DNA from: Terriglobia bacterium
Lineage (GTDB): Bacteria; Acidobacteriota; Terriglobia; Acidiferrales; UBA7541
Reading direction: 5' to 3'
Length of the DNA stretch: 54,922 bases
Assembly: GCA_020072805.1 (NCBI GenBank)
Contig: JAIQGC010000012.1
Coordinates: 1 to 54,922, forward strand
The notes beneath the pieces are model-generated. The model was not told the DNA's origin, ran no database searches, and saw nothing but the letters and a program-made list of their open reading frames with translations. Of this stretch, positions 1 through 54,922 are shown piece by piece; position 1 is the stretch's first letter; every line of letters begins with the position of its first letter. A program made the position numbers and the translations under genes.

Positions 1-800
1 CCATACTCACTGGTGACCAGGTGGACGGAGTTGTCCATGGCCCGGGCCCGGTAGAGCACAGCGTCCGTCAGGCCGCGCTCCAGCGGGAACTTCCCCAGGG
101 TGGGGTGGACAATGACGTCGGCGCCAGAGAGGGCGAGGATGCGGGGGCACTCTTCGAACATCAGGTCGTAGCAGATGGCCACGCCCACCCGGGCGCAGTC
201 CAACTGGAAGACGGGGTAGGTGGTGCCCCGGGTCAGGGTCCACTTCTCGAAGGAGGGGAGGTGGGTCTTCCGGTAGGTGCCCACGATCTCCCCCTGGCGG
301 TCGATGACGACGGCGACGTTGTAGTAGCGGGTGGTGCCGCCCTCGGCCAGCTTCTGGTACATCCCGGCGATGACGTTCATGTGGTGCTTCCTGGCGATGT
401 CGCTGAGGCGCTGGGTGACGGGTCCGGGGATGGTCTGGATGAGGGAGAGGTAAAGGTTCTCGCCCGTCTTGGGAGTGGGCGTCTTGATGTATAGGCCGTA
501 GGAGGCGAGGCCCTGGATATCCTCGGGGGTGAGGGCGATGTCGGCCCCGCGTCGGCCCGCTTCCTCCAGGAGGGCGTAGACGTTCTCCAGGTTCTCCACC
601 ACCAGGGGCTCGACCTTGGTGACGTCGAAGTCCTTGTCGAAGGGGTCGACCTTCTTGGCCGAGCGCGGCTGAAGGGTGGCGATGGTGATGGGGTGGGAAG
701 CGGGTGCCGGCGAAGCGGGTGAAGCGGGCTCCTCCGCCTGGCTCAGGCCCGGGGAAACCAGCAGGAGGAGCAGCAGTACCGGAAGCCAGAGCAGCGCCAT
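1..800 (-). CDS. Nitrilase-superfamily carbon-nitrogen hydrolase, exported, C-terminus off the window
   Basis: Read on the minus strand from an ATG at 800, the frame stays open to the window edge (266 codons), so the gene is partial at its 3' end. Residues 1-22 look like a signal peptide. The nitrilase catalytic triad can be placed: Glu93 in LTPEDI, Lys178 in TYRKTHLP and Cys210 in VAICYDLMF. The family hydrolyses or condenses nonpeptide C-N bonds (amides, nitriles, carbamoyls); the substrate cannot be inferred. It lies 49 bases downstream of the M14-like gene on the same strand, so the two are probably co-transcribed. Alternative frames over this stretch give only Arg/Pro/His-rich translations. 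Sure of the family, not of the reaction. Confidence 0.88.
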   Translation of the reverse strand, partial: MALLWLPVLLLLLLVSPGLSQAEEPASPASPAPASHPITIATLQPRSAKKVDPFDKDFDVTKVEPLVVENLENVYALLEEAGRRGADIALTPEDIQGLASYGLYIKTPTPKTGENLYLSLIQTIPGPVTQRLSDIARKHHMNVIAGMYQKLAEGGTTRYYNVAVVIDRQGEIVGTYRKTHLPSFEKWTLTRGTTYPVFQLDCARVGVAICYDLMFEECPRILALSGADVIVHPTLGKFPLERGLTDAVLYRARAMDNSVHLVTSEY

Positions 801-849
801 GGTCATGTCCTTTCCGCAAGAGAAGGCGCGCGCACAGCACCAGGCCTCG

Positions 850-1872
850 CTACCGCTTTTCCCCGGTGGGGCGCACGGGGAGCAAGGCGGGCGAGGTGTA
901 GACGTTGGCGAGCACGTCACCCAGGGCCCGACCGATGTCCTGGAGTTCGCTCGCCGTCATGGCATTCTCTCTGGCGCCCAACGCCAGGGAGAACGTCGCG
1001 CCCTTGATGTTGAAGTTCCGATAGCAGTACTCCAGGAACCCCGTACCGGGGAAGAGGTGACCTCGCATCCAGGTCACCTCGGGGCGCGTCAGCTGGAGGT
1101 GGTCGGCGACGCCGTCGAACTCCACCTGCTCCGCGGGCAGGTAGAGTTCCTGCCGAAACTCGTGACGAGTGGACATCCAGCCCAGGGAGTAGAAGCGAAA
1201 GGCGAGGTCCACCGGGTGCCCGGCTGCGACCCAGTCACGTAGCGCCCCCTTGAGCCCGGCCACTTCCGGGTAGTCCTTTTCGTACGTATTGGGAAGGAAG
1301 ATCTGGGTCTCCGGCCCGGTGGGGTAGAGGAACCAGCCGCCAGCCACTGCGTCCGGGGCCAGGATGGGAACGACGTGGAGGATGAGGCTTTGCCGAAAGA
1401 GTTCCGAAGCGCTCCCTTGCCCTAATGCGAGGCGGGCAATCCCGTCAGCGGCCCAACTGGCCGGGGCCTCCCAGCCACTCTCCCGGGCGACGACCCAGAC
1501 CGAGTGACGGAAGCCTTCTTCCGGCTTCTCCAGGTCCCTGCCGATGGTGAGCCAGTGGACGGGTCGGCCACCCGCGGTCGTGGCCAGGGTGCGGACGCGC
1601 AGGTACGGGCTTTGGGCAAACTCGCTGAGCAGACCCTGGAGCGTGTCGTTAGTGTAGGGGATGCAGTAGGCCACCCAGGCTTCCTCCGCTTCAAAGCGCA
1701 CCTGGAAGGTGAAGGTCTTCGCCTGGGTGTCCACCCGCCCCGGCTCGGCGAGGAGCCACTGGGTGCGGTCATAGGAGTAGGCGGGACGGTTCCGACCGTC
1801 GTAGTAGTGGGCGGTGATGGCCGACAGGTCGCGGGTCATCGGCACCAGGAAGGTTCCCATCGACGCACACAC
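850..1872 (-). CDS. M14 carboxypeptidase-like protein with degraded active site, N-terminus cut at a junction
   Basis: The protein resembles M14 cytosolic-carboxypeptidase-like enzymes: remains of the N-terminal beta-sandwich (PAYSYDRTQW), the AYCIPYTNDTLQ segment before the catalytic domain, then VVARESGWEAPAS where active relatives read ARQHPGE-x-PAS. In that alignment the first zinc ligand His is Ser132, while the following Glu (Glu135) is kept. The later region normally carrying a DLHGH motif reads VDLAFRFYSL, and the C-terminal catalytic Glu region reads TFSLALG. It is therefore probably a non-catalytic homologue. The first five residues belong to the other side of the junction near 1850-1866; the native protein should be longer at its N-terminus. 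Probably an operon with the nitrilase-like gene that follows. Confidence 0.72.
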   Translation of the reverse strand: MCASMGTFLVPMTRDLSAITAHYYDGRNRPAYSYDRTQWLLAEPGRVDTQAKTFTFQVRFEAEEAWVAYCIPYTNDTLQGLLSEFAQSPYLRVRTLATTAGGRPVHWLTIGRDLEKPEEGFRHSVWVVARESGWEAPASWAADGIARLALGQGSASELFRQSLILHVVPILAPDAVAGGWFLYPTGPETQIFLPNTYEKDYPEVAGLKGALRDWVAAGHPVDLAFRFYSLGWMSTRHEFRQELYLPAEQVEFDGVADHLQLTRPEVTWMRGHLFPGTGFLEYCYRNFNIKGATFSLALGARENAMTASELQDIGRALGDVLANVYTSPALLPVRPTGEKR

Positions 1873-3985
1873 CGGGAAACCTTATCCTTCCGGCAAATTC
1901 ACTTCCGAGCAGATGGGCACGGCAACTTTCGAGGAAGCAATGGCGTGCTTCGCCGCGCACAAGGATTTGACGGGCATCGGCTTTCGTTTCAAGAAGTCGG
2001 ATCCCTATACCGGCGTGGACCTCGATAATTGCCGCGACCCGGAAACGGAAGACCTGCTCGACTGGGCCAAGGAAATAGTTCAGCAGTTCGGAACTTACAC
2101 GGAAGTTTCGCCGTCAGGGATGGGGGTGAAACTGATTGCGCGAGGCAAAATCCAGAAGGCGGTATCGCAGACGGACGGCGTGGAGATGTACGACCATGGA
2201 AGATTCTTCGCGCTCACCGGGCGCGGCGTGAACGGTTCGGCGATTGCGAATGCGCAGGAGCCGCTCGACTACTGGTTTGCCATGCTGACGAAGGGAGAGG
2301 ATGGGACGGAAAAAGAAAAGACAGGCAAGCATGTCGACGCAAGGCCGGGCGGTGCCAGGATTCCCAGTGGTCAGCATGACGTTTTCCTGACTCGTATTGC
2401 CGGAAAGGTCCGTCGTGATGGCCTAGAAGAAGCGGCCCTTGAAAACGCACTGATCGAGGTCTGCGAGAAGCGCTGCGAAGACTTCGGCAGTGACTATCGG
2501 GAGATGTGCAAGAAGATCGCTCGCAGCATTTCTAAATACGAGCCTGCGCCGGAGGAAATTTCGGTCGAAGCGGCAGCGGAAATATCCACCACTGGCCGAA
2601 ATATTCTGCTTACTCAGAACCTGAATGACACGGGCAATTCTGAGCGCTTACTGGCCGTTCACGGCGAAAACCTGCTCTACGTGTCGCCGTGGAAGGATTG
2701 GCTAGGCTGGGATTGGAACCGCTGGCTAAAGGACGAGAAAGACAAGATTCGCGCGCTCACTCGATACGCAATGAAACAATTTGGCAAGGAGGCTTTCGAT
2801 GCAGGCAACAGAACGCTGATTGATTTTGCGAAATACAGCTTGAACACCAAGGCGATCTCGAACGCAATCAACGAAGCACGCGATCAGCGCGCCCTGCTTC
2901 CTACGGAGTTAGATCACAACCGTGACCTCTTGAACTTCCAGAACGGGACCTTGAATCTAAGGACCGGGGAGCTGCGTCCCCATGATCGCGCCGATCACAT
3001 CACGAAACTTATTCACTGCCCGCATAACCGTGACGCGCACTGCCCCACTATCACGAAGTTCCTAATGGAGGCTGTCGGTGAAGAACAGTACAGTTTACTC
3101 CTGCGCGCACTCGGATACACCCTGACTGGACACGTTAGCGAGAAATGCATCTTCGTGTGCTGGGGGCCGACGAACACGGGCAAGACTACACTCTTGAACC
3201 TGTTGAGCGAATTTTTCTTCAAGGAATATTCCACCCTGATCATGGCCGACAGCCTGATGCAAAGCATCCGTCAGGATTCCAACACCCTTAGCGATCTTGC
3301 CGACCTTTGCGGTGCGCGCTTCGCGCAAACGAGCGAGACGCGCGAAAATCAGCGGCTGGATGAGGCCACGTTGAAACGAATCACTCCGGGTCAAGGACTA
3401 ATTCGGGCGGTCAGGAAGTATGAGTTGCCGTTCACGTTTTCACCGACGCACAAAATATGGGTCGACACCAATCACGCGATCGTGGCAACGGCAACGGGCG
3501 ATGACGTTTGGGGACGCATCATCCCGTTTGAATTTGGCCCGCGCATTCCAGACGAAAAGATCGACCGCACTCTGCCTGCAAGATTACGCGCCGAGATGGA
3601 AGGCTTTTTCGCACTCGTCTGCGAAGAGGCCAAGGCCTGGTACGAACAAGGTCTTGGCGCACTACCAGAAAAGATCATTGATACGCGCAAGAACTGGAAG
3701 AACAATGCCGACCGGGTGCGGCGATTCATCACAGAGTGCTGTGAACTGGACAAAGATCAGCTCATCAAGAACCGGGAGATTGCGCCGCGACTACTCTACC
3801 AAGGTTACAACCTGTGGGACCGAGAAGGCGGAGAACGACCCATGACAGAGACTATGTTTTTCCTGAAGCTTAAGGAAATCATGGGCGAATTCGAGATCAC
3901 TAAAGACGGTCGGGTTTATAAAGGAATTGATCTCAGCCAGGTAGCACACGCCCATGTTTTTGCGATGTCGGGGACTCGAAAATGA
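1814..3985 (+). CDS. Phage-type primase-polymerase/SF3 helicase replication protein, 5' truncated
   Basis: A two-module replication initiator of the phage/plasmid kind. The N-terminal part (RKVPIDAHTGK, GIGFRFKK, TGVDLDNCRD, TEVSPSGMGVKL, VEMYDHGRFFALTG) matches the primase-polymerase-like module, with the acidic D-x-D in GVDLD. The C-terminal part is a D5/SF3 helicase: Walker A GPTNTGKTT, the acidic segment around FAQTSETRENQRLDE, and a sensor-like WVDTNHAIVATATGDDVWGR. Native sequence begins only near 1850; the first dozen codons are antisense to the M14-like gene, so the real N-terminus is missing. It would unwind and prime DNA for autonomous replication of the element. Composition is less GC-rich than the segment to its left. 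Confidence 0.85.
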   Translation: MMADRSRVIGTRKVPIDAHTGKPYPSGKFTSEQMGTATFEEAMACFAAHKDLTGIGFRFKKSDPYTGVDLDNCRDPETEDLLDWAKEIVQQFGTYTEVSPSGMGVKLIARGKIQKAVSQTDGVEMYDHGRFFALTGRGVNGSAIANAQEPLDYWFAMLTKGEDGTEKEKTGKHVDARPGGARIPSGQHDVFLTRIAGKVRRDGLEEAALENALIEVCEKRCEDFGSDYREMCKKIARSISKYEPAPEEISVEAAAEISTTGRNILLTQNLNDTGNSERLLAVHGENLLYVSPWKDWLGWDWNRWLKDEKDKIRALTRYAMKQFGKEAFDAGNRTLIDFAKYSLNTKAISNAINEARDQRALLPTELDHNRDLLNFQNGTLNLRTGELRPHDRADHITKLIHCPHNRDAHCPTITKFLMEAVGEEQYSLLLRALGYTLTGHVSEKCIFVCWGPTNTGKTTLLNLLSEFFFKEYSTLIMADSLMQSIRQDSNTLSDLADLCGARFAQTSETRENQRLDEATLKRITPGQGLIRAVRKYELPFTFSPTHKIWVDTNHAIVATATGDDVWGRIIPFEFGPRIPDEKIDRTLPARLRAEMEGFFALVCEEAKAWYEQGLGALPEKIIDTRKNWKNNADRVRRFITECCELDKDQLIKNREIAPRLLYQGYNLWDREGGERPMTETMFFLKLKEIMGEFEITKDGRVYKGIDLSQVAHAHVFAMSGTRK

Positions 3986-4080
3986 ACGTGCGTTTGAGCA
4001 GTGGTTCTACAGGGTCTACAGGGTTTGTAGTCGATTCCGAGAAGTTCTCCAAGGGGACTTCCTAAGGGAGGTTCTTAGAA

Positions 4081-4266
4081 ATGAGTGTAAACCCTGTAAA
4101 CCCCGTACGAGAGCGAGCTAAGTTGTTGAAAATACGCGAGGGCAATATTCACAGCGAGCGCAATAGCACGTGTCTTTCAGCGTTTGGCGAGGTACAGACG
4201 CGACTAGGTCGCTCTACACGTCGGGAATGGTGGCCGTACGAGCGTCTGAGAGGAGATCGAGCCTGA
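4081..4266 (+). CDS. Small phage-element protein, unknown function
   Basis: A 61-residue frame beginning MSVNPVNPVRERAKLL, preceded by GGGAGG 9 bases before the ATG. Just upstream (about 4008-4035) the bases ctacagggt are repeated in tandem, and the start of the gene carries the complementary motif (gtaaaccctgtaaaccc), so this spot may be a binding site or control region at the end of the replication gene. The frame ends in TGA at 4264-4266, overlapping the proposed CTG start of the next gene. No domain recognised; support is the ribosome binding site and the tight spacing. Confidence 0.4.
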   Translation: MSVNPVNPVRERAKLLKIREGNIHSERNSTCLSAFGEVQTRLGRSTRREWWPYERLRGDRA

Positions 4267-4505
4267 CTAAAACATCATTCCGTACCTGGCTGAGCGCGCA
4301 GGTAGGCCGCGCGGATACTGCCGGGGACTTTGCGCGGGATGTGGCAGCGGACGTGGACGCTCCAGCAGGTGGCTATGAGGCGTGGCTACGATACTTGCGG
4401 GGCCAGAGCGCGCCAGACCCCGCGATCGATGCATTCAACACAGCGTGGCTTGAGTGGGTGGGGAGCATAGAGAAAGAAGAGGCCGCAAATGATTTGTCAG
4501 CCTGA
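4263..4505 (+). CDS. YozE-like SAM-fold small protein, copy 1
   Basis: About 80 residues: an SFRTWLSAQ opening followed by DTAGDFARDVAADVDAP, EAWLRYL and a C-terminal helix. This matches the small YozE-like family (F-x-x-W-L, then G-D-L/F-A-x-D-V, then a W-x-x-x-L helix). A paralogue with the same blocks is at 7520-7741. Function of the family is unknown. The start is uncertain: a CTG at 4263 overlaps the previous stop (CTGA) and sits 6 bases after GAGGAGAT, which puts the domain at the N-terminus as in the paralogue. Upstream in-frame ATGs at 4227 or 4170 would add residues with no resemblance to the paralogue. Confidence 0.6.
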   Translation: MTKTSFRTWLSAQVGRADTAGDFARDVAADVDAPAGGYEAWLRYLRGQSAPDPAIDAFNTAWLEWVGSIEKEEAANDLSA

Positions 4506-4629
4506 TGCGATTGTGGGGGATACCACGTCGAAATCGTCATCGCCTTCACCCAGGAAAACGGCGGGGCAGTGTCCTATGTGTTTCGCGCAACTTGGTTTAA
4601 AACAGAATTTTGTTTTTCGGAGAATGTGA
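4489..4629 (+). CDS. Very small cysteine-containing protein, unknown
   Basis: A 46-codon frame (MICQPDAIVG..., CPMCFAQL near the C-terminus) starting inside the end of the YozE-like gene and stopping one base before the next ATG. An AGAAGAGG stretch lies about 6 bases before its start. The CPMC pair plus an early Cys could form part of a zinc site. It fills the gap in an otherwise gapless gene chain, which is the main reason to call it. No family recognised; could be chance. Confidence 0.35.
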   Translation: MICQPDAIVGDTTSKSSSPSPRKTAGQCPMCFAQLGLKQNFVFRRM

Positions 4630-4986
4630 ATGAAAAAATCTAAGACGGACCCACTGCTGACCCCACCCCGACATCTGTCTGAGTACATGCGTACGTGGGT
4701 CGCACTCATCTGCGATAAGTATGAAATCGCCGAACAGCACTTCACAGTCCTCGTGCTCGCCGCAGAAGCTTGGGATCGCTGTGAGGCCGCCCGCAAGGTG
4801 CTTTCGAAACGGGGGGTTTCGTATCGCGACAGGTTCGGCGCGCCACGGGCTCGGCCTGAGTGCGCTATCGAAAGAGATTCACGCATTGCGTTTGTGAGAT
4901 GCCTTCGCGAACTTGCGCTGGAAAATGAAATGCCCGTCGACAAACCGTCGCCGAGAGCTGCACCGGTTCTTCCAAAGAAAGGATAA
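4630..4986 (+). CDS. P27-like phage terminase small subunit
   Basis: 118 residues with the P27-family layout: PPRHLSEYMRTWVALICDKY, then VLAAEAWDRCEAARKVLSKRG, VSYRDRFGAPRARPE and a final ERDSRIAFVRCLRELAL helix. Small terminases recognise the packaging site on phage DNA and hand it to the large ATPase subunit. No large terminase is seen in the element, which suggests either decay or reliance on a helper phage's motor. The gene lies in a tight same-strand run with the capsid gene. Identification rests on motif spacing, not a search. Confidence 0.68.
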   Translation: MKKSKTDPLLTPPRHLSEYMRTWVALICDKYEIAEQHFTVLVLAAEAWDRCEAARKVLSKRGVSYRDRFGAPRARPECAIERDSRIAFVRCLRELALENEMPVDKPSPRAAPVLPKKG

Positions 4987-4991
4987 AACCC

Positions 4992-5426
4992 ATGACTGTA
5001 AAAAATCGCATTTCGCTAAAGGCTAGCAAACGGTCGAGACTCACGCCCGGACTCTTGTTCTGCTTCGTGACCGACGCCGATTTAATGGGCGAACTAGGGA
5101 CCGGACTCAGCGACGAAGAAATCGCCGCGAAGCTCGGCGAGCTTTGGAAAGTCTTTGGCGACGAAGCGCTGAAGATTTTCATCGTGGAGCATCCGGGCGA
5201 AAGACCTTCGACGTGGTGGCGCTGCTCTTCGCCGGAACCACGCCCGGAAATCGATTGGCGCGGGGGGTCACCCGGCGGAGATCCATACGCCGCCGACCGC
5301 GCGTTGAAGCGCGCGCAGGAGATCGACATTCTATTTCGGCACCAATTGCTGACAGCCGCTGAACGGCGCTTGCTCGCCGAAGAAGACCCGGCGCACATGG
5401 GCTTTCTTGGCGGGGAGAAGGAATAA
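4992..5426 (+). CDS. Phage-element protein of unknown function
   Basis: 144 residues. A short helical segment GLSDEEIAAKLGELWKVFGDEALKIF is followed by IVEHPGERPSTWWRCSSPEPRPE and a C-terminal helical stretch rich in Arg and Glu (LKRAQEIDILFRHQLLTAAERRLL). The pattern of a PGxRPxxWW box directly after a terminase small subunit recalls small phage proteins seen beside packaging genes, but I cannot name the family. It starts 5 bases after the terminase gene and ends exactly where the next ATG begins, so it is almost certainly translated as part of the operon. Confidence 0.6.
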   Translation: MTVKNRISLKASKRSRLTPGLLFCFVTDADLMGELGTGLSDEEIAAKLGELWKVFGDEALKIFIVEHPGERPSTWWRCSSPEPRPEIDWRGGSPGGDPYAADRALKRAQEIDILFRHQLLTAAERRLLAEEDPAHMGFLGGEKE

Positions 5427-5708
5427 ATGCCGCCCTCTGCGCTGCGGCCCGCCAAGAAGAAGAAAGAAAGACACCCCTATCCGTGCCCTTACAAAAAGTG
5501 CAACAGCAACGACACGGATGTTCTGCACACATACCCGCGTTGGAGACGCTCTCAGTACACGAAGCGACGTCATCTCTGCAACGCGTGCGGCCGGCGATTC
5601 AACACGCTTCAGCTCGAAGAAGGCTCGTGGCGCGCACTCGTGGAACTGACACGCCCCGGTAACTCTGCTACTGGTAGCAGAGTCGATGGACTCGCAGAAC
5701 GAAAGTAA
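5427..5708 (+). CDS. Zinc-ribbon phage protein, Ogr/NrdR-like
   Basis: 93 residues with a basic N-terminus and a four-cysteine ribbon: CPYKKCNSND...T then RRHLCNACGRRFNTLQLEE. The C-x4-C spacing with a Thr-rich link and a CNACGRRF-T knuckle recalls small phage zinc-ribbon proteins (Ogr/Delta transcription activators) and the NrdR N-terminal ribbon. It starts on the base after the preceding stop codon. A role in activating late genes is only a suggestion from the fold and position. The 3' end (ACTCTGCTACTGGTAGCAGAGT, 5662-5683) is a perfect short inverted repeat inside the coding region. Confidence 0.6.
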   Translation: MPPSALRPAKKKKERHPYPCPYKKCNSNDTDVLHTYPRWRRSQYTKRRHLCNACGRRFNTLQLEEGSWRALVELTRPGNSATGSRVDGLAERK

Positions 5709-5725
5709 GAGAAAGTGAGTATGCG

Positions 5726-6022
5726 ATGAAGAAATTCCTTCGAGTAAGAATGCAGGTGAGCATAGCGAGCGCGGCGTTCAGCTTCCAGCCGGGCGAAGTT
5801 ACCGATGTCGAAGAAGACTTGGCGCAGAAGTGGGTCGCGGTCGGTCATGCTGTTCGAGTTTCGCCGCAGACGCCGCTCTCGCTGCGGGATTTCGATTACC
5901 GCGATCTTGACGCCGAAGAAGCTCTGACTCGTCGCTGCGTTCACTGCGACCGGCGCGCGCAATTCGTTCTGCGGAACAAACCCTTTTGCCCGGCTTGCTA
6001 CCAGGCGGAACTGGAGACCTAA
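5726..6022 (+). CDS. Small phage protein with C-terminal CxxC zinc knuckle
   Basis: 98 residues. The N-terminal half (FSFQPGEVTDVEEDLAQKWVAVGHAV) resembles short phage structural or connector-associated proteins with a PGE-V and terminal GxA motif. The C-terminal half has a zinc site, CVHCDRRAQFVLRNKPFCPACY. The stop codon is one base before the capsid start, so the two are probably translationally linked. The function is not known; a scaffold or head-assembly helper is possible from position alone. Confidence 0.58.
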   Translation: MKKFLRVRMQVSIASAAFSFQPGEVTDVEEDLAQKWVAVGHAVRVSPQTPLSLRDFDYRDLDAEEALTRRCVHCDRRAQFVLRNKPFCPACYQAELET

Positions 6023-6023
6023 G

Positions 6024-7241
6024 ATGAGAATCAGAGTGCGGTATTTGGATGAAGGACAGGCCGAGATAACCGTCATTGAGGCAGGCAGCGCAGACGAGCG
6101 GAGCTTCTTCGACAAGTTCATGCTCGATTACGCTGCGTCGAAGCTCAGAGATGGTGCGAGCCACCGCAACACGCCCGAGATGTGCGCCGAAGTGCGCAGC
6201 TTGCCTGAGCTGTGCGTCGAAGCGCGCAACTCACCGGTCCTGCCCGCCGCGAGCGTGCGCAAGTCACTGCCCGCGACCGCCGACGAGCGCAGGGCGCGGA
6301 TCACTGCATACGAACGGGAAGCCGAAGCTCCCCGCGAAGAGAACTTCCGCGCCTTCCTGCTCTACGGAAAGGACGGCCTCGACGAGCGCGCGCAGGGCGA
6401 GGGAACGGGCGGTACTGGCGGCTACATCGTGCCGCAGTCGTTCGCCAGGCAATTCCTCGCGAGCCTCAAGGCGCACGACGGGTTGTTTGACGCCGCGACG
6501 GTCGTCGTGACGGACAGCGGCGCGGAGTTTCCGATGCCCGTCGACGACGACACCGGGAACGTCGCAGCCGTAGTGGCAGAGTCTGGCGCGAGCACGCCGC
6601 AGGACGCCAGTTTCGATGTGGTGGCGTTCGGGAAGTCCCCACAGTGGCGGTCGAAAATAGTGCGGGCGAGCATGGAGGTCGTGGGCGACGCGGGGTTCAA
6701 CTTCCAGGCGCTGCTCGCTGGCTGTTTTGCTCGCAGATTCGCGCGCGGCATCGGCGCGGCGTTCATCGCCACTTTGCTCGGCGCGGCGACGCTCGGGAAA
6801 ACTGCGACCTCGGCGACGGTGATTACTGCCGACGAACTTCTCGACCTGGTGGCGAGCGTGGACAGCGCCTACGCGCAGAACGGCGGCTGGCTCATGACCT
6901 TTGCGACGTTCACGACGTTGCGAAAACTGAAGGGAAGCACGTCTGGCGATTTTCTCCTGCCCATCGGAAGAAACGCCGAAGGCAGGCCAACGCTTTTCGA
7001 CATGCCGGTCTTCTTGAGCCCGTCGATGCCTGCGATGACGACGACTCTGAAGCCGATCCTGTTCGGCGATCTCAGCCGGTTCCTGCGCCGCGAGGTCCGC
7101 AACTCGTTGGTCACGAGGACCTATGTCGAGCGCTTTGCCGAGTACGGGCAAGTTGGTTATGAGGGTTTCTGGCGCGTCGATGGCGCGCTCGCGAAGGCGT
7201 CATCCGCGCCCGTGCCGGTCAAGTATCTGCAGATGGCCTAA
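6024..7241 (+). CDS. HK97-fold phage major capsid protein
   Basis: 405 residues. The N-terminal ~100 are charged and helical, like a delta/scaffold domain; the shell domain then begins around GTGGTGGYIVPQSFARQFL. Typical blocks follow: FPMPVDDDTGNVAAVVAE, ASTPQDASFDVVAFGKSP, WRSKIVRASMEVVGDAGFNFQALLAGCFARRFARGIGAAFI, and the late TFTTLRKLKG, MPVFLSPSMP and FGDLSRFLRREVRNSLVTRTY stretches. It forms the icosahedral head shell. No prohead protease or portal gene is adjacent, which is unusual for a complete phage; the N-terminal domain may act as a built-in scaffold. One of the best supported calls in the element. Confidence 0.85.
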   Translation: MRIRVRYLDEGQAEITVIEAGSADERSFFDKFMLDYAASKLRDGASHRNTPEMCAEVRSLPELCVEARNSPVLPAASVRKSLPATADERRARITAYEREAEAPREENFRAFLLYGKDGLDERAQGEGTGGTGGYIVPQSFARQFLASLKAHDGLFDAATVVVTDSGAEFPMPVDDDTGNVAAVVAESGASTPQDASFDVVAFGKSPQWRSKIVRASMEVVGDAGFNFQALLAGCFARRFARGIGAAFIATLLGAATLGKTATSATVITADELLDLVASVDSAYAQNGGWLMTFATFTTLRKLKGSTSGDFLLPIGRNAEGRPTLFDMPVFLSPSMPAMTTTLKPILFGDLSRFLRREVRNSLVTRTYVERFAEYGQVGYEGFWRVDGALAKASSAPVPVKYLQMA

Positions 7242-7349
7242 CGGGTTCCCGGCTCGCGCGCCTTCATCCGCGCGGGCGGCGGGTCGAGACGGCACGGGGC
7301 GCGCGGCCACCTTTACCACACCCTGCCGCCGCCGAAGGGAGGCACCACC

Positions 7350-7520
7350 GTGACCCTGCGCGTTGTCCACATCGTGACCGGTGATGGCGTCGAGCACGTG
7401 TTCGCGTTCCTCGTCGAGGATGCCGCGGCTCTCGCCGCGAAAGAGTCCGCGGAGCGCGAGACGGTTTTCGCGTTTCAAGTCGGCAGTTGCGCTGCGCCGC
7501 CGGAAGATCGTCCTGTGTGA
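7350..7520 (+). CDS. Very small protein translationally coupled to the second YozE-like gene
   Basis: A 56-codon frame from a GTG at 7350 (MTLRVVHIVTGDGVEHVFAF...), preceded by GGGAGG with 7 bases of spacing. The TGA stop overlaps the ATG of the following gene by one base (TGATG), a standard coupling arrangement. The stretch between the capsid stop and this start (7242-7349) has no gene. Sequence is a short beta/alpha pattern of no recognised family. Confidence 0.5.
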   Translation: MTLRVVHIVTGDGVEHVFAFLVEDAAALAAKESAERETVFAFQVGSCAAPPEDRPV

Positions 7521-7741
7521 TGGACTTCTCGCAGTGGCTTATCGAAAAGAAACTGCGAAGTCGAGGTCCGGTCGGCGATCTCGCGCGCGACGTTGCCGCC
7601 GATGAGGACGTGCCGGACGTTGCGAACACGCACGAGGCATGGCGCGCGCACCTGCAAGCTGCGCCAGAGAACGTCTTGGAAGTCTTCGAGGCGGCATGGC
7701 AGGCGTATGAAGCAGCAGTGAAGCGGAAAGCCTGTCAGTAG
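7520..7741 (+). CDS. YozE-like SAM-fold small protein, copy 2
   Basis: 73 residues, MDFSQWLIEKKLRSRGPVGDLARDVAADEDVP then HEAWRAHL and a final helix. It is a clear relative of copy 1 at 4263-4505: both have F-x-x-W-L near the start, the D-F/L-A-R-D-V-A-A-D box, a proline, a W-x-x-x-L and a closing A-W helix. The start at 7520 is chosen because it overlaps the previous stop and gives the domain at the very N-terminus. Family function unknown. Two copies bracketing the packaging/capsid genes is notable. Confidence 0.65.
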   Translation: MDFSQWLIEKKLRSRGPVGDLARDVAADEDVPDVANTHEAWRAHLQAAPENVLEVFEAAWQAYEAAVKRKACQ

Positions 7742-7744
7742 TCA

Positions 7745-7764
7745 GGCAGCCCGAGAGGGCTGCC
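7745..7764 (+). terminator. Hairpin closing the capsid operon
   Basis: GGCAGCCC-GAGA-GGGCTGCC, a perfect 8-bp stem with a 4-base loop just after the stop at 7741, followed by a pyrimidine-rich cccctccctt. It lacks a strong U run, so efficiency is unsure, but the position right before a new promoter supports a transcription end. Confidence 0.5.
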
Positions 7765-7784
7765 CCTCCCTTATACTCATACGC

Positions 7785-7814
7785 TAGACAGCTCATATAC
7801 TTATGTGCTAGAAT
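7785..7814 (+). promoter_or_regulatory. Sigma-70-like promoter for the 7833 small-gene pair
   Basis: TAGACA at 7785-7790 and TAGAAT at 7809-7814 with an 18-base spacer. The RBS GGAGG (7822-7826) and the ATG at 7833 follow at sensible distances. The motif gctaga occurs at both boxes, so a repressor could also bind here. Confidence 0.45.
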
Positions 7815-7832
7815 GCTTACTGGAGGTGTTCT

Positions 7833-8078
7833 ATGAGCAGCAAGAGACAGTTGGTTCCGGTGAGCGAGCGTGCAATCGTTCAGCGTTTGAATCGCGCGAT
7901 GGGCAAGGAAGGTTTGCGACTGAAGAAGGCGCGGAGCACGCAGACGGAGACGAGCGTCGGCGAGTGGTACGTCATCGACATCACTCGAAACTTCGTGGCG
8001 CAGCAGGATGTTGATCTTGCCAAGCTGGCGAAGAAATGGAAAGTGCTTGCGGCATGGGAAACGGTCGGTGACTTATGA
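7833..8078 (+). CDS. Small conserved-looking protein of mobile elements, unknown
   Basis: 81 residues: MSSKRQLVPVSERAIVQRLNRAM, a basic stretch with LKKARS, then GEWYVIDITRNFVAQQDVDLAKLAKKWKVLAAWE. The layout (short helix-rich N-terminus, YVID strand, closing VDL-xx-L helix and W-E) recalls small hypothetical proteins seen on phages and plasmids, but I cannot name one. Strong RBS GGAGG and its own promoter. Its stop overlaps the next ATG (ATGA). Confidence 0.6.
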   Translation: MSSKRQLVPVSERAIVQRLNRAMGKEGLRLKKARSTQTETSVGEWYVIDITRNFVAQQDVDLAKLAKKWKVLAAWETVGDL

Positions 8079-8173
8079 AAAAGCAGCCGAAGATCCAGAC
8101 GGTGAAGGTTACTGTGATTAAAGAGCAGCCCAAGGCGCGGACGATCATTGTCCACGTCCGTAAAACTCTCTAG
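8075..8173 (+). CDS. 32-residue basic peptide, coupled to upstream gene
   Basis: ATG at 8075 overlaps the previous stop by four bases (ATGA). The product is 32 residues, Lys/Val-rich (MKKQPKIQTVKVTVIKEQP...IIVHVRKTL), alternating hydrophobic and basic as in a beta hairpin. No family recognised; called on the overlap and the clean frame. Confidence 0.38.
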   Translation: MKKQPKIQTVKVTVIKEQPKARTIIVHVRKTL

Positions 8174-8264
8174 AAGTGTTCGTTTCGCGCGTTAGCGCGC
8201 TCGACGCGCGACGATCTCAGCGCGTCTTGAGTCAAAAGAGCATGTTTGCTGCACTCGGCAGGAC

Positions 8265-9215
8265 TTACTTCTTTGCCTTGTGGCACTCAATCAGGAACAC
8301 GATATTCGAGGCCACCAGATGCAGCGCGTACGCGGCGAAGTGCAGCGGGATTTCTACCGGCGTCACACCTTGCCCATGGCGGCTCGTGCGATTGGCAAGG
8401 GTCGGAAGCCCGGATTCCATTGCGGAACGCAGTCCGCCAAAGTGGGTCTCCAATTCAGGGGGCACAAGCCCGTTCGTGAACAGAATGTCCATCAGCGGTT
8501 TGGCAGTATCCTTCGGCCCATATGACCACTTCCGCATGGTGCAGATCGACTTCATCGTGCTCTCAAATGCCTTCAAGGCTTCCGCGATAGCTTGCTTGTT
8601 GTCGCCCTTACGATGATGGTCGAACGCGCGCATGAACTCATCAGCTGGGCCGCTGAACCCTGTCTCGTTCAACAGGGCAAGCGCGGGCTTCACTGCCTCC
8701 GCATGTAGAAACTGCGAGTCAACGCGGATGATGTCACCGCTGATGTACTGGTATCCAATTCCATGCTCACGAAAGCGAACGTTTAGATCCTCGATTGCCT
8801 CATTAGCACTCAGTTTGATGCACGCTTCCTGTTGCTGATACGGATTAAAGTCGCGGGCAAATCGGTCGATTACTTTAAAAGACAGCTCGATGATGTCAAG
8901 CGTCCCATCTGTATCCGCGGTCATTAGGTATTGAATGCAGCGTTCCTCCGGGTCGCTGTCGGACTGACCGATCGCCCACAACCCCTTCTCCTCGGCCATT
9001 GTTTTCTGAATCAACTCCCACAACTCAGATGCCGGAGACGCCTCTCCGTGGGTATAGTAGCCGGTAGGGCGGAACCAACGACCAAGAGCGGCGCGCCAAA
9101 TGTGAGCAACTTGAATCTTGAATGGCTGAGGGATCGCGTCGTATTGATACACATCGGGTTTGCCCTGCGACTCCTGCCGCTTCTTGCGCTTCGAGAAGAG
9201 ATCAAAGATTGCCAT
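8265..9215 (-). CDS. AbiJ-N4/HEPN-like abortive-infection family protein
   Basis: 316 residues. The opening MAIFDLFSKRKKR...PDVYQYDAIPQPFKIQVAHIWRAALG matches proteins carrying the AbiJ N-terminal domain 4 (the STM4504/CBY_0614 group). The C-terminal half is helical and HEPN-like, with DEFMRAFDHHRKGDNKQAIAEALKAFESTMK and the motif ANRTSRHGQG, similar to the Arg-x(n)-His site of HEPN RNases. Such proteins act in abortive infection, probably by cutting RNA. It is transcribed against the capsid operon and is the last gene before tRNA-Val, a usual position for defence cargo on phage satellites. Family call fairly good; antiviral role inferred. Confidence 0.68.
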   Translation of the reverse strand: MAIFDLFSKRKKRQESQGKPDVYQYDAIPQPFKIQVAHIWRAALGRWFRPTGYYTHGEASPASELWELIQKTMAEEKGLWAIGQSDSDPEERCIQYLMTADTDGTLDIIELSFKVIDRFARDFNPYQQQEACIKLSANEAIEDLNVRFREHGIGYQYISGDIIRVDSQFLHAEAVKPALALLNETGFSGPADEFMRAFDHHRKGDNKQAIAEALKAFESTMKSICTMRKWSYGPKDTAKPLMDILFTNGLVPPELETHFGGLRSAMESGLPTLANRTSRHGQGVTPVEIPLHFAAYALHLVASNIVFLIECHKAKK

Positions 9216-9400
9216 TGAAAGTTATACTCGCCTCCAGTGTAACAGCAATACACCGCGCGTCGGCCCGCACACTGTGGATAAGCAGGTGGTCACACCAGTG
9301 GCTACCTCGCTGGAAGTAGCTACCGAGCTTAAACCAGCCTTAAACCGAAACCCGGCGCGTCGCCCTCGGACTCTTAAAAACTGCTGTTTTATTGGGTATT
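9216..9400. other. Gene-free edge of the phage-like element beside tRNA-Val
   Basis: No gene. It holds the upstream region of the AbiJ-like gene, short repeats (ggctacctcg / gtagctaccgag at about 9299-9328 and a twice-occurring ttaaacc at 9330-9346), and runs to the CCA end of tRNA-Val. If the element integrated at this tRNA, the attachment core should be at about 9401-9425. No second copy of that core is seen in the window. Confidence 0.35.
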
Positions 9401-9477
9401 TGGTGGGCAGTGCAGGGCTCGAACCTGCGACCTCCTGCTTGTAAGGCAGGCGCTCTAACCAACTGAGCTAACCGCCC
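9401..9477 (-). tRNA. tRNA-Val (anticodon UAC)
   Basis: Read on the minus strand: GGGCGGT acceptor pairing with ACTGCCC (one G-U), D arm GCTCAGTTGGTTAGAGC, anticodon arm CCTGC-CTTACAA-GCAGG with anticodon TAC, and T arm GCAGG-TTCGAGC-CCTGC, ending in an encoded CCA. The 3' end faces the phage-like element, so this tRNA is the likely integration site of that element. Confidence 0.93.
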
Positions 9478-9620
9478 TTCCCGTACTTTATCTACACTAC
9501 CGTAAGCCTCATCAGCGGTCAACGCGGCCCTCCGCCCCTGTTTCCGCCGTCCTTTCCTTGCACTTTCCCGCCTCCCCCAGTACACTCTTGTTTTGCCGTT
9601 GCGCACAGGATGGAACCCGG

Positions 9621-9911
9621 ATGCTGCTCTCTCGTGATTTCGTCGCCTACATCTCCACCGAAGCCGTCAAGCGCCTGGTGGAATCGGAAATGATTGAAAT
9701 CAAGGACAGCAAAGCCACCGAAGCCGTGGCCCTGCGCGTCCGTCACGCCATGCAGGAGGAGCTCTCCATCGAGGATCGCCTCAACGACGAAGTCCGCGAG
9801 ATTCTCATGCAGCACCAGGAAGAAATGCGCCGCACTGGCGTCTCATATCAGGAAATGTTCAAGAAGGCCAAGCAGCAGCTCGCTCGCGACCGCAAGCTGA
9901 TTTTGCGCTGA
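9621..9911 (+). CDS. DUF507 family protein, copy 1
   Basis: 96 residues from the ATG at 9621 (MLLSRDFVAYISTEAVKRLV). Two helical blocks, VESEMIEIKDSKATEAVALRVRHAM and LSIEDRLNDEVREILMQHQEEMRRTGVSYQEMFKKAK, match the DUF507 layout. A paralogue follows 67 bases downstream. Role unknown; the family occurs in Acidobacteriota and deltaproteobacteria-like lineages. An in-frame upstream extension to 9558 exists but looks non-coding. Confidence 0.75.
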   Translation: MLLSRDFVAYISTEAVKRLVESEMIEIKDSKATEAVALRVRHAMQEELSIEDRLNDEVREILMQHQEEMRRTGVSYQEMFKKAKQQLARDRKLILR

Positions 9912-9978
9912 GGGAGCAGGGAAGTCGTTTCGCTGGACCGGTTTTACCTTTGCAGTTTTCAGGAGCTCAGGAAGAGGA

Positions 9979-10284
9979 ATGCGACTCAGCCGCGAAAAAA
10001 TCATCCGCCTCTCGCACCAGATTACCGACGTCCTGGTCGCCAGCCCGGATGTGGATTTCATCGAAGACCGCGAAACCATTCGCAACCAGGTCATCAGCAT
10101 CCTCCAGGCCCTCATGCGCGAAGAGGAAAAAGTCGACGCCGAGGTCCGCAAGAAGATTACCTCGCAGAAAAAGGAAATCCTCGAAGGCAGCGAGGAGTGG
10201 GACGTCCTCTTCCGCAAATACTACGCCGAGGAAATGCGCCGCATCGGCGTTCCCCACCTCGCCGAAGAGCCCCGCCGCAGCTGA
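9979..10284 (+). CDS. DUF507 family protein, copy 2
   Basis: 101 residues, MRLSREKIIRLSHQITDVLVASPDVDFIEDRETIRNQVISILQALMREEEKVDAEVRKKI and a closing EWDVLFRKYYAEEMRRIGV. It shares the opening (R-L/D-x-F/I-xx-I/L-S), the E-E-x-x-D/x-x-D-x-E-V-R block and the E-M-R-R-x-G-V ending with copy 1. RBS GGAAGAGG directly before the ATG. The two genes are probably a duplicated operon of unknown function. Confidence 0.75.
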   Translation: MRLSREKIIRLSHQITDVLVASPDVDFIEDRETIRNQVISILQALMREEEKVDAEVRKKITSQKKEILEGSEEWDVLFRKYYAEEMRRIGVPHLAEEPRRS

Positions 10285-10644
10285 TTTTTTTCTCTCTTGC
10301 CGGATGCCAACCCCGATTTCTCACATGACTCACGCGATAGGGGCGGAGCTTGCTCCGTCCGCTGCGGCTTTAGCACGATTGCCCCTTCAGCCGCAAACGT
10401 CGCAGCATAGTTCGATCTCCCGCTGGAAAATTACCCTAACTTCTGTAGCCGCCCTCTTCAGAGGGCGGGCCTTCCTTCCCCGTCCGCGCAGACCTGCCCT
10501 TCCTCGCAACAAGATCGGGCCAAGACCGTTCCGTCGTTTTCGCCAAAAGCACGCGGCCAACTTTGCAAACCACCGGAAAACAGGAAAGGCGCCCACCGGG
10601 CGCCTTTCCTGTCGCTCTTTCAATTTATTTGCGCCGCGCATTTC
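10285..10644. other. Convergent intergenic region with palindromes and a shared terminator
   Basis: No gene in 360 bases. It contains a dispersed-type palindrome GGGGCGGAGCTTGCTCCGTCC at about 10340-10360, a second one GCCGCCCTCTTCAGAGGGCGGGC near 10449-10471, and a strong hairpin at 10583-10609. Both flanking genes end here. Confidence 0.6.
10583..10609. terminator. Bidirectional Rho-independent terminator
   Basis: GGAAAGGCGCCC-ACC-GGGCGCCTTTCC: a perfect 12-bp stem. On the plus strand it is followed by a T-rich tgtcgctctttcaattt; on the minus strand by tgttttcc. It separates the DUF507 pair from the convergent M48 peptidase gene. Confidence 0.75.
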
Positions 10645-11970
10645 CTACGGCGAATCCGGCCGCCGCTTCAGTGTGGGCCGGTCGTCGTCGCTCGCCGGGT
10701 CGCTGCCGGTCCCGTTCGCCGGCTGCGTCTTCTTGTCCTTCTGCTTCTCCGTCTTGGTGCGCAGCGTCGGCTTGCTCGGGTCGTTGTCCTTGGCCTTGCG
10801 CGCGTAGGTCAGTCCCCGCAGCCGCGCCTTCACCTGATCGAACTCCGATGTGGTGACGATGTATTCGGCCCGCGCCGGCAGGATTCGCGCGATTTCCTTC
10901 TGCGTATTGGCGATGCGTTCCGGCGTCGGCGGATGGCTCGAAAATACTTTGGGAATCGTTCCCGGACGCCGCCGTTCATCGGCCTGGATCCGCTCGAAAA
11001 AAGTCACGTAGGAATTCGGGTCGTAACCGGTCTTGTACATGTACTGCAGTCCCAGAAAATCCGCTTCCCGCTCCGCATCCCGCGAAAACTTCAGATACGT
11101 GATGGGCAGCATGAAGTTCATGCCCTGATAGATTCCATAGCCGGCCCACCCGCCCGGCCCCAGAAGAATCAGCGGAATCGTCGCCAATTGGATAATCTGA
11201 CCCTTGGTGTCCTGCTTGGTTCCGTGCCGCGCCGTGACGTGCGAAATCTCGTGCGCCATCACCCCGGCCAGTTCCGACTCCTCCTGCGCCCGCAGGATCA
11301 ATCCGCTGTTCACGTAGAAAAATCCGCCCGGCAGCGCGAACGCGTTCACTTCGTCGGAGTCAATCACCTTGATGGTGAAGGGAACTCGCGCATCCGAATT
11401 CCTCACCAGGTTTTGACCCACCCGGTTCACGTACTCGGTCACAATCGGATCGTCCACCAGCTTGGCCGTGCGCTCCACCTGCTGCGCCAGTTGTTTTCCC
11501 AGGCTGATTTCTCGCTCCAGGGAATAAAAATTCATTCCCTTGCCGACGTCCCGGTTCCCGATCGCGTCCACGTCTTCTTTTGAATTCTTGGGATTCACCT
11601 GCGACTGCTGCGTCACTGGCTGCTGCGCCGGCGCAGCTGCCTGCGCGGGCGCCGGATTCGCTCCCTGCGCTCCCGCTGTCCCGCTCGCTTGTCCCGCTGC
11701 TGTTGCGTTAGGCTGTCCGGCCGCTGGCTGTGCCGGAGCCTGCGTCCCATTCTGCTTCGTGCCGTCCTGCGCTGCCGGGGCATCCGCCGGCTTTGCCGTA
11801 TCCGCAGTCTTCGGCGCATCGGGCGCCTTGGCCGCAGGCTGCTCCTGCTTCGGCGGCTGTGCCGCTAGCGCGGGCTCCTGCGCTTGCGCGCCTTGTGCCA
11901 CTCCACAAACCGGCCACACCACCAGCGCCGCCAGCGCCCAACCCGCTATGTTTCGCTGGATTAAACTCAT
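10645..11970 (-). CDS. M48-family zinc metallopeptidase, exported
   Basis: 441 residues from the ATG at 11970. Residues 1-30 form a signal peptide (WALAALVVWPVCGVAQGAQA). A low-complexity Ala/Pro/Gln linker fills about 31-125. The M48 domain follows, with the zinc motif H240-E241-I-S-H244 in VMAHEISHVTARHG and the downstream third ligand in FSRDAEREADFLGLQYM; a short basic tail closes the protein. M48 peptidases of this type (BepA/LoiP-like) act in periplasmic quality control of outer-membrane proteins. No TPR segment is seen, unlike BepA. An upstream ATG at 12009 would put 13 residues before a good signal peptide, so 11970 is preferred. Confidence 0.85.
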   Translation of the reverse strand: MSLIQRNIAGWALAALVVWPVCGVAQGAQAQEPALAAQPPKQEQPAAKAPDAPKTADTAKPADAPAAQDGTKQNGTQAPAQPAAGQPNATAAGQASGTAGAQGANPAPAQAAAPAQQPVTQQSQVNPKNSKEDVDAIGNRDVGKGMNFYSLEREISLGKQLAQQVERTAKLVDDPIVTEYVNRVGQNLVRNSDARVPFTIKVIDSDEVNAFALPGGFFYVNSGLILRAQEESELAGVMAHEISHVTARHGTKQDTKGQIIQLATIPLILLGPGGWAGYGIYQGMNFMLPITYLKFSRDAEREADFLGLQYMYKTGYDPNSYVTFFERIQADERRRPGTIPKVFSSHPPTPERIANTQKEIARILPARAEYIVTTSEFDQVKARLRGLTYARKAKDNDPSKPTLRTKTEKQKDKKTQPANGTGSDPASDDDRPTLKRRPDSP

Positions 11971-12162
11971 AGGCCTACCCCCGCAGTGTCCATCCCATCC
12001 AGTATACATCCGGTTCTTAGGCGCACCGCCCCCTCGAACCCTTCCGTTCCTATGATGTACACCCGCTCCGGAAGGTTTCCTCCGTTTTCCTGACTCTAAC
12101 CATTAGTCCCGCCGGGTTGCGGCTCCCCTCCGTACCCGTTAGAATGAATCACTGCTCATTGC

Positions 12163-12237
12163 AGGGGCGTAGCTCAGTGGTAGAGCAGCGGCCTTTTAAG
12201 CCGAAGGTCGTGGGTTCAATCCCCACCGCCCCTACCA
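12163..12237 (+). tRNA. tRNA-Lys (anticodon UUU)
   Basis: Acceptor AGGGGCG pairs with CGCCCCT, D arm GCTCAGTGGTAGAGC, anticodon loop CTTTTAA (anticodon TTT), T arm GTGGG-TTCAATC-CCCAC, encoded CCA at 12235-12237. The last 23 bases are duplicated at 19460-19482, making this gene the attachment site of the island that starts immediately downstream. Confidence 0.94.
12215..12237. repeat. attL core, 3' end of tRNA-Lys
   Basis: 23 bases running from the T loop to the CCA of tRNA-Lys (starting ttcaatcccc, ending ccctacca). The identical 23-mer is at 19460-19482 in the same orientation. The flanking bases differ on both sides, giving a clean core typical of tyrosine-recombinase integration into a tRNA gene. 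Confidence 0.88.
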
Positions 12238-12260
12238 GCAACTTGTTTTCTTAGAACAAC

Positions 12261-13463
12261 TTAGTTTACGGGCACAGTCGTTGAATTGTTGATATCAACA
12301 ATTGGAATCAACAGTTCAGGCCGGGCAATCTTCTGCGCCAGCGCGGCGACTGCGTTTCTTTGGCTATCCCCAACAACATGACCATAGCGGCCTAGCGTGA
12401 TTCTTGCGTCCGAGTGCCGCATCTGCGCTTGGACAACGGTGAGAGGTGCCCCGCTATCGATTAGCTCAGACGCGACGCCGTGGCGTATTGCGTGGAAGCC
12501 ACAGCGAGGAATCTTCAGCGTATCGAGGATTGGGTGCAGTTTTTTCTCCCGAAGTTTATTCGCAGAATACGGTTTGCCATTCCGATTGCAGAACAGCAAC
12601 CCGGTTTCATTCTGCCGCCATTTGCTGACCAGGAAGTCCTTCAGCCGAGATTCGAGCGCCGCAGGCATGGGCAAGTCTGCAATGCTTGCTCTACTTTTCG
12701 TAGTTTGCAGAATGCCCATGTAGACCGAGCGTCGAATTTGAATCACTCGTTTCCGGAAGTCCAGGTCAGACACCAACAATCCAAGCGCCTCCCCGATCCT
12801 CAGCCCGGTCATCGATAGCACCGTGAGCAAGGTGGCAAACGGTTCGTCCGCCGCCTCGATCACTTGTTGCATCTGATCTGCACTGAGGAATGGAGACTCC
12901 TTTGAGATAGCCACTCGGGGAAGCGCCAAATCCGACATCGACACTTCGGGGGCAGAATATCCCCAGGAGCGTGCAGTCCGCAAAACGGATGAGAGAGTCA
13001 AAAGGATGTTCTCAATCGTCTTGCGCGTACGTTCCCCAACCGAAAGGTCTGTAGCAAAGGATTGAAGGGTCTTCGTGCCTAATTCGGTGAGTCGCTTTTG
13101 TCCAAGCCGAGGCAGAATGTGGTGCCGTATATGAGATTCAGCGGCCCGCATAGTGCTCGGTTTCAGACTTCCGGCGATGTGCTTTCGCCACTCTTTGATG
13201 ACTTCGTCCACGGTCCGACCCACTTTAGGAGTGGCTGGGACAAAGGCGTTGACACCGTCGAGGTACGGCTGGAATGCAGCCAATGCAGCGCGGTGCGACA
13301 TCTGTGCGATGTCACCGAGAGTTATGCCGCGTTGCATTCGTTTTATCATCCCATCCGACTGGCGAACATCCTGGCGGAACAAGCCAACCCACTTTTCACC
13401 GCGTTTGACAAGACAACCTCTTTGGAACCGTCTTTGTGGCACAGTACGTCTCCCTGTGCTCAT
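12261..13463 (-). CDS. Tyrosine-recombinase integrase of the island
   Basis: 400 residues from the ATG at 13463 (MSTGRRTVPQRRFQRGCLVKRG). An N-terminal AP2-like/arm-binding segment (VKRGEKWVGLF-RQDV), a core-binding SAM-like domain (about 85-165) and a catalytic domain follow. Catalytic residues are placed at Arg222 (MTGLRIGEAL), His324 and Arg327 (FHAIRHG), His350 (QMRHSD) and Tyr360 (LGRYGH). It sits right next to attL with its 3' end toward the tRNA, as in most tRNA islands, and should carry out integration and excision. In-frame codons upstream to 13601 are unlikely to be used. Confidence 0.88.
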   Translation of the reverse strand: MSTGRRTVPQRRFQRGCLVKRGEKWVGLFRQDVRQSDGMIKRMQRGITLGDIAQMSHRAALAAFQPYLDGVNAFVPATPKVGRTVDEVIKEWRKHIAGSLKPSTMRAAESHIRHHILPRLGQKRLTELGTKTLQSFATDLSVGERTRKTIENILLTLSSVLRTARSWGYSAPEVSMSDLALPRVAISKESPFLSADQMQQVIEAADEPFATLLTVLSMTGLRIGEALGLLVSDLDFRKRVIQIRRSVYMGILQTTKSRASIADLPMPAALESRLKDFLVSKWRQNETGLLFCNRNGKPYSANKLREKKLHPILDTLKIPRCGFHAIRHGVASELIDSGAPLTVVQAQMRHSDARITLGRYGHVVGDSQRNAVAALAQKIARPELLIPIVDINNSTTVPVN

Positions 13464-13921
13464 CGCTGACGGCGTTGCTGACGCGAACTGTAGCACACCG
13501 TCCGTTGGCAGGGAACCAACGGTCTGGTGCTGTTCGTGAGCGGTTTCCCGCGCCTCAGCAACCTGGAAAGAAACACGGCAGGACATGCTAAAGCGCCCCA
13601 TCTTTCCAGATCGGGAGCGCTGCCCTCAATAGGGCGATTGGGCATGCATCTCCGAGGGCTTTTTGGAAAGGCGGGGACTCAAAATAGCTGAGCATTTCGA
13701 CCCCGAAGGGCTTCAAATCCTCGACAGCCTCAAAGCGTTCGTTCGTCGGATGCTCTGCCGCCTCATGGAGCGCGCCCAGGCCGATATAACGCAGCTTTAG
13801 TTCAGTTCGGGGCTCATCGCGGCCTCCAAAGCAGTCATATTGGGGGTCATATTGTTTATTTCTATAACGTTTCGGCAAGCGAGCGTGGGGGACGCAGCCG
13901 CTAACGTTTGGGAGGGCGGCG
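13464..13921. other. Region between integrase and RIT element, with a minus-strand relic frame
   Basis: No intact gene. On the minus strand from about 13803 to 13588 an open frame reads ELKLRYIGLGALHEAAEHPTNE..., which looks like genuine protein but has no start of its own. Its upstream part may lie beyond the RIT element, where minus-strand bases before 16850 read LRVLKRQELKL in the matching frame. This suggests a small gene cut by the RIT insertion. The RIT operon's promoter should lie in 13804-13921. Confidence 0.4.
13792..13803. repeat. Direct repeat cagctttagttc, left of the RIT element
   Basis: A 12-base sequence found again in the same orientation at 16839-16850. The two copies enclose the three recombinase genes and the terminal palindrome and lie about 3.05 kb apart. 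They may be the target/attachment duplication of the RIT element. Confidence 0.5.
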
Positions 13922-14860
13922 ATGAGGAGATGGGACCGGTTACTGGACTCGTATATCGAAGAATACCGCGCGAGGGGAGTCAGTCCACAGTCGGTGGCGT
14001 ACACCGAGGCACGGCTGAACCGGTGGGGACGATGGCTCAAAGGGCGTCGCCCACGCATTGGGATCGAGCGCATTGATGCCGAGATGATCACGCGCTACAT
14101 GGCGAACTGCTCGAGTTTTCGCGCCAAGGCGACAGTGTACGCGACGCTGAGCACGATGCGGGGCTTCGGTGACTACCTGGTGCGCTTGGGTCTGTGGAAG
14201 ATCAACCCGTTGCGCTGGATGAAAGGCCCGAAGGTCACACCCTACAGTCGCCTACCGAAACGCATCGATCACGCCCACATGGAAGCGATGTGGCGCGAAG
14301 CGGCGAATCGCCACGGCGGATACACTTCCCATTTGTGGGTAACGGTGCTGGCGATGCTGTACGGCACCGGTCTTCGCCGCGGCGAGCTAGAGCGGCTGAA
14401 CCTCGATGCGTTTGATCGCACGGAAGGAACCTTGCGCATCGATGGTCGCAAGACGGGACAGGAGCGCTGTGTGCCGTTACCTGAGATGGTGCTGCGGTGT
14501 CTCGAAGCGTATCTGCCACTTCGCCACAACCAGCTGGAAGAAGCAGGATTATGTGGCGAGTGCGCCCTGTTGGTGAGCCGCAGTGGCAAGCGTCTCATGG
14601 GGGGTGCGATCAGCAATGGTATCCACGCTATCTCGCGCCGCGCGCAAGTGCCGATCCATAGTCTGCATCAGTTTCGGCATAGCTGTGCGTCAGATCTGCT
14701 GGAGTCTGGCGTGCACCTGGCCCAGGTGCAACGCATCCTGGGACATTGCGGTATAGGGACCACCGTGCGTTATGTGCACATCGCCGATCCGCAGCGTCGT
14801 GCCGCGATGACCCTCCATCCCATCAACGATTGGTTGCCCCAACAGAAGGTGATCGCATGA
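13922..14860 (+). CDS. RIT recombinase 1 (tyrosine recombinase)
   Basis: 312 residues. The N-terminal core-binding domain covers about 1-105 (MRRWDRLLDSYIEEYRARGVSPQS). The catalytic domain has Arg152 (GTGLRRGEL), His249 and Arg252 (LHQFRHSCA), His275 (ILGHCG) and Tyr284 (TVRYVH). All catalytic positions are present. First gene of the trio; its stop overlaps the ATG of the second gene. In RIT elements the three products are thought to act together in strand exchange, but the mechanism is not established. Confidence 0.85.
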   Translation: MRRWDRLLDSYIEEYRARGVSPQSVAYTEARLNRWGRWLKGRRPRIGIERIDAEMITRYMANCSSFRAKATVYATLSTMRGFGDYLVRLGLWKINPLRWMKGPKVTPYSRLPKRIDHAHMEAMWREAANRHGGYTSHLWVTVLAMLYGTGLRRGELERLNLDAFDRTEGTLRIDGRKTGQERCVPLPEMVLRCLEAYLPLRHNQLEEAGLCGECALLVSRSGKRLMGGAISNGIHAISRRAQVPIHSLHQFRHSCASDLLESGVHLAQVQRILGHCGIGTTVRYVHIADPQRRAAMTLHPINDWLPQQKVIA

Positions 14861-15765
14861 AGAAAACGAATACAGCCACGATGGATCCGTTAATCGAGGG
14901 ATACTTCAGTTACCTGGATAAAGTTGGACGCAAGACGCCACGCACAGTTGTGGACGTGCGTTGCACGCTGCGCCGTGCGATTGCTCGGCTTGAACGAGTG
15001 CGTCCCGGCGTTGAGCTGTGGCACCTCAAATTGGAAGATTATTTACATTGGCTTGAGGCCGAGCGGCAGTGTGGTTGCACCGAAAGCAGCCTGGCGAAGT
15101 ATCTCAGCCACGTGCGAGGACTGCTTGAATACGCCTGGCGTAGTGGCCGCGCCGAGCGCAACGTGCTCGATGGATTTAGTTTGCAGCATACGGTCCGGCG
15201 TACGGTGCCGAAGTCGCTCAACTTGGACGAAGCCGAGCGACTGGTGCAAGCCACAACCGCACCCGGGCCTGCCGCACGGCGTGACCGACTGATCATTTTG
15301 CTCCTTTATGGTTGTGGGCTGCGTACCAACGAGTTGTGCACGCTCGATGTTGCGCAGGTCAATCGTGAGCGCCGTGAACTTGTGGTCCTAAGGGCGAAGG
15401 GCGATCGACCGCGCGCGATTCCGATCCCTGAAGCACTCTATACAGAGCTGCTCGCCTATCTGCTGGAGCACGGAAAACGCGGACCACTATTTCGAACCAG
15501 CACTCGTAAACGACGCCTGCGGGCCGGCGATGTGTGCGAGGTTGTGACAGCTGCCGCGACGCGCGCTGGTCTACGCGCCGGCGTCACGCCCCGCACGCTC
15601 CGGCACAGTTTCGCGACTCACTTGATGGACCGTGGCGTCGATCTCGCCATTATTGCCTCACTGATGGGGCATCGCAGTCCGCAGGAGACCGGTGTCTACC
15701 TACATGTCTTGCCCGAGCGGCCACAAGCCGCTGTTCGTACCTTGCCGATCGGAGGCCGCTCATGA
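14857..15765 (+). CDS. RIT recombinase 2 (tyrosine recombinase, atypical box II)
   Basis: 302 residues from the ATG at 14857, which overlaps the previous stop by four bases (ATGA). Catalytic positions: Arg156 (GCGLRTNEL), Arg249 (TPRTLRHSFAT), His272 (MGHRSP), Tyr281 (GVYLHV). The usual His three residues before Arg249 is Arg246, a replacement worth noting. The C-terminus ends with IGGRS-stop overlapping the third gene. The three proteins clearly differ from each other and are not recent duplicates. Confidence 0.85.
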   Translation: MKKTNTATMDPLIEGYFSYLDKVGRKTPRTVVDVRCTLRRAIARLERVRPGVELWHLKLEDYLHWLEAERQCGCTESSLAKYLSHVRGLLEYAWRSGRAERNVLDGFSLQHTVRRTVPKSLNLDEAERLVQATTAPGPAARRDRLIILLLYGCGLRTNELCTLDVAQVNRERRELVVLRAKGDRPRAIPIPEALYTELLAYLLEHGKRGPLFRTSTRKRRLRAGDVCEVVTAAATRAGLRAGVTPRTLRHSFATHLMDRGVDLAIIASLMGHRSPQETGVYLHVLPERPQAAVRTLPIGGRS

Positions 15766-16736
15766 AATGGTCATTCTGGATCGAACTCTACATTCGGACC
15801 CACTGCGTTGCACGTGGTTTACGTCCGCTCACACTCGCCGCCTATGAGGACGCACTGAAACAGTTCCATGAATGGGTGCGCGTCACGCGGGCGGATATCG
15901 CACCGGATCGGGTTACTGCGCGCGATGTGCTCGCCTATCTGCAGTATTTGCGCGATGTGCGTGGTAACGGGGCTTCTGCCGTGAACCGTGCCGTTGTTGT
16001 TCTGCGGCGGTTCTATTGCGCGATGGTGGCCATGGGATATCTCGATCACACTGCTAACCCGCTTATCGGCTTCCCGTCGATCAAGGCAGCGCCGCGCAAG
16101 CTACCTGTCGCGCTCTCTTCAGAGCAGGTCAGTCGATTGCTGGCTGAGCCCGAAGTCGACACGGTGATCGGTCTACGGGATCGGGCGTTGCTCGCATTGC
16201 TTTACGGTACCGGTATCCGCGCTTCCGAGTGTGCTTCGCTTCGCAATGGTCAAGTAGATTTGGCCCAACTGACGATCACTGTCCAAGGCAAAGGCGGCCA
16301 CGAGCGCGTCATCCCACTGAACCCGCAACTCGCTGAGGTGTTGCATATCTATGAGCAAGCCCGCGGTCCCGCGGTCCCCACCGCGCCATTTTTCCGATCA
16401 CGCTTCGGGCGCCTATTGTCCCGCGGCAGCGTCTACGAACGCGTACGCACGTGGGGGCAGCGCAGCCGCGTCGGTTTTCCGCTCTCACCGCACCGGATGC
16501 GGCACACATTTGCAACCCACTTGGCGCGCGCCGGGGTTGGCCTAGTGACGATCCGCGATCTGCTCGGTCATCGGCTGATCACGAGCACGCAGATCTATTT
16601 GCATGTCACCGCGGACGATCTTCGCGCGGCTGCTGCGCGTCACCCGATCAGCTCACTGCTCAACACCGTCAAGCATCTGATTGCTGGTGGACCACTGCCA
16701 TTCCAGAAGCCGCACGCAATTTTTGGAAGCGGATAG
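15762..16736 (+). CDS. RIT recombinase 3 (tyrosine recombinase)
   Basis: 324 residues from the ATG at 15762, again an ATGA overlap with the previous stop. Catalytic residues: Arg153 (GTGIRASEC), His244 and Arg247 (LSPHRMRHTFAT), His270 (LLGHRL) and Tyr279 (QIYLHV). Closest in pattern to XerC/XerD-type enzymes. The final codons and the TAG stop (16734-16736) lie inside the left arm of a 36-bp palindrome, so the last residues FGSG are encoded by the palindrome itself. Confidence 0.85.
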   Translation: MKWSFWIELYIRTHCVARGLRPLTLAAYEDALKQFHEWVRVTRADIAPDRVTARDVLAYLQYLRDVRGNGASAVNRAVVVLRRFYCAMVAMGYLDHTANPLIGFPSIKAAPRKLPVALSSEQVSRLLAEPEVDTVIGLRDRALLALLYGTGIRASECASLRNGQVDLAQLTITVQGKGGHERVIPLNPQLAEVLHIYEQARGPAVPTAPFFRSRFGRLLSRGSVYERVRTWGQRSRVGFPLSPHRMRHTFATHLARAGVGLVTIRDLLGHRLITSTQIYLHVTADDLRAAAARHPISSLLNTVKHLIAGGPLPFQKPHAIFGSG

Positions 16737-16756
16737 CTAGCTATCCGCTTCCAAAA
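16721..16756. repeat. 36-bp perfect palindrome at the 3' end of the RIT operon
   Basis: Two 18-base arms with no loop (right arm agctatccgcttccaaaa), centred at 16738/16739, fully complementary. It overlaps the end of the third recombinase gene. It could be a transcription end, a recombinase binding site or part of the element's terminus. A weaker related string, ttttggaaaggcgg, occurs at 13661-13674 on the other side of the trio. Confidence 0.8.
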
Positions 16757-16838
16757 CCGTTCACAACAAGCCTTCTCAAGCACACCAAGAGTTTGGTGAT
16801 GGATCGCTCTGTCCAGGCGTCTGCTTGTACACAAAAGA

Positions 16839-16850
16839 CAGCTTTAGTTC
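16839..16850. repeat. Direct repeat cagctttagttc, right of the RIT element
   Basis: Second copy of the 12-mer at 13792-13803, same orientation. Between the palindrome and this repeat lie about 80 bases without a gene. Confidence 0.5.
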
Positions 16851-16952
16851 TTGGCGCTTGAGCACTCTGAGAGTAGTATCGGTGCCGGTGCACACCTTGC
16901 GCGGGGGGCTGACAGAGCTTGTCGAACTCGTACAACGAGCGAGGACTGCGCC

Positions 16953-18746
16953 ATGAGTGAGCCTCAGACTCGAACTAAATACACCTACGATTCCGCGAAT
17001 CGCCCCAGCACCGCAATCGATGGCTCCAATGGCATCACGTATGCCGCCGGCTTTCAGACCTCGCCCGGCACAACCTGCATCGCAAATGTCGCGTGTTATA
17101 CCCCCCAGGGCACTTTCTATGCTCTCTCCATCGGCCAAACTTCAACCTTCACTGGTTTGAATTTGACGCACATGTATAACAGTCGCCTCCAGCCGCTCGA
17201 ATTTAAAGCCTCTTCTACAGGCGGAAATGCCATTGACATCACTTACAGCTTCGTCGACCCCGCAAACAGCCGCAACGCAGGCCACGTCTTTTCGATCACT
17301 AACAATCTCGATTCCACGCGCTCCCAGACTTTCAGCTACGACCAGCTCAATCGCATCACGGCCGCGCAGACGACTTCCACCTACGCGAGCAGTCCTCTTC
17401 ATTGCTGGGGAGAAACCTACGGTGTCGACGCCTGGGGCAACTTGCAGTCCATCGCCGCCACCACCAACACCAATTACACCGGCTGTTCACAGGAAAGCGG
17501 CTTCAGCCGCGCCGCCGACGGCTACAACCACCTCGTTGGCTTTTCTTACGACCTCTCCGGCAATACCACCAGCGACTCCGTCTATTCCTACAATTGGAAC
17601 GCCGAAAGCCAGCTCAAATCCACCAATAGCGTGAACTATCTCTACGACGGCAATGGCCGCCGCGTCTCCAAATCCAACGGCAAGCTCTACTGGTACGGCG
17701 CAGGCAGCGAAATCCTCGCCGAAACCGACGCCGCTGGCAACACCACCGCCGAATACGTCTTCTTCGGCGGCAAGCGGATCGCCATGCTCCCTGCCGGGAG
17801 CAATCCGATCTACTACGTCGAAGACCTCCTCGGCACTTCCCGCGTCACCACCACCAACACCGGCGTCGTCTGTTATGACACCGACTTTTATCCTTACGGA
17901 GGAGAGCGCTTCTACACCAACACCTGCCCGCAGAACAATTACAAGTTCGAAGGCAAGGAGCGTGATCTAGAAAGCGGGAACGACGAATTCGGTGCCCGCT
18001 ACTACTCCAACCGCTTCGGTCGCTGGCTCAGCGCCGATTGGTCCGCCGTCCCCGCTCCGGTCCCCTACGCCAATTTCACAAATCCACAGACCCTGAACCT
18101 CTACGCCATGGTCTCCGACGATCCCGAATCCTTCGCCGACCTGGATGGGCACTGCGATTGGTGCGATCGTGCTTGGAACAATTTTAGTAACTCGATGGTG
18201 GCCACCGCAAATGCCTATAAACTAGCGGCGACGACAACTTTCGATGTTGTGAAGAACGCTGTAAACGAGACGGGCAAAGGCGTCGGTCAGGTCGTAGGAG
18301 GGATCGCCTCTGGAGACGACAAACTAGTTTCAGAGGGTGTGAACACACTTGGAGCAACCATCGTTCCTTTGGTTGCAACAGAAGGATTAGGCGAAGCCGC
18401 CGAGGCAGGCGAAGCCGCTGGGTCGACTCGCGCGGCGGGATCGGTAGGGACTTCTGCGGTAAAGGAAGGCATTTATGAGGGGGCAGACGCGACCGCGCCA
18501 GGCAGAACCTACGTGGGACAATCTGGTAACGTTCCAGAACGGCTCGCCCAACATGAAGCATCCGGCAAGTTTCCTGGCGGCACCAAGGTGTCCACCACTG
18601 AAGTCAAAGGGGGAAAAACCGCCCGCGAAATCGCTGAGCAAAAGCGACTCAACGAACTGGGCGGAGTCAGGTCGAATCCTGGCTCAACCACGTCAAACCA
18701 ACGGAATCCCATTGGGAAAAAGCGCAAGAAATTAATGCATAACTGA
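16953..18746 (+). CDS. Truncated Rhs/YD-repeat protein with GIY-YIG-like nuclease toxin tip
   Basis: About 597 residues from the ATG at 16953 (a TTG at 16851 is possible). YD-type repeats fill residues ~1-400, including YLYDGNGRRVSKSNG and the Rhs core end FEGKERDLESGNDEFGARYYSNRFGRWLSADW. After LNLYAMVSDDPESFADLDGH, the variable tip starts: a linker rich in Ala/Gly, then residues ~506-597 with GIYEG, YVGQSGNVPERLAQH and EIAEQKRLNELGG, and a closing SNQRNPIG. The GIY/YVG pair, an Arg in the following helix and a Glu further on match the GIY-YIG (URI-type) nuclease fold seen in polymorphic toxins. No signal peptide or N-terminal Rhs shell is present, so it is a 5'-truncated or orphan Rhs tip. 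The immunity gene follows 8 bases later. Confidence 0.78.
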   Translation: MSEPQTRTKYTYDSANRPSTAIDGSNGITYAAGFQTSPGTTCIANVACYTPQGTFYALSIGQTSTFTGLNLTHMYNSRLQPLEFKASSTGGNAIDITYSFVDPANSRNAGHVFSITNNLDSTRSQTFSYDQLNRITAAQTTSTYASSPLHCWGETYGVDAWGNLQSIAATTNTNYTGCSQESGFSRAADGYNHLVGFSYDLSGNTTSDSVYSYNWNAESQLKSTNSVNYLYDGNGRRVSKSNGKLYWYGAGSEILAETDAAGNTTAEYVFFGGKRIAMLPAGSNPIYYVEDLLGTSRVTTTNTGVVCYDTDFYPYGGERFYTNTCPQNNYKFEGKERDLESGNDEFGARYYSNRFGRWLSADWSAVPAPVPYANFTNPQTLNLYAMVSDDPESFADLDGHCDWCDRAWNNFSNSMVATANAYKLAATTTFDVVKNAVNETGKGVGQVVGGIASGDDKLVSEGVNTLGATIVPLVATEGLGEAAEAGEAAGSTRAAGSVGTSAVKEGIYEGADATAPGRTYVGQSGNVPERLAQHEASGKFPGGTKVSTTEVKGGKTAREIAEQKRLNELGGVRSNPGSTTSNQRNPIGKKRKKLMHN

Positions 18747-18754
18747 GGACAGAC

Positions 18755-19117
18755 GTGCGAATGTCAGAGGCAGAAATTCAAACCATGATAGCGGGGCACG
18801 AATCTAGAAACGAAGCGCTCCGGCAAACCCTCCTTAGTAAAGGAATTGACCTCCGTGAACCGCGAAAGATCGAATGTCATTTTTGGGCCTTTAACCGCGA
18901 AGATGCGACTAGCTTGGCAACAGCTTTGACTGCGAGTGGGTTTTGCATCCTAGTGCAGCGTCCAGCAGCGTCTCCCCAGAACCCAACCCTTTGGAACGTA
19001 GAAGCTGCGATCCAACAATCAATAGAGCTTACGATGCGCCGCGAGTTCACAGATGAGCTTGTCCGAATCGCGGTTTCCTGCTCTGCTCAATACGACGGTT
19101 GGGGGACTAGCATATAG
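18755..19117 (+). CDS. RraB-like protein, probable immunity to the Rhs tip
   Basis: 120 residues from GTG 18755 (or 118 from ATG 18761; GAGGA lies just upstream). The pattern KIECHFWAFNREDATSLATALTASGFCI, then LWNVEAA, a helix DELVRIAVSCSA and the ending QYDGWGTSI matches the RraB fold (ribonuclease E inhibitor B), whose hallmark is a C-terminal YDGW. It follows the toxin by 8 bases on the same strand, the standard position of an immunity gene, so it probably binds and blocks the GIY-YIG-like tip. The fold call is good; the pairing is inference. Confidence 0.68.
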   Translation: MRMSEAEIQTMIAGHESRNEALRQTLLSKGIDLREPRKIECHFWAFNREDATSLATALTASGFCILVQRPAASPQNPTLWNVEAAIQQSIELTMRREFTDELVRIAVSCSAQYDGWGTSI

Positions 19118-19459
19118 GTGGGTGGGGCGGGTAGCCTAAGCGTAAAGTGCGGAGACGAATTGGGGTGGATGCCCCATGTGCTGGTTTTGCACGTGAGGTT
19201 TTTGAAGTTGTTCGTTACCGTACGTGCGCGATTCGGCTCCGAAACAGCTGGGAGCACCGCTTGATCTCAGAGTGGTGAGGGGCCGAAGCTCTGAATCTCT
19301 CCCGGTGAATCACGTCTCGGCGGTTCGTTCCACCGTAAGCGTCAGAGCAACGACATGGTTGGCAGGGTGGGCGGGAGAGGGAATCAACAGAATCAACAAT
19401 TGCCGTTAGGAGCGGTCGCAACGCCATCAAACGATGAGACTTAGAATTTGGGGTGCCTC
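19118..19459. other. Gene-free tail of the island
   Basis: About 340 bases with no gene I can support. It contains GGTGGATGCCCCATGTGCTGG-type short dyads near 19164-19195 and the repeat aatcaacagaatcaacaa at 19382-19399. It may be remains of displaced Rhs tips or of inserted sequences. Confidence 0.3.
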
Positions 19460-19482
19460 TTCAATCCCCACCGCCCCTACCA
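19460..19482. repeat. attR core of the tRNA-Lys island
   Basis: Exact copy of 12215-12237, without the rest of a tRNA in front of it, so it is not a tRNA gene but the displaced 3' end. It marks the right border of the island. Confidence 0.88.
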
Positions 19483-19615
19483 AAATTCTCGTATTATCAT
19501 TCACTTATGCCTGTTAAGAAGGTAGGCTGAACGCCCAACACTTCTACAATGATTTAGAAAACGTCCGAATCTGCTTTTTGAAGACTTAAATCTAATCCTC
19601 GCAAGGGAGTTAGGC

Positions 19616-20374
19616 ATGAGCACTCCTCCGCTCGACCCGCACAACTTCAATCAAATCGCCCGCTACAACGCCCTGATGGACGTCGTCCGCAATCGCATGA
19701 CCAACCGCGCCTTTGCTCCCTTCACCGTCCCCCGCGATCATTTCGAACTCATTCTCGAAGCCGCTCGCCACGCCCCTTCCGGCGCCAACGCCCAGCCCTG
19801 GCACTACATCGTCGTCACCGACCCCGCCGCCAAGGAAACCATCGGCCAGTGCTTTGTTGACGAGCAGCAGCGCCGCGCCAAACTGCGCATGGGCTTTCCC
19901 ACGCCCAACTATAACGGCGTCAAGACCGCCCCCGGCCTTATCGTCGTCCTCGCCGATTTCCGGTTCGTCCGCGCCTTCCCCGTGCTCAACGACGGCTCCG
20001 AACTCGACCGCCTCTACCACCAGAACGCCGAACGCATCCTCCTCCAGTCCGTCGCCGCCTCCACCATGTCCGCGCACCTCGCCGCCGTCGCCCTCGGCTA
20101 TGCCGTCTGGTGGATCACCGCCATCGGCCAGGACGACATCCAGCGCCAGATCAAGCCCCTCCTCGGCGTCCCCGACGAACTCGCCATCATCGACGTCATG
20201 TGTTTCGGCCCGCCCGCCAAGCCTTCCTATAAACGCTGGAAAAAACCGCTGAATCAAATCATGAGCTGGGATCGCTTTAACCCGGACTGTCGCATGTCCG
20301 TCGAGCAGCTCGACGACTGGATCAAAACCATGCGCCACAAAGTCATGTATCGTGACGAATCTAAAATCGATTGA
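19616..20374 (+). CDS. Nitroreductase-family flavoprotein
   Basis: 252 residues. NRMTNRAFAPFTVPRDHFELILEAARHAPSGANAQPWHYIVVTD is the typical nitroreductase N-terminus (R-x-x-x-R, then the A-P-S-x-x-N-x-Q-P-W FMN-binding box). The central region AERILLQSVAASTMSAHLAAVALGYAVWWI and the GVPDELAIIDVMCFGPP ending also fit. These enzymes use FMN and NAD(P)H to reduce nitro-compounds, quinones or enones, or act in cofactor/thyroxine-like dehalogenation; the substrate is unknown. RBS AAGGGAG 6 bases before the ATG. First host gene after attR. Confidence 0.85.
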   Translation: MSTPPLDPHNFNQIARYNALMDVVRNRMTNRAFAPFTVPRDHFELILEAARHAPSGANAQPWHYIVVTDPAAKETIGQCFVDEQQRRAKLRMGFPTPNYNGVKTAPGLIVVLADFRFVRAFPVLNDGSELDRLYHQNAERILLQSVAASTMSAHLAAVALGYAVWWITAIGQDDIQRQIKPLLGVPDELAIIDVMCFGPPAKPSYKRWKKPLNQIMSWDRFNPDCRMSVEQLDDWIKTMRHKVMYRDESKID

Positions 20375-20479
20375 AGGCTGAACCCCCGCATGCAGAACGG
20401 CCCTCGCTTGAGGTAAACTTTAATGGCGCCATGAGGAGATCCGTTTGGAGATGACGATTCCTGCCAGAGTTCCCAGCCG

Positions 20480-21250
20480 ATGAATCCTCTGCTGACGGGA
20501 ATCATCCTCTTTTTTGCGGGCATGGTTGGCGGCGCACTCAACGCCGTCGCCGGCGGCGGCGGCTTTATCGCTTTCCCCGCGCTGCTCTTCACCGGCGTTC
20601 CCCCCGTCCCCGCCAACGCCACCAATACCATCGCCCTATGGCTTGGCGTTAACGCCAGCGCCCGCGCCTATCGCAGGCACCTGAACATTTCCCGCCGCCT
20701 CCTGCTCCCCTTGCTCGTGGTCAGCGTCGTCGGCGGACTGCTCGGCGCCTTCGTCCTCATCCGCACCCCCGCGCACACCTTCCTGCGCACCATTCCCTGG
20801 ATGATGCTGGGCGCCACTCTCCTCTTCATCTTCGGCAGGCACCTCACCCGCCTCCTGGCCATTTCCGTTTCGGGCGAGCCCTCCTGGGGCGCCATCGCGG
20901 GGGCCGCGGCATTCGAATTTCTCGTCGCCGTCTACGGCGGTTATTTCGGCGGCGGCATGGGCATTCTCACCCTGGCCATGCTCGCCGCTCTGGGCATGAC
21001 CGACATCAACGCCATGAACGCTCTCAAAGCCATTCTCGGTGCCGTCATCAACGGCATGGCCACGCTCACTTTCCTCTTCGCCGGGGTCATTTACTGGCCC
21101 CAGGGCATCGTCATGACCGCCGGCGCCATCGTCGGCGGCTACGCCAGCGCGCATTACGCCCAGCAATTGCCCCAGTCCTGGGTCCGCCTGGTTGTCATCC
21201 TCACCGCCCTCTTCATGACCGTCTACTTCTTCTTCCGCTCCTACCTCTAG
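20480..21250 (+). CDS. TauE/SafE-family sulfite/organoanion exporter
   Basis: 256 residues, mostly membrane-spanning (about 8 segments). The family signature is visible: GGALNAVAGGGGFIAFPALL near the start, PVPANATNTIALWLG, and the second repeat GGYFGGGMGILTLAMLAALGMTDINAMNALKAILGAVING. TauE/SafE proteins move sulfite, sulfoacetate or similar anions. A 10-codon frame (20451-20483) lies directly upstream and ends in an ATGA overlap with this start. Confidence 0.85.
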   Translation: MNPLLTGIILFFAGMVGGALNAVAGGGGFIAFPALLFTGVPPVPANATNTIALWLGVNASARAYRRHLNISRRLLLPLLVVSVVGGLLGAFVLIRTPAHTFLRTIPWMMLGATLLFIFGRHLTRLLAISVSGEPSWGAIAGAAAFEFLVAVYGGYFGGGMGILTLAMLAALGMTDINAMNALKAILGAVINGMATLTFLFAGVIYWPQGIVMTAGAIVGGYASAHYAQQLPQSWVRLVVILTALFMTVYFFFRSYL

Positions 21251-21345
21251 CCGCTCAATCTGGCCGCAGGGTTGAACTCCTTCTTGGAATCCAGCCCCGA
21301 AAGACACATAATAGGCGAGTTTTTAGGCGGGGGATCGCAAGACTG

Positions 21346-24288
21346 ATGCAATGCCCACATTGTAAAGCGGATAATCCGCCCAACTCCGTTCGCTGCTCGA
21401 GTTGCGGCACGATCTATCCTCCATCCGATGTCACCATCACGGGCACAAACGTCGGCGTCTCCGAGGCCTGGACCGCCCCCGTCGGCACCACCCTCGTCAA
21501 CCAGCTCGCCGACCGAGGCCCCATCCCATCCGGCACCGTCCTCGCCGGCCGCTACGAAATTCTCCAGCTTCTCGGCCAGGGCGGCATGGGCGCCGTCTAT
21601 AAAGCCCGCGACAACGAACTTGACCGTCTCGTCGCCGTCAAACTCATCCGCCCCGAATACTCCAGCCATCCCGAGATTCTCCGCCGCTTCAAGCAGGAGC
21701 TGATCCTGGCCCGCGCCGTCACCCACCGCAACGTCGTGCGCATCTTCGATCTCGGCCAGGCTGATGGCTTCAAATTCATCACCATGGAGTACGTCGAAGG
21801 CCGCGACCTCCGCTCCGCCCTGCTCGAAAAAGGAAAATTTCCCCCCGCCGAAGCCGTTGCCGTCATGCTCCAGGTCTGCCAGGCTCTCGATTCCGCCCAC
21901 ACCGAAGGCGTCGTCCACCGCGACCTAAAACCGCAAAACATCATGCTTGACGCACAAAATCGCGTCTATGTCATGGATTTCGGCATCGCCCGATCCAGCG
22001 AACTCTCCGGCATGACCCAGACCGGCATGCTCATGGGCACTCCCGAGTACATGTCCCCGGAGCAAGCCCGCGGCCAGCATGTGGATGCTCGCTCCGACCT
22101 CTTCGCCCTCGGCATCATCTTCTACGAACTCCTCACGGGTAAGTCTCCCTATCAGGCCGACACCACCATGGCCACGCTCTGGAAGCGCACCCAGGAACGC
22201 TCCCGCCCTCCCATCGAACTCGATTCCTCCATTCCCAAGCCCCTCAGCGATGCCGTCCAGAAATGCCTCGAAATTGAAACCAAGGACCGCTACCAGTCCG
22301 CCCGCGAAATCATCAACGACCTCGAAGCCTGGCAATCCACCGGAAAAACCACCGGCGGCCGCCCCATGTCGGTGCCTGCTCCCGCTCCCGTCTACTGGAA
22401 ATGGCTAGCCGCGGCCATGGCCGCTCTGCTCCTCGCCGGTGCAGTTGCCGTTCGCTTCAAAGGCCCCGCAAAGCCCGCAGCCGTCCATGCTCCCGTCAGC
22501 GTGCTTGTCGCGGACTTCGCCAATCACACCGGCGATCCTATTTTCGACGATACCTTGGAACCGATGTTTAATTTCGCCCTGGAAGGCGCCAGCTTCGTCA
22601 ACGCCTACAATCGCGGACGAGCGCACAAACTGGCGCTGCAGCTTCCCAAACCCTCCGAGACGCTTGATGAGCAGTCGGCCCGCCTGATCGCCGTGAGCCA
22701 GGGCATTGGCGCCATTGTGACCGGCTCGCTTAGCCGCCGCGGCGATGGTTACAAGCTTTCGGTCGAGGCCCTGGACGGCGTAAGTGGCAACACCATCGCC
22801 AGCGCCGATGTCTCTGCCTCCAACAAGGACGAACTCCTGCTTGCCGTTCCCAGGCTCGCCGCACCCATCCGCAAAGCCCTCGGCGACTCCACCCCCGAAT
22901 CCGTCCAGCTTCAGGCTGCCGGCGGCGCCTTTACTGCCGCCTCCTTGGAGGCCGTGCATGAATACAGCATCGCGATGAAGCAGCAGTTCGCGGGGAACAT
23001 GGGGGAGGCGCTGAAGTCTTTTTCAAAAACCGCGGAATTGGACCCCAATTTCGCTCGCGCCTACGCCGGGCAGGCTGCCGTTGCTGGAAACCTGGGGCAG
23101 CTCCAGGACGCCGAAAAGTACGCCAAACTGGCCATGGCCCACGTGGACCGCATGACCGAGCGCGAGCGCTACCGCATTCGCGGCATGTATTACATCCGCA
23201 CCGAAAACTGGCAGAAGTGCGTCGAGGAATACAGCGAACTCCTGAAGCAGTTCCCCGCGGATAATATTGGACAAAATAATCTTGCGGGTTGCTTCGGCAG
23301 TTTGCACGACATGCCCAAAGCCATGGAGGCGGCACGCCGGGCCGTGCAACTCGCACCCAGGGATTTGGCTGCACGCATGAATTATTCGCTCTTCGCCTGT
23401 TATGCCGGCGACTTCCAGTCCTGCGAGAGCGAGGGGAATGAAGTTCAAAAACTCAATCCTTCTTACGAGCAAGGCTACCTCGTTCGGGTATACGCCCAAT
23501 TGGGGCAGGGCCGGTTGCCGCAAGCCGCCCAGATCTATCAGGAACTTCAAAAGCTCGGGACCAGCGGCGCATCCCTCGCGGCTTCTGGACTGGCCAACCT
23601 TGCTCTCTATGAAGGAAGATACCGCCAGGCGCGGCAAATTCTGGAGTCCGCTGTGGCCGCGGAGATTGCCGCAAAGCAACCCGACCGGGCTGCGGATAAT
23701 TTTGTGATGCTTGCCTTCACGGAATTCTTGCGTGGAGAGAAGCGGCCGGCAATTGCTGCCGCGGAAAAGGCCCTGGCCAACAGTCAATCTGCAAAAATCA
23801 GATTTCTGGCGGCTCGCGTGTTTCTCGAGACGGGAGAAACCGCCAAGGCGCGGGAACTGAGCGCCAAACTTGCCTCCGAACTTCAGGCCGAACCTCAGGC
23901 CTATGCCAAATTGATCCTGGGTGAGATCGCCTTGAAATCCCGCGACCCCAGGCAGGCTCTCCAATCCTTCACGGAGGCCAAAAACCTGGTCGATTTCTGG
24001 CTCGTCCACGTCGATCTGGGGCGCGCTTATCTCGATGCGGATGCCTTTGCCGAAGCCGATTCCGAATTCGACCTCTGCTTCAAGCGGCGCGGCGAGGCCT
24101 TGGAGCTATTCACGGACAACATGCCCACTTACAGCTATCTTCCTCCTCTCTATTATTATCAGGGGCGGGTTCGCGAAGGCCTGAAAAGTTCCGGTGCCGC
24201 CGATTCCTATAAAACCTACCTCAGCATCCGCGGTCAGGCCGGCGAAGATCCCTTGCTTCCTGAAATCCGCCACCGCCTCGGCCAGTAA
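21346..24288 (+). CDS. Ser/Thr protein kinase with zinc-ribbon, membrane segment and TPR sensor
   Basis: 980 residues. A zinc ribbon opens the protein (MQCPHCKADNPPNSVRCSSCG). The kinase domain (about 65-330) has the Gly loop LLGQGGMGAVYKA, VAVKLI, HRDLKPQN near residue 190 and DFGIARS near 210. One membrane segment lies near 345-365 (WLAAAMAALLLAGAVAV). Outside follow a SPVSVLVADFANHTGDPIFDDTLE-type domain and TPR repeats to the C-terminus. Ligand sensing outside and phosphorylation inside are expected. Kinases of this build are common in Acidobacteriota. Stands alone; convergent with the metzincin gene. Confidence 0.88.
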   Translation: MQCPHCKADNPPNSVRCSSCGTIYPPSDVTITGTNVGVSEAWTAPVGTTLVNQLADRGPIPSGTVLAGRYEILQLLGQGGMGAVYKARDNELDRLVAVKLIRPEYSSHPEILRRFKQELILARAVTHRNVVRIFDLGQADGFKFITMEYVEGRDLRSALLEKGKFPPAEAVAVMLQVCQALDSAHTEGVVHRDLKPQNIMLDAQNRVYVMDFGIARSSELSGMTQTGMLMGTPEYMSPEQARGQHVDARSDLFALGIIFYELLTGKSPYQADTTMATLWKRTQERSRPPIELDSSIPKPLSDAVQKCLEIETKDRYQSAREIINDLEAWQSTGKTTGGRPMSVPAPAPVYWKWLAAAMAALLLAGAVAVRFKGPAKPAAVHAPVSVLVADFANHTGDPIFDDTLEPMFNFALEGASFVNAYNRGRAHKLALQLPKPSETLDEQSARLIAVSQGIGAIVTGSLSRRGDGYKLSVEALDGVSGNTIASADVSASNKDELLLAVPRLAAPIRKALGDSTPESVQLQAAGGAFTAASLEAVHEYSIAMKQQFAGNMGEALKSFSKTAELDPNFARAYAGQAAVAGNLGQLQDAEKYAKLAMAHVDRMTERERYRIRGMYYIRTENWQKCVEEYSELLKQFPADNIGQNNLAGCFGSLHDMPKAMEAARRAVQLAPRDLAARMNYSLFACYAGDFQSCESEGNEVQKLNPSYEQGYLVRVYAQLGQGRLPQAAQIYQELQKLGTSGASLAASGLANLALYEGRYRQARQILESAVAAEIAAKQPDRAADNFVMLAFTEFLRGEKRPAIAAAEKALANSQSAKIRFLAARVFLETGETAKARELSAKLASELQAEPQAYAKLILGEIALKSRDPRQALQSFTEAKNLVDFWLVHVDLGRAYLDADAFAEADSEFDLCFKRRGEALELFTDNMPTYSYLPPLYYYQGRVREGLKSSGAADSYKTYLSIRGQAGEDPLLPEIRHRLGQ

Positions 24289-24331
24289 AAACCTGACAAG
24301 TCACGAACAAACTCTTCCATCGCCTGCCTTT

Positions 24332-24355
24332 GTAGAGGCCGGGCTTCAGCCCGGC
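24332..24355. repeat. Dispersed intergenic palindrome (one of several copies)
   Basis: gtagaggccgggcttcagcccggc. A close copy in the opposite orientation is at 34864-34887, and related GC palindromes with a gtaggggc/gcccctac edge are at 10337-10360 and 41930-41953. All sit in intergenic gaps, so they look like a REP-type repeat family. Confidence 0.6.
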
Positions 24356-24490
24356 TCTTGCTCCCAAACTCTTACCAATTCCCAAATCACCCGCAACATC
24401 GGTTCTTGGATTTTTCCGCAATCGGCCAGGAAACCGCAGCCGCTCCGCCTGCTATCGCGAAGTGAACGCAAAACTTGATCTTCGTGAAAA

Positions 24491-24524
24491 AGGGGAATGC
24501 CCGGCAAACGCCGTGCATTCCCCT
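24491..24524 (-). terminator. Rho-independent terminator of the metzincin gene
   Basis: AGGGGAATGC pairs with GCATTCCCCT around an inner GGC/GCC stem. Read on the minus strand it is followed by a run of T (CCCCTTTTTCACG), as expected for the gene ending at 24569. Confidence 0.75.
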
Positions 24525-24568
24525 CGGATCGCCTTGCCCCTTGCGTTGCGCCCCAGGCGTTTCCCACC

Positions 24569-27500
24569 CTATTGCAATTTCAACGCAGTCCTCTCTACCT
24601 GGCCGCTGTCCAAATCCAACTCCAGGACATAGCAACCCGCGGCGAATGCCGTCGTGTCCCAGTTAAAGATGAACTGGTTGTTCGACGAGGAGATGCGGAA
24701 CGTGCTGTTCCCCTTGGCTCCGCTGCTTGGAGAGTACAGCGTTACAACGGAAGCGGAAGGAGTGTTATAGACCGGCGAGACTTGGTTGGGCCGGCAAGCC
24801 ACACCCGCCGGGACCGGGACCGCGTAAAGCGAATTGGCGTTTAAGTTGCCCACGGAATTCCCGCTGCCATCCTGCAATGTCCATTTTGCGGTAACGGACT
24901 TGCCGATGTTGAACGCGCCGGAGTAGGAGGCGTCTTGCCCGGACGGGTCCGGGGAGGTAGCCGCCGAGAGCGGCGAGTAGAACCCGGTGAAAATGTAAGG
25001 CGATCCGCAGGCCTTTTGGGTGACGGTGTTCGAAGGAGCGCTCTCACGCGTGCCGGAAGCGTCCTGAATGACCGCCGTCACAAAATAGTAGTACAGGGGG
25101 CCGCAGACGACGGCCGTGTCTGTGTAGGAAGTTGCCAGCGGGCTGCCCGAGACAGAATAGGAGGGAGAAGTGCCCGGCGCTGCGTTTACACCCTTATAAA
25201 TACGATACGAAGTGATCTGCCCGAAACTGGGCGCCGTCCAGTTCAGCAATATGGAGCGCGGGAGGGTGGACGTCACTCCGGAAGTCAGCTTACGTGGAGG
25301 ACGGACAGTCGAGTTCGCGGTATCAAAATCGATCTCCCCGGTTCCCCCGCCCGTAAAGGCGATCCCGCCTCCCGTGAAAGCAATCCCGCCTCCAGTGAAG
25401 GCGATCCCCCCGCCCGTGAAAGCGATCCCTCCCCCGGTAAAGGCGATTCCGCCGCCTCCCAGGTAGAAGCCGGCGCCGGCAAAGTCGCTGCCGGTCGCTC
25501 CGATCTGCCGCAAGTCAATATTCGCCCAATCGTTATAGCCTCTCAGAGTCGTCTGGCTGCCGTCGAAATTGATATCCAAGCCATTTGACGACCACGCAAT
25601 GGGTGAAGTTGGACCCTCAATGCGGTACATCCTGGCATTGTCGAGGATTGGCGTGCCGTCGCAATGCCGCGTGGCGGGAGTTCCTACGCCGTTTGGCGCT
25701 GCAAGGTCGTACCATTTCGTGCTTGTAAACGCGATCGCCGAGCCGTCCATCGTTGTTATGGAAGATGGCAGCGAGAATTCGTTCAGCTGACTCAGTTGCT
25801 GACTCGAGTAGTCCAGAACTCCATTGGATCCCAACAAATCCACCTGGAATAGATAATTCATGACGCTCTGATAATTCGGCTTGCAGTTGGGCTCAAGCGC
25901 AAGCGGCACTGCCGACGTCGCCGAGGCCGGATAGGTGCCGCCATGGGTTAGAGCCAGCGAATGTCCGAGTTCGTGCATGAACGTGCCGGAAACCGTTGAT
26001 GTGCTTGTACCATCTGCCCCCCACTGCCCTAGCGTTATGAGGGAATCGGCGCCCCCGATGTCGGAGAAGCCCGACCCGCTACGGAGATTGTCGGACGCAA
26101 CCACTAAATTCGGGTCGGTAACCTTGGTATATGTAACCGTCCCAGTTACCGATGTGGGGAGCGTTATGCTGAACGTAGTTGATCCCACGGCGGGCGCGGG
26201 CGTGGTCAGGAAGATCCCGTTCAGATTGGGATTGGAAAGTGCGCTGCCGATGGTGACGCGGTCGAATGATGCAGCAATCGGCGTCGAAGTGGTGAATGTG
26301 GCCACGTTGCCGGACACGCTAACGCCGGTGAGCGTTCCATTCTGGAAGCTCCAGTCCGGCAGCCCCAGGGCATGGCCGAACAAAGCGTAATGATAGCTGT
26401 CCTTGCGCCCGTACTGGAAATTCCGCTGGCAGACTCCCGTGGTTTGGCACGTCGTATCGGTCGGGTTGAGCGCCGTGTATTTTATGTATTCTAAACCGTA
26501 CTTCCAGCCAACCGTTCCCGCTGTGCCCGGATAGGGGCAGTACTGCGGTGGTGTAGCCGTGAGATTATCGGTGCAAGTTTGCTCTAAGATGGCGTTTTTA
26601 ACTTTGATGTGCACATTGATGTTGTGCGCGCTGAAGGCGCTCTGGAGTGCGCTTTGCGCAGCGGCGGATGGCATGTGCGAATGTCCCGTAGTGCCCGTGT
26701 TACAAGTGCCATCCGCATTCAATGTGCCATTGCACATGTAATCCATCTGGATGAACACATCTTTCTTGTTCGGGTCGGCGCCGCTGAGATCGACCCATGA
26801 ACTGTGCGTGGAATCACAGCTTCCCGATGTATCCATGGCGTCGCAATAACCTTGGTTCTTCTCCCAGATGTCCAGCAGGCCGTCGCTATCGCTGTCCTGA
26901 ACCGTCGTGCTGAGGATGACCGCCCCCCAGGATACGCAGCCGGCATTGCTGCTCGACGGCACCACCGAGATTGTTTCTGAATTGTCCGCGGCGTTCACGG
27001 TTACCGGCCAGGTCGGATTGTCCCAGGAGCCGTTATAGGCGCCGGGGAAGGCTGCTGTATTCGCCGGCGTTAGGGCGGTTCCATTGATAAACACTTGCTC
27101 GTACTTATTGGACTGGCCGTTGCCCACGATTTGGGTGAGCTTCGCCACCGGGGTTCCGGGAAGCTGGGTCGGTTGATAGAACCCTTGCATCGCCAGGCTC
27201 GTTGTTTGTGCCGCGTTGCTGGGTGCATAGGACCCGTCGTAAATGACGATTGCGTTCAGCGGTCTTACAGCCACCGCTGGCAACACCCGGTAGATGATGA
27301 CCAATGTCGCGCCCAGGGTCAGAGGAGCTCCGCCGCCATTGCTCCCGCTATCTGCCAGCCGTACTTGATAGGTAGACGGGATCATCCCCGTGCTTGGATC
27401 GGCTGGCAAATAACCACGCACGTCTGCGCGATACGTCCGGATGGTCTTTGAACCATTCGACGCGCCGGCACAGCCGCCCGAACTCCACGAAACCGGAGCA

Positions 27501-27937
27501 TTGGGATTGCCCAGCGAGAACCCGGTGATGGGGTAGCCTGCCGAAGGAGTCCCGGCAACGAGCGCTCGGAAGTAACCCTGCTGTCCGGCAAAAGAAGTCT
27601 GGGAACTTTCCACAGTCTGCCAGTAGAGGAAGGCCCCCACGATATCGGCCCCCGCGGGCACACCCGTAGAGTTCGAGTAATTCGGGTCAGGAATGGTGAT
27701 GTACCCCATTGCATAGCCGGTCGCATCTCCCGATCCGCGCAGCCCAACACCACCGACGGCGTAGTCGCCGGTAACAAAATAGTTGTTGAATAAAGTCGGA
27801 GGAGTAGCGGAAGTCTGCGCCAGCGCTGTTGGCGCGAATCCCAGTGCCAACAGCAACCCGAATGCATACGCGGCCGTCACAGCCATCCACCGCCGGCCTC
27901 CCATCATTTGATCCAACACCCGAACAGTATTTTTCAC
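24569..27937 (-). CDS. Large secreted metzincin-like metalloprotease with Gly-rich tandem repeats
   Basis: About 1122 residues from a GTG at 27937 with GAGG 6 bases upstream; this gives a clean signal peptide (AAYAFGLLLALGFAPTALAQ). The first third has beta-rich exported sequence. DSDSDGLLDIWEKN near residue 347 resembles a thrombospondin-3/EF-type calcium site. Near residue 655 is HELGHSLALTHGG, the metzincin H-E-x-x-H-x-x-G-x-x-H spacing with Ala at the Gly position, followed by a Met-turn-like SVMNYLF. Residues ~827-862 are five copies of GGGIAFT. An FN3-like domain and a closing beta domain (KSVTAKWTLQDGSG) end it. Predicted to be an exported protease; family rank inside metzincins unknown. 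The longer in-frame extension to 28171 looks non-coding. Confidence 0.78.
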   Translation of the reverse strand: MKNTVRVLDQMMGGRRWMAVTAAYAFGLLLALGFAPTALAQTSATPPTLFNNYFVTGDYAVGGVGLRGSGDATGYAMGYITIPDPNYSNSTGVPAGADIVGAFLYWQTVESSQTSFAGQQGYFRALVAGTPSAGYPITGFSLGNPNAPVSWSSGGCAGASNGSKTIRTYRADVRGYLPADPSTGMIPSTYQVRLADSGSNGGGAPLTLGATLVIIYRVLPAVAVRPLNAIVIYDGSYAPSNAAQTTSLAMQGFYQPTQLPGTPVAKLTQIVGNGQSNKYEQVFINGTALTPANTAAFPGAYNGSWDNPTWPVTVNAADNSETISVVPSSSNAGCVSWGAVILSTTVQDSDSDGLLDIWEKNQGYCDAMDTSGSCDSTHSSWVDLSGADPNKKDVFIQMDYMCNGTLNADGTCNTGTTGHSHMPSAAAQSALQSAFSAHNINVHIKVKNAILEQTCTDNLTATPPQYCPYPGTAGTVGWKYGLEYIKYTALNPTDTTCQTTGVCQRNFQYGRKDSYHYALFGHALGLPDWSFQNGTLTGVSVSGNVATFTTSTPIAASFDRVTIGSALSNPNLNGIFLTTPAPAVGSTTFSITLPTSVTGTVTYTKVTDPNLVVASDNLRSGSGFSDIGGADSLITLGQWGADGTSTSTVSGTFMHELGHSLALTHGGTYPASATSAVPLALEPNCKPNYQSVMNYLFQVDLLGSNGVLDYSSQQLSQLNEFSLPSSITTMDGSAIAFTSTKWYDLAAPNGVGTPATRHCDGTPILDNARMYRIEGPTSPIAWSSNGLDINFDGSQTTLRGYNDWANIDLRQIGATGSDFAGAGFYLGGGGIAFTGGGIAFTGGGIAFTGGGIAFTGGGIAFTGGGTGEIDFDTANSTVRPPRKLTSGVTSTLPRSILLNWTAPSFGQITSYRIYKGVNAAPGTSPSYSVSGSPLATSYTDTAVVCGPLYYYFVTAVIQDASGTRESAPSNTVTQKACGSPYIFTGFYSPLSAATSPDPSGQDASYSGAFNIGKSVTAKWTLQDGSGNSVGNLNANSLYAVPVPAGVACRPNQVSPVYNTPSASVVTLYSPSSGAKGNSTFRISSSNNQFIFNWDTTAFAAGCYVLELDLDSGQVERTALKLQ
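25352..25456. repeat. Five 21-bp tandem repeats encoding GGGIAFT
   Basis: Five consecutive 21-base units such as cgtaaaggcgatcccgcctcc, each a few bases different, all in frame with the metalloprotease. Copy number could change by slippage without breaking the frame. Confidence 0.85.
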
Positions 27938-28348
27938 AATCAGCCTCGCTCTGCGATTCTTACTTGGCCGAGCATCATCGGGGTAGAAACCGCCACCGCC
28001 GCTGCGCGATTTCGCGTTTTCCCGCTCTTGCAGGCCTGGGCGGCGGGGAAGGCCGCGGAAGGGAACCGCACTTGCACCCCAACGTGCGCGGCGAGCATAT
28101 GGCGGGACATCAAAACCGTCAAGACCCAGAACTCCTAATACAGGTAGCAGGCAAAACAAACAATACAACAAGGTCGTCTAGTCTGTTAACGGGTAAAATG
28201 TGCACCATTTTTACCTGCACATATTTCTCTTCTTGGCCCTCCTGCCGGCTTCGCCCGCTGGCAATTTCGCGTGCCCTTCTTGTTCTATTCGTGTGCCATG
28301 CGCTAAAGTGGCCCTTCCGGTTTTTCATTCTCTTTGCTTGGGGTTGCG
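27938..28348. promoter_or_regulatory. Divergent intergenic region with operator-like dyad
   Basis: About 410 bases between the metzincin start and hpt. The most striking feature is ATGTGCA-11 nt-TGCACAT at 28198-28222, nested with GGTAAAATG...CATTTTTACC (28192-28215). Such a dyad could bind a dimeric repressor controlling one or both genes. No gene is supported here. Confidence 0.45.
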
Positions 28349-28915
28349 ATGGCGATCAGAAAGAAAACAGCGGCCGTTCCCGGTGAAAGCGTGCGCGTCC
28401 TGCTTTCCCGCTCCAGAATCCAAAAACGCATTGCCGCTCTGGCCCGCGAGATCCGCGCCGATTTCCAGGACGAACCCCTGCACCTGGTGGGCGTGCTCAA
28501 GGGCGCCGTATTTTTCCTCGCCGATCTCGCCCGCTATCTTCCCGGCAAGGTTTCCATGGATTTCATCGCCGTCTCCAGCTACGCCAACGGCACCAAAACC
28601 TCCGGCCAGGTCCGCTTGACCAAGGATCTCGACACCAGCATCGAAGGCCGCAACGTCCTGCTCGTCGAGGATATTCTCGATACCGGTCTCACTCTCCAGT
28701 ATCTGGTCCGCGTTCTCGACCAGCGTCGCCCCAAACGCCTGCGCGTCGCCGTGCTCCTGGACAAACCCGAGCGCCGCGAAGTTCCCGTCAGCGCCGATTA
28801 CACCGGCTTCAAGATTCCCAACGAGTTCGTCGTCGGCTACGGCCTCGATTACGCCGAACGTTACCGCAATCTTCCCGACGTCAGCGTCCTCACCCTGCAC
28901 GGGAAAGGGAAGTAA
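28349..28915 (+). CDS. hpt: Hypoxanthine phosphoribosyltransferase
   Basis: 188 residues from ATG 28349. Salvages hypoxanthine/guanine to IMP/GMP with PRPP in the cytoplasm. The key PRPP loop is VLLVEDILDTGLTLQYL; also seen are LVGVLKGAVFFLADLAR, MDFIAVSSYANGTKTSGQVRLTKDLD and the closing FKIPNEFVVGYGLDYAERYRNLPDV. Length is usual for the family. Stands 69 bases before the GAF-phosphatase gene on the same strand. Confidence 0.93.
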   Translation: MAIRKKTAAVPGESVRVLLSRSRIQKRIAALAREIRADFQDEPLHLVGVLKGAVFFLADLARYLPGKVSMDFIAVSSYANGTKTSGQVRLTKDLDTSIEGRNVLLVEDILDTGLTLQYLVRVLDQRRPKRLRVAVLLDKPERREVPVSADYTGFKIPNEFVVGYGLDYAERYRNLPDVSVLTLHGKGK

Positions 28916-28984
28916 CAGGCCGCAACGGCACCTGCTCCTTGCTGGAAGGACTCGCTTGCTGTCCTGCTATAATGGTCTGGTCCC

Positions 28985-30757
28985 ATGAATCTTCCGGAGA
29001 CACAGTCGAATCCCGCGCAGGCCGCCCCGGAGACCCCTATCTCCGCCGAAGTCCTGCAAACCCTGCTGGAAATCGGGGAAGAGGTCAACGCCTCTCTCGA
29101 CCTCGACGTCGTCCTCGCGCGCACCGCCGCGCTCATCAAGCGCCTCATCGACTACGAAATCTTCGGCGTTCTCCTGGTGGATGAATCCGGCAAAAGCCTC
29201 CGCCACCGCTTTTCCATTGGCTTCCCCGGCGAAATCATCGAGCAGCTCTATATCCCGCTGGGCCAGGGCATCACCGGAACCGCCGCTGCCACCGGCCATC
29301 CCGTGCGCGTTTCGGACACCTCCAAGGACCCCCGCTATATCGGCGCCATCGAGAACGTCCACTCCGAACTCGCCGTGCCCCTGCTCATCAGCGGTAAATG
29401 CATCGGCGTCCTGGACATCCAAAGCCGCCACGTGGATTATTTCAGCCGCGACCAGCAGATCATTCTAACCCTGCTGGCCAATCGCCTTGCCGTGGCCATC
29501 GAAAACGCCCGCCTTTTCGAGCGCGTTCGCGCCCAGGCCGATACCCTCCTCGTCCTCAACGAAATGAGCCGCGAAACCAGCTCCGTCCTCGACGTCGAGG
29601 AAATGCTGCGCCGCGCTGCCGAGCAGCTCAAGCGCGTCATTGATTACCAAATTCTCTGCATCATGCTTTACGACGAGGAAAAGAAAGTTTTCCGCCACCG
29701 CCTCGACGTCAAATACGGCCAGCGCGTCCAGGGCCGCCTCTCCTGCGGTCCCACCGAAGGCATCATCGGCGCCGCCGCCACGCTGCGCGAACCCGTTTGC
29801 GTTCCCGATGTCACCGCCGATCCGCGCTACATCATGCTCAATCCGGAAACCCGCTCCGAACTGGCCATCCCCATGCTCTACAAGGACCGCCTCATCGGTG
29901 TCCTCGACCTCGAAAGCCCCCAGCTCAATTACTTCACCAAGGACCACGCGCAGACGCTTTCCATCCTTGCCGCCAATCTCGCCGTCTCCCTCGAAAACGC
30001 CCGCCTCTACGAGCAGGTGGCCCGCGACGAAGCCCGTTTCGAACGCGAACTGCAAGCCGCCAAGCGCATTCAGGGCGCCCTCCTCCGCCCCGTTCCCGAT
30101 GAGGACTACGGCCTGGACATTGCCGTGCGCTACATCTCCGCGCGGGAAGTGGGCGGCGACCTCTACGAATTCCTGCGCTACGGCCCGCAGCAACTGGGCA
30201 TCGCCCTCGGCGACGTCAGCGGCAAAGGCACCGCGGCGGCACTCTACGGCGCGGTGGCCATCGGCATCCTGCGCAGCCTAGCTCCGCAAAAATTGCAGCC
30301 CGCCGAGCTGCTTCGCCAGCTCAATCATCTCGTCGGCGAGCGGCGCATCGAAGGCCGCTTTATGACCATGTGCTTCGCCACCTGGCAAAAGGGCCGCCAG
30401 AAACTGCGCATCGCCAACGCCGGCCAGTCCCAGCCCATCCTTTATAAGGACAAGCATTGCGAGAAAGTGGCCCTCAGCGGATTCCCGCTGGGGATTTTCG
30501 AAGAGGCCTCCTACGACGAATGGGGCGTCACGCTCGATCCCGGTGACATCCTGGTTTTCCATTCCGACGGCATCGCGGAAACAACCAATTCCGACGGGCA
30601 CTTTTTCGGCAGCGAGCGGCTGCACATGATCATCGAAAAGAACGCCAAGCTTTCCGCCGCGGAAATCGCCGACCAGATTCTCCACGTCGTCGAATGGTTC
30701 GGCCGCGGATTGCCCGTCGCCGACGACCGCGCGCTGGTCATCCTCAAGGTGCGCTGA
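28985..30757 (+). CDS. GAF-GAF-PP2C (SpoIIE-type) protein phosphatase
   Basis: 590 residues. Two GAF domains come first (about 25-185: ...GEEVNASLDLDVVLARTAALIKRLIDYEIFGVLLVDES, and about 205-360: ...LKRVIDYQILCIMLYDEE). The C-terminal PP2C/SpoIIE phosphatase starts near ELQAAKRIQGALLRPV and has the metal-site motifs REVGGDLYEF, GIALGDVSGKGTAAALYGA and LVFHSDGIAET. Such proteins (RsbU-like) dephosphorylate anti-anti-sigma partners in response to a GAF ligand. The partner is not visible nearby. No membrane segment. Confidence 0.88.
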   Translation: MNLPETQSNPAQAAPETPISAEVLQTLLEIGEEVNASLDLDVVLARTAALIKRLIDYEIFGVLLVDESGKSLRHRFSIGFPGEIIEQLYIPLGQGITGTAAATGHPVRVSDTSKDPRYIGAIENVHSELAVPLLISGKCIGVLDIQSRHVDYFSRDQQIILTLLANRLAVAIENARLFERVRAQADTLLVLNEMSRETSSVLDVEEMLRRAAEQLKRVIDYQILCIMLYDEEKKVFRHRLDVKYGQRVQGRLSCGPTEGIIGAAATLREPVCVPDVTADPRYIMLNPETRSELAIPMLYKDRLIGVLDLESPQLNYFTKDHAQTLSILAANLAVSLENARLYEQVARDEARFERELQAAKRIQGALLRPVPDEDYGLDIAVRYISAREVGGDLYEFLRYGPQQLGIALGDVSGKGTAAALYGAVAIGILRSLAPQKLQPAELLRQLNHLVGERRIEGRFMTMCFATWQKGRQKLRIANAGQSQPILYKDKHCEKVALSGFPLGIFEEASYDEWGVTLDPGDILVFHSDGIAETTNSDGHFFGSERLHMIIEKNAKLSAAEIADQILHVVEWFGRGLPVADDRALVILKVR

Positions 30758-30765
30758 CGAATCCC

Positions 30766-32139
30766 ATGGGCGCACCTACCGCGAACAACAAAAAGAAAAA
30801 ACTGCGTTACGCCGACCCGGCGACGTTTCTTCCTCATTTCGCGTGGAAAAAATCGCCACGCGGAAAAGCCGTCTTTGCCGAAGGCGTGACCTTGGACGAA
30901 GCCGCCAAAAAGACCGGCACTCCCGTTTATCTCTACAGCCAGGCGGCCATTCACGACGCCTTCAGAGAACTCGACCACGGCCTCGCCGGAATTCCGCATA
31001 CGCTGTGCTTCGCCATCAAGTCCAACGGCAACCGGGCCCTGCTGCAAATGCTGGCGGCCATGGGCGGCGGATTCGACGCCGTTTCCGGCGGGGAAATCGA
31101 ACTGCTGCGCCGCGCGGGAGTGCCCGGCCAGCGCATCGTGTTTTCCGGGGTAGGGAAGTCGCGCGAGGAAATTCGCGAAGCCCTGCGCTATCCCGCTTCC
31201 GGAAAAAATGGCCGCCCCGGTATTCTCCTCTTCAACGTCGAATCGGAAGCGGAAATGGACGTGCTTCTCGCAGAAGCCGCGTGCGTCGTCCGCCATCCTT
31301 CCGACGCACCCGCCGTCTCCATTCGCGTCAATCCCGACGTGCAGGCCGGCGGGCATCCGCATATTTCCACCGGGCATCACCAGCACAAGTTCGGCATGGA
31401 CCTGGCCGCGGCGCGGCGGCTGTATCTGGCGCATCGCGATTCGCGCCACATCCGCTGGGAGGGAATCAGCGCGCATATCGGCTCGCAAGTGCTTTCGCTC
31501 GCGCCGTTCCGCAAGGCGCTGCAACGCATGGCCGCATTTGTCCGCGACTTGCGCGGCGAAGGAATTTTCCTGCGCTATCTGGATTTCGGCGGCGGGCTGG
31601 GGGTGCGTTACACCGATCAGAAGCCGCCTTCGCGTGCGGACTACGCGCACATGGTGCGGGAGATTGTTCGGCCACTCGGCGTTCATCTTCTGCTCGAGCC
31701 CGGCCGCTCGATCGTGGCCCAGGCCGGCGTGCTGCTGACCCGCGTCCTTTATGTCAAAGAAAACCGCGGAAAGACATTCGTCATTGTGTACGCGGCCATG
31801 AACGATTTGATGCGCCCCGCCCTCTACGGCGCGGTCCACGCCATCACTCCGGTGACGCGCGCGAAGGGCGCCGCTTCCGCCACGCTGCGCCGCGTAGACA
31901 TCGTCGGCCCAGTCTGCGAAACCGGCGACTGCTTCCTCCACGACTGGCCCCTGCCCCCGGTTCAGTCCGGCGACGTCCTGGCCATCTGGTGCGCCGGTGC
32001 TTACGGCATGTCCCTTGCCTCCAACTACAACATGCGCCTCCGCGCACCGGAACTTCTCGTCTCCGGCAAACGCGCCAAACTCATCCGCCGCCGCGAAACC
32101 TACAACGACCTCTTCCGCGCCGATTGCAACCTGGGCTAA
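30766..32139 (+). CDS. lysA: Diaminopimelate decarboxylase
   Basis: 457 residues from ATG 30766. Decarboxylates meso-DAP to lysine with PLP. Visible: FAIKSNGNRALLQMLAAMGGGFDAVSGGE (PLP Lys in AIKSN), HHQHKFGMD, GISAHIGSQV, FGGGLGVRY, LLEPGRSIVAQAGVL, GPVCETGDCF (Cys in CETGD) and YGMSLASNYNMRLRAPE. The N-terminal ~30 residues are basic and variable. Eight bases after the phosphatase gene. Confidence 0.93.
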   Translation: MGAPTANNKKKKLRYADPATFLPHFAWKKSPRGKAVFAEGVTLDEAAKKTGTPVYLYSQAAIHDAFRELDHGLAGIPHTLCFAIKSNGNRALLQMLAAMGGGFDAVSGGEIELLRRAGVPGQRIVFSGVGKSREEIREALRYPASGKNGRPGILLFNVESEAEMDVLLAEAACVVRHPSDAPAVSIRVNPDVQAGGHPHISTGHHQHKFGMDLAAARRLYLAHRDSRHIRWEGISAHIGSQVLSLAPFRKALQRMAAFVRDLRGEGIFLRYLDFGGGLGVRYTDQKPPSRADYAHMVREIVRPLGVHLLLEPGRSIVAQAGVLLTRVLYVKENRGKTFVIVYAAMNDLMRPALYGAVHAITPVTRAKGAASATLRRVDIVGPVCETGDCFLHDWPLPPVQSGDVLAIWCAGAYGMSLASNYNMRLRAPELLVSGKRAKLIRRRETYNDLFRADCNLG

Positions 32140-32375
32140 AACCAAAGTAAGCGTGTCATCCTGAGCGAAGCGAAGGATCTCAACCACCAGTGCCTGCAAC
32201 CCGACGAATGGAGATTCTTCTCCCACCGTTGTCGGAGGGCCTCAGCGATTCTGGCACGTTTTTTCTTCCCTGCTTTTGTAGCGCTATGCGGAATTTATCC
32301 CGAACCTGTCGGGAGCCTGGCAGGTTTAGATTGCAAATAGGCGAGCATCCAAGATGCCACCCTAAAGGCTGGCGC
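32140..32375. other. Intergenic region with a bystander dispersed sequence
   Basis: No gene. It begins with the phrase tcatcctgagcgaagcgaag (32157-32176), a string of the sort found as a dispersed intergenic repeat in many bacterial genomes, here as a single copy. The remainder has no supported feature. Confidence 0.3.
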
Positions 32376-32678
32376 TCATGCGTGGACGGGGTCGGGGCGC
32401 TTGAGGGTGGGGAGGGTCTTGATGGATTTTCCGGTTTTTTCCTGGGCGCGGCGCAGGTCGTAGAGGGTCTGGAGATTGAGCCAGAACTGGGCGCTGGTTC
32501 CGAAGAAATGAGCGAGGCGCAGGGCAGTATCCCCCGAGATGCCGCGCGTGCCGTTGAGGATTTGGGTGACGCGATTGGTGGGCACATCGAGCTTGCGGGC
32601 GAGTTCGGATGCGCTCATATCCAGTGCTTCCAGTTCTTCGGCCAGGTGTTCGCCTGGATGGATTGCGGTAAGTGCCAT
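32376..32678 (-). CDS. higA: HigA-type antitoxin, XRE family
   Basis: 100 residues from ATG 32678. The HigA/VapI layout is clear: AIHPGEHLAEELEALDMSASELARKLDVPTNRVTQILNGTRGISGDTALRLAHFFGTSAQFWLNLQTLYDLR. The helix-turn-helix binds its own promoter and the protein masks HigB. It follows the toxin gene by 10 bases, the usual toxin-first order of higBA. Confidence 0.9.
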   Translation of the reverse strand: MALTAIHPGEHLAEELEALDMSASELARKLDVPTNRVTQILNGTRGISGDTALRLAHFFGTSAQFWLNLQTLYDLRRAQEKTGKSIKTLPTLKRPDPVHA

Positions 32679-32688
32679 AGCGATTCTC

Positions 32689-32973
32689 CTAATGATAGTC
32701 AACAATCTCCACGTTAGATGGCCCCGGCGCCCGGTCGGGCCACTCGAAGCAAATCCGCCATTGATCATTGACGCGGATGCTGTACTGGCCCTTGCGGTCC
32801 CCTCGCAGGGCTTCAAAACGATTGCCAGGCAGAGCCGCGAGGTCTTTCAGCGACGTTGCCGATTCGAGACGGTCGAGTTTCAGGCGGGCGGAGCGTTCAA
32901 AACCGGAGAAGGCCTTGACGCGATCCCCGGCGGCGAAGTCGCTGGTGCGCTTGTCCCGATAACTGACAATCAT
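32689..32973 (-). CDS. higB: HigB-type RelE/ParE-superfamily toxin
   Basis: 94 residues. FAAGDRVKAFSGFERSARLKLDRLESATSLKDLAALPGNRFEALRGDRKGQYSIRVNDQWRICFEW is the HigB pattern (ribosome-dependent mRNA cleavage in family members). Key basic residues Arg in GDRKGQYSIRVN and the W-R-I-C-F ending are kept, so the toxin looks active. Its start lies directly at the predicted transcription start, suggesting leaderless translation. Confidence 0.88.
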   Translation of the reverse strand: MIVSYRDKRTSDFAAGDRVKAFSGFERSARLKLDRLESATSLKDLAALPGNRFEALRGDRKGQYSIRVNDQWRICFEWPDRAPGPSNVEIVDYH

Positions 32974-32979
32974 TCATTG

Positions 32980-33008
32980 AAAATAGCTCTTATTACGAGT
33001 TACGTCAA
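32980..33008 (-). promoter_or_regulatory. Sigma-70 promoter of higBA, leaderless
   Basis: On the minus strand TTGACG (33008-33003), 17-base spacer, TATTTT (32985-32980). The expected start point is about 7 bases further, which is the A of the higB ATG at 32973. No ribosome binding site is visible. The spacer contains ctcgtaataagag, a short dyad that could be a HigA operator. Confidence 0.65.
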
Positions 33009-33119
33009 GCATAACAAATGGGCCCCGACGTTGCCGAGACAGGCAGTCTGTGCCGCCCTGTTGCGTGTAAGCTGACAGAACAGTTGGGAGTAAGATGCGA
33101 TAGGTGGGGAGGTTTTTTT

Positions 33120-33614
33120 ATGGCTCAGGGAGGAATTGCGCGGTGGCTGTACCGGGGGAAGAGGCCGAACTGGATCGCCCGCATTGCCAACCGCGCAATG
33201 GCCGCCGCGGGCTTGCTGGGCGCGGCACCGGGATACCTGGCGGCATTGGAAGTGACAGGAAGAACGTCGGGGCGAACGTTTTCGCTGCCGGTGGTCATCG
33301 CCATCGTGGAGGGGGAGAGATATCTGGTGTCCATGCTGGGAGAGAACGTGAGTTGGGTGCAAAACGTGCGCGCTGCGGGCGGGAAAGCGGTTCTGCGGAG
33401 CGGCGGGCGCGAGGAGGTGCAACTGGAAGAGGTTTCCATTGAGCGCCGCGCGCCGATTTTGCGGGCCTATTTGCAACGGGCGCCAGGGGCGCGACCGCAT
33501 GTGCCGGTGAATAAGGATGCCACGATGGAGGAGTTCCAAAGGGTGGCCGCGGGGTTTCCGGTCTTTCGTGTTGCTTCCAGCAAGGCGGCGCGGTCCGGCG
33601 TCTTGCGAGGGTAA
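33120..33614 (+). CDS. Deazaflavin/FMN split-barrel nitroreductase-like protein (DUF385 group)
   Basis: 164 residues from ATG 33120, with GGGGAGG 8 bases before. LEVTGRTSGRTFSLPVVIAIVEGERYLVSMLGENVSWVQNVRAAGGKAVLRSGGREEVQLEEV matches the small F420/FMN-binding split-barrel proteins of the deazaflavin-dependent nitroreductase family. Likely a cytoplasmic flavin- or F420-dependent reductase; which cofactor is used cannot be told. Alone between higBA and an outer-membrane protein gene. Confidence 0.78.
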   Translation: MAQGGIARWLYRGKRPNWIARIANRAMAAAGLLGAAPGYLAALEVTGRTSGRTFSLPVVIAIVEGERYLVSMLGENVSWVQNVRAAGGKAVLRSGGREEVQLEEVSIERRAPILRAYLQRAPGARPHVPVNKDATMEEFQRVAAGFPVFRVASSKAARSGVLRG

Positions 33615-33787
33615 CACGGAGCATTCACCGGGAGTTCGCCAACTGCCCGGATCATAAGGGTGACCTGCATCACTTCTTGATGTATCCGAAATCACTGCTC
33701 TTCCTGTCTTATTTACTACACTGTATAATTGCTACAGAGCCTAGCGGAATGCTCAAGAGTGGAAGGACAAAGGCGCGCTAGAAAATC

Positions 33788-34276
33788 ATGCAAAAACTGT
33801 CTATTTTGATCGCAGGGGTAATTCTGTTCAGTCTTCCCGCGGCAGCGCAGGAATATCCCAAGCTTGAAATCTTTGGCGGCTACCAGCTCACGCATCTCGA
33901 ACCTAGCTTCAATGCAAGCGGCTGGAATGCCTCCTTCGCGGGGAATGCCAACCATTGGTTTGGGATTGCAGCGGATTTCAGTGGCGCCTACAAATCCGGC
34001 GCGAAACTGCACACCTTCATGTTCGGGCCGGTTTTTTCCTATCGCAAGAATGAAAGAATCACGCCCTTTGCCCACGCTCTGCTTGGAGGAGCCGTTGCTT
34101 CGGGCGGCGGAACCGCGACAGCTTTCAGCATAGCGCTGGGAGGCGGTTTTGATGTGCGGGTCAATAAACAGTTCGCAGTGCGCCTGGTGCAGGGCGACTG
34201 GATGCTGTTTCATTCCGGCGGGATCTGGGACAAGAAGGACGCCCGGGTATCCGCGGGGGTTGTTTTTCGGTTCTAA
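33788..34276 (+). CDS. Small outer-membrane beta-barrel protein
   Basis: 162 residues with a signal peptide (SILIAGVILFSLPAAAQ) and alternating strands: FGGYQLTHLEPS, WNASFAGNANHWFGIAADFSGAYKSG, LHTFMFGPVFSYRKNERITPFAHALLGGAVAS, FSIALGGGFDVRVNKQFAVRLVQGDWMLFHSG and a terminal RVSAGVVFRF. The closing aromatic residue is the usual outer-membrane signal. Function unknown; resembles the 8-strand OmpA-like/OprF-like small barrels. Confidence 0.8.
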   Translation: MQKLSILIAGVILFSLPAAAQEYPKLEIFGGYQLTHLEPSFNASGWNASFAGNANHWFGIAADFSGAYKSGAKLHTFMFGPVFSYRKNERITPFAHALLGGAVASGGGTATAFSIALGGGFDVRVNKQFAVRLVQGDWMLFHSGGIWDKKDARVSAGVVFRF

Positions 34277-34914
34277 GCGTTCCTAGGGGTTGAGCTGCAC
34301 TGCGGCGACCGCTGCTCGTTGCGCCCACTGCCCGAATTTTCCCTCCGCACGGGCTGACCTAGGCCAGGGGGACGTCATCAGGCGGGTGGCGCAGGCTGCC
34401 TGATTCGGCAAGATCCGGGTGCCGCATCCGTTCACGGCTTTTGTGAAGGGTGCGGGTTTGCTCTTTGCTTCTCTCCCAATCCCCAGAGCAGTAGTACCAG
34501 TCCTTCAAAATATCCCATCTATTCCATTGACAGCAATTGCATTTCTTGCTATCATGCCAAATGTTCGCCTTGCGCCACCTCCTTTTTCCCCCTCCGCCCA
34601 CCCCCTCTCGCTCCAATCAACCCTCTCCCCTCCGTTCCATCCCACACTCTTCGCGCTTTTTCCAATTCTTACCCCAAAATGGAGCCAATGCAATCAATCG
34701 CTTACGCACTCTTTTGCTCTTCCAAAATCAGGAACGCGCCGCAATTATTCTGAAATCAATGGGATACGCACTCTTTGCGAAAACACCGGGGGTGTGGGGT
34801 AGGAGTCCTATACGGAATCTAAAGTGTTACTTGAAGTTTGCTGCTGCGCCGAAAAGAAAAAACGCCGGGCTGAAGCCCGGCCTCTACGAAATCCAGACAA
34901 GCATGCGCGAGATG
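34277..34914. other. Long gene-free intergenic region
   Basis: About 640 bases. It contains pyrimidine-rich stretches near 34560-34660 and one dispersed palindrome at 34864-34887. No gene with a plausible start and domain is found; open frames here are antisense or low-complexity. Both flanking genes end here. Confidence 0.55.
34864..34887. repeat. Dispersed intergenic palindrome, opposite orientation
   Basis: gccgggctgaagcccggcctctac, the reverse complement of the copy at 24332-24355. Confidence 0.6.
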
Positions 34915-35778
34915 TTACGTTTCGCCCCACTTGAGTTTGCTGCGCAAAATCTCGAAGTAGGTTTTGCCGGGGGGCTGGATGAGTTTCAGTCTCGGAGCGG
35001 CTTTGGTCAGCCGAATGACATCGCCGGGCTGGAGTTTGATGCCGGTTTGGCCGTCGAGGGTGAGGAAGACGGAGTCGGAGTTGCCGGGGAAGGAGATTTG
35101 GATGGGGGAGGAGTCCTGCACGACCAGCGGTCGGTCGGAGAGCATGTGGGGACAGATGGGTGTAATCAGAAACGCGCCGACGCCGGGATGGACGATGGGG
35201 CCGCCGGCGGAGAGGGAATAGGCGGTGGAGCCGGTGGGAGTAGCGACGATGAGGCCGTCGGCGCGGTAGCGGCAGACGAAATCGCCGTCAATGGAAAGTT
35301 CGAGATCAATCATGCGGGCGAGAACGCCTTTGTTGATGACGGCGTCGTTGAGGGCGAGGTGCGTTTCGACGGCAGCCCCGTTGCGCAGGAGTTCGGCGTG
35401 AAGGAGGACGCGTTCGCTGATGGAGTGGCGTTCGGCGAGAGTGTCGGCGAGGGCGGGATAGAGTTCTTCGCGGGTAAAACTGGTAAGGAAACCGAGGCTG
35501 CCGAGGTTGATGGGGAGAATGGGAACACCGAGGGGAGCGGCTTCGCGGGCGGCAGCGAGGAGAGTGCCGTCGCCTCCGAGGACCAGGAGAAGCTGGGATT
35601 CTTCGGCGAGCTGGCGGCGGGTGCGCACGGGACGCGGAGTGGAGAGGCAACTGGCGGTTTCGGCGTCGCAGAGGGTTTTGATGCCGCGTTTTTCGAGCCA
35701 ATCGAGCAGAGCGGGAACGACTCCCACGAGGTCTTCGCGGCGGGGTCGGGAGATGATTCCGATGGTGTTGAAGGCCAT
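34915..35778 (-). CDS. nadK: NAD kinase
   Basis: 287 residues. Phosphorylates NAD to NADP. Visible: LLLVLGGDGTLLAAAREAAP (GGDGT motif), INLGSLGFLTSF, the later ALNDAVINKG (NE/ND motif) and DGLIVATPTGSTAYSLSAGGPIVHP. Last gene of a minus-strand run xseB - prenyl synthase - tlyA - nadK with short gaps (26 bases before it), a set often found together in bacteria. Confidence 0.93.
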   Translation of the reverse strand: MAFNTIGIISRPRREDLVGVVPALLDWLEKRGIKTLCDAETASCLSTPRPVRTRRQLAEESQLLLVLGGDGTLLAAAREAAPLGVPILPINLGSLGFLTSFTREELYPALADTLAERHSISERVLLHAELLRNGAAVETHLALNDAVINKGVLARMIDLELSIDGDFVCRYRADGLIVATPTGSTAYSLSAGGPIVHPGVGAFLITPICPHMLSDRPLVVQDSSPIQISFPGNSDSVFLTLDGQTGIKLQPGDVIRLTKAAPRLKLIQPPGKTYFEILRSKLKWGET

Positions 35779-35804
35779 AAGATTTGTGCGCTGCGTGCCG
35801 CAGT

Positions 35805-36557
35805 CTACTTTACCGCAGGGCGGCGCAGATGCAGAAAAAATTCGAGGTTGCCTTCCGCGCCGGGGAGGCGGCTGGGAGTCATGGCCAGGACTTCGAGGCC
35901 GGCGGAGCGGGCGGCGTCTTTGACGCGCTGGACGGCTTCGCGGTGGAGGTAGGGCGCGCGCACGACGCCGCCGGCGGGAATTTGATTGCGGGGCAATTCG
36001 AACTGGGGCTTGACCATGATGAGGATGTCCGCGCCGGGGCGGGCCACGGAGGCGGCGGGGGCCAGAACGTGAACGGCGGAGATAAAAGATACGTCGACGA
36101 CGACGAGGTCAACGGGTTCGGGGATGTCGGCTGGAGAAAGTTCGCGCGCGTTGCGTTTGATGGGGACGACCCGGGGGTCTTGCTGGAGTTTCCAAGCGAG
36201 CTGATCGGTGGTGACGTCCACGGCATAGACGCGGCGGGCGCCGCGCTGCAGGAGGCAATCGGTGAAGCCGCCGGTGGAGGAGCCGATATCGGCGCAGAGG
36301 CGGCCGGCGGGGGAGAGGCCGAAATCTTCGAGGGCGCCTTCGAGCTTGAGTCCGCCGCGGCTGGCGAATTTGGATTGGCGGCTATGGATTTCGATGGGAG
36401 CGTCGGCGCGAACGAGCTGGCCGGCTTTTTCGCCGCGGGATTCGGCGACGCGGACTTCGCCGGCGAGGATCATGGCCTGGGCTTTTTGCGGGGAGTCGGC
36501 AAGGCCGCGCTCGACGAGAAGCTTATCGAGGCGCTTGCGGGCTGGCTTGGCAGGCAT
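35805..36557 (-). CDS. tlyA: TlyA-family rRNA 2'-O-methyltransferase
   Basis: 250 residues from ATG 36557. An N-terminal S4 RNA-binding domain (RLDKLLVERGLADSPQKAQAMILAGEVRV) is followed by an FtsJ-like methyltransferase: GLKLEGALEDFGLSPAGRLCADIGSSTGGFTDCLLQRGARRVYAVDVT with the SAM motif, and LVVVDVSFISAVHVL. TlyA proteins methylate 16S/23S rRNA ribose; some are called hemolysins. Starts further upstream would read into the next gene in another frame. Confidence 0.9.
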   Translation of the reverse strand: MPAKPARKRLDKLLVERGLADSPQKAQAMILAGEVRVAESRGEKAGQLVRADAPIEIHSRQSKFASRGGLKLEGALEDFGLSPAGRLCADIGSSTGGFTDCLLQRGARRVYAVDVTTDQLAWKLQQDPRVVPIKRNARELSPADIPEPVDLVVVDVSFISAVHVLAPAASVARPGADILIMVKPQFELPRNQIPAGGVVRAPYLHREAVQRVKDAARSAGLEVLAMTPSRLPGAEGNLEFFLHLRRPAVK

Positions 36558-36570
36558 GGCGGCGAGGCGC

Positions 36571-37452
36571 TCAGGCGCGGCGAAGGACGAGGAATTCGGC
36601 GATTTCGCGGAGGCGCGAGGCGCGCGGGCCGAAGGAGTCCAGTTCGCGGAGGGCGTTTTCGGAAAGTTCGCGGGCGATCTGGTGGGAGCGCTCGAGACCG
36701 AAGACAGAGGGATAGGTGGCTTTCTGCTGGGCGATGTCTTTTCCGGCGGTTTTGCCGAGGGCAGCGGAGGATTCCTCGACGTCAAGGATGTCGTCGGTGA
36801 CCTGGAAGGCCCAGCCGATGGTGTCGCCGAAGCGGCGGAGGCGTTCGACGTCATCGGGGGCGGCGCCGGAGCAGAGAGCGCCGGCGAGGACGGAGGCGCG
36901 AATGAGGGCGGCGGTTTTCGAACGGTGAATGTATTCGAGCATTTCGGGGCCGACTTTTTTGCCTTCGGCTTCGATGTCGGCGACCTGGCCGCCGACCATA
37001 CCGTCGATGGTCCCCGCGCCGCGGGAGATTTCGCGGAGGATGGCGACGCAGCGTTCGGCGGGGACGGGAGTTTCGCCGATGACCTGGAAGGCGAGAGTGA
37101 GCAGAGCGTCGCCGGCGAGGATGGCGGGGGCTTCGCCGAATTTTTTGTGGCAGGTGGGTTTGCCGCGGCGCAGGTCGTCGTTATCGAGCGCGGGGAGATC
37201 GTCGTGGATGAGCGAGTAGGTGTGAATGAATTCGAGGGCGCAGGCGGGATAGAGCGCGGGAGAAACGTCGGCGGAAAAGATGCGCGCGGATTCGAGGCAG
37301 AGGATGGGGCGGATGCGCTTGCCGCCGGCGAAGACGCTGTAGCGCATGGCCTGATGAATGGAGGAAGGAGCGGCGGACTCGGGCGGAAGGCGGAGTTCGA
37401 GAGCGGCTTCGACGGCCAGGCGGTCTTCTTCGAAAAATGAGGGAAGTTTCAT
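36571..37452 (-). CDS. ispA: Farnesyl/geranylgeranyl diphosphate synthase
   Basis: 293 residues from ATG 37452. Condenses isopentenyl diphosphate with allylic substrates. First Asp-rich motif in [20 protein letters not shown]-type segment (seen as [12 protein letters not shown]), second in [13 protein letters not shown]; the [11 protein letters not shown] box and [15 protein letters not shown] also fit. Product chain length cannot be told from this. Gap of 13 bases to tlyA. Confidence 0.9.
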   Translation of the reverse strand: [293 protein letters not shown]

Positions 37453-37492
37453 CGCGGTGGAAAGAGCCTCCGGGGCGGGAATGGGAAAAGGG

Positions 37493-37798
37493 TCATGAGT
37501 TTTCGCCGCTTTCGGGTTCGAAAGGTTCGGCGACGAGCTTGCCGTCGGCTTTCTTGAGGAGAATTTCGACGCGGCCTTCCGCTTCTTCAAGCTGCTTCTG
37601 GCAGTCGCGGGAAAGAGTGACGCCCTCCTCGAAAAGCTTCATGGCTTCGTCGAGGGAAAGCTGGGGGCTTTCGAGGCGGCGGACGACCTCTTCGAGGCGG
37701 GCGAGAGACTTTTCGAATTCCGCCTTTTTGGCGGGTTCGGGTTTTTTTGCGGCAGGTGAATTCACGCGATTGGCTCGCTCCTGGGGCCGAGGAAACAT
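37493..37798 (-). CDS. xseB: Exodeoxyribonuclease VII small subunit
   Basis: About 101 residues (or ~90 from a GTG at 37765). KAEFEKSLARLEEVVRRLESPQLSLDEAMKLFEEGVTLSRDCQKQLEEAEGRVEIL is the standard XseB helical hairpin. It pairs with XseA (not in this window) to degrade single-stranded DNA. The N-terminal Pro/Lys-rich part is variable. Confidence 0.9.
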   Translation of the reverse strand: MFPRPQERANRVNSPAAKKPEPAKKAEFEKSLARLEEVVRRLESPQLSLDEAMKLFEEGVTLSRDCQKQLEEAEGRVEILLKKADGKLVAEPFEPESGENS

Positions 37799-37852
37799 TC
37801 TACGGCAGGGCGGAGAATTGGCACAAATGCTTTGTGCGGAGCCGCGACCGGG

Positions 37853-40315
<2,463 letters not shown>

Positions 40316-40458
40316 GAAAAGCCTCACAGGGAAGAACAGAAAAACGAGTGTAGACGAGGCCCGGGACTCGCGCAATATGGAGGACGGGCGGGGTTGCGCG
40401 AGCAGCAGCGCGGGCGGGGCGGCTGCTGGTACAATGCCCCCGGGTGAAGCGATCTCCG

Positions 40459-41847
40459 ATGATTGTCATGGAACTCATTGCGGTGCTGGGGCTGGTGGGG
40501 CTGAACGCCTTTTTTGCGGCGGCGGAATTTTCGCTGGTGGCGGTGCGGCTCTCACGGGTGCGGCAACTGGTGGCGCGGGGGGATGCGCGGGCGAAGATTG
40601 TGCAGGGGTTGGTGGCGGATCTGCGGCGGGTGGTTTCCGGAGTGCAGGTGGGCATGACGCTGGCCAGCCTGGCGCTGGGAGCGCTGGGGGAACTGACGCT
40701 GGCGCGGATATTCGAGCGCGTATGGTCAGGAACACCGGGGACACATTCAGTGGTGGTGGCGCACGGGCTGGCGCTGGGGCTGGCGTTCACGCTGCTGACG
40801 GTGCTGCATGTGGTGCTGGGCGAACTGGTGCCCAAGGGAGTGAGCCTGGCGCGAGCGGAACGGGTGGCGCTGCTGCTGGCGCGGCCTTTCAGCGCGTATC
40901 TGCACACGTTCCGGTGGGCGATTGATCTGCTGGACTGGGTATCCACGCGAATCGTGGAGTCTCTGGGAGTGGCCACGCCGCAGGGCCACGGGATGGCGCA
41001 TTCCACCGAGGAGTTGCAGGTGCAGATTCAGCAGGCGCGGGAACGCGGGCTGCTGGCGCCGGGCGAAGAGCGATTCATTCTGGGAGCTATCGAGCTGGGG
41101 CAGGTGCAGGTGCGGGAGATCATGGTGCCGCGGCCGGACCTGCACATGCTGCCGGTGGAAGCCTCGCTGGAAGAGGTGATGCGGAAGTTTGCCACGACAC
41201 AGCGCTCGAGGCTGCCGGTCTATCGCGGGACGGAAGACCAGATTCTGGGGTTTGTCCATATCAAGGACATGCTGTGGGTGCTGCTGGACCGCGACCGGCG
41301 GATCGAGGAAAAGCAGCCGGCGGCGGAGTTCGATCTGCGGCAGGTGCTGCGGGAACTGCTGATCGTTCCGGAGACGAAGGCGGTGGGGGAGTTGCTGGTG
41401 GAAATGCGCGGGAGGCGCGTGGCCATCGCGGTGGTGGTGGATGAGTTCGGGAGCCTGCTGGGGCTGGTGACGCTGGAGGATATCATCGAGCAGATGGTGG
41501 GGGAGATTCATGATGAGTTCGACGTGATCGAGAGGCCGCTGGCGCTGGCGGACGGGGCGATGATTTTTGACGGGGCGCTGAATGTGCGCGACTTGGATTC
41601 GCAATACAGCATCACGCTGCCGGAAGATCCGGCCTACGCCACGATCGGGGGATTCGTGCTGGAGCGGCTGGGATTCATACCGCGCGGGGGCGAGAGTTTC
41701 GAATACGGAGGAAACCGCTACAGCGTGATGGAAATGGACGGGAGGAGAGTGGCGCGGGTGAAGATTCAGCGGCTGCGGATTGCGGAGAAGGAAGCGGGGG
41801 CGGGGGAGTCCCCGAAGGTGGATAAGAAATCCCGCGATGAGGATTAG
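40459..41847 (+). CDS. CNNM/CBS-domain membrane protein (CorB/HlyC group)
   Basis: About 462 residues (start GTG 40444, ATG 40459 or 40468). The N-terminal CNNM transmembrane domain has about 3-4 segments (LNAFFAAAEFSLVAVRLSRVRQL is the signature). A CBS pair follows (REIMVPRPDLHMLPVEAS, SRLPVYRGTEDQILGFVHIKDML, VAIAVVVDEFGSLLGLVTLEDIIEQMVGEI), and then a CorC_HlyC transporter-associated domain (LNVRDLDSQYSITLPED...GGFVLERLG). Members move or sense Mg2+/Co2+. The tail after EAGAGES is charged. Confidence 0.87.
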   Translation: MIVMELIAVLGLVGLNAFFAAAEFSLVAVRLSRVRQLVARGDARAKIVQGLVADLRRVVSGVQVGMTLASLALGALGELTLARIFERVWSGTPGTHSVVVAHGLALGLAFTLLTVLHVVLGELVPKGVSLARAERVALLLARPFSAYLHTFRWAIDLLDWVSTRIVESLGVATPQGHGMAHSTEELQVQIQQARERGLLAPGEERFILGAIELGQVQVREIMVPRPDLHMLPVEASLEEVMRKFATTQRSRLPVYRGTEDQILGFVHIKDMLWVLLDRDRRIEEKQPAAEFDLRQVLRELLIVPETKAVGELLVEMRGRRVAIAVVVDEFGSLLGLVTLEDIIEQMVGEIHDEFDVIERPLALADGAMIFDGALNVRDLDSQYSITLPEDPAYATIGGFVLERLGFIPRGGESFEYGGNRYSVMEMDGRRVARVKIQRLRIAEKEAGAGESPKVDKKSRDED

Positions 41848-41927
41848 ATGCGAGGAGTCTTTCCGGTGGAAGGAAAAAGCACAGTGCAAGGCGTGCGAGG
41901 GAAGATGAAAACATGCTCGTGCAGCAG

Positions 41928-41954
41928 CGGGCGGGGCAAGCCCCGCCCCTACAG
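41928..41954. repeat. Dispersed GC palindrome before the permease genes
   Basis: gggcggggcaag/ccccgcccctacag. Related to copies at 10337-10360 and 24332-24355. Confidence 0.55.
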
Positions 41955-41986
41955 CGTGAATCATGCGAGAGAGGCGAAATAGCAGA

Positions 41987-42907
41987 ATGCTGCGCCACCT
42001 GCTGCGACGAGTGCTGCTGGCATTGCCGGCGCTATGGCTGGTGCTGACGCTGGTGTTTCTGCTGATTCACATTGTGCCGGGAGATCCGGCGGAGCAGATG
42101 CTTGGGGAAGGGGCGGCGCCCGGGGAGATCGCCGGATTGCGGCACGGGCTGGGGCTGGACCAGCCGCTGCACGTGCAATATGGACGCTATCTGCGGCAAT
42201 TGGCGCGGGGGGATTTGGGCGAGTCGCTGCGGTTTCATGCGCCGGTGCGGAAGATTCTTTTGGAGCGGTATCCGGCGACGCTGGCGCTGGCCTTCTGGGC
42301 GCTGCTGGTTTGCGCGGCGATTGCGATTCCGGCGGGAGTGCTGGCGGCGCACCGGCGGGGCCGCGGCGCGGATCGCGCGGTGGGAGTGTTTACACTGCTG
42401 GGACTGGCAGTGCCCAATTTCGCGCTGGGACCGCTGCTGATTCTGCTGTTTTCGGTGGTGCTGGGGCTGCTGCCGGTGTCCGGGCGGAGCGGGGCCGGGT
42501 CCTACGTATTGCCGGCGGCGACGCTGGGGGCGGCGCTGGCGGCGATTCTGGCGCGGATGGTTCGCGGAGCGATGCTGGAAGAACTCTCCAGCGATTATGT
42601 CCGGACAGCGCGAGCCAAGGGGCTTTCCGAGGGAGCGGTGCTGTTCCGGCATGCCTTTCGAAACGCCTTGATACCGGTGATCACGATACTGGGATTACAG
42701 TTCGGAACGCTGCTGGCGGGAGCGATCGTGACGGAATCGATTTTTGCTTGGCCGGGGATTGGGCGGCTGACGGTGCAGGCGATCGCGGCGCGGGATTATC
42801 CGCTGTTGCAGGGGAGCATCCTGCTGATCTCGATTTCCTACGTGATGGTGAATCTGCTCACGGACGTGGTGTATGCGGTGGTGGACCCGCGGGTGAGGCT
42901 GCAATGA
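41987..42907 (+). CDS. Oligopeptide/dipeptide ABC transporter permease, DppB-like
   Basis: 306 residues from ATG 41987. Six membrane segments; opening LRRVLLALPALWLVLTLVFLLIHIVPGDPAEQMLG is typical of DppB/OppB. The permease EAA-like loop is LSSDYVRTARAKGLSEGAVLFRHAFRNALIPVITILG. Its stop overlaps the next gene by four bases. No ATPase or binding-protein gene is adjacent, so partners must be elsewhere. Confidence 0.88.
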   Translation: MLRHLLRRVLLALPALWLVLTLVFLLIHIVPGDPAEQMLGEGAAPGEIAGLRHGLGLDQPLHVQYGRYLRQLARGDLGESLRFHAPVRKILLERYPATLALAFWALLVCAAIAIPAGVLAAHRRGRGADRAVGVFTLLGLAVPNFALGPLLILLFSVVLGLLPVSGRSGAGSYVLPAATLGAALAAILARMVRGAMLEELSSDYVRTARAKGLSEGAVLFRHAFRNALIPVITILGLQFGTLLAGAIVTESIFAWPGIGRLTVQAIAARDYPLLQGSILLISISYVMVNLLTDVVYAVVDPRVRLQ

Positions 42908-43776
42908 GCGCGGGGGCGAGCATGCGCGGATTCCTGCGGCAGAGCGTGATGGGGCGGGCGGGATTTGCGGCGGCGGCGCTGCTGCTGGCGGCGGCCTTGC
43001 TGGCGCCGTGGATCGTTCCGGCGGGTCCAGCGGAGCAGAATCTGGCGGGGAGGCTGGCGGGGCCGAGCGGGGCGCATTGGATGGGGACGGATGAACTGGG
43101 GCGGGATATTTTTTCGCGCGTGGTGTATGGAGCGCGGGTGTCCCTGTTCGTGGCGGTTGCGGTGGTGTGCGGGTGCGGGCTGGCGGGGATGACGATTGGG
43201 ATGGTGGCTGGTTACGCCGGAGGGTGGTTCGACCGGGTGGTAAATGTGGTGCTGATCAACGCGTTTCTCTCGTTTCCGGGGATTTTGCTGGCGATCGCGT
43301 TCGCGGCGTTTCTGGGGCCGGGAATCGGGAAAGTGGTGCTGGCGCTGGTGATCACGGGATGGGCGGGATATGCGCGGCTGGCGCGGGCGCAGGTGCTGAA
43401 GGTGAAGGAACTGGAATTCGTGCTGGCGGCGCGGTCGCTGGGGGCGTCGCATGCGCGGATCCTGCTGCGGCATGTGCTGCCCAATATATTGCAGCCGATC
43501 CTGATTCAGGCGACGATCGGGCTGGCGGGAGCGATCCTGGCGGAATCGACGCTGAGTTTTCTGGGATTGGGAGTGCTGGCGCCGGCGCCGAGCTGGGGAG
43601 CAATGCTGAATGATGCGCGGGGACATCTATTCGATGCGCCGCATATGGTGGTGTTTCCGGCGGTAGCGGTGATGACGGCGGTGCTGTCATTTAATTTGCT
43701 GGGGGATGCGTGGAGGGACTGGATGGATCCGCGGATGCGGGCGCGGATGGAAAGTCTGGATGCGATGGGGCGGTAA
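42904..43776 (+). CDS. Oligopeptide/dipeptide ABC transporter permease, DppC-like
   Basis: 290 residues from ATG 42904 (ATGA overlap). Early GPSGAHWMGTDELGRDIFSRVVYGARVSLFVAVAVV is the DppC signature; the EAA loop is LEFVLAARSLGASHARILLRHVLPNILQPILIQAT and the end ESTLSFLGLGVLAPAPSWGAMLNDARGHL fits. Works with the preceding gene as a heterodimer in the inner membrane. Sixteen bases separate it from the convergent next gene. Confidence 0.88.
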   Translation: MSAGASMRGFLRQSVMGRAGFAAAALLLAAALLAPWIVPAGPAEQNLAGRLAGPSGAHWMGTDELGRDIFSRVVYGARVSLFVAVAVVCGCGLAGMTIGMVAGYAGGWFDRVVNVVLINAFLSFPGILLAIAFAAFLGPGIGKVVLALVITGWAGYARLARAQVLKVKELEFVLAARSLGASHARILLRHVLPNILQPILIQATIGLAGAILAESTLSFLGLGVLAPAPSWGAMLNDARGHLFDAPHMVVFPAVAVMTAVLSFNLLGDAWRDWMDPRMRARMESLDAMGR

Positions 43777-43792
43777 GGAGGAAACGGGCGAT

Positions 43793-44593
43793 TTAGCCGA
43801 GGACCAGAGTGGCGGGAGTACCGCGGCCGATGCTCAGGACGCGTGAGGCGCTGGCCTTGTTGACGACGACTTCGATAAAGCCGCTGGAGCCGATGACGGC
43901 GACGGGCTCGTTGGGCTGGCCCTGGGCGAAATTGGCGACGAGGCGGGAGACTTCCTTGTCGTTGAGGAGGAGCTGGAGTTTTCCGGATTTGAGGATTTCC
44001 TCGGGGAGATCAGCGGCGGTGAAATTGGTCATGAGATTGCCGAAGCGGTCAATGCGGAGAATGACGCCTTTGAGGACATAGCCGTCCTGCTTGGGCTTGG
44101 GAATGTTGAAGCGCTTGAAGTCGGTGATGGCGTCGCCCATACTGGCGGGCTGCCAGTTCTTGGTGAGCCAGGCGGCGACGGGAGCGAAGACGTCGCGGCC
44201 GTGGAAGGTCTGGCTGATGGGCTGAAGGAAATAGTGTTCGGTGGTGATATGGCGAACGGTGAGGCTCTCTTCGCGGTCGTAGATGAGAGAGAGGACGCCG
44301 TTATCAGGGGCGATGTAATAGTTGGTGTCAGCGCGGGTGAGGAGGGGGCGGCGCTCGGTGCCGACGCCGGGGTCGACGATGACGACATGGATGGTGCGAG
44401 GCGGGAAGTATTTGGAAGCTTCGGCGATGGTGACGGCGGCGTCAAGAAGGTCGAAGGGAGCGATGTCGTGGGTGATATCCACGATGTGCACATCAGGATT
44501 GATGCGGAGAATGACGCCCTTGAGGACGCCGACCAGATGGTCGCCGTTGCCGTAATCAGTGGTCAGGGTAATGATCGGATTCGTCAAAGCCAC
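43793..44593 (-). CDS. SAM hydroxide adenosyltransferase family (DUF62)
   Basis: About 266 residues. The start is a GTG at 44593 (or TTG at 44587); longer in-frame extension has no support. NPIITLTTDYGNGDHLVGVLKGVILRINPDVHIVDITHDIAPFDLLDAAVTIAEASKYFPPRTIHVVIVDPGVGTERRPLL is the family pattern (hydrolyses SAM to adenosine and methionine). The closing GSSGFIEVVVNKASASRVLSIGRG also fits. Convergent with the permeases. Confidence 0.87.
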   Translation of the reverse strand: MALTNPIITLTTDYGNGDHLVGVLKGVILRINPDVHIVDITHDIAPFDLLDAAVTIAEASKYFPPRTIHVVIVDPGVGTERRPLLTRADTNYYIAPDNGVLSLIYDREESLTVRHITTEHYFLQPISQTFHGRDVFAPVAAWLTKNWQPASMGDAITDFKRFNIPKPKQDGYVLKGVILRIDRFGNLMTNFTAADLPEEILKSGKLQLLLNDKEVSRLVANFAQGQPNEPVAVIGSSGFIEVVVNKASASRVLSIGRGTPATLVLG

Positions 44594-44852
44594 TCCCGTT
44601 CGAGGCCGGATTTTGGTGCTGCGCGGAGTTGCACCGGCGGCGGAGCCGCGCGATAACTCACAAACATTTACGCTAACGGACCCTTCCCGCGGAGTCAAGG
44701 TGGGGATGGCGTGGTGCTGTGGACTTGCCAATAAGGCGGGGAGGGAAGTTGGGCGGGAAGGGGGCTGCGGGTGGTGGAAAGGAAAAAAGGAAAGGAGGGA
44801 GACTGTACGAAAAGTCGGCGGTTTGTGTATACTCGGAACGAAGGGGAAATGA

Positions 44853-44926
44853 GCGGGCGTCGTACAATGGCAGTATAGAAGCTTCCCAAGCTTCGGACGT
44901 GGGTTCGATTCCCATCGCCCGCTCCA
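44853..44926 (+). tRNA. tRNA-Gly (anticodon CCC)
   Basis: Acceptor GCGGGCG pairs with CGCCCGC, anticodon arm AAGCT-TCCCAAGCTT with loop TTCCCAA (CCC), T arm GTGGG-TTCGATT-CCCAT, encoded CCA. A TATACT -10-like box is at 44828-44833, suggesting a start near 44840. The region just downstream (44927-45181) is gene-free and contains TTGGACGG three times (44995, 45006, 45026). Confidence 0.92.
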
Positions 44927-45181
44927 TAACTTCTGATGACTCAGTTGGCCTTACACGGCTAAGTACCCTGAATTCGACATGAAATTGGCCTGTTTTGGAC
45001 GGTAGTTGGACGGTACCGGAGTCAATTGGACGGTTGCCACAGCAGCTACAACGCCCGTTTGACAATTGCGGGTAATGGCATCTATGCGGAGGACGGCGGA
45101 GTCCGTTGGTCACGCGAGAATTGACTCGGGCAGCCCAAAGTAGAAGCTTCATCTGCGGAACCAGCACAAAACTCGGATTGA

Positions 45182-48076
45182 TCAGTGTTTGGCTAATTCA
45201 GCGTTACACTGGGACAGCCGATGAGTCACTATTTCTGGGCCGATTGCTGCGAACCCATGCAAGCTGAATCGGCCCGGATGAGGAACCTTCTGCCAGGTTG
45301 CTAGGCTCTTCTGGTAGTAATGATGAGCTTCGGTCAACATCCTTAGCTGCGCATTCTTCTCCCGCTGTGCATGAGCAATGACAGTTGATACATCGCCCAA
45401 ACCAGCATAACTGTTAGCGATCATGTAAAGGATCTCGATGCTGTCTGGGTGCGTGGAGCGAAGAAGCTCCATCCATCCGAGCGACCGGCGATATTCATCT
45501 CTTGCGGCTTTTGGATTGCCTAGCTTGAGGAGCGCTCCTGCAATGTCATTTGCGATGCCCGCGCGGTAGCCCTGATTTTCGAAGTTTTCCCCAACGGCTG
45601 AGGCGTCCGCGAAAATGTCTCTTCCGTGCGAGTAATAAGGCATGGCTTGATCAACTCTGCCGCTACGTTCCAGGGCTTCGGCCACCCATATCTCCACCAT
45701 TGCTACAATCTTATGAGAGACAATATCTGGAGAAGACTCAGCCTGAGCCGTTGCGAGGGCCTGCCTCAGCTCAACAAGTCCTTCTTCAGCACGGTTCAAG
45801 GTGACTAGGCAATGCCCAATCTGTCCGCGGGTGGTGATCACGAAAGTAGCAACCCGGCGGTCTTTTGGATCGATGGCTGCCATTTGTTTCGCGAGTTGTC
45901 CACCTTTCTGATAGCAATAAAAAGCTTCATTTGGCTTATCGTCGACCAGATAGGCGTCACCGAGCAATGGATAGGTTTGCAGGAGATTCAGGCGGAGAGC
46001 CAACCGAAGGTTATCGTTGCTTTCAGATAGGCGCTCAAAGGTTTCCCGCGACGCATTCAGGTAAGCGAGTGCGCGGGAGGCCTCACCCGATTTCAACATG
46101 TCATAGCCGAGTGTCGCGTTGAGTACGCCGACCTGCCTTTCGTCTTCGAAGAGTGGCGCAGGCATAGCCGCCAGTTTCTGCTCTATCTCCAGTGCCTTGC
46201 GGTGGAATTCGGTGCCTACAGTGAGGTTTCCCAGACTGGCAAGAGTGCCACCTCCCGTCTGTATTCGTCCAATCGTAAAGTACTCTGAGGCAAGTTCTCT
46301 CAATATGGCCTTGCTGTCTGGTTCAAACTTAACCAGTGATTCGGAGATCGCAACGCCTTTTGAACAAGTCTCGTAGCCTGCATTGGCATCACCCGAACCA
46401 CCCCACTGCAATTCGCCGAGACTGCAATAGCTCGCCGCCAAGGCCAAGTTATCGTAAACGCTCCGAGGGTTAGCTTGGACAATCGCCTTGCGAATCCGCA
46501 GCGACTTCTGGATGCTCTCCAGAGCGCTCTTGGTATCCCCAAGATTCGATCGATAGACGCCACCTTGGACTCGGCCAACCTTGTCGTAGGCAGTGGCAAG
46601 TTCTCGCTGCAGGGAGGTGTCGTTGCCGGATTCCCGGGCAAGGCTGTCCAGATATTCGAGAGAGTTCTGAACGATGAGCTTGCGGGCGAGGGTTGCGCCG
46701 GGCAGATCCTGAATGGAATCGTGGATTTCGAAAATAAGAGAATTGGCCAGTTTGCGGACATCGTTGAAGCGGGCCTCGGCGCGACGTCGGTTGGATTCCG
46801 CGATACGCGCTTCGCGCAAGGTTACGACAACACCGGTGATGAGTGTGCCTAGGACCAGCAGGGCAGCCAGGACGCCCGCTTTGTGTCGCTGCACAAATTT
46901 ACCGGAGCGATAAGTCCAGGAACCTTTGTGGGCAGAGACAGGCAAGCCGGCGAGGTGGCGGCGAATATCTTCGGCAAACTGCTCAACGGAGGAATAACGG
47001 CGCCCTGGTTCTTTTCGCAAAGCCTTCAGCGCGATGTTGTCGAGATCCCCCGTCAGGCGTCGCTTCAATTTGGCCGGAGAGCCTTCGCTGGTTTGGCTGG
47101 CGACCACGGGCGTATTTCGCGCGACCTCTGCATGGCGCAGGATAACGGAACTCGGGCGGTCGGGTTCGGTTTCCGTGATGGCGCGTGATAGTTCATGAGG
47201 TGTGCGCGTCTCCACACGATAAGGGGAATGGCCGGTGAGCAATTGATAGAGGACGACACCTAGCGAGTACACGTCGGACGCCGTCGTAATTGGTTCGCCC
47301 CGAACTTGTTCGGGGCTGGCATATTCGGGTGTCATGGGACGCAGGGACGTCGCCTCCGCGCTACCCGAGGCATCCAGTATCTTCGCGATGCCGAAGTCCA
47401 AAAGCTTCGGCGTGCCTTCTTGCGTGACGAGAATGTTGCTGGGCTTTATGTCCCGATGAATCACCAGATGCTGGTGCGCGTATTGCACGGCGGAGCAGAC
47501 TTGGCGAAAGAGCTGTAAGCGTTCGGTGACGGAGAGTTTGTGGCCATCGCAGTACGAATCAATGGGAGCACCCTCAACCAACTCCATGACAAGGTAGGGA
47601 ACGCCGTCGTCTGTAGTGCCACCTTCCAGTAGCCGGGCAATGTTGGGATGGTCCAGTCCTGCGAGAATTTGGCGCTCATTGCGGAAACGTTCGAGGATAA
47701 TGGCCGTGTCGTAGCCGCTGCGGACCAATTTGAGCGCGACTTTCTTCTCATACTGCCCATCGGCGCGGACGGCAGCGAAAACCTCACCCATGCCGCCGTG
47801 ACCGATTTCATCCACGACGAGATAAGGGCCGATTCTGCGGCCTGCGCAAACACCGGCACGCTGTATGTTCTCTGCAATTCCATCGGCAGTTGCCATAGCC
47901 ACATTTAGAAATTGGCTGCCGGCTTCCTGGTGGGCGGCGAGCAGAGACTCCACTTCGCGCCGCAGTTCGGAATCGCCTATGCAGGCTTCGTGCAGATACT
48001 GCTCTCGTTGCGTTCCTTCGAGGGAAAGCGCCTTTTCCAGGACTTCGCTAATCTGTTCCCATTTTTCCGGCGTCAC
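45182..48076 (-). CDS. Ser/Thr protein kinase with membrane segment and long TPR-like sensor half
   Basis: About 964 residues from the GTG at 48076, whose bases overlap the sigma gene's stop (GTGA). N-terminal helices (about 1-70, LLAAHQEAGSQ) precede the kinase domain: IGHGGMGEVFAAV Gly loop, VALKLVRSG, IHRDIKPSN and LLDFGIAKIL. Phospho-site region EYASPEQVRGEPITTASDVYSLG follows. One membrane segment, AALLVLGTLITGVVV, lies near residue 400. The rest (IHDSIQDLPGATLARKLIVQNSLEYLDSLARESGN... to the end) is TPR-like and probably outside. It is translated with the sigma factor, so it likely signals to it. Confidence 0.88.
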   Translation of the reverse strand: MTPEKWEQISEVLEKALSLEGTQREQYLHEACIGDSELRREVESLLAAHQEAGSQFLNVAMATADGIAENIQRAGVCAGRRIGPYLVVDEIGHGGMGEVFAAVRADGQYEKKVALKLVRSGYDTAIILERFRNERQILAGLDHPNIARLLEGGTTDDGVPYLVMELVEGAPIDSYCDGHKLSVTERLQLFRQVCSAVQYAHQHLVIHRDIKPSNILVTQEGTPKLLDFGIAKILDASGSAEATSLRPMTPEYASPEQVRGEPITTASDVYSLGVVLYQLLTGHSPYRVETRTPHELSRAITETEPDRPSSVILRHAEVARNTPVVASQTSEGSPAKLKRRLTGDLDNIALKALRKEPGRRYSSVEQFAEDIRRHLAGLPVSAHKGSWTYRSGKFVQRHKAGVLAALLVLGTLITGVVVTLREARIAESNRRRAEARFNDVRKLANSLIFEIHDSIQDLPGATLARKLIVQNSLEYLDSLARESGNDTSLQRELATAYDKVGRVQGGVYRSNLGDTKSALESIQKSLRIRKAIVQANPRSVYDNLALAASYCSLGELQWGGSGDANAGYETCSKGVAISESLVKFEPDSKAILRELASEYFTIGRIQTGGGTLASLGNLTVGTEFHRKALEIEQKLAAMPAPLFEDERQVGVLNATLGYDMLKSGEASRALAYLNASRETFERLSESNDNLRLALRLNLLQTYPLLGDAYLVDDKPNEAFYCYQKGGQLAKQMAAIDPKDRRVATFVITTRGQIGHCLVTLNRAEEGLVELRQALATAQAESSPDIVSHKIVAMVEIWVAEALERSGRVDQAMPYYSHGRDIFADASAVGENFENQGYRAGIANDIAGALLKLGNPKAARDEYRRSLGWMELLRSTHPDSIEILYMIANSYAGLGDVSTVIAHAQREKNAQLRMLTEAHHYYQKSLATWQKVPHPGRFSLHGFAAIGPEIVTHRLSQCNAELAKH

Positions 48077-48651
48077 GGCTGCTCGCTTCGATTTATCTCC
48101 CGGAAAAGCCAGGCCCGCGCCGTAGTCCAATTGCGCTTGACCGTGGCGGGAGATACTCCTAGCACTTCCGAGGTATCCTCAATGGAAAGGCCCGAAAAAA
48201 AACGAAGTTCGACGATCTGGCTCTGCTGCGGATTAATCTGTGCCAGGTTGTTTAGCGCGTCATCCAGCGCGAGGATGTCCAACTCTTTCCCCTTGGATCC
48301 CGCCACGGCTTCGTTCAGAGACAGGGTGAGAGAAGCGCCGCCACGCTTGGCCGCATGGCTCGCCCGGGCATGATCCACAAGAATCTGGCGCATGAGCCGC
48401 GCAGCTACTCCGAAAAAGTGGGCCCGGCTCTGCCACTCGGGGGGATTCTGCCCGGCAAGGCGCACATAGGCTTCATGAACCAGAGCCGTGCTTTGCAGAG
48501 TGTGATCAGGGCGTTCTTGCCGGAGATAGTATCGCGCCAAGCGGCGCAGTTCCTCGTAAACCAAGGGCATCAGTACATCGAGCGCTTCGCGGTCCCCCGC
48601 CCGCCATCGAGTCAGGAGATCCGTGACCTGCCTGGAAGAGCCGTTTTGCAC
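48073..48651 (-). CDS. ECF-type RNA polymerase sigma factor
   Basis: 192 residues from a GTG at 48651 with GGAG 6 bases upstream. QVTDLLTRWRAGDREALDVLMPLVYEELRRLARYYLRQERPDHTLQSTALVHEAYVRLAG is region 2 (of the type common in Acidobacteriota and Planctomycetes), and ILALDDALNNLAQINPQQSQIVELRFFSGLSIEDTSEVLGVSPATVKRNWTTARAWLF is region 4 with its HTH. Stop and the kinase start overlap by four bases. It directs RNA polymerase to a limited set of promoters; candidates are the two matching upstream blocks in this cluster. Confidence 0.9.
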   Translation of the reverse strand: MQNGSSRQVTDLLTRWRAGDREALDVLMPLVYEELRRLARYYLRQERPDHTLQSTALVHEAYVRLAGQNPPEWQSRAHFFGVAARLMRQILVDHARASHAAKRGGASLTLSLNEAVAGSKGKELDILALDDALNNLAQINPQQSQIVELRFFSGLSIEDTSEVLGVSPATVKRNWTTARAWLFREINRSEQP

Positions 48652-48713
48652 GTGTGTCTCCGGCCGCGGGGAGAAGCGCCTGAGGCGAAGAATAAGGAGT
48701 CGCCTGCCGGTTG

Positions 48714-48837
48714 TCAATCTGCTTGAAACCGCACGGCTTAGATTCAGCTAACGGCGCTTGCGACCTATTTTTTACGCCACCGTGAGCCAAACGGCCCTGT
48801 TTTTCCGCATATGTAGAATGGAAAGACACTGAAAGAG
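48714..48837. promoter_or_regulatory. Upstream block shared with the 54372 gene, copy 1
   Basis: Between the sigma gene and the divergent 48893 gene. Begins tcaatctgcttgaaac, continues with gcttaga, gagcca and ttttccgcat in fixed order, and matches 54099-54219 with spacing 97 against 95 bases for the first part. A GAAAC/TTAGA pair at the front could be ECF promoter boxes. Conservation without coding suggests a regulatory element. Confidence 0.55.
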
Positions 48838-48892
48838 TCGTCCTTGCGGGTCTGTTCGCGACGTGTGAGGAATAAACGGGGACAATCCATCG

Positions 48893-51361
48893 ATGAGCGC
48901 AATGCGAGTCCACAAGATCGTGGCGGGTATTCTTAGTGTCTTTCTGTTGGCTGGCTTCCCATTGTCCGCCCACCCTGCCAATGGCGTCAGGTTCGGCAAT
49001 GTTTCATTCGACATCGGTACACTCTGGACCGTCATCGACCAGGGCGAAACGCTCCTGCTGATTCCGAACAATCCGATGTTGAAGGACAAGTGTCGCGTCA
49101 ATGTCGGCCCGGTACGGACCGGGAATGCGGCTGCTGTGATCGCGCAGATCTGGGCGCCACTCACGGCCGGGAAACAGATCAAAGGCAAGGTCACCGACGA
49201 CAACAGTTTACTAATGAGCGGAGGTGGCCGACTGTATCGGCACTTAGCTAGGTTCGAAGATGGAAGCGGCGCGTACATCATCCTCGTCGAAGTCAGCGGC
49301 AAGTTGACGCCTTTCGTTCTCACGGGAGACAACCAGTTCGCTAGGGAAGCTGTTTGGGACGATTTCGGCCCGATACTGATGTCCCTGAAGGGCGAAGCCG
49401 ACTCTGGAGGCGCCACCACAGCAGGAGGCTCGACCGCCAATGCGCTCAGCGTTGGTACTCCCTCGGACCAGGGAGCAGATCCCTACGACTCGATCCATTG
49501 GGAAGGCCCGAACGAACTCGTCTATGGCATTTATGATATTCACCCAGTCCGTCCAAAAAACGAATTGAAAGAGGCGGTGCTTTTGGGCGGCTCCTTCATC
49601 GGCAGTGTGAAGCCCAAAGAAGTGAGCTTCGGCGAAGCCATCGCTCATGTGCGGCTGCTACTCGACAATCCGAAAACAAAAGGTGAATACGAGGACCTGA
49701 AAAAGAATGCCAACAAGAGTGATCCCTTCATGCTGCAGGGAAGGGCATTTGCACAGGTCGTCGGGGGCCAGCCCTGGACGGCGTTGCTTGGCCTATTTGC
49801 AGCGTACGAGCTTTTTCCAAATGATCCCGACAGTCTGGTCAACCTCGCCGCAATGCTGGCCCATTGCGGAATGCCCAACGAATCTCTCGCGATACAGAAG
49901 GAGATGGAACGGCGCGGCATGAAACCCCAGCCGGGCATGGTCAGTGCGGACGCTCTGATGGAGTACTTGAAGGGCTTCGACCAATTGCTGATTGGCCAGA
50001 CTTCGACGGGCAAGTATCACCTACATCAGGCGGTGAATCTCGATCCGTTCCTGAAAGAAGCTGCTTTAGCACTTGCCGTTGCGCAGAAGTTGACGGGGGA
50101 AGACGAAGAAGCCGAGAAGACCTACTACTACGGTGTCTGGCGACGCAGGCCGGCTCAGTATCTGATCTGCGGCGGCACCGGACCGAACCCGGAAGATCAT
50201 CTCGTTCGCCCGCCGATCACAGATATGTTGGATGTCTCTCGGGGAAAGCCGGGAGTCTTGCCGCAGTTCGATCATCCGGGAAACTTTGCCCATGCACTGG
50301 GCCTCAAGGACCGCTATGAGCGCCCCATTATGCAGACAGCCATGGAGGCAAAGGATTTTTCGTTAAAGTCCCTGGATTATGCCAAGAAAATCAGCGCTGG
50401 CCGAAAAACACCCATCAAGGTCTGGTCCGGCTACATTGAAGACCTCATAGACACCCTGGAGGTGAACGAGCCACCGGTCAAGAAACTGGTGGAGGCGAAG
50501 AACAAGGCGCGCCAAGAAGCACAGGAGGCCGCCAGGCGCATCGGTCAGAGTGTTCTCAGGAGAGACGTCGCGCTGATGGCCGCACCCGGCAATCACACGG
50601 TGGAGTACCAGCAAAATGCCAACGACGGCATCGGAGCATTCCGTCCCTATGCGCAAGCCTACGACCAGGCAGTCCGACAGCTGCACCGTACCTGGTATCG
50701 CTACGCGACGGGCTTGACCGCACATCTTGGAGACCGCGACTGGCATGAGAAAGAGGTCCTCAAGATTCGGAGTCATACCGATCTGGTCTGGTCTAGTGAT
50801 TTGGTCCCGTCGATGATTGGCTGGTATCTGGAAGCAGGCGTCTGCCCCGATTGTCTGAAGGATCCATCTGGTGCCGTGGAGCAGCCCCATCATGGTGAGA
50901 TCGCCGAATGCCCCGAGGACATGAAGGACCGGGAATTGAAATTCGGGATAAAAATTCCTCTGGAGGAAGGCAGCGTTGAGCTCAACTTTCGCCAGTCTTG
51001 CGAAGAGAAAATAGTCGAAGTAGCGGTCAACGCGGATCTTCTGGAAGGGAAGATCTTTGATGCTTCACTGGGTGCCTTTGTGCAAGTGGAGCTGGCGCGG
51101 AAAGGAGACACAACCATATTCGTCGGCGTCAAGGGCGATGCGGGGGCCAAGACTTTCGGCGGTACGGGAAGAGCGGGAGTCTACATTACCAGTGATGGAT
51201 CGGGGGAAATCAAGGATGCCGGCACAAGGGTTGCCGTGGAGAGCGAGGCCAAACTGGGTGAATCTCTGACTGTCGCAGGCAGCCGCACGTTCAGAGACGA
51301 GAGGGTTAATTTCATTCCAAGTTTGCCCACACCCACGCGCGGTCCGAGCCTCCGCGAGTAG
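48893..51361 (+). CDS. Exported protein with TPR-like middle, unknown
   Basis: 822 residues. A signal peptide (MSAMRVHKIVAGILSVFLLAGFPLSAHP) is followed by a beta-rich N-terminal part (to about 180), a helical/TPR-like middle (AFAQVVGGQPWTALLGLFAAYELFPNDPDSLVNLAAMLAHCGMPNESLAIQKEMERRGMKP) and a C-terminal beta part (ELKFGIKIPLEEGSVELNFRQSC...). It contains a CPDCLKD-HHGEIAEC group that might bind metal. Divergent from the sigma/kinase pair and preceded by the shared block. No family recognised; exported. Confidence 0.6.
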   Translation: MSAMRVHKIVAGILSVFLLAGFPLSAHPANGVRFGNVSFDIGTLWTVIDQGETLLLIPNNPMLKDKCRVNVGPVRTGNAAAVIAQIWAPLTAGKQIKGKVTDDNSLLMSGGGRLYRHLARFEDGSGAYIILVEVSGKLTPFVLTGDNQFAREAVWDDFGPILMSLKGEADSGGATTAGGSTANALSVGTPSDQGADPYDSIHWEGPNELVYGIYDIHPVRPKNELKEAVLLGGSFIGSVKPKEVSFGEAIAHVRLLLDNPKTKGEYEDLKKNANKSDPFMLQGRAFAQVVGGQPWTALLGLFAAYELFPNDPDSLVNLAAMLAHCGMPNESLAIQKEMERRGMKPQPGMVSADALMEYLKGFDQLLIGQTSTGKYHLHQAVNLDPFLKEAALALAVAQKLTGEDEEAEKTYYYGVWRRRPAQYLICGGTGPNPEDHLVRPPITDMLDVSRGKPGVLPQFDHPGNFAHALGLKDRYERPIMQTAMEAKDFSLKSLDYAKKISAGRKTPIKVWSGYIEDLIDTLEVNEPPVKKLVEAKNKARQEAQEAARRIGQSVLRRDVALMAAPGNHTVEYQQNANDGIGAFRPYAQAYDQAVRQLHRTWYRYATGLTAHLGDRDWHEKEVLKIRSHTDLVWSSDLVPSMIGWYLEAGVCPDCLKDPSGAVEQPHHGEIAECPEDMKDRELKFGIKIPLEEGSVELNFRQSCEEKIVEVAVNADLLEGKIFDASLGAFVQVELARKGDTTIFVGVKGDAGAKTFGGTGRAGVYITSDGSGEIKDAGTRVAVESEAKLGESLTVAGSRTFRDERVNFIPSLPTPTRGPSLRE

Positions 51362-51452
51362 GCTTGCCACTATGGTGCGCACATCCAGAAAACGTGCTTT
51401 CAAGGAATCCGGCGATCGCAAGCCAATCCGGACGGCGGCAGGAGGCAGGCGC

Positions 51453-52449
51453 ATGGCCCGATTTGCAATAGGAAGCAGCAACATGATCCTGGCGATGGCT
51501 TTGATCTTCGCGCCGGGAAGAACGCTTGCGCAAGCACCGTGCACGGATGAACAGGCGCGTCAAAAACAGGGAAGACTGCAACCGGATTCTCACGAACAAT
51601 CCCAGCTCAGCGCGCGCGCTCACATGACGCCAGATCCTGTTGCGCTGAAAAAGATCGATGAGACCATCGCGCTTCTGGAACAATCCCTCCCGGACTTCAA
51701 AGGAGTGGAGGGCCACTACTGGCACGAAATGTTCGACCCCAGCCCCGCGAGCCATACGTTCCGTTACGAGGTCACAGCCGCTTTTTTCGACTACTTCTGT
51801 GTCCCGATGAAGAATTACCCGCCGGGCGTGGCTGGGAAAGTGCAGCCGGCCGACGAAACGGGAACCTGGATCTATTTCTCTTTCAACAGCCTGGGGTGGC
51901 TGGTGAATGAGAAGGCAAGCCTGGGCAAGGAACTGCGCACAGTAGGCGGCGAAACGATTTTCCTTCTGCCCAAGGAAAACGGGGAGTGGAAAGGTCATCG
52001 TCTGTTTGCGCCGCTACATAACGGGCAAAAGGCGGAGGCGATCCTCCTCACGGCCCCCAATCATTTTCCGTTCAAACCCCTCAGCCGGGAAGAATTCCTG
52101 CAAGCACGCGAAAAGGTGGCTCTAAACCACCTCAACGAAGCACGGGCAAAACTGGGACCGAACTCAACAGCATGCCGCGATGACACCGGCGGAGCTGCAG
52201 AGCCAAGCGGTGGTCCGCGACTGGTACGCTATGCCGCCACGGGGCAAGCTCTTTGTGAGCGAAGCCGAGGGCGGTTTGCGCCTGGTGACCGTTGACCACG
52301 CGTATATCGATCCGGCGCTGCCGCGTTCCTCTGTCCAGTTAATTACCGTTTACTGGCGCCGGGAAGACAGCCCGGCTAGGAGTGAAGTGATCCGCCAGTT
52401 CAAAAACAATTTCGATTTCGCGGCGCTGCAGAGAATGCTCGATCGGTAA
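51453..52449 (+). pseudogene. Exported protein gene with a probable +1 frameshift near 52154
   Basis: Starts at ATG 51453 with GGAGG 7 bases upstream and a signal peptide (MARFAIGSSNMILAMALIFAPGRTLAQ). The frame reads sensibly to NHLNEARAKL, then degenerates at GPNSTACR. Dropping one G from the ggg at 52154-52156 joins it to a second frame, giving ARAKLDRTQQHAAMTPAELQ...FVSEAEGG and ending at 52449. So the gene is interrupted, or the base is a sequencing/assembly error. Function unknown; the product would be exported. Same-strand between the 822-residue protein and the J-like protein. Confidence 0.65.
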
Positions 52450-52465
52450 GAGCAGGGAGGTAACT

Positions 52466-52822
52466 GTGTTCGGATTGCCCGAGCATTACGAAAGTCTGGA
52501 GATTGATTCGAAAGCCAGCCCGGAAGAGATCGAGCGCGCCTATCAGAAGCGCGTCGCGGAATTGCGTGTGTCGCTGATGGAAGATGCGCCGGAAGACCTT
52601 GCCGAGGTTGAAGCGGCACACTCGGTTCTAGGCGACCCTGCGCAACGCGCGGCTTATGATGCCAGCGTTCGCAAGGCGGAAGAAGAGGAGGACAAGAAGA
52701 ACGTCGAGCTGGATGCCTTCCTCCAGCAGAGCGCGCACCGCCACCGCTGGAGCGCCAGGGGATCCAGCGGATTGCTCGATGTGTTCGATGCGATCTGGGG
52801 CGTTTTGAAATTCTTCAAATAG
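52466..52822 (+). CDS. DnaJ-like domain protein lacking the HPD motif
   Basis: 118 residues from GTG 52466 (GGGAGG upstream). PEHYESLEIDSKASPEEIERAYQKRVAELR...AEVEAAHSVLGDPAQRAAYDASV matches the J-domain frame, but where helix II-III should have H-P-D the sequence reads RVSLMED. So it cannot stimulate Hsp70 in the normal way. The C-terminal helix ends GLLDVFDAIWGVLKFFK. Cytoplasmic by lack of signal; role unknown. Confidence 0.65.
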   Translation: MFGLPEHYESLEIDSKASPEEIERAYQKRVAELRVSLMEDAPEDLAEVEAAHSVLGDPAQRAAYDASVRKAEEEEDKKNVELDAFLQQSAHRHRWSARGSSGLLDVFDAIWGVLKFFK

Positions 52823-52889
52823 TCAGTGGATTTGTCACACTGCGGGAAGCGGCGGGGCGGGCACGCGCCGACAGCTCAGGAGGAACAAA

Positions 52890-54038
52890 ATGAGAAATAG
52901 CGCTTCATGGGTCATCAATCGCTGGAATGTGGCTTTGCTGCTGCTGTCTATTTCGTGCGGATCGGCGCTCGCACAGTTTAGAGACACTCTTGGCGTCCAC
53001 TGGAACAACCCGCTCAGCGCCTCCGTCTCTACCATGGTCATGCGGAAGGCGAGAGAGGACGCACTCGCAAGAGAGCTGGGCGCGAATGTGCCCGGTGACA
53101 AGGCTCCGGCCGCGCAGCGACGCCGACCGGAGATTGACGATGCGGTAGTGCGTTTTCGGCCAACGGGAACGTATCTCAAGACCCGCGAGTTAGCAGATCT
53201 ACTCGGCAACGATCCTACGGAAAGGGCCCAATACCTGGCTTTGATGAATAACGTATTGCAGGTGTACGACAAGCAAGCACAAACGGCCGGCATGCAAAAC
53301 GATCTGGCTATGGCGTTGAGCTTTTTCTTCGGCGAGAACGCCCGCATTTATCACGGTCTGCCGGAACCTCCGGACGCGCAGTTTATGGATTTGCGCAACA
53401 TGATTGCCAGAGGGATGGCGGAAGAAGGTATTTTGAGGAATGCTTCCGACCGCCAAAAGCAGGAGATGTGGGAAACGCTCGTTGCTTATACCGGTCTGAC
53501 GCTCTTCGGGTATGAACAGGCAAAGCAGGCCGGCCAAGAAGCGATGGTAAGGGGTTATCAACAAGTGGCAGGCCAAAACCTGCAGGTGGTTACGCACCTT
53601 TCGCCCGACGGTATCAATTTCACGGCGAACGGTTTGACAATCAGCAACACGCCAAGCGATTCGACGGCGTTTTCTCAATCTTCGAGTGCGGGCGGGGCTG
53701 CCGACGCCCCCATCGCCGGCGTGATAGAAGCCGTACAACTGGCGCATGCGTATGAAATCAACGAAATCGACGCGAACGCGCGGTTCACCAGAAGAAGAAT
53801 CCGAGTAGCCGGTGTGGTCGAAGATACGCAGGTCGAGGAAGGAAGAATGGTGCTCCACTTTGTCCAGGGCAACGACGCCTATGCGAATTATTCGCTCACC
53901 TGCTATCTGCTGCCATCGCAACAGACTGCCGCGGCAAGCCTTCGGCGGCATGAACATGTGGTGGTTGAAGGTGTCAGCAAAGGAAGAACGGATTTATATA
54001 AGGTGACATTGGATAGCTGTGAGATTGTTTCGAGATGA
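52890..54038 (+). CDS. Exported DUF6683-like protein with C-terminal OB-fold
   Basis: 382 residues with a signal peptide (NVALLLLSISCGSALAQ). The N-terminal region is helical (DLAMALSFFFGENARIYHGLPEPP... EMWETLVAYTGLTLFGYEQAKQAG), as in DUF6683 proteins. The last 95 residues, AHAYEINEIDANARFTRRRIRVAGVVEDTQVEEGRMVLHFVQGND...HVVVEGVSKGRTDLYKVTLDSCEIV, match the tRNA_anti-like OB-fold found in exported proteins. Binding function is unknown. Confidence 0.65.
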   Translation: MRNSASWVINRWNVALLLLSISCGSALAQFRDTLGVHWNNPLSASVSTMVMRKAREDALARELGANVPGDKAPAAQRRRPEIDDAVVRFRPTGTYLKTRELADLLGNDPTERAQYLALMNNVLQVYDKQAQTAGMQNDLAMALSFFFGENARIYHGLPEPPDAQFMDLRNMIARGMAEEGILRNASDRQKQEMWETLVAYTGLTLFGYEQAKQAGQEAMVRGYQQVAGQNLQVVTHLSPDGINFTANGLTISNTPSDSTAFSQSSSAGGAADAPIAGVIEAVQLAHAYEINEIDANARFTRRRIRVAGVVEDTQVEEGRMVLHFVQGNDAYANYSLTCYLLPSQQTAAASLRRHEHVVVEGVSKGRTDLYKVTLDSCEIVSR

Positions 54039-54371
54039 GGCGCGCCTCCGGCAATCCCAACCTTGTCCTTTTGCGCCTGATTTCTGACGCCTGGCAGATC
54101 AATCCGCTTGAAACGCCACGACTTAGAACGGCCTTCGTCGCTCCTCCCTTGATTTCGCGCTTTGATGAGCCAGTTTGCCCGGCTTTTCCGCATGTACAAG
54201 ACAAAGATGCATAAAGAGGGTCAATCTTCCGTGCCTCCTGCAAACGAGAGTTCCGCAACGTCCCCTGCTGAGGCCGCCGATGCGGGACACGCGCTTCCGC
54301 GGATCGGAAGGTGCTTCCACGAACGCGCGGGGCAAGAACGCGGGTCTTCAAAAGCGAGCGGAGGGTTGGCC
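54039..54371. other. Intergenic region holding the second shared upstream block
   Basis: About 330 bases between the OB-fold protein and the last gene. Apart from the conserved block (54099-54219) I see no gene with good support; a frame from 54192 has a weak start only. Confidence 0.4.
54099..54219. promoter_or_regulatory. Upstream block shared with the 48893 gene, copy 2
   Basis: tcaatccgcttgaaac ... gacttaga ... gagcca ... ttttccgcat, then a weakly matching stretch ending aaagag. Matches 48714-48837 with nearly the same spacing. Diverged in between, so the conserved parts may be functional. Confidence 0.55.
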
Positions 54372-54922
54372 ATGAAAGCGAACACAAGGCAGTCAGGGAT
54401 TTCGTTGGTGAGATTCCTGGCGGCGCTGGTGGTCTTGCTGCTCGCGGAGAGCGCCGCGGCGTCAGCCCAAGTGAAAACCAATGTCCCGGCGAACACTGAT
54501 CTCGCCGCACCAGCGGGAATCGTGCTCAACTTTTCGGCCGGCGACGTCATCGTAGCGTGGAACGCGGCGAAAGGCGCCACCTCGTACGAGGTGATGCGCA
54601 CGACGGACCCACTCCAGCCGCCGGTGAAGCTCGCCACAGTAGCCAGAACATCGCTGGGATATCACGATCATCAGGTGGGAAGCGGCCCGGTCTATTTCTA
54701 TCAGGTCGTGAGCGTGGGCCCGGACGGCGCGCGCGCCCCGAGCGCCTTCTCCAAGTTCGTTGTTCCCGTCCGCGGCGTGCCCGCGGGCGGTGGGGCCGTA
54801 CCTTCCCTCGGCCTCCCGCAACAGCCAGCTCTTGCACCTGGCGTGCCTGTGTCTGCCGGGACGCCCATGGGCCTCGCACAACAACAGGCTACTGCCTCCG
54901 GCGCGCCCACTGCGACTGAGAC
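54372..54922 (+). CDS. Exported FN3-like domain protein, 3' partial
   Basis: About 183 codons to the window edge. Signal peptide: LVRFLAALVVLLLAESAAASAQ. FN3-like part: PAGIVLNFSAGDVIVAWNAAKGATSYEVMRTTDPLQPPVKLATVARTSLGYHDHQVGSGPVYFYQVVSVGPDGARAPS, then a Pro/Ala/Gly-rich linker. Same shared upstream block as the 48893 gene, so it may be under the same control. Continues beyond the window. Confidence 0.7.
   Translation, partial: MKANTRQSGISLVRFLAALVVLLLAESAAASAQVKTNVPANTDLAAPAGIVLNFSAGDVIVAWNAAKGATSYEVMRTTDPLQPPVKLATVARTSLGYHDHQVGSGPVYFYQVVSVGPDGARAPSAFSKFVVPVRGVPAGGGAVPSLGLPQQPALAPGVPVSAGTPMGLAQQQATASGAPTATE

Follow-up and report, generated by a model that had tools for sequence, protein, structure and literature searches.

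The analysed stretch of DNA, hereafter the window (54,922 nucleotides), is contig C66 in the MAG of an Acidobacteriota soil bacterium. It carries most of an element whose missing left end was located at the tip of contig C148 (C148:16062-18300); with both parts combined, the whole element measures about 9.9 kb and reads attL, int, HTH, primase, iterons, YozE, TerS-like, p144, zinc ribbon, p98, capsid, YozE, p81, AbiJ (minus strand) and attR. The integration site is a tRNA-Val (TAC) gene at 9401-9477 on the minus strand, with the element on its 3' side, where the initial annotation had placed it. The attR site (9401-9445) consists of the 3' 45 bases of tRNA-Val, and attL (C148:16062-16106) repeats all 45 of them without a mismatch. 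Adjoining attL at one end of the element is a tyrosine integrase (C148:16244-17509; Phage_integrase 7.7e-26), directly followed by an HTH_17 gene (C148:17898-18215), which we read as a possible AlpA-like regulator from a match below the Pfam cut-off (23.8 bits, cut-off 27 bits). Transcription is rightward, as int, the HTH gene and the ORFs at 1814-8078 are all on the plus strand and only the AbiJ-like gene is on the minus strand.

The border near position 1850, which the initial annotation took for the left end of the element, is an assembly break, since the primase profile matches start at profile positions 34-35, and the element continues on C148:16062-18300. The C148 tip ends with the first 29 residues of the primase, and the remainder of the gene opens the C66 part. 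From this split across the contig ends and the identity of the 45-bp att sites, we infer that the two contigs carry one element; the join would thus rest on att and primase sequences rather than on reads. C148 and C66 do not overlap, and the primase alignment leaves about 12-14 residues in the gap. Nine C148 proteins had no match in the tRNA-Val regions of seven congeners, and synteny therefore gives no confirmation of the join. Bases 1-1850, with a nitrilase-like gene (CN_hydrolase match) and an M14-like gene, lie outside the element and were probably joined to it by mis-assembly, as judged from composition and gene content. Their G+C content of 66.3% exceeds that of all 48 same-length windows taken from 9401 onward (mean 59.7, sd 3.0, max 65.8). 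The M14-like gene (850-1872, opposite strand) also seems cut, with a weak M14_N match (E 0.009) starting late, at position 68 of 107, and a search of the other 35 genomes in the genus gave no match to its protein; on these three grounds, the segment was ruled out as part of the element. As a separate observation, a tRNA-Asp gene lies on C148 10.7 kb to the left of attL and is found beside tRNA-Val in four of seven congeners; its position on C148 was counted against the join.

A primase/SF3-type helicase occupies 1850-3985 on the plus strand (ORF 1814-3985; D5_N 5.9e-28, PHROG primase 3.3e-108), in agreement with the replication protein of the initial annotation. Its first 29 residues are encoded at C148:18212-18300, the junction with C66 being uncertain by some 15 bases. 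This start can be aligned to phi105 primase residues 3-17, and blastp against four 190-residue N-termini gave 2.7e-7, 5.4e-7, 7.8e-4 and no match with the fourth, equally good results being obtained with 0, 0, 0 and 21 of 300 shuffles. Just 3' of the primase, at 4005-4110, are two inverted pairs of TACAGGGT-like repeats (4005-4026 and 4089-4110). They are complementary at 18 of 22 positions, which was reached by none of the others among 595 contig windows and by 0 of 1000 shuffles. The stretch between the two facing sets, AT-rich in PICI origins, is here only modestly AT-richer (48% G+C versus 57% for 1851-9400). Simply counting repeated 8-mers at the iterons gave no significant result: the observed 4 was reached in 15 of the 200 shuffles and in 126 of the 296 contig windows. 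By its two iteron sets, the region resembles the origins of Gram-negative PICIs, which are described as lying 3' of the primase (in passages of PMC6092414), and may be a replication origin.

Two YozE_SAM_like proteins, encoded on the plus strand at 4170-4505 (Pfam 3.5e-7) and 7487-7741 (Pfam 1.2e-7; phrog_8600 7.9e-11), align with each other and bear out the two YozE-like genes reported initially. The P27-like small terminase also reported is present as a gene (4630-4986, plus strand), albeit with a weak match: PF05119 gave 20.9 bits against a cut-off of 24.7, and PHROG gave E 0.005. Our own 16-sequence profile reached it with E 0.0024 when run on ORFs from 13 sources and did not reach E 1e-3 among 900 ORFs, and tblastn gave no match in phages. 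Next are p144 (144 aa; 4992-5426, plus strand), which had no Pfam, PHROG or phage match, and a NrdR-like zinc-ribbon protein (5427-5708, plus strand; Pfam 4.8e-6), anticipated as a zinc ribbon and scoring 26.9 bits, just below the cut-off of 27.2. The 98-aa p98 (5726-6022, plus strand), whose translation shows C-terminal CxxC pairs, resembles small proteins beside phage capsid genes (phmmer E 1.6e-4 to 4.7e-4 against ORFs directly 3' of the capsid in L042, L056 and L082). Beyond the capsid gene are a possible 56-aa ORF (7350-7520, plus strand), seen as an ORF only, and p81 (81 aa; 7833-8078, plus strand), with no Pfam match and a weak PHROG match (E 0.018). The defence gene of the initial annotation corresponds to an AbiJ-like putative defence gene adjoining attR (8265-9215, minus strand), which combines AbiJ_NTD4 (1.4e-18) and DUF7014 (2.8e-30), is matched by PADLOC PDC-S32 (4.2e-7) and shares 38% identity with a gene in a Zymomonas record; a separate AbiJ query gave one 46-residue match.

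The HK97 capsid was likewise recovered: a major capsid protein of this fold, with a helical N-terminal region, is encoded at 6024-7241 on the plus strand (PF05065 6.1e-41). Its AF2 model has a mean pLDDT of 82.4, and the best Foldseek match was the RcGTA capsid (6tb9, 3.6e-15), with a further match to the capsid of the cf-PICI EcCI2 (9gyi, 1.4e-10). In the capsid tree, the protein falls in a supported set of six (100/99) that includes none of the 23 portal-bearing phage rows; rows L107, L113, L105 and L102 are long and their placement is unsure. A loop deletion considered as a trait of satellite capsids was dropped, as the short loop form is also usual in phage rows. Single-protein scans gave no match for the capsid in genome contigs and viral contigs, or for the primase and the integrase in viral contigs.

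The initial annotation had stressed the lack of portal, protease, large terminase (TerL) and tail genes, and no such family was detected among the ten main ORFs of the C66 part (searched to E 0.01 with Pfam and to E 0.05 with PHROG), a set that leaves out the 56-aa ORF at 7350-7520 and shorter ones. The capsid is thus the one structural gene detected among the main ORFs. Across the junction, where portal, TerL or tail genes had been named as what would speak against a satellite, the C148 side within the MAG carries none of these and holds instead the primase start, the HTH gene, the integrase and attL. This absence of head-completion genes on either side of the junction supports the helper-dependent satellite proposed initially. 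Neither the portal, TerL and tail genes of a temperate phage or prophage nor the complete head module of cfPICIs, in which portal, protease and TerL accompany capsid and TerS, was detected in the element. A helper prophage, suggested for the same genome, did not emerge, as PF04860 (portal) and PF03354 (TerL) were without match in the MAG. Across the genus, each had a match in 0 of 36 genomes, a set to which the MAG itself belongs, and no helper was found. As a control, a search of 50 virus records whose capsid is related recovered PF04860 in 37.

Similar elements recur in the class. A survey of 250 genomes gave 49 capsid places, 14 of them with PF04860 within 10 kb; of the other 35, 29 were examined, namely the window, eight loci in the genus and 20 in the class (G236, G280, G278, G233:C39, G135:C44 and G197 were left out). 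The 20 class loci were selected for lacking PF04860, so that the absence of that portal is by construction and the absence of TerL is not. Besides the window's element, 14 att-bounded ones were found in which integrase and capsid are present and no portal was detected, three in the genus and 11 elsewhere in the class, and 11 of the 14 measure 8.3-10.4 kb. At L113 an ORF of 136 aa gives the integrase match, L006 has an att repeat of 16 bases, and the 201-base repeat at L028 may exceed an att core. Portal profiles of two types matched in 0 of 15 elements, the window's included, and TerL was found in one. The claim that no sister element has TerL failed on this one, L118, which carries a TerL by PHROG (2.6e-20) with E 1e-4 by our own profile and none by Pfam; TerL can therefore be overlooked. 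The family tables of the survey covered the commonest 25 of 52 and 25 of 139 families, so that a rarer portal or TerL family could be hidden, and one ORF set (A3) covered 150 of 156 ORFs. Three loci (L026, L119 and L120) have the appearance of prophages whose portal and TerL are of a different type; two ORFs of L026 we take to be TerL and portal.

Among known systems, the closest in layout are the Gram-negative PICIs (EcCICFT073, PmCI172), which, in passages of PMC6092414, have int at one end, an alpA/merR-type regulator, rightward transcription, an origin of two iteron sets behind the primase gene, and phage-resistance or other accessory genes; terS and a homologue of the capsid are present in some. 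The integrase at one end with a specific att site and the unidirectional rightward transcription that mark PICIs are both present here. In contrast, those PICIs are about 15 kb and occur in Gammaproteobacteria, whereas this element of about 9.9 kb is from an Acidobacteriota genome and has two YozE-like genes; the likeness is one of layout. Once the left end is added, the layout, initially called unrecognised, is close to a described one, apart from the two YozE genes and p144. PICIs lack phage structural and lytic genes, though some carry homologues of capsid-morphogenesis genes; they are also marked by att sites that prophages of the species never use, by orthologues of PICI-specific genes, and by induction by, and interference with, a helper phage. 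The packaged DNA of one with a capsid homologue, EcCICFT073, was phage-sized (PMC6092414), so that a capsid gene need not mean small heads. The cos-type SaPI SaPIbov5 likewise has a lone HK97-fold capsid homologue, Ccm, and no protease identified either; Ccm sits in pentamers and makes the helper capsid small and isometric (PMC8569155, PMC5052747). SaPIbov5 differs in its Bacillota host, and the window element also has a TerS-like gene; the HK97 fold of its capsid and the lack of a detected protease gene agree with a Ccm-like system. The initial comparison with capsid-forming satellites did not hold in the cfPICI sense. Both have their own major capsid protein, with the Foldseek match to EcCI2, but cfPICIs are described as carrying capsid, protease, portal, connectors, both terminase subunits (TerS and TerL) and HNH (passages of PMC10690885), and the element just capsid and a TerS-like gene. 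Membership of the cfPICIs was rejected, as portal, protease and TerL were looked for and not found. A lone-capsid PICI (SaPIbov5, PmCI172) is the better comparison. MulchRoom and MiniFlayer, satellites of Streptomyces phages, share capsid genes and differ, in the same source's account, in having TerL, portal, scaffold, virulent helpers and no obvious replicase (PMC10690885), against a primase and no detected TerL or portal here.

We consider it likely that the element is a phage satellite in integrated form, whose layout comes near that of Gram-negative PICIs and which probably borrows portal, packaging motor and tail from a phage. A helper phage would trigger the HTH regulator, the integrase would excise a circle, and the primase would replicate it from 4005-4110. 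The TerS-like protein, despite its weak match, might direct the large terminase of the helper onto the satellite's DNA. The satellite capsid could enter helper head assembly as Ccm does, or form a small shell of its own on the helper portal, and helper protease and tail would finish the particle. The probable role of the AbiJ-like gene is to protect the host from rival phages.

It is unlikely that the element is instead a reduced cfPICI, also a satellite and overlapping with the reading above, whose ancestral complete head module lost portal and TerL while the capsid still builds its own shell. Such a descent would suit the IMG/VR relatives of a second satellite-capsid group, which for the most part carry, on short records, portal (67 of 80) and TerL (46 of 80). 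One of them, L133 (10,512 bases, 123-base terminal repeat), has integrase, TerL, capsid, portal and protease. It would also suit those portal-less elements that keep a prohead protease (L104, L110, L008), an S49 peptidase (L102) or TerL (L118). However, the window capsid belongs to another tree group, for which no full-head satellite was found, and no protease was detected in the window element. Quite improbable is a prophage remnant from which portal, TerL, protease and tail have gone, persisting by decay or through its defence gene. A portal is normal in HK97 phages with a related capsid (the 37 of 50 records above), stops inside the capsid match mark broken copies at G030:C88, G233:C39 and G135:C44, and an ORF of L027, without Pfam match, may resemble a tape measure. 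Against decay, both att ends, intact frames for integrase, HTH, primase (across the gap) and capsid, and an origin-like site stand together in 9.9 kb, 11 of the 14 other att-bounded elements lie within the size range given above, and the capsid sits in a tree set without portal-bearing phage rows. That the assembly hides a head module between C148 and C66, which do not overlap, or elsewhere in the MAG is very improbable, given the gap of some 12-14 primase residues and the lack of PF04860 and PF03354 matches in a MAG rated 99.77% complete.

Returning to the satellite reading, we see an even chance that the class harbours a common, undescribed satellite kind, mostly of 8-10 kb, that supplies integrase, replicase and major capsid protein itself, occasionally also TerS or a prohead protease, and relies on phages for portal, motor and tail. 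It would stand between PICIs and cfPICIs and comprise at least two capsid lineages. In the window's genus, no prophage with a PF04860 portal or a PF03354 TerL was found that could provide these parts. Open-access literature, the scope of our search (subscription papers and preprints lay outside it), yielded no paper combining phage satellite, Acidobacteria and capsid. Described satellite families, some of them named in passages of PMC11389934, have their hosts mainly among Gammaproteobacteria, Bacillota, Streptomyces and marine bacteria, the last including the satellite-like Tycheposons and VEIMEs (PMC11389934). Recurrence of a portal-less, capsid-bearing type in a phylum dominant in soil would extend the range of hosts known for satellites and indicate helper phages not yet seen in soil, and such elements would offer many natural sequences for asking how a lone capsid protein alters the helper head.

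Sequence comparison assigned the left end of the element to a second contig of the MAG. The genes named in the initial annotation were found at the places given there, with the small terminase as the weakest match (20.9 bits against a cut-off of 24.7), and position 1850, which had been taken as the element border, is instead a break, as the primase start is absent there and an M14-like gene is seemingly cut as well. PHROG profile matches to the window primase start only at positions 34-35, and the M14-like gene, on the opposite strand to the primase, matches M14_N weakly, starting at position 68 of 107, and seems truncated. Window 1-1850 holds nitrilase-like and seemingly truncated M14-like genes, and its raised G+C content of 66.3% is higher than that of all 48 same-size windows beyond the element. 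A search of the other 35 genus members found no match to the M14-like protein. Because the primase is cut and the M14-like gene seems so too, the G+C content is high and a genus match is lacking, window 1-1850 is likely a chimeric join in the MAG contig.

The window comprises all 54,922 bases of contig C66, and the MAG (3.98 Mb, 157 contigs) contains one near-exact second copy of the tRNA-Val 3' end, at C148:16062-16109 (98% over 48 bases, with 45 bases identical); six other matches reached 74-85%. To the right of this copy lie a tyrosine integrase gene (C148:16244-17509), an HTH_17 gene (C148:17898-18215) and a primase start (C148:18212-18300), whose ATG overlaps the HTH_17 stop and which continues for 29 residues to the contig end. 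These residues match the start of phi105-type primases (blastp with four N-termini: 2.7e-7, 5.4e-7, 7.8e-4 and none, equalled by 0, 0, 0 and 21 of 300 shuffles, respectively). The window primase resumes at a conserved KVP, therefore about 12-14 residues are missing between C148 and C66. From these matches, the tip of C148 was found to be the putative other end of the element, giving a length of about 9.9 kb (2,239 bases of C148, roughly 40 bases in the gap and window 1850-9445). Counting against this link, the tRNA-Val regions of seven congeners contained no match to nine C148 proteins, although these regions share with the window the tRNA-Val and the two small genes to its right that we take to be DUF507.

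The resulting gene order is attL, integrase, HTH, primase, iterons, YozE1, TerS-like, p144, zinc ribbon, p98, capsid, YozE2, p81, AbiJ-like (minus strand) and attR. The core set and its order recur in an IMG/VR fragment, L072 (primase, two small genes, P27 TerS, capsid, Xis-like). Beyond the stop codon of the primase gene, two facing pairs of TACAGGGT-like repeats occur at 4005-4026 and 4089-4110, agreeing at 18/22 positions, an inverted-repeat score reached by no other of 595 contig windows and by 0/1000 shuffles; a plainer count of the repeats did not reach significance. PICI origins have the same location and two iteron sets (PMC6092414).

The proposal that the element is a satellite borrowing helper functions is supported, as the 10 main window ORFs gave no match to portal, TerL, protease or tail families. 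The label of cfPICI, a capsid-forming PICI with a whole head module, is not supported, since portal, TerL and protease were not detected in the element. Within the genus, PF05065 capsids occur at nine places in 8/36 genomes, and neither the PF04860 portal nor the PF03354 TerL was detected in any of the 36. As a control, PF04860 was found in 37/50 virus records with a related capsid (50 of 55 loci taken in), and the same search was positive in 62/250 genomes of the class. Judging from our naming of its ORFs, locus L026 of the genus member G007 looks like a full prophage, presumably with another portal/TerL type.

Elements of this type are apparently common in the sampled class of Acidobacteriota. 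The class sample contained 49 capsid places in 44/250 genomes, with PF04860 within 10 kb at 14/49 places and at 0/13 in the family of the window. The analysis covered 29 of the 35 capsid places that have no PF04860 nearby. Among 20 fetched loci, 16 had an integrase by profile within 20 kb, two an L026-type match and 14 a tRNA, whose end was repeated (21-62 bases) so as to bracket the capsid in 11/14. The genus loci L028, L006 and L008 bring the number of att-bounded elements to 14, with lengths from 8,269 to 16,326 bases and 11 of them at 8.3-10.4 kb. The G023 element in L028 lies between two identical copies of a 201-base repeat (6307-6507 and 16026-16226) that includes part of a tRNA-Arg and exceeds the other repeats in length.

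Gene content was counted in these 14 elements and that of the window (900 ORFs, each at least 60 aa long). An integrase was present in 15/15 and a capsid in 14/15 by profile, the remaining one (L104) having it by PF05065; D5-type primase was found in four, prohead protease in three, and TerS in three, at a threshold not reached by the TerS-like protein of the window. The profile search of the 900 ORFs detected a portal in 0/15 elements and TerL in one, L118 (PHROG 2.6e-20). This divergent large terminase (L118:7218-8726) has no Pfam match and lies in a 12.4-kb capsid element at tRNA-Leu in which a portal was not detected. Other replication-type proteins were VapE-like (L108), Prim-Pol (L110, L112), AAA_25 (L114, L006) and G2P-like Rep (L028). 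Defence-type cargo may be usual in such elements. An MmeI-type restriction-modification gene lies in the element at tRNA-Asn (L104:5719-8625), an FRG-domain gene in that of L108, and one ORF of the set matched HEPN_AbiU2.

In the capsid tree (15 satellite, 10 undecided and 23 portal-bearing phage rows; midpoint root, for drawing), the window capsid falls in a set of six (100/99) with L031, L006, L007, L008 and L117, and with no portal-bearing phage row. Fourteen rows form a second set (98/93), which holds satellite or undecided rows only, partly because the phage rows were collected with the first group as query. IMG/VR relatives of the second group carried portal in 67/80 and TerL in 46/80, on short records, and those bearing portal and TerL resemble cfPICIs in arrangement. 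One example, L133 (3300012038_000241), has 10,512 bases and a 123-base terminal repeat; profiles identify an integrase, TerL, capsid, portal and protease on it, and it has the appearance of an entire small genome of cfPICI-like type. Terminal repeats are exact in three further records, L124, L174 and L176 (9.8, 6.5 and 6.6 kb), which carry a capsid, with portal and TerL not detected by a search whose TerL profile misses some. L176 (3300002053_000889; 104-base repeat), where an integrase was likewise not detected, encodes in order a 445-aa protein that matched neither Pfam nor PHROG, a TerS-like protein, an S78 protease and the capsid.

An AlphaFold2 model based on 34 capsids shows the window capsid with an HK97 fold (mean pLDDT 82.4; under 50 at residues 1-20, 47-50 and 69-75). 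Among solved structures, the Rhodobacter gene transfer agent capsid (6tba/6tb9) matches it best by both sequence and fold, followed by HK97 and cf-PICI EcCI2 (9gyi). The N-terminal 118 residues are largely helical in the model and are read as a predicted delta domain, and a protease gene to cut it was not detected in the element. In cfPICIs, the own capsid builds the shell. The lone capsid homologue Ccm of SaPIbov5 enters pentamers of the helper shell and is unable alone to form such capsids (PMC8569155, PMC5052747). EcCICFT073, also with a capsid homologue, had phage-sized packaged DNA (PMC6092414). The sister elements keeping a protease speak for an own shell there. In the window element, where a protease was not detected, the capsid could either form an own shell or enter that of a helper.

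A second small integrated element occupies window 12163-19482, where a genus-wide capsid search found no capsid. It lies at tRNA-Lys (12163-12237), whose end is repeated over 23 bases at 19460-19482, and contains an integrase-like ORF (12261-13601) with matches to the integrase in each of two capsid elements, L008 and L006.
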